A stretch of DNA of 51,147 nt from Paludibacteraceae bacterium (lineage in GTDB: Bacteria; Bacteroidota; Bacteroidia; Bacteroidales; Paludibacteraceae), in the NCBI GenBank assembly GCA_024399615.1, contig JAKSNQ010000005.1, positions 1 to 51,147 of the forward strand. The letters are read 5' to 3'. The position numbers and the translations under genes were made by a program. The notes beneath the pieces are model-generated. The model was not told the origin of the DNA. It saw only the letters and a list, made by a program, of their open reading frames with translations, and ran no database searches. This document shows, piece after piece, positions 1 to 51,147 of the stretch (position 1 is the stretch's first letter; every line of letters begins with the position of its first letter).

Positions 1-1
1 A

Positions 2-24
2 CAAAATACTGTTTTACAATTAAC
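2..24. repeat. 23-nt dispersed repeat, inverted copy of 49096-49118
   Basis: Bases 2-24 are the exact reverse complement of bases 49096-49118 at the other end of the window. A shorter related piece (AGTATTTTG) lies near 48170-48179. The copy here is downstream of the small gene at 107-301, and the copy at 49.1 kb is in the leader of pnuC. No gene is seen in bases 1-106. Function unknown; it appears to belong to the intergenic repeat family described around pnuC. Confidence 0.75.
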
Positions 25-106
25 TATTTTGTAGGGCGATGCCCTTCAAAGGACACCCACAAAAGTATTTTGATCTATACAAACACAGGCTTATGCAGGT
101 GCCCCG

Positions 107-301
107 TTAAAAATCAGCGTATGAATCATCGAAAGTGCGACGAGAACCGACCAGAGCGTCAGAGGCGTCTTCGTCTGCAGCAACGGAGGTGTGAAAGACG
201 CTAAATTTAGGAGAATCGCTGGTCGTGAGGATGTCGTGTTCGACAGGGATGACCATGATCTGAGCGGGAAGATATTTCTTGTTGTCCATAAGGGTTCTCA
301 T
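107..301 (-). CDS. small hypothetical protein, 64 aa
   Basis: A 64-residue reading frame whose ATG overlaps the end of the upstream secreted-protein gene by 4 nt, so the two are probably translationally coupled. A second possible start is Met5 (position 289), giving MDNKKYLPAQI. It has no signal peptide or membrane segment. Its style, a lysine and tyrosine rich start followed by a polar Ser/Asp-rich tail, resembles the many short uncharacterised Bacteroidales proteins found next to secreted-protein genes. That resemblance is a general impression, not a family assignment. No function is proposed. It could also be a chance frame; the stop-start overlap is the main argument for it. Confidence 0.5.
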   Translation of the reverse strand: MRTLMDNKKYLPAQIMVIPVEHDILTTSDSPKFSVFHTSVAADEDASDALVGSRRTFDDSYADF

Positions 302-1719
302 TTTATCTGCCGGCCGGTGATGGTGTAAAGACCATCTTCTAAACGAAAATAAAGCTGACCCTGATGCAGGAATTTGATTGGTTGCGTCTCAGTAAATGCA
401 GCGGAATTTTCATACATGGTAGTTATACCAGAGAGATCAGATTCTGCGACATCATCAGAATTATCACTATCATCCGTCTCACTACATACATCGTTCAGGT
501 CAATAAACGCAGGCGCACCATGTTGTACAGCAAGCTGCAAATAACATTTCCCGGCAGCCAGATTACCGGTCTGCCAAGGATAAAAGCCAATCCCCTCTGA
601 ACCATTCTTGAAGATATATGCATCATCTCCCGGACGCCCGGTTGACTCCAATACTCCCACCAGCATATTGCCTGTCAAAGGCGTAGGAAGAACCGTCGTA
701 TTGACAGGGAAAATGTATTCACCTGCAGCAGCATGAATCAAAAGTCCCGTAGCAGATGCTAAAGTCATTCCCGACGAGATAATGGCAGTTACATCAGAAG
801 TTCCAACGATAGCATTATCCATCTCGTTTTCAGCGAAATAGTACACGTCAACAGCAGGATCGTCGCCATAACATTCTGCAGGCAATTCCACTATTTGTGA
901 TGGCGCAAAAGTCGCCCAATCAGCAGCAGAAACGGTCAGTCGTTGTGGAGCAACCACATGAAGTGTATAACCGGCAGACACATCCCCATCCTCGGCGCTC
1001 GTAGCACGGGCAGTAATGGTAGCATCACCAAGATTGCCGGAGAGTGTAATATTTCCCGTGCTCGGATCTACAGTAACAATGGATTCCCCACCCTCTTCCA
1101 CCTGATAAGTAATCGGACAATTGCCGGTTGCAACAGGGGCTACTACATGTGCGCCTGCCGACACATAATACTCGGAGTCTTCAAAACGAATTTCAGGCAC
1201 GTGCTTCTTGTAAATCCGGACAGGATTGTAAGAAAGAATGCTGTATGCCTTGAACGCGGAAGAAGAAGCACGGATATATCGGTCAGAATAATATTTGTTT
1301 TGAATAGTTGCAACGGCATTGGCATCCACATTAATAGTCCATCGCGAGTAGTCATAGTCATAGCCTGACCAGCACAATTCTACACTATTACCCCAATAAG
1401 ATACATTTTGATTAAGCGCATTGCTTAGCAACCAATATCCCGAACTGCTACTACTTTTCAATGTAAAAGAAGTGGCCCCATCTGGCAACGCATTTGCGAC
1501 ACCATCTGTAGCACTAAAACCAGCAACAGAGCCAAAACCATCATTATAATATGCACCTATCACATTACCATTATCGCCACTAACAATAGTGATAATATCT
1601 CCGTCTTCGAGTTGGTCTGCAGAAGTAACCAATCTCCATGTCTCCGCACTAAGCAGACCAAGCATGCACAACAAAAGAGAGCACAATGCGGTAAGGCGAC
1701 GAAAAACAAGATGATTCAT
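298..1719 (-). CDS. secreted protein with Ig-like segment and short sorting-type C-terminus
   Basis: 473 residues. Residues 1-25 form a signal peptide (basic start, then LCSLLLCMLGLLSA). Residues about 26-165 form a Trp/Tyr/Ser-rich beta domain of the kind repeated in Bacteroidales surface proteins (starts ETWRLVTSADQLEDGD). Residues about 175-255 look like a bacterial Ig-like (BIG2) fold: PEIRF at its start, VDPSTGNITLSG and ATITARATS in its core. The last 25 residues (KFLHQGQLYF, then LYTITGRQIK) match the short hydrophobic tail common on secreted Prevotella and Bacteroidales proteins, which resembles a reduced type IX secretion signal. No catalytic motif is seen, so adhesion or glycan binding is only a guess. 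It starts 18 nt after the STAS gene and overlaps the next small gene by 4 nt, so it probably ends the operon headed by the ABC-F gene. Confidence 0.75.
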   Translation of the reverse strand: MNHLVFRRLTALCSLLLCMLGLLSAETWRLVTSADQLEDGDIITIVSGDNGNVIGAYYNDGFGSVAGFSATDGVANALPDGATSFTLKSSSSSGYWLLSNALNQNVSYWGNSVELCWSGYDYDYSRWTINVDANAVATIQNKYYSDRYIRASSSAFKAYSILSYNPVRIYKKHVPEIRFEDSEYYVSAGAHVVAPVATGNCPITYQVEEGGESIVTVDPSTGNITLSGNLGDATITARATSAEDGDVSAGYTLHVVAPQRLTVSAADWATFAPSQIVELPAECYGDDPAVDVYYFAENEMDNAIVGTSDVTAIISSGMTLASATGLLIHAAAGEYIFPVNTTVLPTPLTGNMLVGVLESTGRPGDDAYIFKNGSEGIGFYPWQTGNLAAGKCYLQLAVQHGAPAFIDLNDVCSETDDSDNSDDVAESDLSGITTMYENSAAFTETQPIKFLHQGQLYFRLEDGLYTITGRQIK

Positions 1720-1737
1720 GATGTTTTCACATATGGC

Positions 1738-2043
1738 TTATTCGATATGAAGAATGTGAGTGAAACCGGTCATATCCAACACCTCTTTGATATCAGAAGC
1801 GATGTTACGGATAGTAAGTTGGCCGCCCTTTCTGAGGCAATACTTATGCATGGAGATGAGGATACGCAAGCCGGATGAGGAGATATAGGAGAGTTGCTCA
1901 CAATCAATCAGTGCATCAATCACCACCTCGTTCATCACCTGCTCTTTGAGCAAGGCGTCAACCTGAGTAGCCGATGGCGTGTCCAAACGGCCGATGAAAG
2001 CAACGGTGGCCGCAGTACCGTTAACAAGAATTTTAGTTTCCAT
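1738..2043 (-). CDS. STAS-domain anti-sigma factor antagonist
   Basis: 101 residues, the usual length of a stand-alone SpoIIAA/RsbV-like STAS protein. The segment LSYISSSGLRIL aligns with the conserved loop that carries the phosphorylated serine (here probably Ser57); the preceding Asp of the classical DSSG motif is Ser. In the known systems the unphosphorylated antagonist binds the partner kinase and releases its sigma factor or other target. The gene lies 1 nt after an RsbW-like kinase gene, the normal partner. No PP2C phosphatase or sigma factor gene is in the window, so the input and the output of this switch are not visible. Confidence 0.9.
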   Translation of the reverse strand: METKILVNGTAATVAFIGRLDTPSATQVDALLKEQVMNEVVIDALIDCEQLSYISSSGLRILISMHKYCLRKGGQLTIRNIASDIKEVLDMTGFTHILHIE

Positions 2044-2044
2044 A

Positions 2045-2467
2045 TTAGCAGATTTTTTTCGTCATAGTAAGAATATTTTGTCCATTAAGGTACTGATAAG
2101 AGACCTTCCCCATAATCTTTTTGATGAGAAGAATGCCCAATCCTCCGATAGGTCTCTGCTCAGCCTCAAGTGTGATGTCCGGCTCAGGCACAGCCGTAGG
2201 GTCAAAAGGCAGTCCACTATCAGTAACAATAAAGATCAGCTGGTGTTCGTCAGCGTTAACCACAAGGCTACTTTCGCAGTCGACACGATCAGGATAAGCA
2301 TAGTTAATGACATTGACAACAGCCTCCTCGATAGCCAGTTGAATACCATTAATTACCGGCATATCGAGATGCAGCTCTTCGCCAATAGCATCGATGAACT
2401 GAGCAATGCGTTGCACTTCAGTCATCTGATTCTTGAAGATAATTTCACGCTTCATATCTATCATCAT
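2045..2467 (-). CDS. RsbW-like ATP-binding serine kinase (anti-sigma factor type)
   Basis: 140 residues from the ATG at 2467. A frame open from a TTG at 2479 would touch the lpdA stop codon and is less likely; Met2 and Met5 of this reading are other possible starts. GHKL ATPase motifs are clear: N box EEAVVNVINYAY, G1 box DSGLPFDP, G2 box GGLGILLIKK. This is the compact HATPase_c_2 fold of RsbW/SpoIIAB kinases, which phosphorylate a STAS antagonist and sequester a target protein. The gene follows lpdA by 12 nt and precedes the STAS gene by 1 nt, which supports a partner-switching pair. Confidence 0.88.
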   Translation of the reverse strand: MMIDMKREIIFKNQMTEVQRIAQFIDAIGEELHLDMPVINGIQLAIEEAVVNVINYAYPDRVDCESSLVVNADEHQLIFIVTDSGLPFDPTAVPEPDITLEAEQRPIGGLGILLIKKIMGKVSYQYLNGQNILTMTKKIC

Positions 2468-2479
2468 TTTATGAAACAA

Positions 2480-3862
2480 TCAAAGTAATTCCTTGAGGAT
2501 CTCGCTGGCCGTAGGATGCGGGAAAACGACCTGTTGAAACTCCGGTAGCGTGTAGCCCATTCGTACAGCAAATGCTGCGGCTGCAATGAACTCAGAACAC
2601 GGATTACCATACAATTGCACTCCCAGCACCGTGTTGGTTCGGCTGTCAATGATCATCTTAGCCAATCCATTTTCCCCTTCGTTTTCGGCCATAAAACGCC
2701 CGCTGAAGGTCATAGGAAGTTTGTGTACCTGATATTTATCCGCCACCTGTTCTGCGGTCTTTCCCTCCATCTCCATGAAGAACTGACACGCCTCGCTCTC
2801 CGAAAGTCCAACAGATGCGATTTCCGGATTGGAATAGACCACCGAAGGGATGGCATTGTAGGCAATACGTTGAAGTGGAATCTGCTTGAGCATTCTGCCC
2901 ACCGCCACTTCCGCCTGGCGAGACGCGACATGCGCCAACATGAGCTTACCGGTCACATCGCCAGCGGCATATACATTGGGAAGATTGGTCTGCATGAAGT
3001 CGTTCACTTTGATACCGCGTCGGTCAAACTCAAGGGTGGTGAGTGCCTCCAGTCCGGTCAGATCAGGTCGTCGGCCCACACAGACAAGTATGCGGTCAGC
3101 ACGTAACATACCACCCGTAGTCGTATTGGCCTCAGAAAAGAAGACCTTGTCCTCCTTTATCTCGTGTACGCGAGTATTAGTAAGGAAAGTCACCCCTTGT
3201 TTCGCATAACGCTGCTGCAACATAGTTACCATTTCCTCGTCGAAATTAGGCAGGATACGTGGCATAGCTTCGATAACCGTGACCTTCACTCCGAGCTCCA
3301 TATACAAGGTAGCAAACTCCATGCCGATAACCCCTCCACCGATAATGATGATGCTCTCAGGCAACTGTTTTGCCGCCAAAGCCTCCGTCGAAGACCATAT
3401 TCGTTCGTTGCCCTCGATTCCCGGAATAGGTGGCACAAAGTTGACAGATCCCGTACAAATCAGAAGATTGGCCGCCTCATAGCGAGTTTCGTCCACCACT
3501 AAAGTGACCTGTTCAGCAGCGTATTTCTCGACGTGTGCTTCGCCAGTCACGATGGTGACATCTTTCAGTTGTTGTCGGATGCCGGCAGCCAATTTACGTA
3601 CAATCTTCTGCTTGCGGAGTTGTATCTTTCCGTAGTCAAACGAGACCTTCTCCGCACAGACCCCATATTTGTCAGCCTGCAGGGCATTCGCATACTGTTT
3701 CGCACTATAGAGAAGAGTCTTGGTAGGAATACAACCAACGTTGAGACATGTGCCTCCCAAGGCTTCCCGTTCGAACAAAATAACCATTTTACCGGCCTTG
3801 GCGGCCTTAGCGGCAGCGGTGTATCCAGCAGGTCCACCGCCCAAAATAGCGAGATCAAACAT
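2480..3862 (-). CDS. lpdA: dihydrolipoyl dehydrogenase (E3 / glycine cleavage L protein)
   Basis: 460 residues, a normal E3 length. The start at 3862 gives MFDLAILGGGPAGYTAA, placing the FAD-binding GxGxxG motif at residues 8-13; a longer frame to 3937 would run into the upstream gene and adds residues the family lacks. The redox-active disulfide is GGTCLNVGCIPTK with Cys39 and Cys44. A second GxGxxG (IIGGGVIGMEFA) for NAD and the C-terminal HPTASE motif with the active-site His and Glu are present. The enzyme reoxidises the dihydrolipoyl arm of 2-oxoacid dehydrogenases or of glycine-cleavage H protein. No E1/E2 genes are nearby, while gcvP and gcvT are in the window, so service to glycine cleavage is plausible. 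It lies 16 nt after the ABC-F gene. Confidence 0.95.
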   Translation of the reverse strand: MFDLAILGGGPAGYTAAAKAAKAGKMVILFEREALGGTCLNVGCIPTKTLLYSAKQYANALQADKYGVCAEKVSFDYGKIQLRKQKIVRKLAAGIRQQLKDVTIVTGEAHVEKYAAEQVTLVVDETRYEAANLLICTGSVNFVPPIPGIEGNERIWSSTEALAAKQLPESIIIIGGGVIGMEFATLYMELGVKVTVIEAMPRILPNFDEEMVTMLQQRYAKQGVTFLTNTRVHEIKEDKVFFSEANTTTGGMLRADRILVCVGRRPDLTGLEALTTLEFDRRGIKVNDFMQTNLPNVYAAGDVTGKLMLAHVASRQAEVAVGRMLKQIPLQRIAYNAIPSVVYSNPEIASVGLSESEACQFFMEMEGKTAEQVADKYQVHKLPMTFSGRFMAENEGENGLAKMIIDSRTNTVLGVQLYGNPCSEFIAAAAFAVRMGYTLPEFQQVVFPHPTASEILKELL

Positions 3863-3878
3863 TGTAGTTGATAATAGT

Positions 3879-5513
<1,635 letters not shown>

Positions 5514-5535
5514 TTAAAGAACATAAAATTGCGTG

Positions 5536-5566
5536 CAAAGATACTATTTTTTTTTGGATTGTGCAA
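5536..5566 (-). promoter_or_regulatory. promoter of the ABC-F/lpdA operon
   Basis: Read on the minus strand, TTG at 5566-5564, a 20-nt spacer, then TATCTTTG at 5543-5536. This fits the Bacteroidetes -33/-7 consensus. The expected start of transcription is near 5530, giving a leader of about 35-40 nt to the ATG at 5492. Confidence 0.75.
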
Positions 5567-5593
5567 GTTTCTACCGAGATTTTATCTTTTTGC

Positions 5594-5624
5594 TTGCATA
5601 TATCAGAAATATTTCGTAATTTTG
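5594..5624 (+). promoter_or_regulatory. promoter of the prohibitin-like gene
   Basis: TTG at 5594-5596, a 20-nt spacer, then TAATTTTG at 5617-5624. It lies 28 bp from the opposite promoter, so the two transcription units diverge from a short shared region. The leader to the ATG at 5705 is about 75 nt. Confidence 0.75.
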
Positions 5625-5704
5625 CAGCCAGATATGGGCACAAAGTCCCTTATCTCCTCTTGAAAAAAGAGGAAAATGGTCAACCACACATAAAAACATA
5701 CGTT

Positions 5705-6508
5705 ATGAGCAACAAAAACTTTCAACTGAAAAATCCCAAGGCTCCCCTGTACGTACTGATAGCCGTGCTTGTATTAATCTGCTTCTTCGGTTCCTTCTAC
5801 ACCATCGACACGCAAGACCGTGGCGTCGTTTCCACATTCGGAAAGATCGACCCAGAACCCGTAGGCGATGGTCTGCACATGAAAATACCTTTTGTGCAAA
5901 AGGTGAAGAAAATGTCCATTCAGGTGCAGAAAGTTCAGGTACAAACCGAATCCTACACCCGTGACATGCAGAACGCCAGCATCGTCTATGCTCTCAACTA
6001 CAGTTTGGCTCCAGATGCCGTAGCGCAAGTGTATGCACGCGTCGGTAAAAACTACGAAAAGACCATCATCGAGCCTGTAGTATTGGGAAAACTGAAGGAT
6101 GTCATCGGAACATACGACGCCGCAAGCATGGTTGGTAATCGTGATGAAGTGCGCAAAGCAGCAGAAACAGCCATTACCGAAGAACTCCGCGCACTCGGCT
6201 ATTTTGAAAATATCACCATACAGATTATCAACATCGACTATGACGATGCATACGAAAAATCAATCGTGGAGAAGCAGGTAGCAGAACAAAAAGCACTTAC
6301 CGCCAAAAACAATACGGTTCGTATCGAAGAGGAGGCCAACCAACAAGTGATAGCCGCCAAAGCCGAAGCGGAGGCTATCCGCATCAAAGCACAAGCGATG
6401 GCCAGCAACCCCAAGATTGTCGAGTATGAAGCAGTACTCAAGTGGGACGGTCATCTGCCTACCTACAATGGTGGTGGCGCGTTACCATTTATAAACATCG
6501 GAAAGTAA
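5705..6508 (+). CDS. prohibitin-like SPFH/Band 7 membrane protein
   Basis: 267 residues from the ATG at 5705 (MSNKNFQLKNPKAPLY); the frame stays open upstream but that stretch holds the promoter. One N-terminal membrane helix (LYVLIAVLVLICFFGSFY) is followed by a Band 7/SPFH domain: IDTQDRGVVSTFGKI at its start, then VQTESYTRDMQ, and a helical region rich in Ala/Glu/Lys near residues 190-240 (EKQVAEQKALTAKN), typical of prohibitin oligomerisation. Such proteins form ring-shaped membrane assemblies and often modulate FtsH-type proteases. It stands alone: divergent promoter upstream and a strong terminator downstream. Confidence 0.88.
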   Translation: MSNKNFQLKNPKAPLYVLIAVLVLICFFGSFYTIDTQDRGVVSTFGKIDPEPVGDGLHMKIPFVQKVKKMSIQVQKVQVQTESYTRDMQNASIVYALNYSLAPDAVAQVYARVGKNYEKTIIEPVVLGKLKDVIGTYDAASMVGNRDEVRKAAETAITEELRALGYFENITIQIINIDYDDAYEKSIVEKQVAEQKALTAKNNTVRIEEEANQQVIAAKAEAEAIRIKAQAMASNPKIVEYEAVLKWDGHLPTYNGGGALPFINIGK

Positions 6509-6568
6509 TATCTCATCGTCGCAAGATAGCGAGTCGAGTTTGATATGTCGTCGCAAGTTTGACCCGAT

Positions 6569-6606
6569 AAAAAAACACCCTGGCCATTCCGCCAAGGTGT
6601 TTTTTT
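6569..6606. terminator. bidirectional rho-independent terminator
   Basis: Stem AAACACC-c-TGGC / GCCA-a-GGTGTTT around a short loop, flanked by a run of A on the left and a run of T on the right, so it can act in both directions. It lies between the convergent prohibitin-like gene (plus) and S66 peptidase gene (minus). Confidence 0.85.
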
Positions 6607-6650
6607 GTGCGTATCCTCAACATTCTTCTGTTAATCAACAATTTTCCACA

Positions 6651-7676
6651 TCAGTCAATAAACTGTAAATCCACTTGCTCTTTGTCAATTTTGACATGCA
6701 CCTTACGTCCCATTCGCAGAGGGAAATTGTAATAGCCATGTCCAATCGGAAGACTGAAAGCCGTAGGGGCTTTGACGTGGTCATGACGGATATCGGTCTG
6801 CGAAGTATGTGCCTCACGATAGATCATATCTTCAACCGACGTGAACATACCTCCACGTGAAAGACCATTATAGTCGCTTTCGTTAGGTTTCATATCCACC
6901 CATTCGCCATAGAGAATCGCTTCAGCTCGGTCGAGAAAACCCAAATGCTTGAAAAGATATATGTCGTGTAATGCATTCTGCCAATACCCGCCAATGTCGT
7001 CCAACAAAATGATGTAAGGCTGATCCAAATAGATACTGCAATACAGCGTACCCATCGTCATAAGGTAGATGGACAGGTTACCGCCAATCAGTATGCCTTC
7101 CGCTTCACCCGGCACATTGTACTCAGAACCAGGGAAAACATAGTGTGGCATCTTGCCCTGCATAATCTCCTTCTGGTAGCGAACGCAGGTGTCAGGCAAA
7201 TCCATAAATGCAGCCGACATGCTGGCATAAATAGACGGAATGCCCGCGCATGTCCAAGCCGAGTGCATGGCCGAGATATCGGAATAACCAATGAGCAGCT
7301 TGGGATGGTTACGAATTGTGTCGATAGGGATCAGGTCCATCACTTCGCCACTCCCCCATCCGCCACGGACACAATACAAAGCCTTTGCCGTAGGATGCCT
7401 TAGCGCCCACATCACGTCGTCGTAGCAATCCTGCAGTGTGCGAACAGAGTCAATAACATGTGCCGAACAAACAGGCACGTAGCCCCACTCCTTCAGTCCG
7501 GCAACAGTGGCATCCACCTGCTCCTGACTCGGCAGCGCCGAAGGGGAGAATACGACAACCGTATCACCGGGTTTCAGGTAACTGATTTCGATGGGACGAA
7601 AAGGGGTGTTTTTACATCCCAACATTGACAATAATACGATCAGGCATATGCCTGTCAAACACAGTTGATTTTTCAT
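6651..7676 (-). CDS. LD-carboxypeptidase-like lipoprotein (peptidase S66)
   Basis: 341 residues. The N-terminus is a lipoprotein signal with LLSMLGC (Cys21). The S66 fold is recognisable: FSPSALPS near residue 45, CVRGGWGSGE near 102, the nucleophile elbow LIGYSDIS with Ser132, GGNLS at 199-202, and LPIGHG with His313. These enzymes are Ser-Glu-His hydrolases that cut L,D bonds of murein tetrapeptides or self-immunity substrates (MccF group). At the place of the catalytic Glu the sequence is ILLDDIGG, i.e. Asp226 by my alignment, where relatives usually have LED. A lipid anchor suggests action at the envelope rather than in the cytoplasm. Its ATG overlaps the stop of the YitT-family gene by 4 nt. 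Confidence 0.85.
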   Translation of the reverse strand: MKNQLCLTGICLIVLLSMLGCKNTPFRPIEISYLKPGDTVVVFSPSALPSQEQVDATVAGLKEWGYVPVCSAHVIDSVRTLQDCYDDVMWALRHPTAKALYCVRGGWGSGEVMDLIPIDTIRNHPKLLIGYSDISAMHSAWTCAGIPSIYASMSAAFMDLPDTCVRYQKEIMQGKMPHYVFPGSEYNVPGEAEGILIGGNLSIYLMTMGTLYCSIYLDQPYIILLDDIGGYWQNALHDIYLFKHLGFLDRAEAILYGEWVDMKPNESDYNGLSRGGMFTSVEDMIYREAHTSQTDIRHDHVKAPTAFSLPIGHGYYNFPLRMGRKVHVKIDKEQVDLQFID

Positions 7677-8647
7677 AACATTTGTTGTGCCTTCTCGGCC
7701 TTTTCTTGGTTATCTTGTTCAATCTCAAGTTGACGCGCCATTTCTTGTTCCTTCTTATTCAGCACGGTTTCGAAACCCTTACCAAAGACTCCCTGCGTAT
7801 CGGCCATCGACACAAAAGCATTCGGATCTATCTCCTTGATTATCTCAAAGATATGGTTCTGCTGATTGCTTTTAACCAAAACGGTCAGCACACGAATCTC
7901 GCGTTTGCTGTACCAGCCTATACCCGGAGTAATAGTGACGCCTCGATGAGCGCGCTCGTTGATAGCCGTAGCAATCTGCTCAGCATGGCGTTTTGAGAAA
8001 ATGGTAAACTGTACCGCATGCTTGGCTCTTCGCATTGCCATGTCAACAGCCTCAGTATATACCAACGTGAACACCAGGCCATAGATAATCTTCTCAATAG
8101 GATGTTCACAGGCCTGAATATCAGGCAGGAAGTAAGCACTTGAGATAATCAACAGGTCACACATAAACAATGCCTTTCCAATCGACACATGCTTGTATTT
8201 ATTGATAATCATGGCAATAATGTCCGTACCGCCAGAACTGCCATTACACAAATACACCATAGCCAAAGCCACACCACATATCATACCCGAAACAACAACG
8301 GACATGAACGTGTCGCTCAGAAAAGGTTCGGCAGCCACAGGTATCACCTTAAACCAAAAGGCCAAGGAAAGCACCCCGATGATGGTACGAACGCAGAATT
8401 TCCAACCAATCAGGAAACCTGCAATCAGTATCAATATGCCATTCAGAACCAACGAACTGCACCAAATAGGAATAGTGGTTGATGAGGCAAAATAGATAAT
8501 CTCGGTCAGACCAGTCAAGCCACCACCCACAATTTTCTGTGGTACCATCAGTTGGTTGACACACAAGGCATAAGGCAACAACGATATCCATATGCCCAAA
8601 TATTCCCCAATAGTTACCAATTTGGGATTCTTTAGAATTGTTTCCAT
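7673..8647 (-). CDS. YitT-family membrane protein (DUF161 + DUF2179)
   Basis: 324 residues from the ATG at 8647 (METILKNPKLVTIGEYLG). Five to six hydrophobic helices occupy residues about 15-200, including the glycine-rich PQKIVGGGLTGLTEI and the CNGSSGGTDIIAMI motif that mark the family. A soluble C-terminal DUF2179 domain follows (GVTITPGIGWYSKREIRVL), and the tail after residue 300 is strongly charged and probably coiled coil. Function is not established for this family. It is translationally coupled to the S66 gene downstream and sits 86 nt after gcvP in the same direction. A perfect hairpin (GCCCC AAA GGGGC, 8656-8668) lies 8 nt before the start codon and could affect its translation. 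Confidence 0.88.
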   Translation of the reverse strand: METILKNPKLVTIGEYLGIWISLLPYALCVNQLMVPQKIVGGGLTGLTEIIYFASSTTIPIWCSSLVLNGILILIAGFLIGWKFCVRTIIGVLSLAFWFKVIPVAAEPFLSDTFMSVVVSGMICGVALAMVYLCNGSSGGTDIIAMIINKYKHVSIGKALFMCDLLIISSAYFLPDIQACEHPIEKIIYGLVFTLVYTEAVDMAMRRAKHAVQFTIFSKRHAEQIATAINERAHRGVTITPGIGWYSKREIRVLTVLVKSNQQNHIFEIIKEIDPNAFVSMADTQGVFGKGFETVLNKKEQEMARQLEIEQDNQEKAEKAQQML

Positions 8648-8733
8648 TGCAAGCTGCCCCAAAGGGGCAAAAATTTGTACTAACAGTTGATAGGATTTAA
8701 TATATCTTTAATAATTTGTATTTGATAGTAAAA

Positions 8734-11550
8734 TTAAAAACGCGCCACTAAATTACGGTCTCCATACCCATTATCCACACGTCCGACAGGTATCCAGAAT
8801 TTGTTCTCACGCACCCAGTCGGTTGGGTACACAGCTTTCTCGCGGCTATAGGGATGTAACCATTCGCTATTGACAACCTCATACTCGGGACATGGAGCGT
8901 TCAGGAGGACATTGTCCTTTGCGTCGGCCGTACCATTCTCCACCTCACGAATCTCTTCACGGATGGTGAGCATAGCGTCCACAAACTGATCCAACTCATG
9001 TTTGCTCTCGCTCTCGGTTGGCTCGATCATCAGCGTGCCATGCACAGGGAAACTGAGAGTAGGTGCATGGTAACCAAAGTCCATCAGACGTTTGGCCACA
9101 TCCGTCTCAGTAATGCCAATGGCCTTAAATTGTCGGCAGTCCAATATCAGTTCATGCCCCACTCTGCCCGTCTCACCGGTATAGACAATACCAAACGCAT
9201 CCCCCAGTTTCGCCGCCAGATAATTTGCAGAGAGAATGGCAGCCGCAGTCGCTTCACGCAAGCCCTCTTCGCCCATCATGTTGATATAACTATAGCCAAT
9301 GATTGCCATGTTAGCGTTGCCATACAATGCCTGCGATACACGGTTATGATCTTCTTGTGGAAGACATTGTTCTAATCCCGCGCGCACGCAAACGGCACCA
9401 ACGCCAGGCCCACCACCGGCATGGGGTGAAGCGAACGATTTGTGTAAGTTGAGGTGACACACATCCGCGCCTATCGTTGCAGGGTTGGTATATCCAATCT
9501 GTGCGTTCATATTCGCTCCATCCATATATACCAAACCGCCCTTCTCGTGTATCACTTCACACATTTGTTTCACTTGCATCTCAAAGATACCATGCGTTGA
9601 CGGATAGGTAATCATACAGCCGGCCAGCATTTCCGCATTCATCTCAGCCTTTGCTTTCCAATCCTCCATGTCCACGTTGCCATGTCCGTCACATTTCACC
9701 ACCACAGGCGTGAAACCCGCTTGCACACAACTGGCAGGATTGGTGCCGTGAGCCGACTCGGGTATGAGCAGCAACTTGCGTTCGGGTTGCGCCTTTAATG
9801 CTTCGCGAATGACCACCAAACCCGTATATTCTCCTGCCGCACCTGATGTTGGCTGCAAAGTGGTCGCCTCAAAACCCGTAATTACGGAGAGTTTCCATTT
9901 CAAATCCTCCAGCATCTGTACATAGCCGGTGACCTGGTCCTCCGGAGCTAATGGATGTACGTCCAACATACCGGGGAATGTGACAGGAATCATCGCCGAT
10001 GCAGGATTATTTTTCATCGTGCAGCTACCCAGTGGTATCATGCTGTGTGTCAACGAGATATCTTTTCTTTCAAGGCGTTTGAGGTAGCGCATCAACTCCA
10101 GTTCGGTATGATAATGTTGAAATACCTCAGCTCGAAGATAATCAACTTCGCGAACCAGCTCTTCATCGATGGCCCACAAATCCTCCAATTCTTCTTCCGA
10201 ATCAATCATAGACGCCATACCTCCTACAGCTTCCGCAAACAACTCCAACAAAAGATTCATATCTTCCACGCTCGTAGTCTCATCCACCGACAAACCGATA
10301 CTGCCATCAACGGCATAGTACAGATTGATTTCATACTCGTCACATAACGCACGAAAATCGTCCAATGCGATCGACTCAGGCAAGCGAATCTTCAGCGTGT
10401 CAAAATATTGTACATTTTCCTGCTGATAGCCGTATGCCTGCAAAAACTCGCTCAAATACACAGCCTTAGCATGTATCTTTTCCGCAATGGCTCGAATGCC
10501 GTCTGCACCATGATAAACAGCATACATGCCCGCCATCATCGCAGATAGCGCCTCTGCCGTACAAATATTGGACGTTGCTTTTTCTCGCTTGATATGTTGC
10601 TCTCGCGTCTGCAAGGCCAATCGATAGGCCGGCTTGTCATGCGTATCTTTGCTCAACCCGATAATACGTCCCGGCATGTCGCGTTTGTACTCATCACGCG
10701 TAGCCATATAGCCCGCAGTAGGGCCTCCAAATCCCATCGGCAACCCGAATCGTTGGGCCGTTCCGCACACGATATCAGCTCCCCAGGAACCCGGCGACTT
10801 CAGCAGGGCCAACGCCATCAAGTCGGCAATCACAGCGACTTTCAATCCCATCTCGTGCGCCTCTTCCACAAATGCCGAATAATCTTCGACCGAACCATCA
10901 GCATCAGGCCATTGAACGATAGCCCCAAAATAGTCTGCCGTGGGTTCAAACTGTTCCCATCGTCCCAACACCAAATCTATACCTTGTCCCAATGCACGCG
11001 TGCGCATAACAGACAATGTGTTTCCAAAAATACGCTCGTCAGCAAACACCTTCTTCACATCGGCTTTTATCTGCTCACGTGAGCGAAGATTACGCATCAT
11101 CGTAACCGCTTCAGCAGCCGAGGTTGCCTCATCCAGCAACGAACAATTAGCCAAAGGAAGGCCCGTCAGATCACTTATCATCGTCTGATAGACAAACAAT
11201 GCTTCCAAACGCCCCTGCGAAATTTCGGCCTGATAAGGCGTATAGGAGGTGTACCATACGGGGTTCTCCAACATGTTTCGAACAATCACAGAGGGGGTCA
11301 GTGTACCATACCAACCGCGACCTATATATGTTTTGTAGGGGCGATTTTCGCGTGCCAATTCCGCCAAATAGTTCATATTCTCCTGCTCGCTCAGCGCTTC
11401 CGGTAAATCCAAAGGCTCACTCAGCCGGATATTCTGCGGGATGGTCTCGTCTATCAATTGTTCGATACTGGCTGCTCCTATCGTTTGCAGCATCTCTTTT
11501 TGGTCTGCTTCACTTAGGCCAATGTGTCGGTTTTTCAGATAATTGCTCAT
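8734..11550 (-). CDS. gcvP: glycine dehydrogenase (decarboxylating), P protein
   Basis: 938 residues, the length of the fused homodimeric P protein. Both related halves are present: the N-terminal half with YTPYQAEISQGRLEAL and the C-terminal half with the PLP site HLNLHKSFASPHAGGGPG (Lys near residue 703). The enzyme decarboxylates glycine and passes the aminomethyl group to the lipoyl arm of H protein. It has its own promoter at 11600-11630. gcvT is about 11 kb away on the other strand, and gcvH is not in the window. The C-terminal sequence (GRVDNGYGDRNL) is intact. Confidence 0.97.
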   Translation of the reverse strand: MSNYLKNRHIGLSEADQKEMLQTIGAASIEQLIDETIPQNIRLSEPLDLPEALSEQENMNYLAELARENRPYKTYIGRGWYGTLTPSVIVRNMLENPVWYTSYTPYQAEISQGRLEALFVYQTMISDLTGLPLANCSLLDEATSAAEAVTMMRNLRSREQIKADVKKVFADERIFGNTLSVMRTRALGQGIDLVLGRWEQFEPTADYFGAIVQWPDADGSVEDYSAFVEEAHEMGLKVAVIADLMALALLKSPGSWGADIVCGTAQRFGLPMGFGGPTAGYMATRDEYKRDMPGRIIGLSKDTHDKPAYRLALQTREQHIKREKATSNICTAEALSAMMAGMYAVYHGADGIRAIAEKIHAKAVYLSEFLQAYGYQQENVQYFDTLKIRLPESIALDDFRALCDEYEINLYYAVDGSIGLSVDETTSVEDMNLLLELFAEAVGGMASMIDSEEELEDLWAIDEELVREVDYLRAEVFQHYHTELELMRYLKRLERKDISLTHSMIPLGSCTMKNNPASAMIPVTFPGMLDVHPLAPEDQVTGYVQMLEDLKWKLSVITGFEATTLQPTSGAAGEYTGLVVIREALKAQPERKLLLIPESAHGTNPASCVQAGFTPVVVKCDGHGNVDMEDWKAKAEMNAEMLAGCMITYPSTHGIFEMQVKQMCEVIHEKGGLVYMDGANMNAQIGYTNPATIGADVCHLNLHKSFASPHAGGGPGVGAVCVRAGLEQCLPQEDHNRVSQALYGNANMAIIGYSYINMMGEEGLREATAAAILSANYLAAKLGDAFGIVYTGETGRVGHELILDCRQFKAIGITETDVAKRLMDFGYHAPTLSFPVHGTLMIEPTESESKHELDQFVDAMLTIREEIREVENGTADAKDNVLLNAPCPEYEVVNSEWLHPYSREKAVYPTDWVRENKFWIPVGRVDNGYGDRNLVARF

Positions 11551-11599
11551 AGATTCCAGGAATTTGTACGTTAACTTGGTACATTTTCGTATTTTGCCA

Positions 11600-11630
11600 C
11601 AAAATTAGTACTTTTTCTTCATACCACCAA
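11600..11630 (-). promoter_or_regulatory. gcvP promoter
   Basis: On the minus strand, TTG at 11630-11628, a 20-nt spacer, then TAATTTTG at 11607-11600. The leader to the gcvP ATG is about 45 nt. No glycine-riboswitch-like structure was recognised in that short leader. Confidence 0.78.
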
Positions 11631-11666
11631 ATATTTATAAAATATTTACACATTTTTCGTATAAGA

Positions 11667-11698
11667 TTTGTTCATTTGAGAAAAAAAGTGTAACTTTG
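11667..11698 (+). promoter_or_regulatory. promoter of the IMPACT-family gene
   Basis: TTTG at 11667-11670, a 20-nt spacer, then TAACTTTG at 11691-11698. It diverges from the gcvP promoter 36 bp away. The ATG at 11740 follows about 35 nt after the expected start of transcription. Confidence 0.78.
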
Positions 11699-11739
11699 TC
11701 GCCAAATTGAGATATTGTACCCCACTTATACGCAAATCA

Positions 11740-12297
11740 ATGGCTGATTCGTACATAACAATAGCGGCTTCTGCCGAAGGGATATATAAGGAAAAAGGAT
11801 CCAAGTTCCTCAGTTTTGCGCACCCTGTCAGTTCTCTTGACGAGGTGAAAATACTATTGGAGCAATATCGCAAAGACTATTTTGACGCCCGCCACATCTG
11901 CTATGCCTACATGCTCGGTCCGGACCGACTCGAGTTCCGCGCCAACGATGATGGCGAACCTTCCGGCACCGCCGGCCGCCCAATCTTAGGACAGATAAAC
12001 TCAAAAGGTCTCACCAATATTCTCGTTGTTGTCATTCGATATTTTGGCGGTATTCTTTTGGGAACAGGCGGACTGATTGTAGCCTACAAAGAGGCCACAC
12101 AGGATGCCCTTAATCATGCTCAAATCGTCGAGCGCGACGTTATGATCAGCCGACATTTGTCCTTCCCCTACGAAAAAATGAACGAAATCATGCGCGTCCT
12201 CAAGGATATTCAGGCACACATCCTGCAACAGGGGTACGAAGATGGCCTATGTACCATTGATTGTGAGATTCGTCAGATTTATCACGACCGAATATAG
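11740..12297 (+). CDS. IMPACT-family protein (YigZ-like)
   Basis: 185 residues from the ATG at 11740; the frame continues upstream only into promoter DNA. The family signature is clear: DARHICYAYMLG, then GEPSGTAGRPILGQI and VVVIRYFGGILLGTGGLI. YigZ/IMPACT proteins have a two-domain fold and are linked with translation, but the bacterial role is poorly defined. It ends with TAG at a normal family length, which argues that TAG is an ordinary stop in this genome. The acyltransferase gene follows after 45 nt in the same direction, so they may be cotranscribed. Confidence 0.9.
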   Translation: MADSYITIAASAEGIYKEKGSKFLSFAHPVSSLDEVKILLEQYRKDYFDARHICYAYMLGPDRLEFRANDDGEPSGTAGRPILGQINSKGLTNILVVVIRYFGGILLGTGGLIVAYKEATQDALNHAQIVERDVMISRHLSFPYEKMNEIMRVLKDIQAHILQQGYEDGLCTIDCEIRQIYHDRI

Positions 12298-12342
12298 TCA
12301 TTTCATCAGACCATTTATTATTCGCCGTTAAATTCAACTCAA

Positions 12343-13509
12343 ATGAAGCAATTCTTAGACAAGACTCCATATAAAAGCATCGCCGCATACGAAGGCGAAG
12401 AATCCATTTCGGCCATCGATCGCATCCTACAAGATCATGAGTTCAAGGTGTGGTTTCGTAGGACTACCGGCCATCATTTCCCTACCTTTCTTCGCAAACT
12501 GCTGGTTCGCATTCTCCGTTTTGGTGACGATCCATTGAAAGTTATCGACAAACTCCTTGTCGTACCATTTTTTAGCGGCATCCTGCGCCGCAGCAGCACC
12601 AGTTGCACCCTGCAGGGGCTCGAAAACACCCCCACACAAGGTAGCGCCTTCTTTATCACCAACCATCGTGATATCGTTCTCGACGCAGCCCTGCTCGCCA
12701 TACTCCTGCTTAAGCAGAAGCGAGAACGCATCTATTTTGGTGTAGGCAACAACCTTTATGGTCGCCCATGGATTGAGGACATGATGCGCATGGCCGGTTG
12801 TTTCTCTGTCATTCGAAACGGCGGGCCCCGCGAGGTAGGCACCAACGCTCGACTGCTATCCGACTATATCGCATGTCTTCAACGCGAAGGACGCTCCATA
12901 TGGATGGCACAGCGTGAAGGACGAGCCAAGGATGGCAATGACACCACCCAGCCCGCCGTACTCAAGATGCTAACACTGGCAGCTGGAGATGGTGAACTGA
13001 TAGATATCGTCAAGGCGCTCAATATTACGCCCGTGGCCATCACCTACACCTACGATCCTTGCGATTACCTCAAGGCGCAGGAGATGCAGCTCAAGCGCGA
13101 TAATCCAGAATACCGCAAGACCACCAAGGACGACATGCGCAACATGCAGACAGGCTTGCGTGGACAAAAGGGCGATATTCGATTCAATATCACGCCATCC
13201 ATCAACGCCGACCTTGATACCCTGGCCGCAGAGTGGGCAACATTGGATAAACCACTCACACGTAACGAACAATTGGCCGCCATCGCACACATCATCGATC
13301 GACATATTCACCAGGGCTATATACTTCCATGGACCAACCTCGCCGCCAAAACAATTCTCGAAGGCGGTTCCGATCAGCGTTTTGAGGAGTACATCCGCCA
13401 ACGTATCGAACTAATACATATTGACAACCGAGACGATACCTTCCTCCGTCAGGCCCTTATCACCATGTATGCCAATCCGGCTATCAACCATTTTGCAAAC
13501 AAACATTGA
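12343..13509 (+). CDS. PlsC-like 1-acylglycerol-3-phosphate acyltransferase family protein
   Basis: 388 residues. The acyltransferase core runs from about residue 80 to 240: ITNHRDIVLDA corresponds to block I (His and Asp), and WMAQREGRAKDG to block III of the glycerol-phosphate acyltransferase family. The His to Asp spacing (HRDIVLD) is one residue longer than the textbook HX4D. The protein is larger than housekeeping PlsC (about 240 residues), with extra N- and C-terminal helical regions, and no membrane helix is obvious. It probably transfers an acyl chain to a glycerolipid or related lipid; substrate unknown. It is followed by coaD after 43 nt. Confidence 0.8.
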   Translation: MKQFLDKTPYKSIAAYEGEESISAIDRILQDHEFKVWFRRTTGHHFPTFLRKLLVRILRFGDDPLKVIDKLLVVPFFSGILRRSSTSCTLQGLENTPTQGSAFFITNHRDIVLDAALLAILLLKQKRERIYFGVGNNLYGRPWIEDMMRMAGCFSVIRNGGPREVGTNARLLSDYIACLQREGRSIWMAQREGRAKDGNDTTQPAVLKMLTLAAGDGELIDIVKALNITPVAITYTYDPCDYLKAQEMQLKRDNPEYRKTTKDDMRNMQTGLRGQKGDIRFNITPSINADLDTLAAEWATLDKPLTRNEQLAAIAHIIDRHIHQGYILPWTNLAAKTILEGGSDQRFEEYIRQRIELIHIDNRDDTFLRQALITMYANPAINHFANKH

Positions 13510-13552
13510 TTTTCTCACATAACCACATTCTTTACTACAACCTGCTACCATC

Positions 13553-14002
13553 ATGAAACGCGCCATCTTTCCGGGAACTTTCGACCCGTTCACCATTGGC
13601 CATCAGGACATTGTTCTCCGCGCCCTACCGCTTTTTGACGAGATAATCATAGCCATCGGCACCAATCATCTCAAGTCTCCCACGTTCAGCGAGGACAAAC
13701 GACTTCAAGATATCAAACACGCTTTTGCCAACGAACCACGTGTCAAAGTGGCTCTATATGAGGGACTTACCATTGATTTCGCCAAACAGGTCGATGCGCA
13801 TATCATCCTTCGAGGCGTGCGTTGCGTAGTCGATTTTGAGTACGAACGCTCCATGGCCGAAGCCAATCGTGAATTGGCAGGCGAATACCCTATTGAAACA
13901 GTCATTCTCTACACATCTCCTCAGTATGCACACATCTCGTCCACATTGATTCGAGACCTACAGAAACATCAGCAAGACATCAGCAAATACCTGCCCAAAT
14001 GA
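13553..14002 (+). CDS. coaD: pantetheine-phosphate adenylyltransferase
   Basis: 149 residues, a standard CoaD length. The nucleotidyltransferase motif GTFDPFTIGH is at residues 8-17 and the second motif YAHISSTLIR near residue 125; GVRCVVDFEYE matches the pantetheine-binding region. The enzyme makes dephospho-CoA from 4'-phosphopantetheine and ATP in the cytoplasm. Its stop overlaps the start of the S41 protease gene (ATGA), a gene order I recall as common in Bacteroidetes. Confidence 0.97.
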   Translation: MKRAIFPGTFDPFTIGHQDIVLRALPLFDEIIIAIGTNHLKSPTFSEDKRLQDIKHAFANEPRVKVALYEGLTIDFAKQVDAHIILRGVRCVVDFEYERSMAEANRELAGEYPIETVILYTSPQYAHISSTLIRDLQKHQQDISKYLPK

Positions 14003-15597
14003 TACATAAACTATCTTTCCTCACCTTGTGCATCGGCGCTGTGACCATGGCATACGCCCAATCCGCCAGCACACGTATCGACAAAAACATCAGCATCTTC
14101 AACGACGTATTTCGTCAACTGGATGTATATTATACCGACACCCTCAACTACGAGGCTCTCACCGAGACGGCTCTTACCGAGATGCTCCGCAAGGTGGATC
14201 CTTACACCATCTATGTGCCAGAGAGTAAAGACGATGACATCCGCCGCATGACCACCGGTAAGTATGGCGGCATCGGTGCACTCATCATGCAGCGTGAGGG
14301 TAATGTCTATATCAGCGACCCATACGAAGGGATGCCGGCTCAGCTCAATGGTGTCCTCGCCGGAGACAAAATCATTAGTGTTGATGGTCATGACTGCAAG
14401 GGAAAAACCAACGCAGAAGTCAGCAACTGGCTACGTGGCAAGGCCGAGACAGAAGTTCAAATAGTCCTTGAGCGTCCGGGCGAAAAGAAGCCTATCCGTA
14501 AGTCGTTCATTCGTAAGGAAATCAAGTTGCCTACCATCAGTTATCACGCCATGCTCACTCCTCAAGTGGGCTATATCGCTTTTACTGAATTTACCGAGAA
14601 TTCGTCCAAGGAATTTCGTCGCGCACTCGAAGAACTATTTCCCTCCGACCAGAGTCACGCTGATGCCACTCTCATCATTGACCTCCGAGGCAATGGCGGC
14701 GGACTTATCTCCGAAGCTCTCGGTCTCGTCTCGCTCTTTGTACCCAAAGGAACTGAGGTTGTCACGACACGAGGCAAAGTACCTTCGTCGGTACGTAGTT
14801 ACAAGACCACGACCGATCCACTCTACCCTGATTTGCAACTCGTCGTACTCGTCGATCGCTATTCCGCTTCAGCTTCCGAGATAACTTGCGGATCGCTACA
14901 AGACTTAGGTCGTGCAACCCTTATCGGCGAGAAGACATTCGGAAAGGGACTCGTACAAAATATTCGCACTATCCATCACGGCGGTCACCTTAAAGTGACA
15001 ACTGCGCGCTATTATCTCCCTTCCGGACGATGCATTCAGGGCACAGGTGTCATGCCAGACGTAGTCCTCAACGATAGCAGCAAGGTCAATATCACCTACG
15101 AACTTTACCACAAGCAGATGTTCTTTGATTTTGCCACACATTATGCTCAACAGCATGTCTCGTATCCCAAGCCCGACCCAACTATCACGGCCGAACATCT
15201 GGCTCTGATTGACAGCACGACGGCAAATGCTCCCATCCTTACACCAGCCCAAGACTCGCTCCTCATGATGTTCGAGGCATTCCTCGAAGAGAAACAGTTT
15301 CAGTACGAACCCGAAACCAGCCGATATCTTAAGGATGTGCTCAAGTTCGCAGAACAGGAAGATTTGGATACCACTCTCGTGGTTGACCTGCAGAACCTGC
15401 AGAAGCGCCTGGTCACCAGTTATCATGGGGCTATACAGAAACATCAGTCAGAGGTGCTCAATTTCCTCGAAGCCGAAATTACCAGCCGCTACTATTTTCA
15501 ACGCGGCAGGACATGTATCCAGCTCCGCCGCGACACCGAGTTACTCCATGCCCTGCGTCGGATACAGCAACAAAAAGACGCTAAAAAGTTCAATTAA
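13999..15597 (+). CDS. S41-family C-terminal processing peptidase
   Basis: 532 residues. A signal peptide covers about residues 1-20 (LSFLTLCIGAVTMAYAQ). A PDZ domain follows near residues 85-160 (GGIGALIMQREGNVYISDP, then AGDKIISVDGHDC). The S41 catalytic region holds DLRGNGGGL, YSASASEI and EKTFGKGLVQ; I place the nucleophile at Ser291 and the general base at Lys316, a spacing of 25 as in CtpA/CtpB. The C-terminal 130 residues are charged and helical. These proteases act in the periplasm on exported proteins or murein hydrolases. It is translationally coupled to coaD. Confidence 0.92.
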   Translation: MIHKLSFLTLCIGAVTMAYAQSASTRIDKNISIFNDVFRQLDVYYTDTLNYEALTETALTEMLRKVDPYTIYVPESKDDDIRRMTTGKYGGIGALIMQREGNVYISDPYEGMPAQLNGVLAGDKIISVDGHDCKGKTNAEVSNWLRGKAETEVQIVLERPGEKKPIRKSFIRKEIKLPTISYHAMLTPQVGYIAFTEFTENSSKEFRRALEELFPSDQSHADATLIIDLRGNGGGLISEALGLVSLFVPKGTEVVTTRGKVPSSVRSYKTTTDPLYPDLQLVVLVDRYSASASEITCGSLQDLGRATLIGEKTFGKGLVQNIRTIHHGGHLKVTTARYYLPSGRCIQGTGVMPDVVLNDSSKVNITYELYHKQMFFDFATHYAQQHVSYPKPDPTITAEHLALIDSTTANAPILTPAQDSLLMMFEAFLEEKQFQYEPETSRYLKDVLKFAEQEDLDTTLVVDLQNLQKRLVTSYHGAIQKHQSEVLNFLEAEITSRYYFQRGRTCIQLRRDTELLHALRRIQQQKDAKKFN

Positions 15598-15694
15598 GAT
15601 TCCATCATTTCCTTTGACGGCGTACTTTCTTCGCTTAACAACAAATTAACAATAAACAACATCTCCCCAGGGAGACTCAAAAAAACAAACACAT

Positions 15695-16033
15695 ATGGCA
15701 GACGATTTAAACCTTGGTCTGGAGTTTGATGACGACGAGTGCATCCAATTTATACTCCAGCTTATCCCCGAAGAAGACCGTGACGGCATGACCGAAGACG
15801 ACATCCAGTACGTCCTTGATGCCATCTACGACTATTACGAGTCAGAAGGCCTCATCGATGAAGATGAAGCGACCGATGGCTATATTGACGAGACCGCCGA
15901 ACTCAACTACATCCAGGCGGCTTGCAGGAAAGACGGCATTCGCCTCACAGACGAACAAATTCAACTTATCCTCGATGCCGAATTCCAATATGGATTGGAG
16001 AAAGGCTTCTACGAAGATGATGACGAGGAGTAA
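15695..16033 (+). CDS. acidic hypothetical protein with two similar halves
   Basis: 112 residues, very rich in Asp and Glu, with no signal peptide or membrane segment. The halves resemble each other: MTEDDIQYVLDAIYDYYESE in the first aligns with LTDEQIQLILDAEFQYGLEK in the second, so the protein may be an internal duplication of a helical unit. I recognise it only as a conserved-looking small Bacteroidales protein; no function is proposed. Its stop and the start of the GT2 gene overlap by one base (TAATG), so it is probably coupled to that gene. A small hairpin (TCTCCC CA GGGAGA, 15662-15675) lies about 20 nt upstream of its ATG. Confidence 0.8.
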   Translation: MADDLNLGLEFDDDECIQFILQLIPEEDRDGMTEDDIQYVLDAIYDYYESEGLIDEDEATDGYIDETAELNYIQAACRKDGIRLTDEQIQLILDAEFQYGLEKGFYEDDDEE

Positions 16034-17079
16034 TGCGCTGTAGTATAGTCATACTCAACTGGAACGGTCGTCAACATCTCAGCACCTACCTGCCCTCGGT
16101 CGTGCAACATTGCCCGACCGATTGCGAGGTAGTCGTAGCCGATAATGGTTCCACCGATGATTCGGTAGCATTTCTCCGTCTCAACTACCCTTCCGTACGG
16201 CTGATTCTCCTGCCCGAGAACTATGGGTTTGCCGAAGGATACAACCGCGCACTACAGCAGGTGGATGCCGACTATTGTGTCCTTCTCAACTCAGATGTAA
16301 GGGTCACCAATGGTTGGTTGACCCCTATGCTTGACTACATGGAAGAACACCCCAACGTTGCCGCCATTCAACCCAAAGTGCTTGCCGATTACGATCGTGA
16401 AAATGCCGATCAGGGCTGCCTATTCGAGCACGCCGGAGCCGCAGGTGGCTACATGGACATGCTCGGCTATCCCTATTGTCGCGGACGTATCATGGGTGAA
16501 TTGGAGCATGATCATGGACAGTACGACGATGTGGCACAAGTCTTTTGGACATCAGGATGCTGTATTCTCACGCGCACGCGACTATACAAAGAGGTGGGAG
16601 GACTAGACAACCTCTTCTTCGCACACATGGAGGAAATCGACTACTGCTGGCGACTACAAACACGAGGCTATAGTCTCGTATGTATGCCATCGGCCGTCAT
16701 TTACCATTTGGGCGGAGGTGCCCTGCCATACGAGTCACCTCGCAAGACCTATCTCAATTTTCGCAACTGTCTCCTCATGCTCTACAAAAACACACCCTGG
16801 CAACGCATATTTTGGCTGATGCCGGCACGATGTGTGCTCGACTATGTAGCAGCACTTCAATACCTGGTCCGAGGACAGTTTTCCAACGCCCGAGAGGTGG
16901 TGCATGCTCGTCTCAGTTACCATTACATGCGTCATGCACAAGCCACGCGTTCTCAACTCAGAGGGCGCCGACATCAGAACATGGATATTGCTATCGACCG
17001 TTTTCCAAAAACAATCCGGCCATTCAGCATTCTTGTTCATTTTTACGCCTTACGTCACCACCACTTCTCTGACTTGTAA
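16033..17079 (+). CDS. family 2 glycosyltransferase (rhamnosyltransferase-like)
   Basis: 348 residues. GT-A fold motifs: SIVILNWNG at the start, VVADNGSTDDS near residue 35, ENYGFAEGYNRAL near 65, and the metal-binding NSDV near 95. The acceptor side is typical of WbbL-like GT2 enzymes (FFAHMEEIDYCWR, then YHLGGGALP). Probably cytoplasmic or peripheral at the inner membrane; sugar and acceptor unknown. Its start overlaps the acidic gene stop. An array of 11-nt repeats follows the stop before the HAD gene. It is separate from the glycan operon at 24-33 kb. Confidence 0.88.
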   Translation: MRCSIVILNWNGRQHLSTYLPSVVQHCPTDCEVVVADNGSTDDSVAFLRLNYPSVRLILLPENYGFAEGYNRALQQVDADYCVLLNSDVRVTNGWLTPMLDYMEEHPNVAAIQPKVLADYDRENADQGCLFEHAGAAGGYMDMLGYPYCRGRIMGELEHDHGQYDDVAQVFWTSGCCILTRTRLYKEVGGLDNLFFAHMEEIDYCWRLQTRGYSLVCMPSAVIYHLGGGALPYESPRKTYLNFRNCLLMLYKNTPWQRIFWLMPARCVLDYVAALQYLVRGQFSNAREVVHARLSYHYMRHAQATRSQLRGRRHQNMDIAIDRFPKTIRPFSILVHFYALRHHHFSDL

Positions 17080-17087
17080 ATTGCCTA

Positions 17088-17164
17088 CTGCTTGAACGCT
17101 CGAGAGCTACTGCTTGTAGACCGCTTGTAGACCGCTTGTAGACTGCTTGTAGACTGCTTACAAA
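17088..17164 (+). repeat. 11-nt tandem repeat array, locus A
   Basis: Seven consecutive 11-mers: CTGCTTGAACG, CTCGAGAGCTA, CTGCTTGTAGA, CCGCTTGTAGA (twice), CTGCTTGTAGA, CTGCTTACAAA. The array fills most of the 123-bp gap between GT2 and the HAD gene. The first two units recur, in the same order and strand, in locus B at 33328-33415. The period is about one helical turn and not a multiple of 3. No spacer and repeat alternation is present, so it is not a CRISPR. Confidence 0.9.
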
Positions 17165-17202
17165 AAGCAACCATTAGAACATTCCCTCAAATAAAATTAT
17201 CA

Positions 17203-17832
17203 ATGGTCAAATCGTCAAATCAATCAATTATTCTTGACCTTGGCGGCGTACTCATGCAGCACAACATGCCTGGTTGTATCAGCAAGTTTCGTCAGTTGCT
17301 TGGTGAACATTTTTCCATGCTTGGGTTAGACAACAGCGGCGAAGCAAAAGCCGCTTCTATTATGCACGACTACGAAATAGGGTTCGCCACAACCCATCAG
17401 TTCGTTCAATTCATCTTACCATACTGTCTGCCCGGAACCACGCCCGAGCAGATTCTCGATGCATGGAACACGATGCACGCAGGCATCCCAGCAGAACGTA
17501 TTCGCATAGTGCAACATCTGGCAGAACGTTATCCACTCTATCTTTTGTCCAACAATAACGAAGCCCACTGGCTTGACGTCACCACCCATTATCCTGAGTT
17601 GATTGCCTGTTTTTCCGATATTTTCCTCTCGCATCAGCTCCACCTATGCAAACCCAATCCCAGTATCTTTGAAGAGGTGAATCGTCGCCTATCGATAGCG
17701 AATCCGAGTTTCCGTCCTACCGATGTGCTCTTCGTTGACGACCTAGAGGCCAATTGCTCCGCAGCACGCCACCATGGTTGGCAAACATGCCTCTCGCTCA
17801 GCCAACTAATGCACCTTCTCCAAAATCCATAA
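17203..17832 (+). CDS. HAD-superfamily hydrolase (subfamily IA)
   Basis: 209 residues. Motif I is ILDLGGVLM near residue 10 (nucleophile Asp; the second Asp of DxD is Gly, as in many YihX-like members). The helical cap covers about residues 20-95. Motif II is LLSNNN near 115, motif III the Lys in CKPNPSIFEEV near 150, and motif IV VLFVDDLEAN near 180. Probably a phosphatase on a small phosphorylated metabolite; the substrate cannot be read from sequence. It follows the 11-nt repeats and precedes the pectate lyase gene by 38 nt. Confidence 0.88.
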   Translation: MVKSSNQSIILDLGGVLMQHNMPGCISKFRQLLGEHFSMLGLDNSGEAKAASIMHDYEIGFATTHQFVQFILPYCLPGTTPEQILDAWNTMHAGIPAERIRIVQHLAERYPLYLLSNNNEAHWLDVTTHYPELIACFSDIFLSHQLHLCKPNPSIFEEVNRRLSIANPSFRPTDVLFVDDLEANCSAARHHGWQTCLSLSQLMHLLQNP

Positions 17833-17870
17833 ACAATACAACAGACAAACCTTCCCCAGAAGCCCCGCAA

Positions 17871-19811
17871 ATGAGAAAAACATTTTACATCGTGCTTTGC
17901 ACACTTCTTTCCTTCGCTACAAACCTTTGGGCCGACATCGTTCTACAAGCCGAAGACGCACTCTTCGCAGGTAAGTTCGCCAACAATCACAGCGGCTATA
18001 CCGGCACAGGCTTTGTAGACCTAACCAACTCGACGGGTAGCACCATAACATTCACCTTTTGCGCAGCCGACTCAGCACTTTCAGTTCCCATTCTCATTCG
18101 TTGGGCCAATGGTAAAAACGACGACCGAACCATGGCGATAGCCATCAATGGTGTCAGCATGGCCGACCATTATTTTGGTAATTCAGGCGACTTCACCACT
18201 TGGTTGACAGATACCATTTACATGCCCATTCGTCATGGCAATAACCGACTAATTTTCACTTCATTAACCAGCGTTGGTGGACCTAATTTTGACTGCATAA
18301 CCATCGTTGGTATCGACGAAGGAACACCCGAACCTCCAACTCCGCATCAACCTCGAAACTACTATGTTGCGCCTGATGGTGATGATGCAGGCGATGGAAC
18401 AGTCCTGCATCCACATTTCCACATGGATCAGGCACTTGCCGACCTCGAACCGGGCGATACTCTTTTTGTCCGTGGAGGCACCTATCGCTATAACCACACA
18501 CTACATCTCGACAAAATTTCCGATGGGAACGACGGATACATTTGCATTTTCGCCTTCCCGAACGAAACACCGAAGCTCAATTTCTACGATATCCTACCCG
18601 ATTATTCACAGTTATCCGAGCGTGGCAATGCGCGTGGTTTCCTGATCACGGGCGATTACTACCACCTCCGCGGACTCGAGATATGCAACGCTCCCGATAA
18701 TGGAATCAAGGTCGAGGGAAGTCACAACATCTTGGAGCAACTGGTCCTCCATCATAATGGCGACACAGGCATACAAATAGGTCTATCCAAAAACGCGCCC
18801 GACGCAGCAGACCATGTATGCGACAATCTCGTACTCAACTGCGACTCATATCGTAACCTCGATTGGGGAACCAGCTACGAGAACGCAGACGGCTATGCGT
18901 GCAAACTTTCTCCAGGAGCCAACAACCGCTTCATCGGATGTCGCGCCTGGGAAAACGCCGATGATGGATGGGATTTCTACATGACACATTACACAATCTA
19001 TATAGACAACTGCTGGACTATGGGCAACGGCAATCCAGATATCCTCACTTGGGACGACCCAGAATGGGAGTTCGGACAGAAAAATGCCATCCCAACCAAC
19101 TGGCAGGGTGATGGCAACGGATTCAAATTGGGAGGCGACGGATGGGCAGCACGTCATCAGGTTAACAACTGTATCGCCTTCGATGGATACTCCACCGGAG
19201 CCGGATTCTCTGAGAACAACAACGATGACTCTATCTTCATTTACAACTGTCTGGCTTTCAATAACATGAAGAATTTCCGTCTGCGCAAACACGCCAGCGA
19301 CATACGCAACTGCATAAGCTTTGCTCCTAAGATCAACAGTTCTTCATCTATTGCCGAATTGGCAGTAGGCTCCATTGAGTCCAATAATTCATGGAACGAA
19401 ATAGGAGGTGTTATCCTCACGCCATTTAAGAATTGCCCCGACTACACCAGCGAGTTCATCTCACTCAGTCAATCCGATTTTCTGGCTCCACGCCAGCCTG
19501 ATGGTTCCTTGCCCGACAATGGTTTTGGGCAGCTCCGTCCCAATTCAGTTTTCATTGACAAGGGCACTTGCAACGTGCGCGGCATCCATCCTCAGACACT
19601 CACATCCTATACAATTACTCTCTCTTACTCAGGTCTGGCTCCCGATCTTGGAGCCTACGAATACTCCTCTGGCGAAGTTTTCAACAGTCTTCCGAATATC
19701 ATAGACAGCGAATATGATGATTCCACCTGGTACAACGTACTCGGCCAACGTGTCACCACAGACTACCACGGCATCATCATCACTCGCGGACTAAAGTTTT
19801 TCCATCCATAA
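17871..19811 (+). CDS. PL9-like pectate lyase with N-terminal carbohydrate-binding domain
   Basis: 646 residues from the ATG at 17871, which begins a signal peptide (FYIVLCTLLSFATNLWAD); the frame extends upstream into the HAD gene but without a secretion signal. Residues about 22-145 look like a CBM6/35 beta-sandwich (IVLQAEDALFAG). The rest is a right-handed parallel beta-helix starting YYVAPDGDD, with the PL9 signature ADGYACKLSPG and CRAWENADDGWDF near residues 340-370. PL9 enzymes cleave polygalacturonate or rhamnogalacturonan by beta-elimination; the Lys of the ACKL motif is the likely base. The tail WYNVLGQRV...GIIITRGLKFF resembles a Bacteroidales sorting signal, so export to the surface or medium is likely. 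No susC/susD pair is nearby. Confidence 0.87.
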   Translation: MRKTFYIVLCTLLSFATNLWADIVLQAEDALFAGKFANNHSGYTGTGFVDLTNSTGSTITFTFCAADSALSVPILIRWANGKNDDRTMAIAINGVSMADHYFGNSGDFTTWLTDTIYMPIRHGNNRLIFTSLTSVGGPNFDCITIVGIDEGTPEPPTPHQPRNYYVAPDGDDAGDGTVLHPHFHMDQALADLEPGDTLFVRGGTYRYNHTLHLDKISDGNDGYICIFAFPNETPKLNFYDILPDYSQLSERGNARGFLITGDYYHLRGLEICNAPDNGIKVEGSHNILEQLVLHHNGDTGIQIGLSKNAPDAADHVCDNLVLNCDSYRNLDWGTSYENADGYACKLSPGANNRFIGCRAWENADDGWDFYMTHYTIYIDNCWTMGNGNPDILTWDDPEWEFGQKNAIPTNWQGDGNGFKLGGDGWAARHQVNNCIAFDGYSTGAGFSENNNDDSIFIYNCLAFNNMKNFRLRKHASDIRNCISFAPKINSSSSIAELAVGSIESNNSWNEIGGVILTPFKNCPDYTSEFISLSQSDFLAPRQPDGSLPDNGFGQLRPNSVFIDKGTCNVRGIHPQTLTSYTITLSYSGLAPDLGAYEYSSGEVFNSLPNIIDSEYDDSTWYNVLGQRVTTDYHGIIITRGLKFFHP

Positions 19812-19829
19812 CACCATACACAATCCATA

Positions 19830-19843
19830 CCTCCATCTGGAGG
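19830..19843 (+). promoter_or_regulatory. hairpin enclosing a Shine-Dalgarno-like GGAGG
   Basis: CCTCCA-TC-TGGAGG is a perfect inverted repeat ending 10 nt before the ATG at 19854. Its right arm contains GGAGG at 19839-19843, a strong ribosome-binding sequence, unusual here because almost no other gene in the window has one. Folding would hide it. The hairpin is followed by TTTTC, so a weak terminator is the alternative. Confidence 0.5.
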
Positions 19844-19853
19844 TTTTCTCCCT

Positions 19854-20837
19854 ATGAAAAAATGTAAAATCGGCATCTTAGGCCCAGGTATTATTGCAGA
19901 AAAGATGGCAGAAACCATTCTGACCATGGACGAAGCAGAACTCTATGCTGTAGGTTCTCGCAGTTTGGAACGCGCACAGTCGTTTGCCCACAAATATGGT
20001 GTGCCACACGCTTATGGCAGCTACGAGGAACTGGTCAGCGATCCCGAGGTCGAACTCATCTATATTGCTACTCCACATAGCCACCATTATCAGCACGCGA
20101 TGCTCTGCATCCAGCATCACAAAGCAGTCCTCTGCGAGAAGGCATTTACCGCCACGGCATGGCAGGCTCAAGAGGTTTTCCTTGCCGCCAAACAGAACAA
20201 CGTACTCGTTACCGAGGCAATATGGACGCGCTACATGCCTATGCGAAACCGTATCAACGAGGTGCTGGCCAGCGGCATTATCGGCACTCCACGTACCATC
20301 ACCGCCAACCTCTGCTACCCCATGCACAACGTTCCTCGCATTTACGATCCGGCTCTCGCTGGTGGCGCATTGCTTGACCTCGGCGTTTATACGCTCAATT
20401 TTGCCGCCATGATCTTCGGAACCGAAGTACAACGCACATTCTCTACCTGCGAACTTAGCGACACGGGAGTCGATAGTAATCACTCCATCACACTTTTCTA
20501 TTCCGACCATCGCATGGCCGTTCTCAATTCGTCTTCCTATGTCCGTTCCGATCGTACAGCTGTCATCTCAGGTGACCGTGGTCATATCGTTATTGAGAAT
20601 GTAAATAACCCGCAGCATATGACAGTTTATGACGCAGATTATCATGTCCTCATCTCTGAACCATGCCAACCACAGATTACAGGCTACGAATACGAGGTTC
20701 GTGCAACCATCAGAGCCTTGCGAGCAGGCGAACTCGAATGTCCAGAGATGCCACATGCTGAGTCTATTCGCATCATGCAGCAGATGGACGAGCTCCGTCG
20801 AGCATGGGGAGTGCATTACCCTTGGGATAAAGATTAG
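19854..20837 (+). CDS. Gfo/Idh/MocA-family oxidoreductase
   Basis: 327 residues. An N-terminal Rossmann fold starts KIGILGPGIIAEKMAE (GxGxxA type, NAD(P) binding), with IYIATPHSHHYQHA near residue 70 and LCEKAFTATA near 95, where Lys is the conserved residue of the EKP motif and Pro is replaced by Ala, as in dihydrodiol-dehydrogenase-like members. GGALLDLGVYTLNFA near 170 is the C-terminal-domain motif. It probably oxidises or reduces a sugar or cyclic polyol. Following the pectate lyase gene by 42 nt, it could act on a pectin-derived sugar, but this is inference. It ends with TAG at a normal length. Confidence 0.9.
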   Translation: MKKCKIGILGPGIIAEKMAETILTMDEAELYAVGSRSLERAQSFAHKYGVPHAYGSYEELVSDPEVELIYIATPHSHHYQHAMLCIQHHKAVLCEKAFTATAWQAQEVFLAAKQNNVLVTEAIWTRYMPMRNRINEVLASGIIGTPRTITANLCYPMHNVPRIYDPALAGGALLDLGVYTLNFAAMIFGTEVQRTFSTCELSDTGVDSNHSITLFYSDHRMAVLNSSSYVRSDRTAVISGDRGHIVIENVNNPQHMTVYDADYHVLISEPCQPQITGYEYEVRATIRALRAGELECPEMPHAESIRIMQQMDELRRAWGVHYPWDKD

Positions 20838-20900
20838 TTCTTTTCATGGCACTTTGGGAACACTTGTTAACTGCTCTTTTATGCTTTTTACCAAAAATAT

Positions 20901-20931
20901 TTGGCAGTTTCATTTTTTTTTACTAATTTTG
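20901..20931 (+). promoter_or_regulatory. promoter of the small lipoprotein gene
   Basis: TTG at 20901-20903 (part of TTTG), a 20-nt spacer, then TAATTTTG at 20924-20931. The expected transcript has a leader of about 105 nt before the ATG at 21043. No known riboswitch was recognised in that leader. Confidence 0.75.
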
Positions 20932-21042
20932 TACCCATATTCTGTATAAGAGGCATTCTGCAAATTCCTCGTTATACATAAAAATGAACCAACTCATTCA
21001 AAAAGCAACAATTTAATCGTTAACTCGAAAAACGCATATTAT

Positions 21043-21585
21043 ATGAAAAAACTTATTCTTACCGCTACCGCAGCAGCTATGCTTGTCAGCTGTGGTATGT
21101 TAAAGGGAAACTCTACTCAGACAACAGCTCCAGCGGCTACTGCCACTTCCACATTGAATAACTCCATGCAGGCAGGTCAAAATGCCGGTGTTGCACTCAA
21201 GGCACTCTATGCCCAGTACAAGTTGGACGGCAAGTTCGACTCAACCAATCTCACAAACGTTGCCAACGCAATGTCCCTGCTTAGCAGCATTGCCGATCTC
21301 CCTTCCAATTATAAAAACAAGGAGTATATCAAGTCCTTCGGCATGGGTTTGGCAGCAGCTTCTGCAGGCCTTGTGACGCCTTCTAACCAAACCTCTGTCA
21401 TCAGCAACCTCAGTAATCTGGCCACCCAATACGCTGCCGGCCAGCAGGCCGTAGCCAATGCCAGTCAGCAACAACAGACCCAGCAGCAGACCACAACTGC
21501 AGGTCTTGGTTCTGCCCTTAACGGCATCTCATCTATCGCCAGCTCAGCCAATTCGATTAACACTCTCTTGAGCCTATTTAAGTAA
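21043..21585 (+). CDS. small lipoprotein of unknown function
   Basis: 180 residues. The lipoprotein signal is short ([15 protein letters not shown], Cys17). The mature part is rich in Ala, Ser, Thr, Asn and Gln; about residues 45-120 are predicted helical ([19 protein letters not shown]), followed by a Gln-rich stretch (QQQQTQQQ) and a helical end ([12 protein letters not shown]). No enzyme motif is seen. It probably sits in the periplasm or outer membrane. It has its own promoter and long leader, and pepT follows 22 nt after its stop, so the two are likely cotranscribed. Confidence 0.8.
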
Positions 21586-21607
21586 GTCATATATTATACC
21601 AACACAT

Positions 21608-22822
21608 ATGAATATTACCGATCGATTCCTCCAATACGTCAGCCATTGCACCACCTCTGACGAAAACACCGGCCTCACCCCCTCCACTCCCGGACAGATG
21701 GAGTTTGCCAAGGTGCTGCATGACGAACTCATCGCCATCGGACTACAGGATGTAGATCTCGATAGCAACGGCTACCTCATGGCCACCCTTCCAGCCAACA
21801 GCCCACAGGCCAAACCTACCATCGGTTTCATTGCCCACATGGACACATCGCCCGACGCCAGCGGTAAACACGTGCAACCTCGTATCGTACACGCATATGA
21901 CGGACAGGATATTCTCCTTAATGCAGAGGAGAACATTGTCCTCGAAACTGCCAAATATCCTGAAATTCTCAACTACCGCGGACAAGACATTATCGTTACC
22001 AACGGAAAGACCCTTCTGGGTGCAGATGACAAGGCGGGTTTAGCACAGATTGTCACAGCTTGCGAGTACCTCATCGCACATCCGGAGATTCAGCATGGCA
22101 CCATCCGAATCGGTTTCACACCCGACGAGGAAATTGGTTGTGGTGCAGACCATTTTGATGTGAAGAAATTTGGTGCAGATTTTGCCTATACCATGGATGG
22201 TGGCGCTGTAGGTGAACTTGAGTTCGAGAACTTCAACGCAGCCGCAGCCAAGATTACTGTTCATGGTGTCAACGTGCACCCAGGTTACGGTTATCACAAG
22301 ATGCAAAACTCCATGCGAATCGCCTACCAGTTGGCAGTCATGCTGCCACGTTGGGAGACTCCTGAACACACTCAGGATTACGAAGGTTTTTACCACCTCA
22401 CTTCCATGGAGGGAACCGTCGAGCAGACCGTTCTCACCTATATTATCCGTGACCACGATCGCGCACGCTTTGAGTCACGCAAGCGTGAACTTGAACATCT
22501 TGTGCGCAAGGTTAATCGCGAATATGGCGAGGGTACATGTGAGATCGCCATTCGCGACCAGTATTACAATATGCGCGAAAAAATCGAGCCTGTAATGTAC
22601 GTCGTTGACCTGGCTAAGCAAGCCATGATTGAGGCAGGAGTTACCCCTCAGGTCAAACCAATCCGTGGTGGAACTGATGGTGCGCGTTTAAGCTTCGAAG
22701 GACTTCCTTGTCCAAATATCTTTGCAGGTGGCGAGAATTTCCACAGCCGCTTCGAATACCTTCCTATCCCATCCCTTGAAAAAGGAATGGAGGTAATTTT
22801 AAAGATTGTTCAGTTGGCCTAA
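21608..22822 (+). CDS. pepT: peptidase T (tripeptide aminopeptidase)
   Basis: 404 residues, normal for PepT. M20 metallopeptidase features: [13 protein letters not shown] near residue 75 (first zinc His and Asp), [13 protein letters not shown] near 135 (bridging Asp), [15 protein letters not shown] near 170 (catalytic Glu pair), and a lid domain between about 205 and 320. [17 protein letters not shown] near 370 carries the last zinc His. It removes the N-terminal residue from tripeptides in the cytoplasm. It ends 40 nt before gcvT. Confidence 0.96.
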
Positions 22823-22862
22823 CCCCATACAGGCCAACTTACTTAGCCACATTTTATACCTT

Positions 22863-23939
22863 ATGAAAACTACACCATTTACCGATATTCATATCGCGCT
22901 GGGCGCGAAGATGCATGAATTTGCGGGTTATAACATGCCAATCCAATACTCCACCATCGCAGCAGAGCATCAATGTGTGCGCGAAGGAGTCGGCGTCTTT
23001 GACGTCAGCCACATGGGCGAGTTTTGGGTAAAAGGAGAGAACGCTGAGGCATTTCTCCAGCGTATCACCACCAACGATATCCGTAAAATGACAGCAGGAA
23101 AAGCACAATACAATTGCTTTCCTAATGGTCATGGTGGCATCGTAGATGACCTGATTATCTATAAATACAGCACCACAAAGTTTTTCCTCGTGGTCAATGC
23201 AGCCAATATAGAGAAAGACTGGGAATGGGTATGCAAGCAGAATGCAGAAGGCGGTTTCGGCTGTATGCTTGAGAACGCCAGCGACCGCTATGCACAACTC
23301 GCCGTACAGGGTCCCAAGGCTATTGATGTGCTTCAACGTCTGACAGATGCGTCGCTCAAAGACATACCTTATTACGCATTCCGCGAATGGACTTTCGCAG
23401 GCGTACAACCAGTCATCATCTCTAACACCGGTTATACGGGTGCCGGCGGATTCGAACTCTATTTTGCGCCAGAGCACGGACAGCTCATCTGGGATGCAAT
23501 TTTCCATGAGGGCAAGGACTTTGGAATCCAACCAATTGGCTTGGGAGCACGTGACTCTTTGCGTTTGGAAAAATGGTATTGCCTCTATGGCCACGATATC
23601 GATGATACCACCTCGCCACTCGAGGCCGGATTGGGATGGATTACCAAGTTTGTCGAAGGCAACGACTTCATAGATCGTCCTTTCCTTGAGCGTCAAAAGG
23701 CCGAGGGAGTGCAGCGTAAGTTGGTTCATTTCGTTTTACAAGAGCGTGGTATAGCTCGCAACGGCTATCCTCTTTGTGATGCACAGGGCGAGACGATTGG
23801 TCAAGTCACTTCGGGTATCATGATTCCCAACTCTACCGACTCTATCGGTATGGGCTATGTACAAACGGCCCATTCAGCCAAAGATAACATCATTTACGTA
23901 AAGATTCGCGAGAAACTGATCCCTGCCAAAATCTGCTAA
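22863..23939 (+). CDS. gcvT: aminomethyltransferase, glycine cleavage T protein
   Basis: 358 residues from the ATG at 22863 ([17 protein letters not shown]); a longer frame from a TTG overlaps pepT and is unlikely. GcvT features: [20 protein letters not shown] at the folate-binding start, [30 protein letters not shown], and [20 protein letters not shown]. It transfers the methylene group from the H-protein aminomethyl arm to tetrahydrofolate and releases ammonia. It works with GcvP and L protein, encoded elsewhere in this window. A clear terminator follows 49 nt later. Confidence 0.96.
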
Positions 23940-23988
23940 AAAGTACTTAACATCGGCATATATGCCCTATATTGGCACACTAACCATT

Positions 23989-24022
23989 AGCGCCCCTATC
24001 CGCAAGATAGAGGCGCTTTTTG
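23989..24022 (+). terminator. rho-independent terminator of the pepT/gcvT unit
   Basis: AGCGCC-c-CTATC, loop CGCAA, then GATAG-a-GGCGCT followed directly by TTTTT. The stem is strong and interrupted by one pair of unpaired bases. Confidence 0.85.
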
Positions 24023-24035
24023 GGTATGCTATAAA

Positions 24036-24069
24036 ACAAAACATTTTGTAATGGAACAATTACATGTTT
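24036..24069 (-). terminator. possible terminator of the glycan operon
   Basis: On the minus strand, AAACAT-GTAAT, loop TGTTCC, then ATTAC-aaa-ATGTTT followed by TGTTTT. The stem is AT-rich and has a three-base bulge, so the call is weak, but the position just past wecB and facing the gcvT terminator fits. Confidence 0.4.
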
Positions 24070-24115
24070 TCCGATAGGCAGGATACTATAAATTTTCCGA
24101 TTGGCAGGATACTAT
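24067..24115. repeat. 26-bp tandem duplication across the wecB stop codon
   Basis: Bases 24067-24089 and 24093-24115 match at 22 of 23 positions, separated by AAA, so the period is 26 bp. The second copy encodes the last wecB codons and the first copy lies just past the stop. Because 26 is not a multiple of 3, the stop codon in use (TAG at 24088-24086) lies at the junction. Confidence 0.85.
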
Positions 24116-25189
24116 GATATGATTAACAATACGCTCTGCAGCATGTCCATCCCACAAATAAGGGATGCCACCTTTTTTCCATTCTCCATCAAAAAGGCAT
24201 TTCATGGCCGGAGCAATAGCCTTGGGATTGGTTCCTATCAATTCGTTCGTTCCTACTTCACATGTCTCCGGACGTTCTGTATTTTCGCGCAAAGTCATGC
24301 ATGGCACGCCCATCACGGTGGTTTCCTCCGTAATGCCTCCCGAGTCGGTCACTACACATTTGCTCCGTTCAACCAGATAGTTAAACTCCAAATATCCCAT
24401 CGGTTCCACGACATGCAGATTGGGTGCTTCGATACCAGCCTCCTTGAAAAGACGTGCCGTACGCGGATGCATCGGGAAAACAATAGGCAGACCATGTGAG
24501 TTGTTGATAATCTCATCAAAAAGTTCCTTCATATGAGAAGTCTCATCCACATTAGCAGGACGATGCAGAGTGAGAACCAAATAGTTTCCCTGTTCCAGTT
24601 TCAGTTCGTCCCACACGTCCGGCCTGATAAATCGTTGTCGATTGGCCAATAGCGTATCAATCATGACATTGCCTACCAAATGGATACTTTCTGGCGCGAT
24701 ACCAGCCTTCAGCAGATTAGTACCTGCCCATTCCGTGGTGGTATAGAACTCATCAGCCAAACAATCGGTTACCATACGATTGATCTCCTCGGGCATTGTC
24801 AGGTCGTAACTGCGAATACCGGCTTCGACGTGTGCCACCTTCGTGTTTAGTTTCTTTGCCACAATCGAGCAAGCCATGGTCGAGGTCACGTCACCCACCA
24901 CCATCACCATGTCGCATGGATTAGCCATCAGGTCACGCTCAAAAGCCACCATGATATTAGCGGTCTGTTCGGCCTGAGTACCACCACCGCAACCAAGGTT
25001 TACGTCCGGTGCAGGAATGCCAAGTTCTTCAAAAAAGGTGTCGGACATGTTCTTATCGTAGTGTTGTCCGGTGTGCACCAGTCGGTAATGGAGATTTTTG
25101 CCCGTTGCTTCTGCAGCCTGTATGGCATGAATCAGAGGAGCTATTTTCATGAAGTTGGGGCGTGCCCCAGCAATTAATGTAATGAGCAT
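24086..25189 (-). CDS. wecB: UDP-N-acetylglucosamine 2-epimerase (non-hydrolysing)
   Basis: 367 residues. GT-B-like epimerase motifs: AGARPNFMKIAPLI at the start, VHTGQHYDKNMS, VVGDVTSTMA, HVEAGIRSYD, MPEEINRMVTD and VTDSGGITEET. It interconverts UDP-GlcNAc and UDP-ManNAc, a precursor for surface glycans, in the cytoplasm. It is the last gene of the nine-gene minus-strand operon and follows the DUF354 gene by 11 nt, a pairing that hints at a ManNAc-containing product. The very end of the gene is altered by a 26-bp duplication. Confidence 0.93.
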   Translation of the reverse strand: MLITLIAGARPNFMKIAPLIHAIQAAEATGKNLHYRLVHTGQHYDKNMSDTFFEELGIPAPDVNLGCGGGTQAEQTANIMVAFERDLMANPCDMVMVVGDVTSTMACSIVAKKLNTKVAHVEAGIRSYDLTMPEEINRMVTDCLADEFYTTTEWAGTNLLKAGIAPESIHLVGNVMIDTLLANRQRFIRPDVWDELKLEQGNYLVLTLHRPANVDETSHMKELFDEIINNSHGLPIVFPMHPRTARLFKEAGIEAPNLHVVEPMGYLEFNYLVERSKCVVTDSGGITEETTVMGVPCMTLRENTERPETCEVGTNELIGTNPKAIAPAMKCLFDGEWKKGGIPYLWDGHAAERIVNHIIVSCQSENL

Positions 25190-25200
25190 ATCATTATTCT

Positions 25201-26325
25201 TTATTTAAATTTCTTCCAGAAACTATCCTTTCCTTGTCTCGCCAAAGCAACACTATCAGGATAGTGCTCAATGAACCATACCAGAAAAGATGTGTAATCA
25301 ATTTTATCTGCCAGCATGTGCATTCTACGCTTTGCCCACTCGGCTTTCATGGCCTCGGCTCCCATCGCAAGCAGGGAGTCCACCTTGGCGAACATTGCCT
25401 CTGATTCGTCCGGACGAAATCCATAGGTCAATTCATATGTATGTTCTTCCTCCTCCAGATAGTGAATACGCCCCACAAAGGTATTGCATCGTATGGCCGG
25501 TGTGCCCAAGACAGCCGCTTCAGACGTCATGGTCTGGCTGTCGCCTATCAGCATCGTGGCATAGTACATCAACGAGTGAGCTTTCTCCGGACTTACCTTC
25601 AGTTGATACGGTTTGAACTCCTCATCTATGTTACGTTCTGTGGTAATAAACACTTTGCCAATCTTGGACAATTTTTCTACCAATTTCCGTTTATTTTCGA
25701 TAGTTAATCCTACAACTCCGACATCATGGTGAGCCTTAAAGGCATTAAATCGCATTACGAAATATGGTTCCAGAACACGTACATCATCATTCGCCATGAT
25801 TTCGTATCGTACACCAGCATCATCCAAAACAGAAGGATCAGGAGTAAAGCGATTGGGATGCAGATATGCCAACTCGTGGTAAGCCGGATAATATACCAGT
25901 TTTTTTACCACACGAGGTGTGCCTTGTGGCGACAGCACCACTGATGCGAACGGATGAGCATACTTTGCAAAGAGTGGTTCCACCTCATCGTCGTCATCGT
26001 CCAAAATAATACTCTTCATGCGGCACAACTTGCTAACATGCGCCAGGTTGATACTCGACCCAATACCGATGTCTATTCCATGTCGAATGGCAAACCACCA
26101 AATTTTCATGTCGTAGATGATTTGCTCCAATCCCTTGATAAACAATTTATCATTCTTCTCACCTAACTGTTGATAAGGAATTCCATACAGATCCATCAGT
26201 TTCTTGGCCGAGGGGATGTCCTTTACCAGCACGTGAACCTCATGTCCATGTGCTACCAGTTCCTTATAGGCATTGCGCAACAAATGCACATGTGCAGGAT
26301 GATTTATGTCAATGAGTATTTTCAT
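25201..26325 (-). CDS. DUF354-family protein, GT-B-like
   Basis: 374 residues from the ATG at 26325 (MKILIDINHPAHVHLLRN); upstream in-frame codons overlap the FemAB-like gene. The DINHPAHVH start, HGIDIGIGSSINLAHV near residue 75 and LIGDSQTMTSEAAVLGTPAIR near 265 are hallmarks of DUF354, which has the two-domain fold of GT-B glycosyltransferases and UDP-GlcNAc epimerases. The reaction is not established. It sits between the FemAB-like gene (2 nt away) and wecB (11 nt away), so a role in making or transferring the same amino sugar is reasonable. Confidence 0.87.
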   Translation of the reverse strand: MKILIDINHPAHVHLLRNAYKELVAHGHEVHVLVKDIPSAKKLMDLYGIPYQQLGEKNDKLFIKGLEQIIYDMKIWWFAIRHGIDIGIGSSINLAHVSKLCRMKSIILDDDDDEVEPLFAKYAHPFASVVLSPQGTPRVVKKLVYYPAYHELAYLHPNRFTPDPSVLDDAGVRYEIMANDDVRVLEPYFVMRFNAFKAHHDVGVVGLTIENKRKLVEKLSKIGKVFITTERNIDEEFKPYQLKVSPEKAHSLMYYATMLIGDSQTMTSEAAVLGTPAIRCNTFVGRIHYLEEEEHTYELTYGFRPDESEAMFAKVDSLLAMGAEAMKAEWAKRRMHMLADKIDYTSFLVWFIEHYPDSVALARQGKDSFWKKFK

Positions 26326-26327
26326 CG

Positions 26328-27410
26328 TTATTTGATTTTCTTCAATAGTTTTACCCCCAATTCTCCACACATGTACAGAGCCGGTTTGCAGATGTATTTG
26401 TATCGACCATGCTCAACCAATTCTCCTCCAAATCGCGCTTTGAAATCGCGCACCCCATAGGCTTCCTGAGGTGTGCCAGCTCCCATCATATCAAAACGAG
26501 GCAAACCCATCTCGGCTGCATAGCGAATACCAGCATAGGTAGCTACAGACGAAGGGAAGATGGACTTCCACTCGCCATCACGTCCCGCCACAAACCATTC
26601 ATACAGACATCTTCCCTCCTGCATCACACATACGGTACCGCCTATCATCTCCAGTTCGCCGGCCATGTTTTGCAATCCCACCAAGATAAACCGAGCATCT
26701 TTTTGCTCATAGAGTTTTTCAAAGAACGACAATGGGAATAACGGAGTCTTTACTCTGGTGGCATAGAGGTTCTTGAGGATAGCGTAGTATTCTCGCACTT
26801 GCTCAATAGTAGGATGATCTGTCACGACGACGCCATCACGGAAGCTGGTCTTGATATCTCGCACACGATTTTTGCCCATCGTTCCATTCACCACCTTATC
26901 GTATGCAATCTCATTCTTACACAAGTTGTCTGTTGCTGTGTGCATATTCCCGCAAAAGTCGGCAGTCACAATATGGAAATTGTTATGTTCCTCATACACG
27001 AACCCGGCTTTCTCAAATCCACTGCGCCAGCGACTATAGTCATTGAAGTTACGCGTCTCGATATAAATTGCCCCTCCTGATTCGTCAATCATCTTTCTCA
27101 CTTCCGTCATGAGCAGCGTCACACCTTCATTGCTACAGTCGTCCGCCAATGCCGGCCCGCCGATGATGATAGCACGCCGAGTAGTGAATTGCTTGAGTGG
27201 GTTTTGCTCTATCGTAATATAGCCCACACATATACCACGCAAATCAGTCTCGCCACAAATGGCAACCACAAAAGGACAAAACAGTTCCGGCATACTTGCA
27301 AAAAATGCATACGCCTCCGGAGTCTGAAACCAGTTTCCAGTTTCAGCGGTTGCCACCAACTTTGTCCATGCAAAGCGGTCTATTTCGTTTATGTTTGTCA
27401 GTACAGACAT
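26328..27410 (-). CDS. FemAB/GNAT-fold acyltransferase-like protein
   Basis: 360 residues with two GNAT-like halves, the layout of FemAB and 'GNAT_6' proteins. NWFQTPEAYAFFAS at the start is the typical opening; IYIETRNFNDYSRWRSGFEKAG ends the first half; YYAILKNLYATRVKTPLFPL, then CLYEWFVAGRD and RFDMMGAGTPQEAYGVRDFK form the second. FemAB proteins transfer an aminoacyl group to murein precursors; relatives in polysaccharide loci are thought to acylate sugars. The position inside the glycan operon favours glycan decoration. The gap to the GT4 gene is 10 nt. Confidence 0.78.
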   Translation of the reverse strand: MSVLTNINEIDRFAWTKLVATAETGNWFQTPEAYAFFASMPELFCPFVVAICGETDLRGICVGYITIEQNPLKQFTTRRAIIIGGPALADDCSNEGVTLLMTEVRKMIDESGGAIYIETRNFNDYSRWRSGFEKAGFVYEEHNNFHIVTADFCGNMHTATDNLCKNEIAYDKVVNGTMGKNRVRDIKTSFRDGVVVTDHPTIEQVREYYAILKNLYATRVKTPLFPLSFFEKLYEQKDARFILVGLQNMAGELEMIGGTVCVMQEGRCLYEWFVAGRDGEWKSIFPSSVATYAGIRYAAEMGLPRFDMMGAGTPQEAYGVRDFKARFGGELVEHGRYKYICKPALYMCGELGVKLLKKIK

Positions 27411-27420
27411 GATGATTATC

Positions 27421-28413
27421 TTATCTTTTTGTCAGGATATCCCCGTAAATTGCCATCAGTTTCTCAACCACATCTTCATTACGAAGACCTGCCTCCATGA
27501 TTAGTTTTCGGCCTTCTGTGCGTTTACCGAACATAAGTCCCTGCAGCAGCAAGTCTGCCAATTCTTTCGGTTCCCTGCTCTTCGCCACATAACAACCGTT
27601 GAGACCAGCTGTTCGCTCGGCCACATCTCCCACATCGACTGACACAATCGGACAACCACATGCCATGGCCTCCTTTATTACCTGCGGACTGCCTTCGGTC
27701 TTACTAGTCATAAGGATGGCATCACAAGCGTACATCAATGAGGAGACTTCGTCGCGTGAATAGCCTTTCAGTTCCACCAATTGCACTTGTTTCTCATTTC
27801 TTGTTTCTTGTTTCTCATTGAGCAAAGTGACTATTGCCTTCGCCAGCTCCGGATCCTTGACAGCGTTATCGAAAGCCCCAGCAAAGAGTACATGATACCT
27901 GTCTTTTTCTAATACGTGCGATATATCGGGACATTCGGCAGGAGGCTTAGGAAGATCAATACCGCAAGGAATAAGCGATGATCGTGTTTGTATTTTGCAA
28001 GAAGCGTCTTCCAATGCAATGGCCATTGTACGCTTGCTCACAAAGATGTTCCATGATGCCAGGCGCATGGCTATTTTTGAAAAGCGACGGGCATTAGGAT
28101 TATTAATATCGCTACCGTGATATGTTACCACAACGGGTGTAAAACGCGAGGCAAAACAAGCAACGAGGCGCGAGACAAGACAGGCGGCGAGACCAGAAAG
28201 ACCATAATGAGCATGCACGACATCGATATGGTCCCGACGAATGACACGACGAATGGCGGGGATAGCACGCAGGTAGCCCATTAGCCCCTTTCCGACTATG
28301 CCAAAATATTGCACATGACATCCTATTGCTTGCAGCGCATTGGCTTGCTCCACAATAAACGGTGCAAATTGTCCACCATGGGTATTATTGGAACCGACGA
28401 TTAATATTCTCAT
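27421..28413 (-). CDS. family 4 glycosyltransferase
   Basis: 330 residues. GT-B fold: MRILIVGSNNTHGGQFAPF at the start, VVHAHYGLSGLAA near residue 65, VVTYHGSDINN near 95, and the donor-binding EGSPQVIKEAMACGCPIVSVD near 255 with the GT4 Glu pair (E of EGSP and E of KEA). It transfers a sugar from a nucleotide donor during glycan assembly at the inner membrane. Residues near 199-210 (NEKQETRNEKQ) are encoded by a five-unit heptamer array, so slippage there would shift the frame. Its start overlaps the stop of the acetyltransferase gene by 4 nt. Confidence 0.88.
   Translation of the reverse strand: MRILIVGSNNTHGGQFAPFIVEQANALQAIGCHVQYFGIVGKGLMGYLRAIPAIRRVIRRDHIDVVHAHYGLSGLAACLVSRLVACFASRFTPVVVTYHGSDINNPNARRFSKIAMRLASWNIFVSKRTMAIALEDASCKIQTRSSLIPCGIDLPKPPAECPDISHVLEKDRYHVLFAGAFDNAVKDPELAKAIVTLLNEKQETRNEKQVQLVELKGYSRDEVSSLMYACDAILMTSKTEGSPQVIKEAMACGCPIVSVDVGDVAERTAGLNGCYVAKSREPKELADLLLQGLMFGKRTEGRKLIMEAGLRNEDVVEKLMAIYGDILTKR
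27785..27819 (-). repeat. coding heptamer array in the GT4 gene
   Basis: On the coding strand, five consecutive 7-mers: AATGAGA, AACAAGA, AACAAGA, AATGAGA, AACAAGT. The shared form is AAYRAGA. The array lies in the middle of the GT4 gene, in frame as read. Since 7 is not a multiple of 3, gain or loss of one unit would cause a frameshift. Confidence 0.85.
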
Positions 28414-28934
28414 TTTCGCATTCTTATAACTCGTGCCGGATTGCCGGCAACAACTGCGTTATCCGGCACATCATGAGTAACCACGGCACCTGCACCTATG
28501 ATACTATGTGCGCCAATACGTTGGCAACCCGGCAACACGATAACACGTGTACCAATCCATACATCCTCGCATAGTTCAAGTGGAGTCTTCGGCAAATCGC
28601 TCCCTGAGCCAATCGGCACATCAGGATTAGAGAAATCATGCCCTCCACCCTGAAACAACACATCTTCGCCCATCATTAGTGGGCCGTGAATGGTCAGGAT
28701 GCGGTTGTGGCAGGTAAAGTTTTTCCCTATGCCACAATCTCCAACCACATGAATGTCTGCACCAGAACCAACGTAAGCACCTTGCTCCAGATTAACGAAT
28801 CCGTTGCACTCTGCAAACATGCCTTTCGCACAAAGATAGCGAAGCCATTGAGCGATTTTTCCCAATCCTGGCATCGTGGACTTGGGAAGATGCTTCGCCA
28901 AGCCATAGTATATAATATTCCAAAATACTCTCAT
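28410..28934 (-). CDS. hexapeptide-repeat O-acetyltransferase
   Basis: 174 residues. The left-handed beta-helix repeat pattern begins near residue 55 (AYVGSGADIHV, GIGKNFTC), with the family active-site His in GGGHDFSNPD near residue 96. The C-terminal part ELCEDVWIGTRVIVLPG, then IGAGAVVTHDVPDNAVVAGNPARVI is the standard end of maltose/galactoside acetyltransferase-like enzymes. It probably O-acetylates a sugar of the surface glycan from acetyl-CoA. Its stop overlaps the GT4 start. Its ATG lies 6 nt after the second (TAA) stop of the Wzy-like frame. Confidence 0.88.
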   Translation of the reverse strand: MRVFWNIIYYGLAKHLPKSTMPGLGKIAQWLRYLCAKGMFAECNGFVNLEQGAYVGSGADIHVVGDCGIGKNFTCHNRILTIHGPLMMGEDVLFQGGGHDFSNPDVPIGSGSDLPKTPLELCEDVWIGTRVIVLPGCQRIGAHSIIGAGAVVTHDVPDNAVVAGNPARVIRMRK

Positions 28935-28940
28935 ATCGTA

Positions 28941-29042
28941 TTATAATCCTCGTCCTTTCATTTTGAACCATTGCCAACCAACGCAGGCGACAAAAATGAA
29001 TAGCACCCAATAGCTGTACCATTTTTTGGGGCGTTTATCCTA
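28941..29042 (-). other. in-frame continuation of the Wzy-like gene past an amber codon
   Basis: The codon at 29042-29040 is TAG (codon 460). In the same frame 32 more sense codons follow up to TAA at 28943-28941. They encode DKRPKKWYSYW, a membrane-helix-like stretch, then WQWFKMKGRGL. As I recall, Bacteroidales O-antigen-polymerase-like proteins often end in W-x-W-F-K-x-x-G-R-G, so this looks like the natural C-terminus separated from the gene by one stop. Confidence 0.7.
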
Positions 29043-30419
29043 CAAAAAGCGGCTCATGCCATATGCAGCAAACATAAGCATGAACGGCATAATCGGCATG
29101 TGGAAACGTTCCGATTGGGCGAAATTACTGAACACAAGCACAACCAAATAGCCGGCATAGTAGGCTTCAGAGAGCACATAACGCCTCCAATCGCCAGAGA
29201 ACAGCAGGCAGAATATGGCAAAAACTACAAAACCGGACAGTATATTCTTTACAAAATTTCCGCCATGAATCATTCGTTGGTTTTCCTGATCAGGTGTAGC
29301 GACCATGGTAGGAAAAGGAATGGTCGTGATGAGCGGAGCAAAGACCGCCGCACCCGCATATTTGGCAAATTGATTGGCATTACCTTGCGAATCGGTTCTG
29401 CCTGCACGCCATTCCATGTTCCTTCGTTGCTCAGCACGTATATCCTGATTGGTTATCTCTCGTACTTCCTGTTCCAATCGTCCCCCCATCATTGTGAGAA
29501 GCAGACCACCAGCCAAAAGAATCATGATAATTCGTTTTCCCCATGACACAATCCGAGTGGAACTAAGCGTAAGTGCACAACCTAATGCCAGAATAACTAC
29601 GGCTCCCAGCACGGTTCGGAAAGTGAACAAGGCCAACACGCACAGCAGCATCGGCAGTATTTTCCACACATTGAATTTCCGTAATCGCATAACCTGGTCT
29701 GCCTGATCGATGGCCGCCACGGCCAGAAAAACCATCTCGACCTCCTTCAGGTGCAGGCCGCAATAGTATATCATGTTAGGCATCAGCATACAAAAAATGC
29801 CAGTGAGACGCCCTATGCCTTCTCCAAATTGGCGAGAGGCCAGATGGTACATCATGACCACAGTCCACGTGCTCCACACGCATTTCAGGATACGAGTTAT
29901 CAGGAGGTTGGTTCCCAAGAGCGTGTATTGCAATGCCAAATAAGTGACATATCCTCGGTCTGACAATTCGTAGCTACCCCATCGATACATGGTGCTGATT
30001 GCATCCCAAATTTCGTTCCCATGATTTACCAGATCAACCACATATTCTCCGGCAGCATGGTAAGCCACCACATCACCCGGATGCCACTCGAAATGTTCTC
30101 CCGTTGCCCAATAATAGAACCAATAGGAGAAAAGCGTATATATCAGTCGTATCGAAAAAGATGTGACAATCAAACGCTTGGTAAAAGTCTTGACAGTCAG
30201 TCGTGCCCAACGCTTGCTCAGATAATTGCTATAATAAAAGAATCCCACTACAGAAACGACACCCACCAGCATGAGATACCACTCTATGGCATAGCTCATG
30301 TACATGCCAGTAGCTACTATCAGCGCAGCCACATAGCAATACAGGGCCTGAGTGCTCATCCATTTGGGCACATAGTTACCTTGCGGTTGAAGTCTGTTTA
30401 TCGGTTGTGCAATATTCAT
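29040..30419 (-). CDS. polytopic membrane protein, O-antigen polymerase-like (possibly amber-truncated)
   Basis: 459 residues up to a TAG codon. About ten hydrophobic helices are visible, with large loops after the third (YYWATGEHFEWHPGDVVAYH) and around residue 325 (basic and Gln/Asn rich). I recognise no definite glycosyltransferase motif; the position among glycosyltransferases and the loop pattern suggest a Wzy-type polymerase or other membrane step in glycan export. The conserved-looking tail is encoded in frame past the stop (see 28941-29042), so the gene may be freshly truncated, read through, or affected by a sequence error. It follows the GT32 gene by 6 nt. Confidence 0.72.
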   Translation of the reverse strand: MNIAQPINRLQPQGNYVPKWMSTQALYCYVAALIVATGMYMSYAIEWYLMLVGVVSVVGFFYYSNYLSKRWARLTVKTFTKRLIVTSFSIRLIYTLFSYWFYYWATGEHFEWHPGDVVAYHAAGEYVVDLVNHGNEIWDAISTMYRWGSYELSDRGYVTYLALQYTLLGTNLLITRILKCVWSTWTVVMMYHLASRQFGEGIGRLTGIFCMLMPNMIYYCGLHLKEVEMVFLAVAAIDQADQVMRLRKFNVWKILPMLLCVLALFTFRTVLGAVVILALGCALTLSSTRIVSWGKRIIMILLAGGLLLTMMGGRLEQEVREITNQDIRAEQRRNMEWRAGRTDSQGNANQFAKYAGAAVFAPLITTIPFPTMVATPDQENQRMIHGGNFVKNILSGFVVFAIFCLLFSGDWRRYVLSEAYYAGYLVVLVFSNFAQSERFHMPIMPFMLMFAAYGMSRFL

Positions 30420-30425
30420 CTTTCG

Positions 30426-31154
30426 TTAGCCAAACATCTTTCGTTTGATTTTAATTAGTTTTGTGCGGATTTGAGGCGTGAACAAACGCAGTAGGCATGC
30501 TTTCCACTCGCAACCACTGCTCCAGGAGTCTAACCCACGATGTTCACAATACGTATTCTCAGTCCGAATATCCTCTCCGGTTGTCAATACCGGGCAAAAA
30601 TATGCCACCGGGTAAATCTTCACCCACTGGGATTTGTGCACATCCGAAGCGGCAAAATAAGACACATTGGTTGTCAGGTCGTATTGGCCGTCGGGTCGGA
30701 TAAAGGTACGAGAATCATATGCGTGCAGCATTGCTGAAACCCATTCCCCATGTGCTACTGTTGCCATCACGCCCAACATAGGCGGCTCTCGCTTACTCCC
30801 TTCCCGTCCCACAAAAGCCACATTGGTCAAAAGAGGTGCGAACGACTTATACACCTCAAAGTCCACATCCATATATAGGCCTCCTTCACGCTCCAACGCC
30901 CAAAGGCGTACATAGTCGCTCACGAAAGCATACTTGCCAGCAGCATAAGCTTCACGCACATAGAGAGGCCATACGGCCAAAACGTCCTCAAAAGAAGCCA
31001 TACCGGCCGTTTCTGCTATCGTGTTTTCGTTCCATAGACGATAGCTCCATTCGGGTTCCGGCATAAACTTGCGCCACGAAGCCAGACATTGTTGCACCAA
31101 TTCCGGAAACGGGTGGCCGCCTATCCAGACATAATGTATTTTCTTCGGAATCAT
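30426..31154 (-). CDS. family 32 glycosyltransferase (OCH1-like, DXD)
   Basis: 242 residues from the ATG at 31154 (MIPKKIHYVWIGGHPFPELV); the start overlaps the GT2 stop by 4 nt (ATGA), and the longer frame lies inside GT2. GT32 features: IPKKIHYVWIGG, then AFVSDYVRLWALEREGGLYMD, with the DXD metal site in YMDVDFEV near residue 103. It transfers a hexose in capsule or O-antigen synthesis; sugar unknown. The C-terminal end is basic (RTKLIKIKRKMFG), consistent with peripheral membrane contact. Confidence 0.88.
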   Translation of the reverse strand: MIPKKIHYVWIGGHPFPELVQQCLASWRKFMPEPEWSYRLWNENTIAETAGMASFEDVLAVWPLYVREAYAAGKYAFVSDYVRLWALEREGGLYMDVDFEVYKSFAPLLTNVAFVGREGSKREPPMLGVMATVAHGEWVSAMLHAYDSRTFIRPDGQYDLTTNVSYFAASDVHKSQWVKIYPVAYFCPVLTTGEDIRTENTYCEHRGLDSWSSGCEWKACLLRLFTPQIRTKLIKIKRKMFG

Positions 31155-32152
31155 GACAGATGCAGTATTTTGACGAGTGTTTGTTTCAGGACAGAGCCTG
31201 TTTGATAAATTAAATGTTTGCATCGCATCCGCCACATAGGAGCCCGATAAAAGCGCACCACGGAGTCAGGTTGCGCCGACCAGTCCACTTTCCTGAGTTG
31301 CTCAGCAGCAGCCTCATGATAGCCTTTGTCAAGCCAATAGTCCCGCAACCCCTCTACACGCAGTTTATCCAGCAATTGCTTCCATGCCACAGCCTGAGGA
31401 TGGTTAACAGCAGATAAATCGGATTGTGCAATCATGCACTCTATCTCCTCCAGATGCCAGAGCATGTTGTGTTCGGGCGCATGCAAGTTATGTGTTGCCC
31501 GTTGGCCAGAAGGGATGTCATTGTTGTAGTACGCCAACGGTTTGTCCAAAAAGGCGACCGGATGGCGAAGAGCAATCTTACTCCACAATAAGAAGTCTTC
31601 TCCCAGTCGTATACCTTCAGAAAAACCGCCAGATGCCTCATAGACCGAACGACGCATCATCGTGGCACCCGTCCAAACAGGCATACCTGTTCCTCGGTAA
31701 TAAGAGAGGGGATAATCAATATATGCACCCTCGATATAAGCCGGATTAGTCACCCCCACACGAGTCTTGCCCGGCTTGTAGTAGATATAATTGGCAGCCC
31801 ACAGACCAGCATCCGGTGTCTTTTCCGCAAAAGCAACCATTTGTTCCAGATAAGCCGACTCCCACCAGTCATCCGCATCCAAGAAAGTCACCAACTCTCC
31901 ACAAGCGGCCTTAACGCCATTGTTTCGAGCCACGGCCACACCGGAGTTGGGCTGAGAGATCAGTCGAAAACGCGAACAGTCCTCCTCCTTCGCCAGCCAT
32001 TCCGACACCACCTCTGCACTCGCGTCGGTACTGCCATCATTAATAATGATGCATTCCCAATCGACAAACGATTGCGAGGCAATGCTCTGCAGACAATGCA
32101 CCACATATTGGGCCTTGTTATAGAGAGGGATGATGATGCTTACTTTAGGCAT
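31151..32152 (-). CDS. family 2 glycosyltransferase
   Basis: 333 residues. GT-A motifs: VSIIIPLYNKAQYV at the start, IIINDGSTDASAEVV near residue 35, NSGVAVARNNGVKAA near 70 and the metal site FLDADDWW near 90; GGFSEGIRLGEDFLLW near 170 is the acceptor-side ED motif. Sugar specificity cannot be read. It overlaps the upstream GT2 gene by 8 nt and the GT32 gene by 4 nt, so the three are translated as one tight block. Confidence 0.92.
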   Translation of the reverse strand: MPKVSIIIPLYNKAQYVVHCLQSIASQSFVDWECIIINDGSTDASAEVVSEWLAKEEDCSRFRLISQPNSGVAVARNNGVKAACGELVTFLDADDWWESAYLEQMVAFAEKTPDAGLWAANYIYYKPGKTRVGVTNPAYIEGAYIDYPLSYYRGTGMPVWTGATMMRRSVYEASGGFSEGIRLGEDFLLWSKIALRHPVAFLDKPLAYYNNDIPSGQRATHNLHAPEHNMLWHLEEIECMIAQSDLSAVNHPQAVAWKQLLDKLRVEGLRDYWLDKGYHEAAAEQLRKVDWSAQPDSVVRFYRAPMWRMRCKHLIYQTGSVLKQTLVKILHLS

Positions 32153-33008
32153 TTTTCTTGGGTTTTCTGAATATTTTATGATCCCATCGATTCAATATAC
32201 GCTCCATCAGCCATACGGCCTTATAAGCCCACGGATGCTTCCTCAAGTTATCCATCTGCTCCATATCGAATGCATGTGCATCGTAATCAGCAAGCACAGC
32301 CGCAGGCAGCAGTTCTTCCACGACCCTGCGCCGCTCTTCGTTTCTTAGGCTCATATTTCTTTCCGATACACCAGTTGTGTCAAATATCGTCATATCAATA
32401 TCCACATAGACAGGTTTAACATGCCCAAGAGCGATGACTTGCATAAACCATTTCCAATCGGACACAATCTTGAGGGTCTCGTCATAGAGTCCATATTGGT
32501 CAAACAAGGAACGCCTGATCCAGCAACAATCGTGGTTCATGGTGCTGGAATAGTATTGTCTCAACGAGAAAGCAACTTCCCCACTCTTTCCCTCCATAAT
32601 ACCATCTGCACGTTGTCGAATCATGTTGCCATAGACAATTTCTGCCGCCTCGCCCTGATGAATAAGCGACTGAACGAACGATGTCATTCGTGCCAGCACA
32701 TCATCCGAAGCAAACCTGTCGCCAGCATTGAGTATCTCAATATAGTCGCCCGAGGCCATGCGAATGCCCTTATTCATCGCATTATAAATACCATCGTCAG
32801 GTTCGCTAACCCATTTTACTACACGAGAGGACAAGGCGCACTGTTCGTATTGGCAAATCATCTCTACCGATGCATCCTTGCTGCCGCCATCCACGATAAT
32901 ATGCTCCAACTCCAGTCCTTGGGAAATTGACTGCCGAGCGACACTATCCAACGTCTTACCTAAGCCTATCGAGTCATTAAAATTGATTGTTATTATACTG
33001 AGTTTCAT
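32145..33008 (-). CDS. family 2 glycosyltransferase, first gene of the glycan operon
   Basis: 287 residues. Motifs: LSIITINFNDSIGLGKTLDS at the start, HIIVDGGSKDASVEMI near residue 37, YNAMNKGIRMASGDYIEILNAGDRF near 80 (NAGD at the metal site) and CCWIRRSLFDQYGLYDETLK near 160. It resembles colanic-acid and PGL-type GT2 enzymes. A Bacteroidetes promoter lies 79 nt upstream, making this the first gene of the operon that runs to wecB. Confidence 0.9.
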   Translation of the reverse strand: MKLSIITINFNDSIGLGKTLDSVARQSISQGLELEHIIVDGGSKDASVEMICQYEQCALSSRVVKWVSEPDDGIYNAMNKGIRMASGDYIEILNAGDRFASDDVLARMTSFVQSLIHQGEAAEIVYGNMIRQRADGIMEGKSGEVAFSLRQYYSSTMNHDCCWIRRSLFDQYGLYDETLKIVSDWKWFMQVIALGHVKPVYVDIDMTIFDTTGVSERNMSLRNEERRRVVEELLPAAVLADYDAHAFDMEQMDNLRKHPWAYKAVWLMERILNRWDHKIFRKPKKNA

Positions 33009-33086
33009 AAGGGGATATTCTCATAATTGCATTGCAACCACAACCCAAGTTCGCTAATAATGTGCCATCATCGAACTTTTGCGATG

Positions 33087-33117
33087 CAAAAGTACAAAAA
33101 AAAATAAACATATGCAA
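33087..33117 (-). promoter_or_regulatory. promoter of the nine-gene glycan operon
   Basis: On the minus strand, TTG at 33117-33115, a 20-nt spacer, then TACTTTTG at 33094-33087. The leader to the first GT2 ATG is about 70 nt. No invertible-promoter inverted repeats were noticed on both sides of it. Between this promoter and the 11-nt array (33118-33327) I see only AT-rich sequence without a convincing gene. Confidence 0.75.
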
Positions 33118-33327
33118 ATAAAACGCAGCGTATCGACGAAAAAAATGCATTTCGGAGCGATTTTGTTAGTTTTTCACAGATTCCAAGGTCGAAAATGCAC
33201 ATATCACGACCAAAATCCACTTAAGAATCGAAATCGCACATATTACAAGACTCCAGTAGATAATTGTAGCGCCCAAGGCAGTAAAAGTTAATGAGTTGCT
33301 TTAATGAGTACGGAGGCTACAGGAAGG

Positions 33328-33415
33328 CTGCTGGAACGCTCGAGAGCTATCGCTTCAGAGTCGCTTCAGAGTCGCTTGAACGCTCGAGAGCTATCGCTTG
33401 ATGACCGCTTGCTTT
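33328..33415 (+). repeat. 11-nt tandem repeat array, locus B
   Basis: Eight consecutive 11-mers: CTGCTGGAACG, CTCGAGAGCTA, TCGCTTCAGAG (twice), TCGCTTGAACG, CTCGAGAGCTA, TCGCTTGATGA, CCGCTTGCTTT. The pair [YYGCTTGAACG-like unit + CTCGAGAGCTA] occurs twice here and once at locus A (17088-17164). The array lies upstream of the glycan operon, on the opposite strand sense to it. It is inside the 739-bp gap between the glycan operon and the GH78 gene. Confidence 0.9.
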
Positions 33416-33426
33416 GGAATCCGATG

Positions 33427-33458
33427 CAAAGGTACGATGAACATTATGGGGGTTGCAA
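33427..33458 (-). promoter_or_regulatory. possible second upstream promoter
   Basis: On the minus strand, TTG at 33458-33456, a 21-nt spacer, then TACCTTTG at 33434-33427. A transcript from it would run through the 11-nt array at 33415-33328 and on into the glycan operon. Weaker than the other calls because no gene starts directly after it. Confidence 0.45.
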
Positions 33459-33546
33459 ATTATTTGAGCAAAAAATGAAAAAAATTTTTCAAGTCGATAA
33501 AAAACGGCTTGCACAACGACTGCTGATGGAAAACGAGGATGGATAC

Positions 33547-33666
33547 CAGAATAACAGAATAACACAAAAATGTGGGTTGAGTCAGTCCGAAAATATGGTC
33601 ATTATATTATATAATATATAATGGATATTTCTGGCACAAAAATAGATGTGTTATTCTGTTATTCTG
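33547..33666. repeat. 120-bp imperfect palindrome with 20-bp perfect ends
   Basis: Bases 33547-33566 and 33647-33666 are perfect inverted repeats of 20 bp. The centre also pairs (CATTATAT / ATATAATG, with AAATAT / ATATTT and CC / GG outside it), so the whole segment can fold as one long hairpin or cruciform. No open reading frame inside, and no clear target duplication at its edges. It lies just past the 3' end of the GH78 gene. It may be a MITE-like relic or a transcription stop. Confidence 0.75.
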
Positions 33667-33747
33667 TTATTTTTGGTGAGTTCAAAACGACAATGAAAAA
33701 TCGTTAATGGTGCGATAAATACATAGTTTATACCATTCGCAGACTAA

Positions 33748-36723
33748 TCAATTGGTTTCCATCTCCATGAGCATCACATTGTGCGAGCCTGCCTGATATT
33801 CGCTTGTAGTGCCATCGGGCAAGAAAAGCGTAGCACTACAGCCCTCCGGAATGGTGAATGAATATGAGAATCGTCCTCCATCGACCCTCTCCCAACGGGC
33901 GAAAACAGTTCCAAACGAGGTATTAAGATAGCCCTGGGCGTATGTCATCTGATGAGTTGGATCAGGCAAAGGTCGCAGTTCGAAGTGACGAAATCCAGCT
34001 TCCTTTGCATCACGTTCAATACCGAGAACGCGTGACATCAGCCACTGACCGACAGCCCCAAAAGAGTAATGATTGAATGAATTCATCGAATTATTGCCAC
34101 CAAATCCCTCAAAGTCGTTGTACGAGTTGAGACGTTCCCAAATGGTTGTTGCGCCTTGCGTGACAGGATAGAGCCATGAAGGATAAGTCGTTGTTTGCAA
34201 AAGTCGATAAGCAACATCAGCACGTCCATTATCCGTTAATGCTTTGGAAATCCACGCAGTTGTGACAAATCCTGTCATTAGTGAATAAGGCGGACAAATG
34301 ACTCCCTGATCAGTCGAATTTTCACGTTCAATGGTAGCAACCAAATTGTCGACCATCTTCTGACGCAAAACGTCATCTTCAATCACTCCAAATGCCAATG
34401 GCAAGACATAACTGGCCTCATAGTCGGCCTCTTTCCCTTCCAATTCAGGCATATAAGCCGAATATAGCGACTTTCCCGTGTTTTTATCCACATAGTGATC
34501 CACATAAAATGCCTTTCGCGCACGAGCAGTCTGTTCGTAAGCCTCGGCATCGGCGTAGTTCCCCAACGCGTATGCCATCTGAGCCATACACTGCAAATCA
34601 AAGATATAGTAACATTCAAACTGCCCAGTTTTATCAATACGGAAGTATTCCAGATTGAGCCAGTCTCCCAAATCTCCCCAACTGCCCGTCTGTACGAAGA
34701 GCCCCGTTTCCGGATCGATGTAGTTATGTTTGACATACTCCATATACCGTTTCATGGCATCATAATGCTCCTCAACAACCTGCAGTTTTCCCGTTTGCCG
34801 CCATGCCTCATAAGCCAATGTGACGCCCGAACTTCCCCATAGAAAACCACCGAAGCCACCACCTACAGGTGCTATATCCGGGAATCGTCCATTCTCCTCC
34901 TGCAGGTCGCGAATATTGCGTAAATGGCGACGCAGAAAGTCGTAATTATCAGACACATAGGTAGATGTTCTTGAATAGACACTGATATCACCACCCCATC
35001 CCAAACGTTCGTTACGTTGTGGACAATCGGTCGGAATGGAGATAAAATTCCCCAATGTTGACCACTGAATATTTTTCCACAAGCGATTAACCAAAGGATT
35101 GCTGCACTCAAAATCACTCGCCAATGTGACACTACTCAGTACGCGTCCTCTGACATCCTCAAGTGGCAATGCCTCATCGATACCAGTAATCTCCACATAG
35201 CGGTATCCATGCAAAGTAAAGTGCGGAGCAAAAGTCTCCTCCGCTCCACCGGCAGCATAGTATAGGTCTTGTGCAAAAGCAGCACGAATATTTTCCATCA
35301 TCACCATTCCCTTGTTCAAGGCATATTCAGGCATGTCGGGATATCGCACTTCCGCAAATCGCATACGGACCCGTTGGCCGGCCTGCAGATGTCGAAACGT
35401 TATTTCGGGCAGCCCTGCCATATTTTGTCCCATGTCATATACGTACACACCCTTGCGCACCTGCTCGACGCTTTGAGCAGTCAGCACCCCACGCACGCGT
35501 ACTCCTTCATCGGGTTGTGGCAGCAATTGAAAGTGGGTATAGTCATCAACCACAGGAGTATTGAAGGCTTTCTCGGAAGGCAAATGGCCATCCAATTTCA
35601 TCACTTTAGCAGGGATTTTCTGTGAAGAACAAGCGGCCTGGCGAGCATCAATAATCTCACCATGGAAGCGTGATGAATAGCGAATTGGACCATCGGTTGC
35701 CACCGTCCAGTCCTGATCATTAGTCGTCAGCACCTGCTCTTCACCGTCTTCATAGCGAACAACAAGTTTGGCAATAAAGGCCAACTGATCGCCAAAATGA
35801 TTGACCCCTTGACTCCAATATCCAATAGTTCCCATCCACCATCCTTCACCCAATAGTGCCAGAATGTCGTTGTCGCCGACATGCAACATGTCCCGCACAT
35901 CATAGGTCTGGTAGTAGTGCGTTCGATTATATTGCGAACAGCCCGGCGCGAAATAGTCATTTCCAACCTTTTGAGCATTCAGATAGACCTCGTAGATGCC
36001 CCGCGCAGAAGCGTACAAGATTGCCGATTCGATAGCTTTGTTCTTGACCTTCAGCGTACTGTACAACTCCGGCATCCCCATGTGACTGGGGTCAAAAAGC
36101 GGCTGGTCGTTCAGCGTATCAGCATGATACAGCAGGGTGTATGGCGTACGGATGTTTCTCACTTCCACATGTGCAAACGTTGCTTCTCCGCGCGTGCCAA
36201 TCTCGCCCAAGACCGGATAAGGTATGTAGTCGCCACCGGTTTGCTCGCAAGGTGTGGCATGGATTTGATCACTCATCAGCGAATCGTTAACCTTGAGCGC
36301 CATCAATCCCTGCATGACGATTGCATTTATGTGTAACGTATCGTTCAGCCAATGCGATGGTAATGTGTAGCGAACCACTTCGTGTTCCCGGCCATCATTT
36401 TCATACCCTTTACGCTTCAATGCCACCTCGTTCCCCTCGAAACAAAGCGACATATACACCTCATCTTTTCGGCTCTCTACGCCCATATGATTGAGATTTT
36501 TTGTCATCAATCGTTCGTCATTCCCACCAAACAAAAAGGCCGCTTCTCCGCCACCGGTCTTCACATCAAAATCGAGAGAAAATTCCTGTAAATAAGGTGC
36601 ATTAAGTACCACTTCATCGGTACCAATCCAGTCAGCCCCTACGAGTGCATGCTGATTTTCAGGTGCATGGCAAGCTGGCAGCATGGGCAATGCCAATAAG
36701 GCAAATAAAAGGTTGTTTTTCAT
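33748..36723 (-). CDS. alpha-L-rhamnosidase, GH78, lipoprotein
   Basis: 991 residues from the ATG at 36723, which starts a lipoprotein signal (LFALLALPMLPAC, Cys near 18). Beta-sandwich domains fill about residues 30-530, including the N-terminal domain with YASARGIYEVYLNAQKVGND and GEGWWMGTIGYW near 300-320. The (alpha/alpha)6 catalytic domain follows with PTDCPQRNERLGWGGD near residue 600 (general acid Glu in NER) and TTIWERLNSY near 860 (likely base Glu). It removes terminal rhamnose, for example from rhamnogalacturonan or plant glycosides. A lipid anchor places it at the membrane. It is a single gene with its own promoter; no susC/D partner is adjacent. Confidence 0.92.
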   Translation of the reverse strand: MKNNLLFALLALPMLPACHAPENQHALVGADWIGTDEVVLNAPYLQEFSLDFDVKTGGGEAAFLFGGNDERLMTKNLNHMGVESRKDEVYMSLCFEGNEVALKRKGYENDGREHEVVRYTLPSHWLNDTLHINAIVMQGLMALKVNDSLMSDQIHATPCEQTGGDYIPYPVLGEIGTRGEATFAHVEVRNIRTPYTLLYHADTLNDQPLFDPSHMGMPELYSTLKVKNKAIESAILYASARGIYEVYLNAQKVGNDYFAPGCSQYNRTHYYQTYDVRDMLHVGDNDILALLGEGWWMGTIGYWSQGVNHFGDQLAFIAKLVVRYEDGEEQVLTTNDQDWTVATDGPIRYSSRFHGEIIDARQAACSSQKIPAKVMKLDGHLPSEKAFNTPVVDDYTHFQLLPQPDEGVRVRGVLTAQSVEQVRKGVYVYDMGQNMAGLPEITFRHLQAGQRVRMRFAEVRYPDMPEYALNKGMVMMENIRAAFAQDLYYAAGGAEETFAPHFTLHGYRYVEITGIDEALPLEDVRGRVLSSVTLASDFECSNPLVNRLWKNIQWSTLGNFISIPTDCPQRNERLGWGGDISVYSRTSTYVSDNYDFLRRHLRNIRDLQEENGRFPDIAPVGGGFGGFLWGSSGVTLAYEAWRQTGKLQVVEEHYDAMKRYMEYVKHNYIDPETGLFVQTGSWGDLGDWLNLEYFRIDKTGQFECYYIFDLQCMAQMAYALGNYADAEAYEQTARARKAFYVDHYVDKNTGKSLYSAYMPELEGKEADYEASYVLPLAFGVIEDDVLRQKMVDNLVATIERENSTDQGVICPPYSLMTGFVTTAWISKALTDNGRADVAYRLLQTTTYPSWLYPVTQGATTIWERLNSYNDFEGFGGNNSMNSFNHYSFGAVGQWLMSRVLGIERDAKEAGFRHFELRPLPDPTHQMTYAQGYLNTSFGTVFARWERVDGGRFSYSFTIPEGCSATLFLPDGTTSEYQAGSHNVMLMEMETN

Positions 36724-36744
36724 GATAAAAAAGTTTTGTGAGTG

Positions 36745-36775
36745 CAAAGATACGACTTTTTTTTGACATTCGCAA
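36745..36775 (-). promoter_or_regulatory. GH78 gene promoter
   Basis: On the minus strand, TTG at 36775-36773, a 20-nt spacer, then TATCTTTG at 36752-36745. The leader is only about 15 nt, since the ATG is at 36723. Confidence 0.72.
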
Positions 36776-37034
36776 AATATACAGCTTATTTTCTGCGTTT
36801 AGCCTCCATTTGGTCATCAGATTCCCTATGAAATTTCTCAGGATTACCCTTAATACAAAAGAACGGACACCACGGTGTACCCTATTGAATAATCGTATGC
36901 GCGAACAAAAAATCCGAAACACAAAAAGTCAATTTATACGCTTAATATTAAATAAAAACACAGATTTATAACAAAAATAAGACATATTTTAGGCCTGTTA
37001 TTAAAAATAGAACACTCTTTGAAAACGATAGATA
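36776..37034. other. divergent intergenic region between GH78 and the giant gene
   Basis: About 260 bp with no gene seen. The only structure noticed is a small palindrome, ACACC-AC-GGTGT at 36867-36878, which could be an operator half-way between the two promoters; there is no supporting second site. The rest is AT-rich. Confidence 0.4.
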
Positions 37035-37065
37035 TTGCACAAATCAAACAAATGCAGTAATTTTG
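37035..37065 (+). promoter_or_regulatory. promoter of the giant repeat protein gene
   Basis: TTG at 37035-37037, a 20-nt spacer, then TAATTTTG at 37058-37065. Transcription should begin near 37072, so any start codon before that (such as the in-frame TTG at 37035) is excluded, which supports a start at 37089-37101. Confidence 0.78.
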
Positions 37066-37100
37066 CAGCCTCAAAAAAAACAAATCACATGATATATATG

Positions 37101-40100
37101 ATGAAACAAATCAGTAAGATAATCAAGATGGCCGCAGGCGTACTCTGCATGGTCAGTAGTCCACTCTGGGCACAGTATCAACTACCCGACCCCGGTTTTG
37201 AAGATTGGGGAGGTCCGGCTTTCGATGGAAATGTACAACCTCGTTATTGGAACTACTCCAACGTTGAGCAGTTGGGTATCAAGTTCAATTTTGCACAACG
37301 AGAAACCGGCCACAGCGGCAATTACGCAATGAAAGTGCAAGGTCAGCGTCTCGAAGTGATGGGCATCGGCGAGACCTCACCAGGTTATATAGCGTTGGGA
37401 CATCCCTGGGCCTACGTATCCTCCCTCAGCGCCATCAACAAAGCCACAGCCGGCACGTATGGTGGAATCGCATGGACACATCGACCAGATACCATGACCG
37501 TATGGATCAAACGTACGGGTAACAATACGGCCGATGAAAACTATAACATCGTCTTCTACTCGTGGGTAGGTCGCGCCGAAGGATATAGCTACAAGGCAAA
37601 AGACGGTTCTTGTACCGCCGTGCCATCCACCTATATCTATGACGGCGAACCGGATATACGAATCACCAATGATGCCAACGAATGCACCACTGTCACGCCA
37701 GGTCAGCAGGTGGCAGAAGGATGGATATACGAGCGCGCCAACTATGCCAATTGGACCAAGATCAAGATTCCTATTCTATATCTGAACAACAATATTCCAG
37801 AGAAATGCAATGTCATCTTCTCCGCTTCCAATTACCCAAATTTCGGCGCCACTACAGGCCTTTACGCAGGGAATACGCTTATCGTGGATGATGTGGAACT
37901 CATCTACTCGTCACGCATACAAAAGTTGTACATAGGCGGAAGGGAATGGAAGGGATTTGATCCGAACAACACTGGTATACAGACCTATTCCTTGGGACAA
38001 GGGGCAACAAGCATCCCTCAGATTGAAGCCCGCCGTGGTGCCGGAACCATCACAAATGTGCACAACCAGACCGCCACTTTCGCAGGTCGTGTATTGTCCG
38101 GTTCGGAAATTAGCATCACAAACGGAACCGTGGACGGAACCCCAACCGTCATCACAGTCTTCTCAGAAGATGGTTCGTCCTCCACACAATACCAGATTCA
38201 GTTCGTCAGCCAGCAGTCCAACAACCCTCGCCTCGCCGGCATACAGGTGGATGGGGTTCCCATCAGCGGTTTTAACCCCTACCTCACCAACTACACGGTC
38301 CAAATACCTTTCGGCACAACAACGACGCCAGTCATCACCGTTGATAAACAGGAAGACAGCCAGAATGTTCAGATTACGCAAGCCGGTTCACTCAATGGCA
38401 CAGCGACAATAGTCGTGACAGCTGCCGATGGCAGTACCACACTGACCTACACGGTACATTTTGTGCAGCAACAACTGACCGACAACACCCTGCAGGACAT
38501 CCAGGTGAATGGGTCATCGATCCCCGGCTTCATCAGCACAAAAACGACATACACTATCGAACTGCCATTGGGCACAACCAGTGCACCCACGGTGACGCCT
38601 ATATCACGATACCCTGCCGGACAACAGACGATTCAGATTGTGCAAAACACGTTGGACGTCTCGAGCGGCACCGGACAATGTAAGATCAGCGTTTCGGCCC
38701 CCGGTGCGCCAACAACGCGTACCTATACGCTCAACTATCGTGTGACGGCCTCGACCTATTCCTTTCTCAGCGACCTTCGCATCGATGGCAGCACTATCGC
38801 GAATTTTGAATACGACCGACTGACATATTATGTCAATCTGCCCATTGGCACCACTTCGTTACCGACTATTGCATGGACAGCAGGCGACCCCTATCAAACC
38901 ATCACAACAGATGCTTCGGGCATCACCGGTGCTGAGGGAACATTTAAGATTCAGGTGCAGGCAGCTTCCGGAGCGCAGTCCATCTACCGCATCATCTTCA
39001 GTTTGGAGAAATCCAGCAACAACTACCTTTCTGCCATTCTCATTGACGGACAGTTATTGCCATCGTTCTCGCCCGATCAAACAAGCTATAGTTACGAGCT
39101 ACCCATCGGCACCACCACACTCCCCGAGATAACCTGGACTTCAGATGACCCCTATCAGACCATCACACGTTTAGACGGCGGCATCAATGGTACCACTCGT
39201 ATCACGGTCAAAGCCGGCGATGGATCCACACGAGTGTACACCATCACCTTCTCCGTGGCCAAAGCTTCAGACGCAACTCTTCGAATGATCTATCTGGACG
39301 GAGAGCCACTTGACAACTTCAGCAGCTCCGTTCTTGAGTACTCCATACTCCTGCCCCAAGGCACCACTACGCTCCCCGCCATCACCTATCTCCAGCACGA
39401 CGAATATCAGACAATAACTGTCCGTTCCGGTGGCGTCAATGGCGATTATCGTATCACCGTCCGCCCTCAATCAGGTGCATCACAGACTTATACACTCCAT
39501 TTCTCGGTGGCCGTTTCTGCCAATACGAGCCTAAACATGATTTACCTCGATGGCATAGCCATACCTGATTTCGACCCCACAGTCTTAACTTATTCCGATA
39601 CGCTTCAAGCCGGCACCTCTACGCTCCCTGTTGTCACGTTCGACAAGGCCGAATCATCTCAACGAGTAATCCCAGAGCAGACAGGCAATACGATTCGCCT
39701 GATTGTCACAGCCGAGAATGGCGCAACCGCCACCTATACCATCACCTTCGTTCAACTCAAGTCTGCCAATGCGTTCTTGAACATGATTTATCTGAACGGA
39801 GAGCGACTTCCCGGCTTCGATCCCGAGCAACTCAACTATTCGCTTTTCGTGGCGGATGAGGCCCTCGTTCCGGCGATTTCCGTGGACAAGAACATCGGAC
39901 AACACGTAGTCATTGCCCATCCTGCCGGATACGGCACAGCACAGATTACCGTTACTCCGGAGCAGGGAGGTGCCAACATCTATCAGATTACGTTCCGCTC
40001 GCCGTCAGACACCATCACGCCCGTCATTCCGGACCTTTCCGAGAATGTCTTTCTGTCTGATATTCAACTCAATGGGCAGTCACTTGAAACCTTCTCTCCT

Positions 40101-43100
40101 GCCGTACACGAATACACCATCACCTTGGGAGCTGACGAATCTTTGCCGGTCATCACCTGCAGCAAAGGCGAGTCAAAGCAGAGTATGGTAGTCGGTCAAA
40201 GTCGAGGCATGCAAAGCATCATCACCGTTCTCGCCGAGAATGGTACTACTGCAACCTATACCCTCAATTTCGTCCGCACCCCTCACACCGATGCGGCACT
40301 GCAGGACCTCAAACTTGACAACGTAACCATCGATGATTTCCGAACCGACCGCTACGACTACCACGTCACGCTGCCGGTGGGACTATCAGACCATAAGAAC
40401 ATCACCGCAGTCACACGAAGTCCTTACGCCTCACTCACTATCTCTGAGAACGACACGGCGCAATTTGTGGATGTATATGCAGAAGATGGCACGCATCTCA
40501 CCTACACGGTCCACTACCATTTCGTCCCTTCCACCAATGCCCTTTTAAGCAATGTGCTCGTAGATGGCGTTGCTCTCAGCGGCTTCCAAAGCAACAAGTA
40601 TCAATACACACTTTCGCTCCCGTGGCATGCCACTTCACTTCCGGAAATCACCCCTGTACTCGCCGATTCTAACGCGCTGGAATACATCATCCAATATGGT
40701 AATATCAGCACTCCGACCACCATCACCACCCTTGCACAGGATTCCATCACATCTGTCACTTACGAGTTTCATTTCCAGATGCCAAAATCCTCTAATGCAA
40801 CTCCAGAGAGCATCGATGTAGAAGGCGTTAGCGGCTATTCGTTCGACCCCGATCAGCATGAGTACTACCTCACGCTCCCTTATGGCAGCACCACCACACC
40901 TGACCTATATGCGACCAAAAGTGAGCAAGAGCAGGAGATTGTTGTTACCCGCCGTGGCATATGTGATCCTTCTGAGGTGATCATCACCGCAGAGGATGGC
41001 ACACAAAGCACGTATCGCTTCTACTACAGCGTGGACATACCCTCTTTTGAGAACGTACTCCTTCAGATTGTTCATTCCACGGGAGTCATTGATTTAGCGG
41101 CCAATCCTTCCCAAACGGATTACACCGTCAGTCTCCCACATGGAAGCACTTCGTTCAACGTCCTTTCCGTCGTCAAGAATTATCCCGAGCAGAACGTCAT
41201 TATTGCCAATGGTGGAATAGCACGGCCAACCCAAGTGACAGTATTATCCGGTTTCAACGGCATACCAGACCGCACCTACACCATCACCCCGGAAGTTCAG
41301 TTTGACGCACCAACAGCCCTCAGCAGCCTTACCGTCAACGGAGTCTCCGTACCGGATTTTTCACCTCAACAGCACCATTACGTCATGGCCGTCAATGCTG
41401 CACCTGCGGTCTCGGCTACCCTCTACAACAGCAGTTCCACTTTGGATGAGACGCTCACGACCAAACATTGGGAAGGCACAGTGGAAGATAATCTTGGCAA
41501 TAGCGAAACATATCATATTTGGTTTTACTACCCGGGCGATATTTCTTTCGACACCGATTTTGAAGACTGGTACGATGTCAGCAATGCGCTCGCCGTCGTA
41601 GATGGCGGTGTGCCTATGGGATGGCATAGTCCTATCGACGCTACCACCACCGGTGACAAGGGTTCTTACCACCCGGAAGAATCGCTCGACCACTCGACGG
41701 ATGCCACCAGCGGCACCACCTCAGCGAACCTGAAAACGGCATACCTGCTCACCTCTGCAGAAGCCATGCCGGGCGTTCTTTCGCTGTCACCGCAAACCGT
41801 CACTGTTGGTGCCTATTATATCGTTGGACACACGGCTTCGACCCTCTCTTTCGGTGAGCCTATCACATTCCGAAACACTCCCGATAGTGTTGCACTTGAC
41901 TACAAGGCACTTGAGAACAACAAAGTGACAGCATGGCACTGGTTGTGGAAGGCCAACAACCAAACATCGTTTGATTACACTGGGTCCTACAACACCAAGA
42001 ATGTATGGCAAACGGTCAGCAAAAAGCTTACTTATGCGCAAGGCTTTGTGCCAACTACGCTCGACATTCACATCTGCCCGGCCCAGTCCGAAACGCTCTC
42101 CGACTATTATGTTGGCACCAGCGGTGCACAAAAAGCCAACCGCTACACGTCCAGCATGCTCGTGGATAACCTCCGCTTCTTCTACAATTCCCGAATCAGC
42201 CAACTCAGCGTCAATGGTACTACAGCCACGCGCAACGGAAACAATTTCTCGTTTACACTCACCAATCCTGAGAACACGAGCACACCACAAATTTCCATCG
42301 TAGGTGAAGTAGAAGATCAGGCTCCTTTCATCACATGGAGCGATGAGGCAAACGGAGTCCGCACAGCTGCCATTCGCAATTTCGCAGAGGATGGGTCTTA
42401 CACAGATTATACACTAACTATCACCCGTCCACTCTCCGCCGAGGATTCGGTTCATTACGAACTGACCAACGGCGACCTCAGTATTTGGCCGCTCAGCTCC
42501 CATCAGACCTATTCGGTAGAGAAGAACAATTACCAATATCGCATCCTCGTTACCGCCGAGAATGGTGCGCACCGCACCTTCACTATCCCACGCGGGAACG
42601 CATCCAACGACTGCGAGACTTTTGAGTTCAGCGACACTCTCCATGCCGAGCCATTCATTGACCACATCGAGCCGCAGACCATAAAAGAGACCTTCTTGCC
42701 ACAGCTCTCTTCGTCAGCCGACCTGCAAGGTATCCTCATCAATGGCACAGCACTCGCAGAGTTCAATGCGCTCAATGCCAACTACACCATCGTGTCGGAT
42801 CAGCCACTGGCAGTAAAGCCAATCGTCTCGGAAGGACAGACGATAGCCGTAACGCATGCGCTGAGTGGACAAGAGCACACTTTCAGCATCACCGTCACCT
42901 CGCAAGATGGAGTCAATACCGCCAACTACACCATCCTCCAGCAACCTGCTCCGGTCACGCTCCATTCGGCCGAACTGACTGGCATACGAATCAACGGACA
43001 GATGTGGCAGGATTTTGCGCCGAACATCCATCAATACGATATCACCTTGGACGTGGATTACCCCAATCTGATTGCCCAGATGCCGGATGTCAATTACATC

Positions 43101-45689
43101 ACCGCCGATTCGCTTCAGCAGGTGGAAATCACGATTGCGCGTCAGGGAACTGACCATATTCTCACCTGTAATGTCTTTGCCGCAGACGAGAGTGACGATG
43201 CACAATATATCATCCGATTCATCTCGCATCAGGTCAATCAACCGCTGCCGGTAGAGCCTTCTCATGAAGCCTTGCTCAGCGGCATCATCCTCAACGGAGA
43301 ACCGCTCGTTAACTTCTTGTCCGAACAGATGAGCTATACCATCACCTTGCCGATGAAGCAGACCGAACTACCTGATATCCAGCTCCTTTTGGGACATCCG
43401 CGACAGCGCGTCACTTTCGCTCGCAACGAGACTACATGGCAGAAAACGGTGACTATCTCCGTCACCGCAGAAGATGGCATCACGCAAGCCGAATACACAC
43501 TCCTTTTCAACCTCACGCCTTCCGACATCACTTCGCTGCAGATGATTTATGCCGATGGCCAGCAGCTCGCCAACTTCCATCCTGACCAACCAGACTACTC
43601 TTTCACATTGGCGTCAGGAACAACTTCTCTGCCTATCCTCACCTTCACCAAGGCCGAGGAAATGCAGACCGTAACCGTCACCACCGACACGCTCTCTACC
43701 TTCCCGCTCAGTGTCCTCACCCGTTTCTTCGTCACAGCAGAAAACGGTATCTCAACAGCCACCTACACGGTTAACTACACCGTGGCCCTCAGCACCATCG
43801 ACCATCTTCTGATGATCTATGCCGATGGCGAACCATTGGACGATTTCGCCCAGGATGTGCTTTCCTATCACATCAACCTCCCCGTCGGAACACGCTCGTT
43901 CCCACATCTTACATGGGAGCAAGCCGAGCCGCACCAGACAGTGGCTGTCAATACCCTCATCTATAACGATTGGGCGCAAACTGTCGCACTTACCGTCACC
44001 GCCGAGGATGGCACCACTTCACGCACTTATACCGTCCGTTACGACATTCTCCGCTCTTCGGTTACCACACTCAACATGATTTGGATGAACGACGAACCGC
44101 TGGAATCGTTCGCACCGGAGAACTACTCTTATTCAATCCTTCTCCCGGTGGGCACCACTACCCTTCCTGCTATCTCTTGGACACCGGGTGACTCCTACCA
44201 AACCATCACCTCTGACACACTGCCAATCACCAACCATCATGGCCAGTTCACCATTTCCGTCACAGCTGAGGATGGCTCTTCCGCTACCTACACACTGCTC
44301 TTCGATGTGGAGTTATCGCAAATATCCTCCCTTGAGGGAATCTACGTGGATGGTGTGGCATTGGCCGATTTTGACAAAGAGATATACAACTATTCGCTAC
44401 AACTTCCGCATGGCACCACCACTCTCCCGATGGTGACCTATACGCTCACCGAGGATGCCGAGAGTATCCGTATTGACACACTCGCTATCGAAGGCGAACC
44501 GCTGCCGGCGCTCATGTTTACCGTTACGGCAGAAGACAATGTCCACCTGTCGGTTTATACGCTTCACTTCACCATTGAGCCTTCTCATCTGGCCGATCTG
44601 CAGATGATTTTCCTCAATGGAGACTCACTCTCCGGATTTGCACCGGATATGGATGCATACACAGTAGCTCTGCCATATGGACAGTGGATAATGCCGGACA
44701 TCACATGGACGACTTCAGATGACGAACAGACGGTGGAACTCATCATCGTGGATAGTCCGGAGGACAAACACGCCGAGTTGCGCGTCACAGCCGGGGACCA
44801 ACTCACCCAAACCATCTACACACTTATCTTCATCGAGATGAAGTCCGACAACGCTTACCTGGCAGACCTCCGCCTCTTCGGTACTACGATCACCGGTTTC
44901 CATCGCGACACGATGCTATACACCTGCCCCGCTCGATTGGAGAACCTGGCGCATGCTACCGACCTCAGCGCAACTACCGAAGATCCGAATGCACAACTGA
45001 TAATCAGCGAAATGGAGAACCACACCCTCACTGTGCTGGTCACCGCACCCGATGAACAGACTACGCGCTTGTATGTCGTGGAGCAACCGCTGATTCTCAA
45101 CAGCAACAATCGACTGCAAATGATTTATCTGGACGGTGTGGAGTTGCGCAATTTCCATCCTGACACCTGCAACTACACCTACCTGTTGCCGGCCGGTACA
45201 CTCAATGCACCGGAAGTCAGCGCCGTGGCCGAAGACGAGAAAGCGGTAGTGGAATATTCGGCTGTAGCAGTAGAGGATACGACACGTATCTACTGCACCG
45301 CAGAGAATGGCGACACACGCATCTACACCATCTTTTTCCACCAAACCGAGAGCAATCCGGGACAGACGGCCACCATTCAGGACGTGTTGTTCATGCACGT
45401 GGATGGCACCATGACCTATCGCGCAATATCGCTCCGAACAGGCGTCATACTGGCCATATATGACATGGACGGTCATCTCATAATGATGCAGTCGGTACCT
45501 GTTGTGAATCCTAATGACGTGGTCATTGACATCGATGAGAATGGCAACGAATATATCGACGAAGTCATGCCCGAAGCACAAGGTGTCGATTTCGAAGCAC
45601 AGCCCGGGGTGCTTTACTTCTATGTCTTCTCGCACAGTACCGACAACTCACGTTTGGACAAAGGTGGCAAGTTCATGATAGTCAAATGA
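37101..45689 (+). CDS. giant secreted protein with two PCMD-like domains and about 26 cadherin-like beta-sandwich repeats
   Basis: 2862 residues from the ATG at 37101 (ATGs at 37089 and 37098 are also possible). A signal peptide (IIKMAAGVLCMVSSPLWAQ) leads into a jelly-roll domain, residues about 25-270, resembling the PCMD family (starts LPDPGFEDWGG, ends VDDVELIYSS). Next come about 14 repeats of 80-90 residues (about 271-1475) of the cadherin-like beta-sandwich type (PF12733-like): LxxIxxDGxxLxxF, Y-T-x-x-L-P-x-G-T-T-x-L-P, then VTAEDGxxxxYTxxF. A second PCMD-like domain (about 1480-1695; starts SFDTDFEDWYD, ends VDNLRFFYNS) is followed by about 12 repeats (1698-2755). The end (VLYFYVFSHSTDN...GGKFMIVK) resembles a type IX sorting domain. 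No catalytic motif is visible; a surface or fibre-like binding role is inference. It is a single gene with its own promoter and terminator. Confidence 0.9.
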   Translation: MKQISKIIKMAAGVLCMVSSPLWAQYQLPDPGFEDWGGPAFDGNVQPRYWNYSNVEQLGIKFNFAQRETGHSGNYAMKVQGQRLEVMGIGETSPGYIALGHPWAYVSSLSAINKATAGTYGGIAWTHRPDTMTVWIKRTGNNTADENYNIVFYSWVGRAEGYSYKAKDGSCTAVPSTYIYDGEPDIRITNDANECTTVTPGQQVAEGWIYERANYANWTKIKIPILYLNNNIPEKCNVIFSASNYPNFGATTGLYAGNTLIVDDVELIYSSRIQKLYIGGREWKGFDPNNTGIQTYSLGQGATSIPQIEARRGAGTITNVHNQTATFAGRVLSGSEISITNGTVDGTPTVITVFSEDGSSSTQYQIQFVSQQSNNPRLAGIQVDGVPISGFNPYLTNYTVQIPFGTTTTPVITVDKQEDSQNVQITQAGSLNGTATIVVTAADGSTTLTYTVHFVQQQLTDNTLQDIQVNGSSIPGFISTKTTYTIELPLGTTSAPTVTPISRYPAGQQTIQIVQNTLDVSSGTGQCKISVSAPGAPTTRTYTLNYRVTASTYSFLSDLRIDGSTIANFEYDRLTYYVNLPIGTTSLPTIAWTAGDPYQTITTDASGITGAEGTFKIQVQAASGAQSIYRIIFSLEKSSNNYLSAILIDGQLLPSFSPDQTSYSYELPIGTTTLPEITWTSDDPYQTITRLDGGINGTTRITVKAGDGSTRVYTITFSVAKASDATLRMIYLDGEPLDNFSSSVLEYSILLPQGTTTLPAITYLQHDEYQTITVRSGGVNGDYRITVRPQSGASQTYTLHFSVAVSANTSLNMIYLDGIAIPDFDPTVLTYSDTLQAGTSTLPVVTFDKAESSQRVIPEQTGNTIRLIVTAENGATATYTITFVQLKSANAFLNMIYLNGERLPGFDPEQLNYSLFVADEALVPAISVDKNIGQHVVIAHPAGYGTAQITVTPEQGGANIYQITFRSPSDTITPVIPDLSENVFLSDIQLNGQSLETFSPAVHEYTITLGADESLPVITCSKGESKQSMVVGQSRGMQSIITVLAENGTTATYTLNFVRTPHTDAALQDLKLDNVTIDDFRTDRYDYHVTLPVGLSDHKNITAVTRSPYASLTISENDTAQFVDVYAEDGTHLTYTVHYHFVPSTNALLSNVLVDGVALSGFQSNKYQYTLSLPWHATSLPEITPVLADSNALEYIIQYGNISTPTTITTLAQDSITSVTYEFHFQMPKSSNATPESIDVEGVSGYSFDPDQHEYYLTLPYGSTTTPDLYATKSEQEQEIVVTRRGICDPSEVIITAEDGTQSTYRFYYSVDIPSFENVLLQIVHSTGVIDLAANPSQTDYTVSLPHGSTSFNVLSVVKNYPEQNVIIANGGIARPTQVTVLSGFNGIPDRTYTITPEVQFDAPTALSSLTVNGVSVPDFSPQQHHYVMAVNAAPAVSATLYNSSSTLDETLTTKHWEGTVEDNLGNSETYHIWFYYPGDISFDTDFEDWYDVSNALAVVDGGVPMGWHSPIDATTTGDKGSYHPEESLDHSTDATSGTTSANLKTAYLLTSAEAMPGVLSLSPQTVTVGAYYIVGHTASTLSFGEPITFRNTPDSVALDYKALENNKVTAWHWLWKANNQTSFDYTGSYNTKNVWQTVSKKLTYAQGFVPTTLDIHICPAQSETLSDYYVGTSGAQKANRYTSSMLVDNLRFFYNSRISQLSVNGTTATRNGNNFSFTLTNPENTSTPQISIVGEVEDQAPFITWSDEANGVRTAAIRNFAEDGSYTDYTLTITRPLSAEDSVHYELTNGDLSIWPLSSHQTYSVEKNNYQYRILVTAENGAHRTFTIPRGNASNDCETFEFSDTLHAEPFIDHIEPQTIKETFLPQLSSSADLQGILINGTALAEFNALNANYTIVSDQPLAVKPIVSEGQTIAVTHALSGQEHTFSITVTSQDGVNTANYTILQQPAPVTLHSAELTGIRINGQMWQDFAPNIHQYDITLDVDYPNLIAQMPDVNYITADSLQQVEITIARQGTDHILTCNVFAADESDDAQYIIRFISHQVNQPLPVEPSHEALLSGIILNGEPLVNFLSEQMSYTITLPMKQTELPDIQLLLGHPRQRVTFARNETTWQKTVTISVTAEDGITQAEYTLLFNLTPSDITSLQMIYADGQQLANFHPDQPDYSFTLASGTTSLPILTFTKAEEMQTVTVTTDTLSTFPLSVLTRFFVTAENGISTATYTVNYTVALSTIDHLLMIYADGEPLDDFAQDVLSYHINLPVGTRSFPHLTWEQAEPHQTVAVNTLIYNDWAQTVALTVTAEDGTTSRTYTVRYDILRSSVTTLNMIWMNDEPLESFAPENYSYSILLPVGTTTLPAISWTPGDSYQTITSDTLPITNHHGQFTISVTAEDGSSATYTLLFDVELSQISSLEGIYVDGVALADFDKEIYNYSLQLPHGTTTLPMVTYTLTEDAESIRIDTLAIEGEPLPALMFTVTAEDNVHLSVYTLHFTIEPSHLADLQMIFLNGDSLSGFAPDMDAYTVALPYGQWIMPDITWTTSDDEQTVELIIVDSPEDKHAELRVTAGDQLTQTIYTLIFIEMKSDNAYLADLRLFGTTITGFHRDTMLYTCPARLENLAHATDLSATTEDPNAQLIISEMENHTLTVLVTAPDEQTTRLYVVEQPLILNSNNRLQMIYLDGVELRNFHPDTCNYTYLLPAGTLNAPEVSAVAEDEKAVVEYSAVAVEDTTRIYCTAENGDTRIYTIFFHQTESNPGQTATIQDVLFMHVDGTMTYRAISLRTGVILAIYDMDGHLIMMQSVPVVNPNDVVIDIDENGNEYIDEVMPEAQGVDFEAQPGVLYFYVFSHSTDNSRLDKGGKFMIVK

Positions 45690-45707
45690 CGACTTCTCCA
45701 TAACAAG

Positions 45708-45742
45708 AAAGACGACTCTGCAATCACAGGGTCGTCTTTTTT
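45708..45742. terminator. bidirectional rho-independent terminator
   Basis: A 13-bp stem, AAAGACGACTCTG / CAGGGTCGTCTTT with one T-G pair, around the loop CAATCA, followed by a T run to the right and preceded by an A run to the left. It separates the convergent giant gene and TonB-receptor gene. Confidence 0.9.
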
Positions 45743-45775
45743 GTTGTCTATACCAAAAAAATTGGCGGTGACGAA

Positions 45776-48016
45776 TCAGAACTTGGCGGTGACGGTCATC
45801 TTCGCCCACGCACCGGCTTGGAGCAATCCGCCATAGTCATAATAGCGGCGATTGGTCATGTTGCTACAGTCGGCACTAATGCGCAAATGGGCATTTTCCC
45901 AATACAGGCTTCCGTCCAGCAGCAGAACAGGCTGATAAGCCTGCACCGCACCCTCAGCATCATTGTACTCACCCTCGCGCTGCTGATAACGCAACGACCA
46001 CGACGCCGCCAGCACTCCCTTCTGTTCGGGGCTATCGCTGACGTACAAACCATGCTCAAGGCGGAGCACCAGTTTATGACTCAGATAATCGAGATAGCGC
46101 GAACCCGCCTCTTTCAGATTGAGGTCCAGATAGGTGTAGGCATACGACGCCTGTACCAAACGAAGCCATTCATTATGACGATAGGTGACACCGGCTTCGA
46201 GACCACAAGAGTTGACACGCTGCTGATTCATCGCATGATAGGGACGCTTGGCATCATCGGCCACATACACCCAGTCGATAATGTCCTCTCCCCAACGATA
46301 GTAGGCGTCTGCCATGACGCTCAGTTGCGGACGAACAGAATGCTTACCGATGGCAGAAAATTGCTTCACATAGCGCGTGCCAACCGACAGCGTCCATGCT
46401 TTCTCGGGCTTCAAATCACGATTACCCAACTGATTGCCCGCATTGTAATACAGGTCTGTGAACGTAGGCATACGCAGCGAACGGTTGGCATTCACATAGA
46501 CCGAACTGCCCTGCGCATATTGGTAACCGATATTCGCACCACCGGCCACATTGTTGCCAAACATCGTGTTGTAGTTGCCACTCACGCCCAACGAAGCACT
46601 GAGTTCACGATAGTGGAAGGTCTGCTCTGCGAAATAGTTGATATTCAGTCGGTTCTTACCCTTCACCAGGTTCAGAACCTGCAGGTCCTTCAGGTCAAAC
46701 CCATCGACATTGGGCACCTGACCGGCGGCATTGACGGTATCACCCAGGTTGGTGGAGTGTATATTCTCATTGCGCACTTCCACTCCCAACTGCGACTTAC
46801 CGATGCGCGTCAGATAGGCTGCCTTGAGCGATGCGGCTGCGGTTTGAGAGAGGTGGAAATTGCCGTACAATCGCTGACCACGATGCCACTCATATCGGTC
46901 ATAATTGGCGCGGTAAGAGACCTGGGCCTCGGTCGAGAAGGCACCGGCTCTATAGGCATACTTGGCCGAGCCAAAAGCAGTACGTGTGGCATCAAACTGG
47001 TCCTGACTGCCAAAACCATAAAACATGCCCGCTCCGGCATCCTTGTACTGGGCGCCCAACTGCACATCCCAGTGATGTGGCGACTCGATGGCCTGCGTTC
47101 CCTTCAGCTCCAGATACAGGTTCGCCAACCGTCCATCGCTATTGTCCAAACCCTTCTGCTCCTTCTCGCTGGGCGAAGGTGCTGCATAGCCATCCCAACG
47201 CGAGTATTCTGCCCCGGCATTGATGTGCACGTGCGACAGCGACCAACTGGCCGATGCACTCGGATTGACCAAACCGTTCATGCCGGCTGTCAGCGCCAAC
47301 ATGCCCTCTGAAGCCTGAAGACCGGAGCCCGTACTTGGCGAAGCAGCATCTGCCGCAGAGGCAGACGATTTCGTCACGATATTGATGGCACCGGAGAAAG
47401 CATTCACGCCAAACAGATTGGCACTGGTGCCCTCCAGCACTTCGATGCGCTCAATCAGACCGGCAGGCAGCGGCAGGTTCATCGCATAGTGACCTGTGTG
47501 CGCATCGCTCAGGTTCACACCATTCACCATCACCAGCACCTGATCGAACGTGCCTCCACGCATTGACACATCGGCCTGACCGCCATTCGCGCCACGAGTG
47601 CGCACATCCAGCCCGGGCAGATACTGCAAGATATCTGCCAACGTCTGAACAGGCAACGACTGGATCTCGTCCCGCGAGATCTGCGATACCATACGAAAAG
47701 CTTCGGATTGAAGTTCAGCTTTGTGCGCCGTAACCACCAGCTCCTGAACACTAAACTGGCGGACGGAGTCTTGGGGCGTCATGGCCCCGACCGTTTCTGA
47801 TTGCGCCATGGCATCTAAGCCAAGGCCTAACGCCATGCAGCCGATGGCAGCACCTCGCACTGCCACATGCTTGCCTTGTTTCAGCATCTCTTTCTCGGCA
47901 ATGTACGATGCCACACAACCGATCGTCACCTCACGGTGCAACGACTGGAAAGCTGCGTACGCCTTGTTGCTGAATTGGCGGAAACGGATGATCCTTGATT
48001 TTTTTAAAAACTTCAT
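45776..48016 (-). CDS. TonB-dependent outer-membrane receptor (BtuB-like)
   Basis: 746 residues. The TonB box region and plug domain are clear: QELVVTAHKAELQSEAF near residue 90, LADILQYLPGLDVRTRGANG near 127, VSMRGGTFDQVLVMVNGV near 150, then GLIERIEVLEGTSANLFG near 187 and GAINIVTKSS. The 22-strand barrel follows, ending in a terminal Phe (KMTVTAKF). The signal-like hydrophobic stretch (GAAIGCMALGLGLDAMAQ) comes only after about 53 basic residues (starts KFLKKSRIIRFRQF), an unusual N-terminal extension that I also recall in some Bacteroidetes cobalamin-type receptors. It lies downstream of pnuC in the same direction, so the substrate may be a vitamin; no B12 or TPP riboswitch was found. Confidence 0.9.
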   Translation of the reverse strand: MKFLKKSRIIRFRQFSNKAYAAFQSLHREVTIGCVASYIAEKEMLKQGKHVAVRGAAIGCMALGLGLDAMAQSETVGAMTPQDSVRQFSVQELVVTAHKAELQSEAFRMVSQISRDEIQSLPVQTLADILQYLPGLDVRTRGANGGQADVSMRGGTFDQVLVMVNGVNLSDAHTGHYAMNLPLPAGLIERIEVLEGTSANLFGVNAFSGAINIVTKSSASAADAASPSTGSGLQASEGMLALTAGMNGLVNPSASASWSLSHVHINAGAEYSRWDGYAAPSPSEKEQKGLDNSDGRLANLYLELKGTQAIESPHHWDVQLGAQYKDAGAGMFYGFGSQDQFDATRTAFGSAKYAYRAGAFSTEAQVSYRANYDRYEWHRGQRLYGNFHLSQTAAASLKAAYLTRIGKSQLGVEVRNENIHSTNLGDTVNAAGQVPNVDGFDLKDLQVLNLVKGKNRLNINYFAEQTFHYRELSASLGVSGNYNTMFGNNVAGGANIGYQYAQGSSVYVNANRSLRMPTFTDLYYNAGNQLGNRDLKPEKAWTLSVGTRYVKQFSAIGKHSVRPQLSVMADAYYRWGEDIIDWVYVADDAKRPYHAMNQQRVNSCGLEAGVTYRHNEWLRLVQASYAYTYLDLNLKEAGSRYLDYLSHKLVLRLEHGLYVSDSPEQKGVLAASWSLRYQQREGEYNDAEGAVQAYQPVLLLDGSLYWENAHLRISADCSNMTNRRYYDYGGLLQAGAWAKMTVTAKF

Positions 48017-48022
48017 ATAAAC

Positions 48023-48066
48023 CGTCCATGTGAGGACGTATCTTCATTAGAGCAATCACTTGCTCT
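48023..48066 (-). promoter_or_regulatory. two hairpins before the TonB receptor start
   Basis: Bases 48049-48066 form AGAGCAA / TTGCTCT around a 4-nt loop (GTGA in the minus-strand RNA), and 48023-48038 form CGTCC / GGACG around 6 nt. Both lie within 50 nt upstream of the ATG at 48016. They do not match a known riboswitch that I can recall; they may control translation or mRNA stability. Confidence 0.5.
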
Positions 48067-48092
48067 TACTCATTCCTGCATACCTATAAAGA

Positions 48093-48257
48093 AATAGTCA
48101 ATAGTCAATAGTCAATAGTCAATAGTCAATAGTCAAATAGTAAATTGTCAAATAGTCAAATTGTCAAATAGTATTTTGTCCGCCTGCTAGATTATCTAGA
48201 ACCTCTAGAATAGCGCAGCGGTCTAGTCAATAGTCAATAGTCAATAGTCAAATAGTC
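48093..48257. repeat. heptamer and octamer repeats between pnuC and the TonB gene
   Basis: AATAGTC occurs six times in a row at 48093-48134. It is followed by alternating octamers of the AAATAGTC/AAATTGTC type up to about 48181, then by a 48-bp element (48184-48231), and three more AATAGTC units with one AAATAGTC (48229-48257), ending 3 nt from the pnuC stop codon. This fills the whole gap between pnuC and the hairpins before the TonB gene. No reading frame is seen. Confidence 0.9.
48184..48231. repeat. 48-bp direct repeat, copy 1
   Basis: Matches 49125-49172 at 47 of 48 positions in the same orientation. It contains the palindrome CTAGATTATCTAG and further CTAG steps, plus TAGCGCAGCGG. The two copies lie one on each side of pnuC. 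Confidence 0.92.
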
Positions 48258-48260
48258 AAA

Positions 48261-49031
48261 TTATCTGCTCAGCTTATGCCACATGTAGATTCCATAAAAC
48301 GAGTTGACCAGATAGACCGAATACTTTGCTACGACCATGAACGAGAAAGCCGAGTCTGACATCAGCCACATACAGATATAAGCCACATTGATAATCAGCC
48401 ACATATACCACTGCTCGACAAAAGCCTTCACCGATATCCACATGGTCACTATCGACATCACCGTCGTGAACGAGTCGAGCCAGAGCTGGGCGGTCGAGTC
48501 ATAATCCAACTTCAGAGTCGTGAAACGCATATCCGGGAAGATGGCCATCAGCGTGTCTATCATCCATGGTCCAAAATACATCAAAAACACACTCAGTACC
48601 ACCGTCGCACCCGCCACTACTGCCACCGTCAGCAGGCGTTGCAGCCACGTCATATAGCGCGTCTTGATCGTAAAACTCTCATCATCTCGCACGCGGCGGC
48701 TCCATTTTCGCCAACCTACAAACTGCATCGGCAGATTATAAAGCAAGCGTTGCAGCATGTCGCCATAAATGTGCGTGCAGAAACATATATATATGTGCAG
48801 TACGCCCTCCACTATGCCGAAGATCCAGTTCGCCATGCTTCCCTTCGCACCCAGCACCACGCAGAAGACACCCAGTATGGCCGCGATGGCCGATATCCAT
48901 GCATTTACCCCGAAATCATGCTTGATGGCAAACGACGCCACGGCCAGCGACAAAATAGCCAACAACAGCAGTTTCTCAAACAGATTCAATGTCTTCAGAC
49001 TTCTTGTGACGGTTTCAATGTATTTGTTCAT
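48261..49031 (-). CDS. pnuC: PnuC-family vitamin precursor transporter
   Basis: 256 residues, with seven to eight hydrophobic helices. PnuC features include GAKGSMANWIFGIVEGVLHIYI near residue 65, QWYMWLIINVAYICMWL near 210 and YSVYLVNSFYGIYMW near 238. PnuC proteins carry nicotinamide riboside by facilitated diffusion; the related PnuT group carries thiamine, and in Bacteroidetes such a gene is often next to a TonB receptor, as here. No TPP riboswitch motif was found upstream, so the substrate is open. The insertion of about 30 charged residues near 110-120 (GWRKWSRRVRDDESFTIK) is a cytoplasmic loop. The gene is bracketed by the 48-bp direct repeats. Its promoter is at 49248-49278 with a leader of about 210 nt. 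Confidence 0.88.
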   Translation of the reverse strand: MNKYIETVTRSLKTLNLFEKLLLLAILSLAVASFAIKHDFGVNAWISAIAAILGVFCVVLGAKGSMANWIFGIVEGVLHIYICFCTHIYGDMLQRLLYNLPMQFVGWRKWSRRVRDDESFTIKTRYMTWLQRLLTVAVVAGATVVLSVFLMYFGPWMIDTLMAIFPDMRFTTLKLDYDSTAQLWLDSFTTVMSIVTMWISVKAFVEQWYMWLIINVAYICMWLMSDSAFSFMVVAKYSVYLVNSFYGIYMWHKLSR

Positions 49032-49090
49032 ATTTTCGTTTTCGTAGCCCTTTAGGCCTTATTAATTGGATTTCCGGCGCATAGCCCTTC
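49030..49090. repeat. direct repeat at the pnuC start, related to 49333-49391
   Basis: TATTTTCGTTTTCG, then AGCCCTTTA-GGCC, TTAATTGGATTTCCGG and CGCATAGCCCTT recur, with small insertions and substitutions, at 49333-49391. One end abuts the pnuC start codon (49031-49029). It is a diverged unit of the 35-nt family described at 49349-49598. Confidence 0.75.
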
Positions 49091-49124
49091 AGGGCGTTAA
49101 TTGTAAAACAGTATTTTGATATGA

Positions 49125-49172
49125 CTGCTAGATTATCTAGAACCCCTAGAATAGCGCAGCGGTCTAGTCAAT
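49125..49172. repeat. 48-bp direct repeat, copy 2
   Basis: Second copy of the element at 48184-48231 (47 of 48 positions identical). In the minus-strand pnuC transcript it lies in the leader, where its several CTAG palindromes could fold. Confidence 0.92.
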
Positions 49173-49247
49173 TGTCCACACGAAGTGATAGCGCCAAGCG
49201 AGGCGTTGCCGTCCCCCTTGCGGGTAAAGAAATAGTAAAATCAACTG

Positions 49248-49278
49248 CAAAATTACATAAAAAACACGAATTACGCAA
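49248..49278 (-). promoter_or_regulatory. pnuC promoter
   Basis: On the minus strand, TTG at 49278-49276, a 20-nt spacer, then TAATTTTG at 49255-49248. The leader of about 210 nt includes one 48-bp repeat and the 23-nt dispersed repeat. No separate promoter was found for the TonB gene downstream. Confidence 0.72.
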
Positions 49279-49296
49279 GAAAAAACGTCATATTTC

Positions 49297-49327
49297 TTGC
49301 ATACTCAAAAAAAAAGCAGTACTTTTG
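49297..49327 (+). promoter_or_regulatory. promoter of the beta-helix lipoprotein gene
   Basis: TTG at 49297-49299, a 20-nt spacer, then TACTTTTG at 49320-49327. It stands back to back with the pnuC promoter, 18 bp apart. The leader to the ATG at 49599 would be about 265 nt and consists almost entirely of repeats. Confidence 0.72.
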
Positions 49328-49348
49328 CGCCTATATTTTCGTTTTCGC

Positions 49349-49598
49349 AGCCCTTTATGGCCTTAATTGGACTTCCGGCGCATAGCCCTTTATGGCCTTA
49401 ATTGGATTTCCGGCGCATAGCCCTTTATGGCCTTAATTGGATTTCCGGCGCATGTTAATTGTTAATTGTTAATTGTTAATTGTTAATTGGTAAGGCCGCT
49501 TGCGGCCGTATGTTAGTTGTTAATTGTTAATTAGCCCTTTATGGCCTTAATTGGACTTCCGGCGCATGTTAATTGTTAATTGTTAATTGTTAATTGTT
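49349..49598 (+). repeat. 35-nt units with heptamer arrays, forming the lipoprotein leader
   Basis: Three 35-nt units run in tandem at 49349-49383, 49384-49418 and 49419-49453 (each starts AGCCCTTTATGGCC and ends TTCCGGCGCAT), followed by five GTTAATT units (49454-49488), a hairpin GGCCGC-TT-GCGGCC (49494-49507), three more heptamers (49512-49532), a fourth 35-nt unit (49533-49567) and four more GTTAATT units that run straight to the ATG at 49599. No reading frame is seen. Confidence 0.92.
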
Positions 49599-51119
49599 AT
49601 GTTCCACCACATATCACGCCTCTTCTCCTGGTTTTCTTCCCTCCTCCTAAACGGGGGTAACCGGTGGAGGACGTCTTCACTCTGTGCAGCCCCATGTGCG
49701 GCCCTTTGGGCAGCCCTATGGGCAGCCCTTTGGGCGCTCGTTTTCGTTTCCTGCGAGAACCGCATGACCGACGACCCCTCTTTGCATCTCCAGTACTCAC
49801 AGGACTCCCTGCTGTTCGTCACCGTCTTCACCTACGAGGGCAGTTCCACTCGCACGCTCGTGGTGCGCAATCCTCATCAGCGGGCACTGATGATTCACTC
49901 CGCCCATATGCAAAACGGGCACTCTTTCCGAGTAAACCTGGATGGCGAGCAGGATCTGACGCGCATACATGATATCAGCGTGCCCGGAGGCGACAGCCTC
50001 TTCATTTTCGTGCGCGCCACCATCGATCCCGACGACCGTACACAGCCCCTCTATGTCGAAGACAAACTGGTGCTGGAGGTGGGGGACCACACCGAACAAT
50101 TGGTCATCTCGGCCTATGGCTGGGACGTCGAACTTATCGATTCGCTCACGATCATGCGCGACACCACCCTGTCGGCGCGCAAACCCTACCTCGTCCGCAA
50201 CTATATCTACGTGGACTCCCTCGCAACTCTCACCATCCAACCGGGTAGCCATCTCTTTTTCATGGATGGAGCACAGCTCCTATGCCAGGGCGGAATTATT
50301 GCCGAGGGAACGGCCGATGAGCCCATTTCGTTCTCCTCACATCGTCTCGACGACCTCTACACAGACATCCCCTACCTCTATGTCGGAGGCAAATGGGCAG
50401 GGATATATCTCTTGCGACCCGCTGTCGCATCCTTCGATCATGTGGACATTATCAGCGCCAACGTAGGACTGTTTTGTCAGGGAACAGGCAGCCAACAGCT
50501 CACCCTCCTCAATAGTCGTATCCACAACCACGACCTCTACGGACTCGTCATGCAGGATATCAACGGGCTCGTCGCAAATTCCGAGATTTCCAATGCCGCA
50601 CACTATTGCGTCTATCTGTCGGGAGGGCAGCATCAGTTCATTCACACCACCATCGCTTCCTATTTCAATCACACACGTTTCGCCATACAAACGACCATGC
50701 GCAACGACACCATATCGGCCCTCTATATCCACGATCTGTCCAAGTCGCACCAGCGGACCGAACTGCATCTGCACAACTCCATCGTGGCCGGCGTCAAGCG
50801 CAGTTGTATGATGCTGGCTACACCGCTACCACAGTACTACACCGGCTCTTTCTCGCACTCCTATCTGCAGACCGACACGATTCGTGCACCCTACTCCGTC
50901 GCCAATGTCTGGGGACAGCGCACCGACACCGTCTTTGTCAACACCTACTACGCAGACAAAGGCCACTACTATGATTTCACCCTCGACTCCCTGTCTCGCG
51001 CACGAGATATTGCCGACTCCGTCTGGGCCGCGCTTTACCCACTCGACCGACGAGGCTTCTCACGCTTCGCCGATGGCCACCCCGACGCCGGCTGCTACGA
51101 ATACATCCCCAACCTCTGA
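49599..51119 (+). CDS. beta-helix lipoprotein of unknown function
   Basis: 506 residues from the ATG at 49599, which directly follows the heptamer array. The signal is odd: about 28 residues (HHISRLFSWFSSLLLNGG and basic residues) precede a hydrophobic core made of a repeated AALW unit, then VFVSCEN with the probable lipidated Cys near 52. The mature protein has an N-terminal beta domain (residues about 60-195), then a right-handed beta-helix (about 200-450; IYVDSLATLTIQPGSHLFF, GGIIAEGTADEPISFSSHR), and ends DAGCYEYIPNL, similar to the end of other Bacteroidales beta-helix proteins. No lyase active site is recognised. The stop TGA is 28 bp from the window end. Confidence 0.82.
   Translation: MFHHISRLFSWFSSLLLNGGNRWRTSSLCAAPCAALWAALWAALWALVFVSCENRMTDDPSLHLQYSQDSLLFVTVFTYEGSSTRTLVVRNPHQRALMIHSAHMQNGHSFRVNLDGEQDLTRIHDISVPGGDSLFIFVRATIDPDDRTQPLYVEDKLVLEVGDHTEQLVISAYGWDVELIDSLTIMRDTTLSARKPYLVRNYIYVDSLATLTIQPGSHLFFMDGAQLLCQGGIIAEGTADEPISFSSHRLDDLYTDIPYLYVGGKWAGIYLLRPAVASFDHVDIISANVGLFCQGTGSQQLTLLNSRIHNHDLYGLVMQDINGLVANSEISNAAHYCVYLSGGQHQFIHTTIASYFNHTRFAIQTTMRNDTISALYIHDLSKSHQRTELHLHNSIVAGVKRSCMMLATPLPQYYTGSFSHSYLQTDTIRAPYSVANVWGQRTDTVFVNTYYADKGHYYDFTLDSLSRARDIADSVWAALYPLDRRGFSRFADGHPDAGCYEYIPNL
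49683..49730 (+). repeat. 12-nt coding repeat in the lipoprotein signal peptide
   Basis: Four 12-nt units, TGTGCAGCCCCA, TGTGCGGCCCTT, TGGGCAGCCCTA and TGGGCAGCCCTT, followed by TGGGCG. They encode C-A-A-P, C-A-A-L and W-A-A-L twice. The period is a multiple of 3, so copy number can change without a frameshift, altering the length of the hydrophobic core. Confidence 0.9.
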
Positions 51120-51147
51120 CTACTCTCTGCCCTGTGTAGCCCCTTAG

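Follow-up and report, generated by a model that had tools for sequence, protein, structure and literature searches.

Several kinds of surface protein resemble the one that we describe here. In the streptococcal antigen I/II proteins (SpaP, SspB, and BspA), a variable central domain lies between two repeat regions. As described in PMC7732690, the intertwined A and P regions form a stalk that raises the variable V-domain more than 50 nm off the cell, the V-domain has a putative carbohydrate pocket, and the N- and C-terminal domains of SpaP interact at the base. SprB and RemA, from gliding Bacteroidota, are very large secreted surface proteins from genomes that also encode SprA and PorV (PMC10202324). 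Bap from Acinetobacter contains long arrays of Ig-like modules of 80-110 residues (PMC4647330), and another giant protein has been described with a long helix that folds back in some models (PMC12863079).

A giant repeat adhesin is, by itself, ordinary. Here we describe a family of giant proteins from Paludibacteraceae in which two repeat arms of matched length surround a variable central domain, which is not ordinary. This feature was missed by the original prediction, which was made from the DNA sequence of one member, and is new here.

The giant gene and its product

The window that we analyzed is a stretch of 51,147 nucleotides from a Paludibacteraceae bacterium (contig JAKSNQ010000005.1). 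An open reading frame at 37035 to 45689 (+ strand) has no internal stops and encodes 2,862 residues, counted from the ATG at 37101. Translation most likely starts at this ATG or at one of the in-frame ATGs at 37089 and 37098. The TTG at 37035, which is the first codon of the listed reading frame, is the -33 box of a promoter. This promoter, TTG-N20-TAATTTTG (37035 to 37065, + strand), follows the Bacteroidetes-type consensus and would give the gene its own transcription unit. Of 79 relatives, 68 carry the motif ahead of the giant gene, as compared to 1.5% of shuffled upstream regions.

The original prediction described one giant gene with about 26 repeats, interrupted once by a second jelly-roll domain, and our analysis agrees. 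On the + strand, the features of the protein are, in order, a Sec signal peptide that is clear by eye (residues 1-24, 37101 to 37172; from inspection and from the relatives, cleavage is probably before QYQLPD); the conserved PCMD-like domain J1 (residues 25-271, 37173 to 37913); arm 1, with 14 repeats (R1-R14, residues 272-1475, 37914 to 41525); J2, a fast-evolving PCMD-like domain that breaks the array and is the proposed tip (residues 1476-1697, 41526 to 42191); arm 2, with 12 repeats (R15-R26, residues 1698-2757, 42192 to 45371); and a C-terminal domain, which is the proposed signal for export and anchoring (residues 2758-2862 and the stop codon, 45372 to 45689). The mature protein is about 311 kDa and is acidic (computed pI of 4.4).

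An iterated profile identified 26 repeats at residues 272-2746, of which 25 are near full length and one, at 1799-1829, is partial. The repeats belong to PF12733 (cadherin-like beta sandwiches), as had been suggested, with a score of 76.6 bits versus a gathering cutoff of 24.2. The calcium motifs of true cadherins are DRE and DxNDN; both are absent from the giant protein, which contains only eight DxD sites. Domain family searches of the whole protein did not identify any catalytic domain family.

J1 and J2 resemble PCMD domains

J1 and J2 share motifs near their starts (FEDW, at residues 33 and 1487) and at their ends (VDDVELIYSS at 262 and VDNLRFFYNS at 1688), and each is followed directly by a repeat (with IQKL at 273 or ISQL at 1699), all as originally reported. 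As single sequences, the two domains are weakly alike (blastp, E = 0.014): their local alignment score was reached by 28 of 500 shuffles and their global score by none of 500. J1 scores 31.1 and 29.8 bits against PF13201 (PCMD), which is over the Pfam gathering cutoff of 28, and PF13201 is matched by J1 in only 8 of 75 relatives (E of 0.1). At the gathering score, the window's J2 does not match any Pfam family, including PCMD, and PCMD is absent from the 25 Pfam families listed for 65 members of J2.

Comparisons of family profiles resolved the matter. We built a PCMD profile from 24 domains, leaving out one other domain (L187) and the PCMD domain of the window's own genome (L001). J1 and J2 matched each other (98.0%, E = 1.6e-13, 193 columns), and both J1 (99.4%, E = 2.4e-21) and J2 (97.3%, E = 2.7e-11) matched the PCMD profile; as a control, repeats 1-2 gave a probability of 1.6%. 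From these profiles, J1 and J2 are homologous members of the PCMD superfamily, which supports the original prediction of two PCMD-like domains.

The profile similarity of J1 to J2 is no stronger than that of J1 to other PCMD domains. In a translated set of PCMD domains, a FEDW start and a VDDVEL end are general hallmarks, so sharing them is no sign of a recent duplication.

Against solved structures, the J2 profile gave nothing convincing (best E of 0.019), and a profile from J1 to R2 matched only by its repeat part, in a beta-galactosidase (8q2h). The Protein Data Bank entries that are related to PCMD (4het, 4jrl, 3hbz, and 3s30) are labelled as putative or hypothetical glycoside hydrolases. 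Although profile comparison places J1 and J2 in the same superfamily as these proteins, the arrangement differs: alignment ranges place about 110-120 other N-terminal residues before the PCMD part of the solved chains, whereas in the giant protein, the PCMD domain comes first, and it occurs twice, between long repeat arrays.

The two arms have matched lengths

We compared 106 complete proteins of 1,608-5,621 amino acids, including the window's. These were proteins with both J1 and J2 detected (J2 more than 300 amino acids after J1, at over 60 bits) and with the 3' end of the frame closed; near-duplicates were removed, and one of 107 rows, a protein without the C-terminal domain (L059), was dropped. 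J2 lies near the middle of these proteins. The two arms, measured from J1 to J2 and from J2 to the C-terminal domain, differ by at most 85 amino acids, or one repeat length, in 98 of the 106 proteins, and by at most 170 amino acids in 104.

The match holds across a wide range of sizes. Arm lengths range from 503 and 520 amino acids (in the protein of 1,608 amino acids) to 2513 and 2513 (in the protein of 5,621 amino acids), with intermediates of 940/931, about 1277/1301, 1624/1621, and 2038/2130. In terms of repeats, the classes are approximately 6+6, 7+7, 9+9, 10+9, 11+11, 15+15, 19+19, 24+24, and 28+28. We segmented 14 proteins into repeats: six have exactly 15+15, and the others have 12-15 per arm. 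One genome encodes adjacent paralogues of 1,610 and 3,110 amino acids, and each is matched (503/520 and 1256/1268). Phylogenetic contrasts of the arm lengths, using a tree of J1+R1, gave a correlation of 0.98 and a slope of 0.996. The probability of J2 being so central by chance is 6e-7 over 12 length classes, which are our own cuts on total length and are treated as independent.

Some proteins deviate. The window's arms are among the less equal (1204 versus 1057 amino acids, a difference of 147), and three other proteins have differences of 156 (L223), 171 (L070), and 345 amino acids (L170). The 10+9 class consists of 12 proteins, with a difference of about 65 amino acids.

Our searches of one open-access library for this architecture did not show it. 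To our knowledge, antigen I/II is the only other case in which matched arms flank a variable domain at the center.

J1 is conserved and J2 is variable

Across 53 proteins, the mean pairwise identity is 68% for J1 and 62% for R1, and it falls along arm 1 to 36% for R14. It is 33% for J2, 34-48% for arm 2 (38-39% for R25-R26), and 40% for the C-terminal domain. Over all 106 proteins, the mean identity is 29% for J2 versus 57% for J1, and the correlation between them is only 0.25. In particular, of 638 pairs of proteins whose J1 domains are at least 70% identical, 335 have J2 domains that are less than 30% identical. When J2 is clustered at 45% identity, 3 of the 12 largest clusters shown cross genera (the cluster label "g1/named" pools genomes from the window's genus with named records of undetermined genus), and the J2 tree conflicts in places with the J1 tree. 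J2 falls into distinct types, old ones that were kept or exchanged, while J1 is conserved.

No support for recent copying between the arms

The original prediction proposed that some repeats were copied recently across the two halves. The motif LxMIYx[DN]G does recur in repeats 6-8, 20, 21, and 26 (positions 727, 811, 893, 2146, 2236, and 2672). However, the best pair of repeats (R7 and R20) is 52% identical, and the motif holds the same positions in many relatives: of 53, it is kept in 22 at position 811, 30 at 893, 12 at 2146, and 25 at 2236, but in only 3 at 2672. Repeats 1-8 mostly retain one-to-one positions, even in another genus. On the other side, some pairs of repeats still share short DNA matches that score higher than all of 300 codon-shuffled controls, and one such pair, R4 and R22, spans the two halves (score of 48 versus a control maximum of 32).

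It was also proposed that a module of one jelly-roll domain and its repeats was duplicated. However, when six 15+15 proteins were combined into position profiles, the halves had no in-register similarity (permutation test, P = 0.94), and the best offset between them is not significant (P = 0.17). A single branch (100/100) separates 23 J1 from 23 J2 sequences drawn from all length classes, with a warning from the program about long branches. In a tree with other PCMD rows, J2 forms one group (96/80), and J1 and its short paralogues form another (100/100); this tree used the wrong strand for one PCMD row (L198), and it excluded other rows from the minus strand because they contained stops. We considered whether the module was duplicated anew in each length class, but J2 is not closest to its own J1 in the tree. 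Because there is no register and just one strongly supported branch between J1 and J2, any duplication would be a single old event whose register was lost. The deep split and the lack of in-register similarity also argue that the match between the arms is maintained rather than inherited. J2 could derive either from J1 or from another PCMD protein.

Homologues with only one module were found. There are 14 short paralogues of 360-390 amino acids (L037-L050), with a signal peptide, J1, and one repeat but no C-terminal domain, and a protein of 711 amino acids (L157) with J1, four repeats, and the C-terminal domain, in which J2 was not found. In two genomes (G231 and G244), a short paralogue with J1 and one repeat is directly upstream of the giant gene. 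Another protein, of 1,352 amino acids (L145:9911-13966), has J1 and one repeat; the rest of its sequence is unrelated and, by eye, resembles a beta-helix and leucine-rich repeats. At a locus from another genus (L154), an in-frame stop splits a giant gene into pieces of 401 and 2,642 amino acids, adjoining an intact giant gene.

Mirrored similarity and paired indels

In the position profiles of the six 15+15 proteins, the two arms are most similar precisely where their positions mirror each other (P = 0.0005, or P = 0.0014 after removing how typical each repeat is). Part of the signal arises because repeats near J2 are less typical in both arms. Across the 12 length classes, the mean z score for mirrored similarity was 1.22 before this correction, with 10 of 12 classes positive, and 0.54 after it, with 8 of 12 positive (t = 1.47). 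The corrected z score was at or below zero in the 24+24, 6+6, 11+11, and 19+19 classes, and in only 5 of the 12 did zero shift score better than every other shift. The mirror pattern appears to give modest support for paired arms.

Indels are also paired, at comparable heights in the two arms. Relative to 15+15 proteins, 19+19 proteins have added repeats in arm 1 (bins 6, 8, and 10, counted from the base) and in arm 2 (bins 6 and 8), and the window's protein has lost about one repeat in bin 8 of each arm. These indels fall toward the center of each arm, a region in which mirrored placement is hard to tell from in-register placement. For the 28+28 protein, the indels of the two arms do not line up well.

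Export and anchoring

Type IX secretion machinery is present in the genus. Among 41 genomes from the window's genus, 39 encode SprA and all 41 encode PorV-family proteins; the window's own genome has both. In one genome, a PorV-family gene is about 0.5 kb from the gene for a J1 protein, on the opposite strand (G031:C66:5878-7318).

The window's own genome contains seven matches to TIGR04183 over the cutoff, all in other proteins, and the C-terminal domain of the window's giant protein does not match either TIGR04183 or PF18962 (type A sorting domain). Of 57 family members, 10 have weak matches to TIGR04183 (best E of 2.7e-5) and 2 have matches to PF18962. By profile comparison, the C-terminal domain matches a type A profile over only 22 columns (50%, E = 1.6e-4), with a score of 28.3 as compared to at most 16.7 in 40 column shuffles. 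Thus, the C-terminal domain seems to resemble the type A sorting domains of type IX secretion, distantly. Two positions near its end, G99 and K100, show conservation of 90% or more, and the domain is single-copy in 28 of 31 genomes. As described in PMC10202324, cells cleave type A cargo and attach it to surface polysaccharide, and lysines near the end of the cargo matter for secretion.

A proposed folded-back stalk and its alternatives

The relatives' arms are matched at any length, which points to a protein that is probably a folded-back stalk and holds a variable tip off the cell. More specifically, we propose a hairpin that is secreted by the type IX system, in which the two Ig-like arms lie next to each other, with J2 at the tip and J1 near the anchored C-terminus; we give this reading about an even chance. 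Besides the matched arms, it draws on the single split between J1 and J2, the mirror pattern, the paired indels, the variable J2 and conserved J1, and the type IX machinery of the genus. Sec would carry out the first step of export and the type IX secretion system the second, and the C-terminal domain would anchor the protein. Arm 1 would extend outward from J1, the conserved base of the stalk; the chain would turn at J2, and arm 2 would return antiparallel beside arm 1, so that the C-terminal domain ends close to J1. J2, as the variable tip, would probably function in ligand binding, whether to a glycan, to another bacterium, or to a host surface. If the arms lie side by side, then the gain or loss of repeats in one arm would be tolerated only with a change in the other, which would keep J2 central.

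Several observations count against the hairpin. The window's arms and those of a few other proteins are unequal, the mirror similarity is modest, the position of the indels hardly separates mirrored from in-register pairing, and the match to an export signal is weak. Also, a hairpin predicts that the base of arm 2 (R25-R26) and the C-terminal domain should match J1 in conservation, but they are less conserved.

An alternative that we consider unlikely is a linear giant adhesin with a C-terminal anchor, a spacer of repeats, J1 at the far tip, and J2 partway along the stalk; the two arms would be a relic of a fused duplication. The gradient of conservation, from J1 and R1 down to R14, is what a conserved tip on a free spacer might give, and there are precedents for giant adhesins among type IX cargo, such as SprB (PMC10202324). 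However, a relic cannot hold the arms equal through parallel changes of length in 12 classes, and the arms have no in-register similarity.

Alternatively, two chains could associate, with J2 contacting its own copy and matched arms needed for symmetry. This covers the matched arms, the mirrored similarity, and the paired indels as well as the hairpin does. We nevertheless think it rather unlikely, as it is hard to see how both chains could have a C-terminal surface anchor when one of the anchored ends would then be distant from the membrane, and rapid evolution of J2 is unexpected for a domain that touches its own copy.

Equal spacing of J1 and J2 would also be needed if parallel molecules in a fiber or lattice were offset by half their length, so that J1 sits beside the next J2. 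Such an assembly accounts for the matched arms and, if the protein coats the cell, for one copy per genome, and surface-layer proteins are known type IX cargo (PMC10202324). It would favor in-register over mirrored similarity, though, and our tests of register were negative or null; J1 is also much more conserved than J2, which is odd for lattice partners. We consider it quite improbable.

A recent module duplication or gene fusion accompanied by recent copying of repeats, along the lines originally proposed, would fit with the homology of J1 and J2 and with the existence of the single-module homologue and the short paralogues, but it is very unlikely given that J1 and J2 split once and deeply, that the halves are out of register, that no pair of repeats exceeds 52% identity, and that J1 is no more similar to J2 than to other PCMD domains. 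A secreted glycan-active enzyme with a long tail of repeats, as suggested by the labels of the PCMD structures and by the repeats' match to domains of a beta-galactosidase, has very little chance of being correct, as those labels are only putative and the protein has no catalytic domain family that we could find.

Occurrence and gene neighborhood

J1 was matched in all 36 of the genomes from the same genus that we searched and in 2 of 24 genomes from other families. In a draw of 200 genomes from across the family, 74 (from 13 of 33 genera) had matches to J1, and one genome from the window's genus had none. Across the taxonomic order, 13 of 393 genomes had a match to a profile of J1+R1, and three of these are from the window's genus (including its own genome). 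Two of the proteins from other families have a J1-like domain and, by eye, one cadherin-like repeat, with other domains after it.

Relatives are encoded in 304 stretches of named genome records. The best 80 of these 304 are titled Paludibacteraceae, Candidatus Colicola, Paludibacter, or uncultured Bacteroidales or Bacteroidia, and many are from the guts of ruminants or horses; the nearest named relatives are uncultured Paludibacteraceae from the guts of herbivores.

The gene neighborhood did not provide a clue to function, because the relatives' giant genes have other neighbors. When six neighbors from the window were compared to the loci of 80 relatives (using tblastn), only a TonB receptor was matched, at one locus. 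Among loci L072-L151, 67 have a giant protein of over 2,000 amino acids, and at 36 of these, a divergent gene that by eye is MoxR-ATPase-like is directly upstream, followed by DUF58- and Bat-like genes. The window lacks this MoxR-like gene; in its place, upstream of the giant gene, is an alpha-L-rhamnosidase gene. The window also contains genes for sugar epimerases, glycosyltransferases, and hexapeptide-repeat proteins at 24086 to 33008 (- strand), which is probably a surface polysaccharide cluster.

We also considered a phage origin, but a PHROGs search gave no family for the whole protein, for J1+R1, or for J2. One unannotated, phage-labelled sequence from human feces (MT837172.1, 2505 to 3374) has a weak match to residues 5-284 (22.5% identity, 10% of the query).

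Comparison with known systems

SprB, which carries a type B signal, functions in gliding, while the C-terminal domain of the giant protein is distantly similar to type A, and the description of SprB that we cite does not describe matched arms (PMC10202324). Similarly, the account of Acinetobacter Bap that we cite does not mention a central domain between two matched arms (PMC4647330).

The comparison with antigen I/II is by description, and it concerns how the proteins may work; we do not claim any relation in sequence, and no antigen I/II family was among the domain family matches of the giant protein. The arms of antigen I/II are alanine rich and proline rich, while both arms of the giant protein are cadherin-like beta sandwiches. 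Antigen I/II is anchored by sortase, and the giant protein would be anchored via type IX secretion. Unlike in antigen I/II, the length of the giant protein's arms varies about fivefold.

If the arms do pair, then the family offers a natural series of double-armed protein stalks whose lengths run from about 6+6 to 28+28 repeats. Such a series would allow one to test directly how paired repeat arms evolve and how the reach of a surface binder is set by the cell, and J2 would be the domain to examine for ligands. More broadly, matched arms could be a simple sequence signature for folded-back giant proteins elsewhere. We see the case as evenly balanced for a new surface-stalk architecture, in which one type IX-exported chain of Ig-like repeats forms an antiparallel double arm of adjustable length, equalized by the paired gain and loss of repeats, with a conserved PCMD domain at its base and a quickly diversifying one at its turn, and which arose independently of antigen I/II. 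If this is true, then the plan of antigen I/II arose again, from other parts, in gut Bacteroidota.
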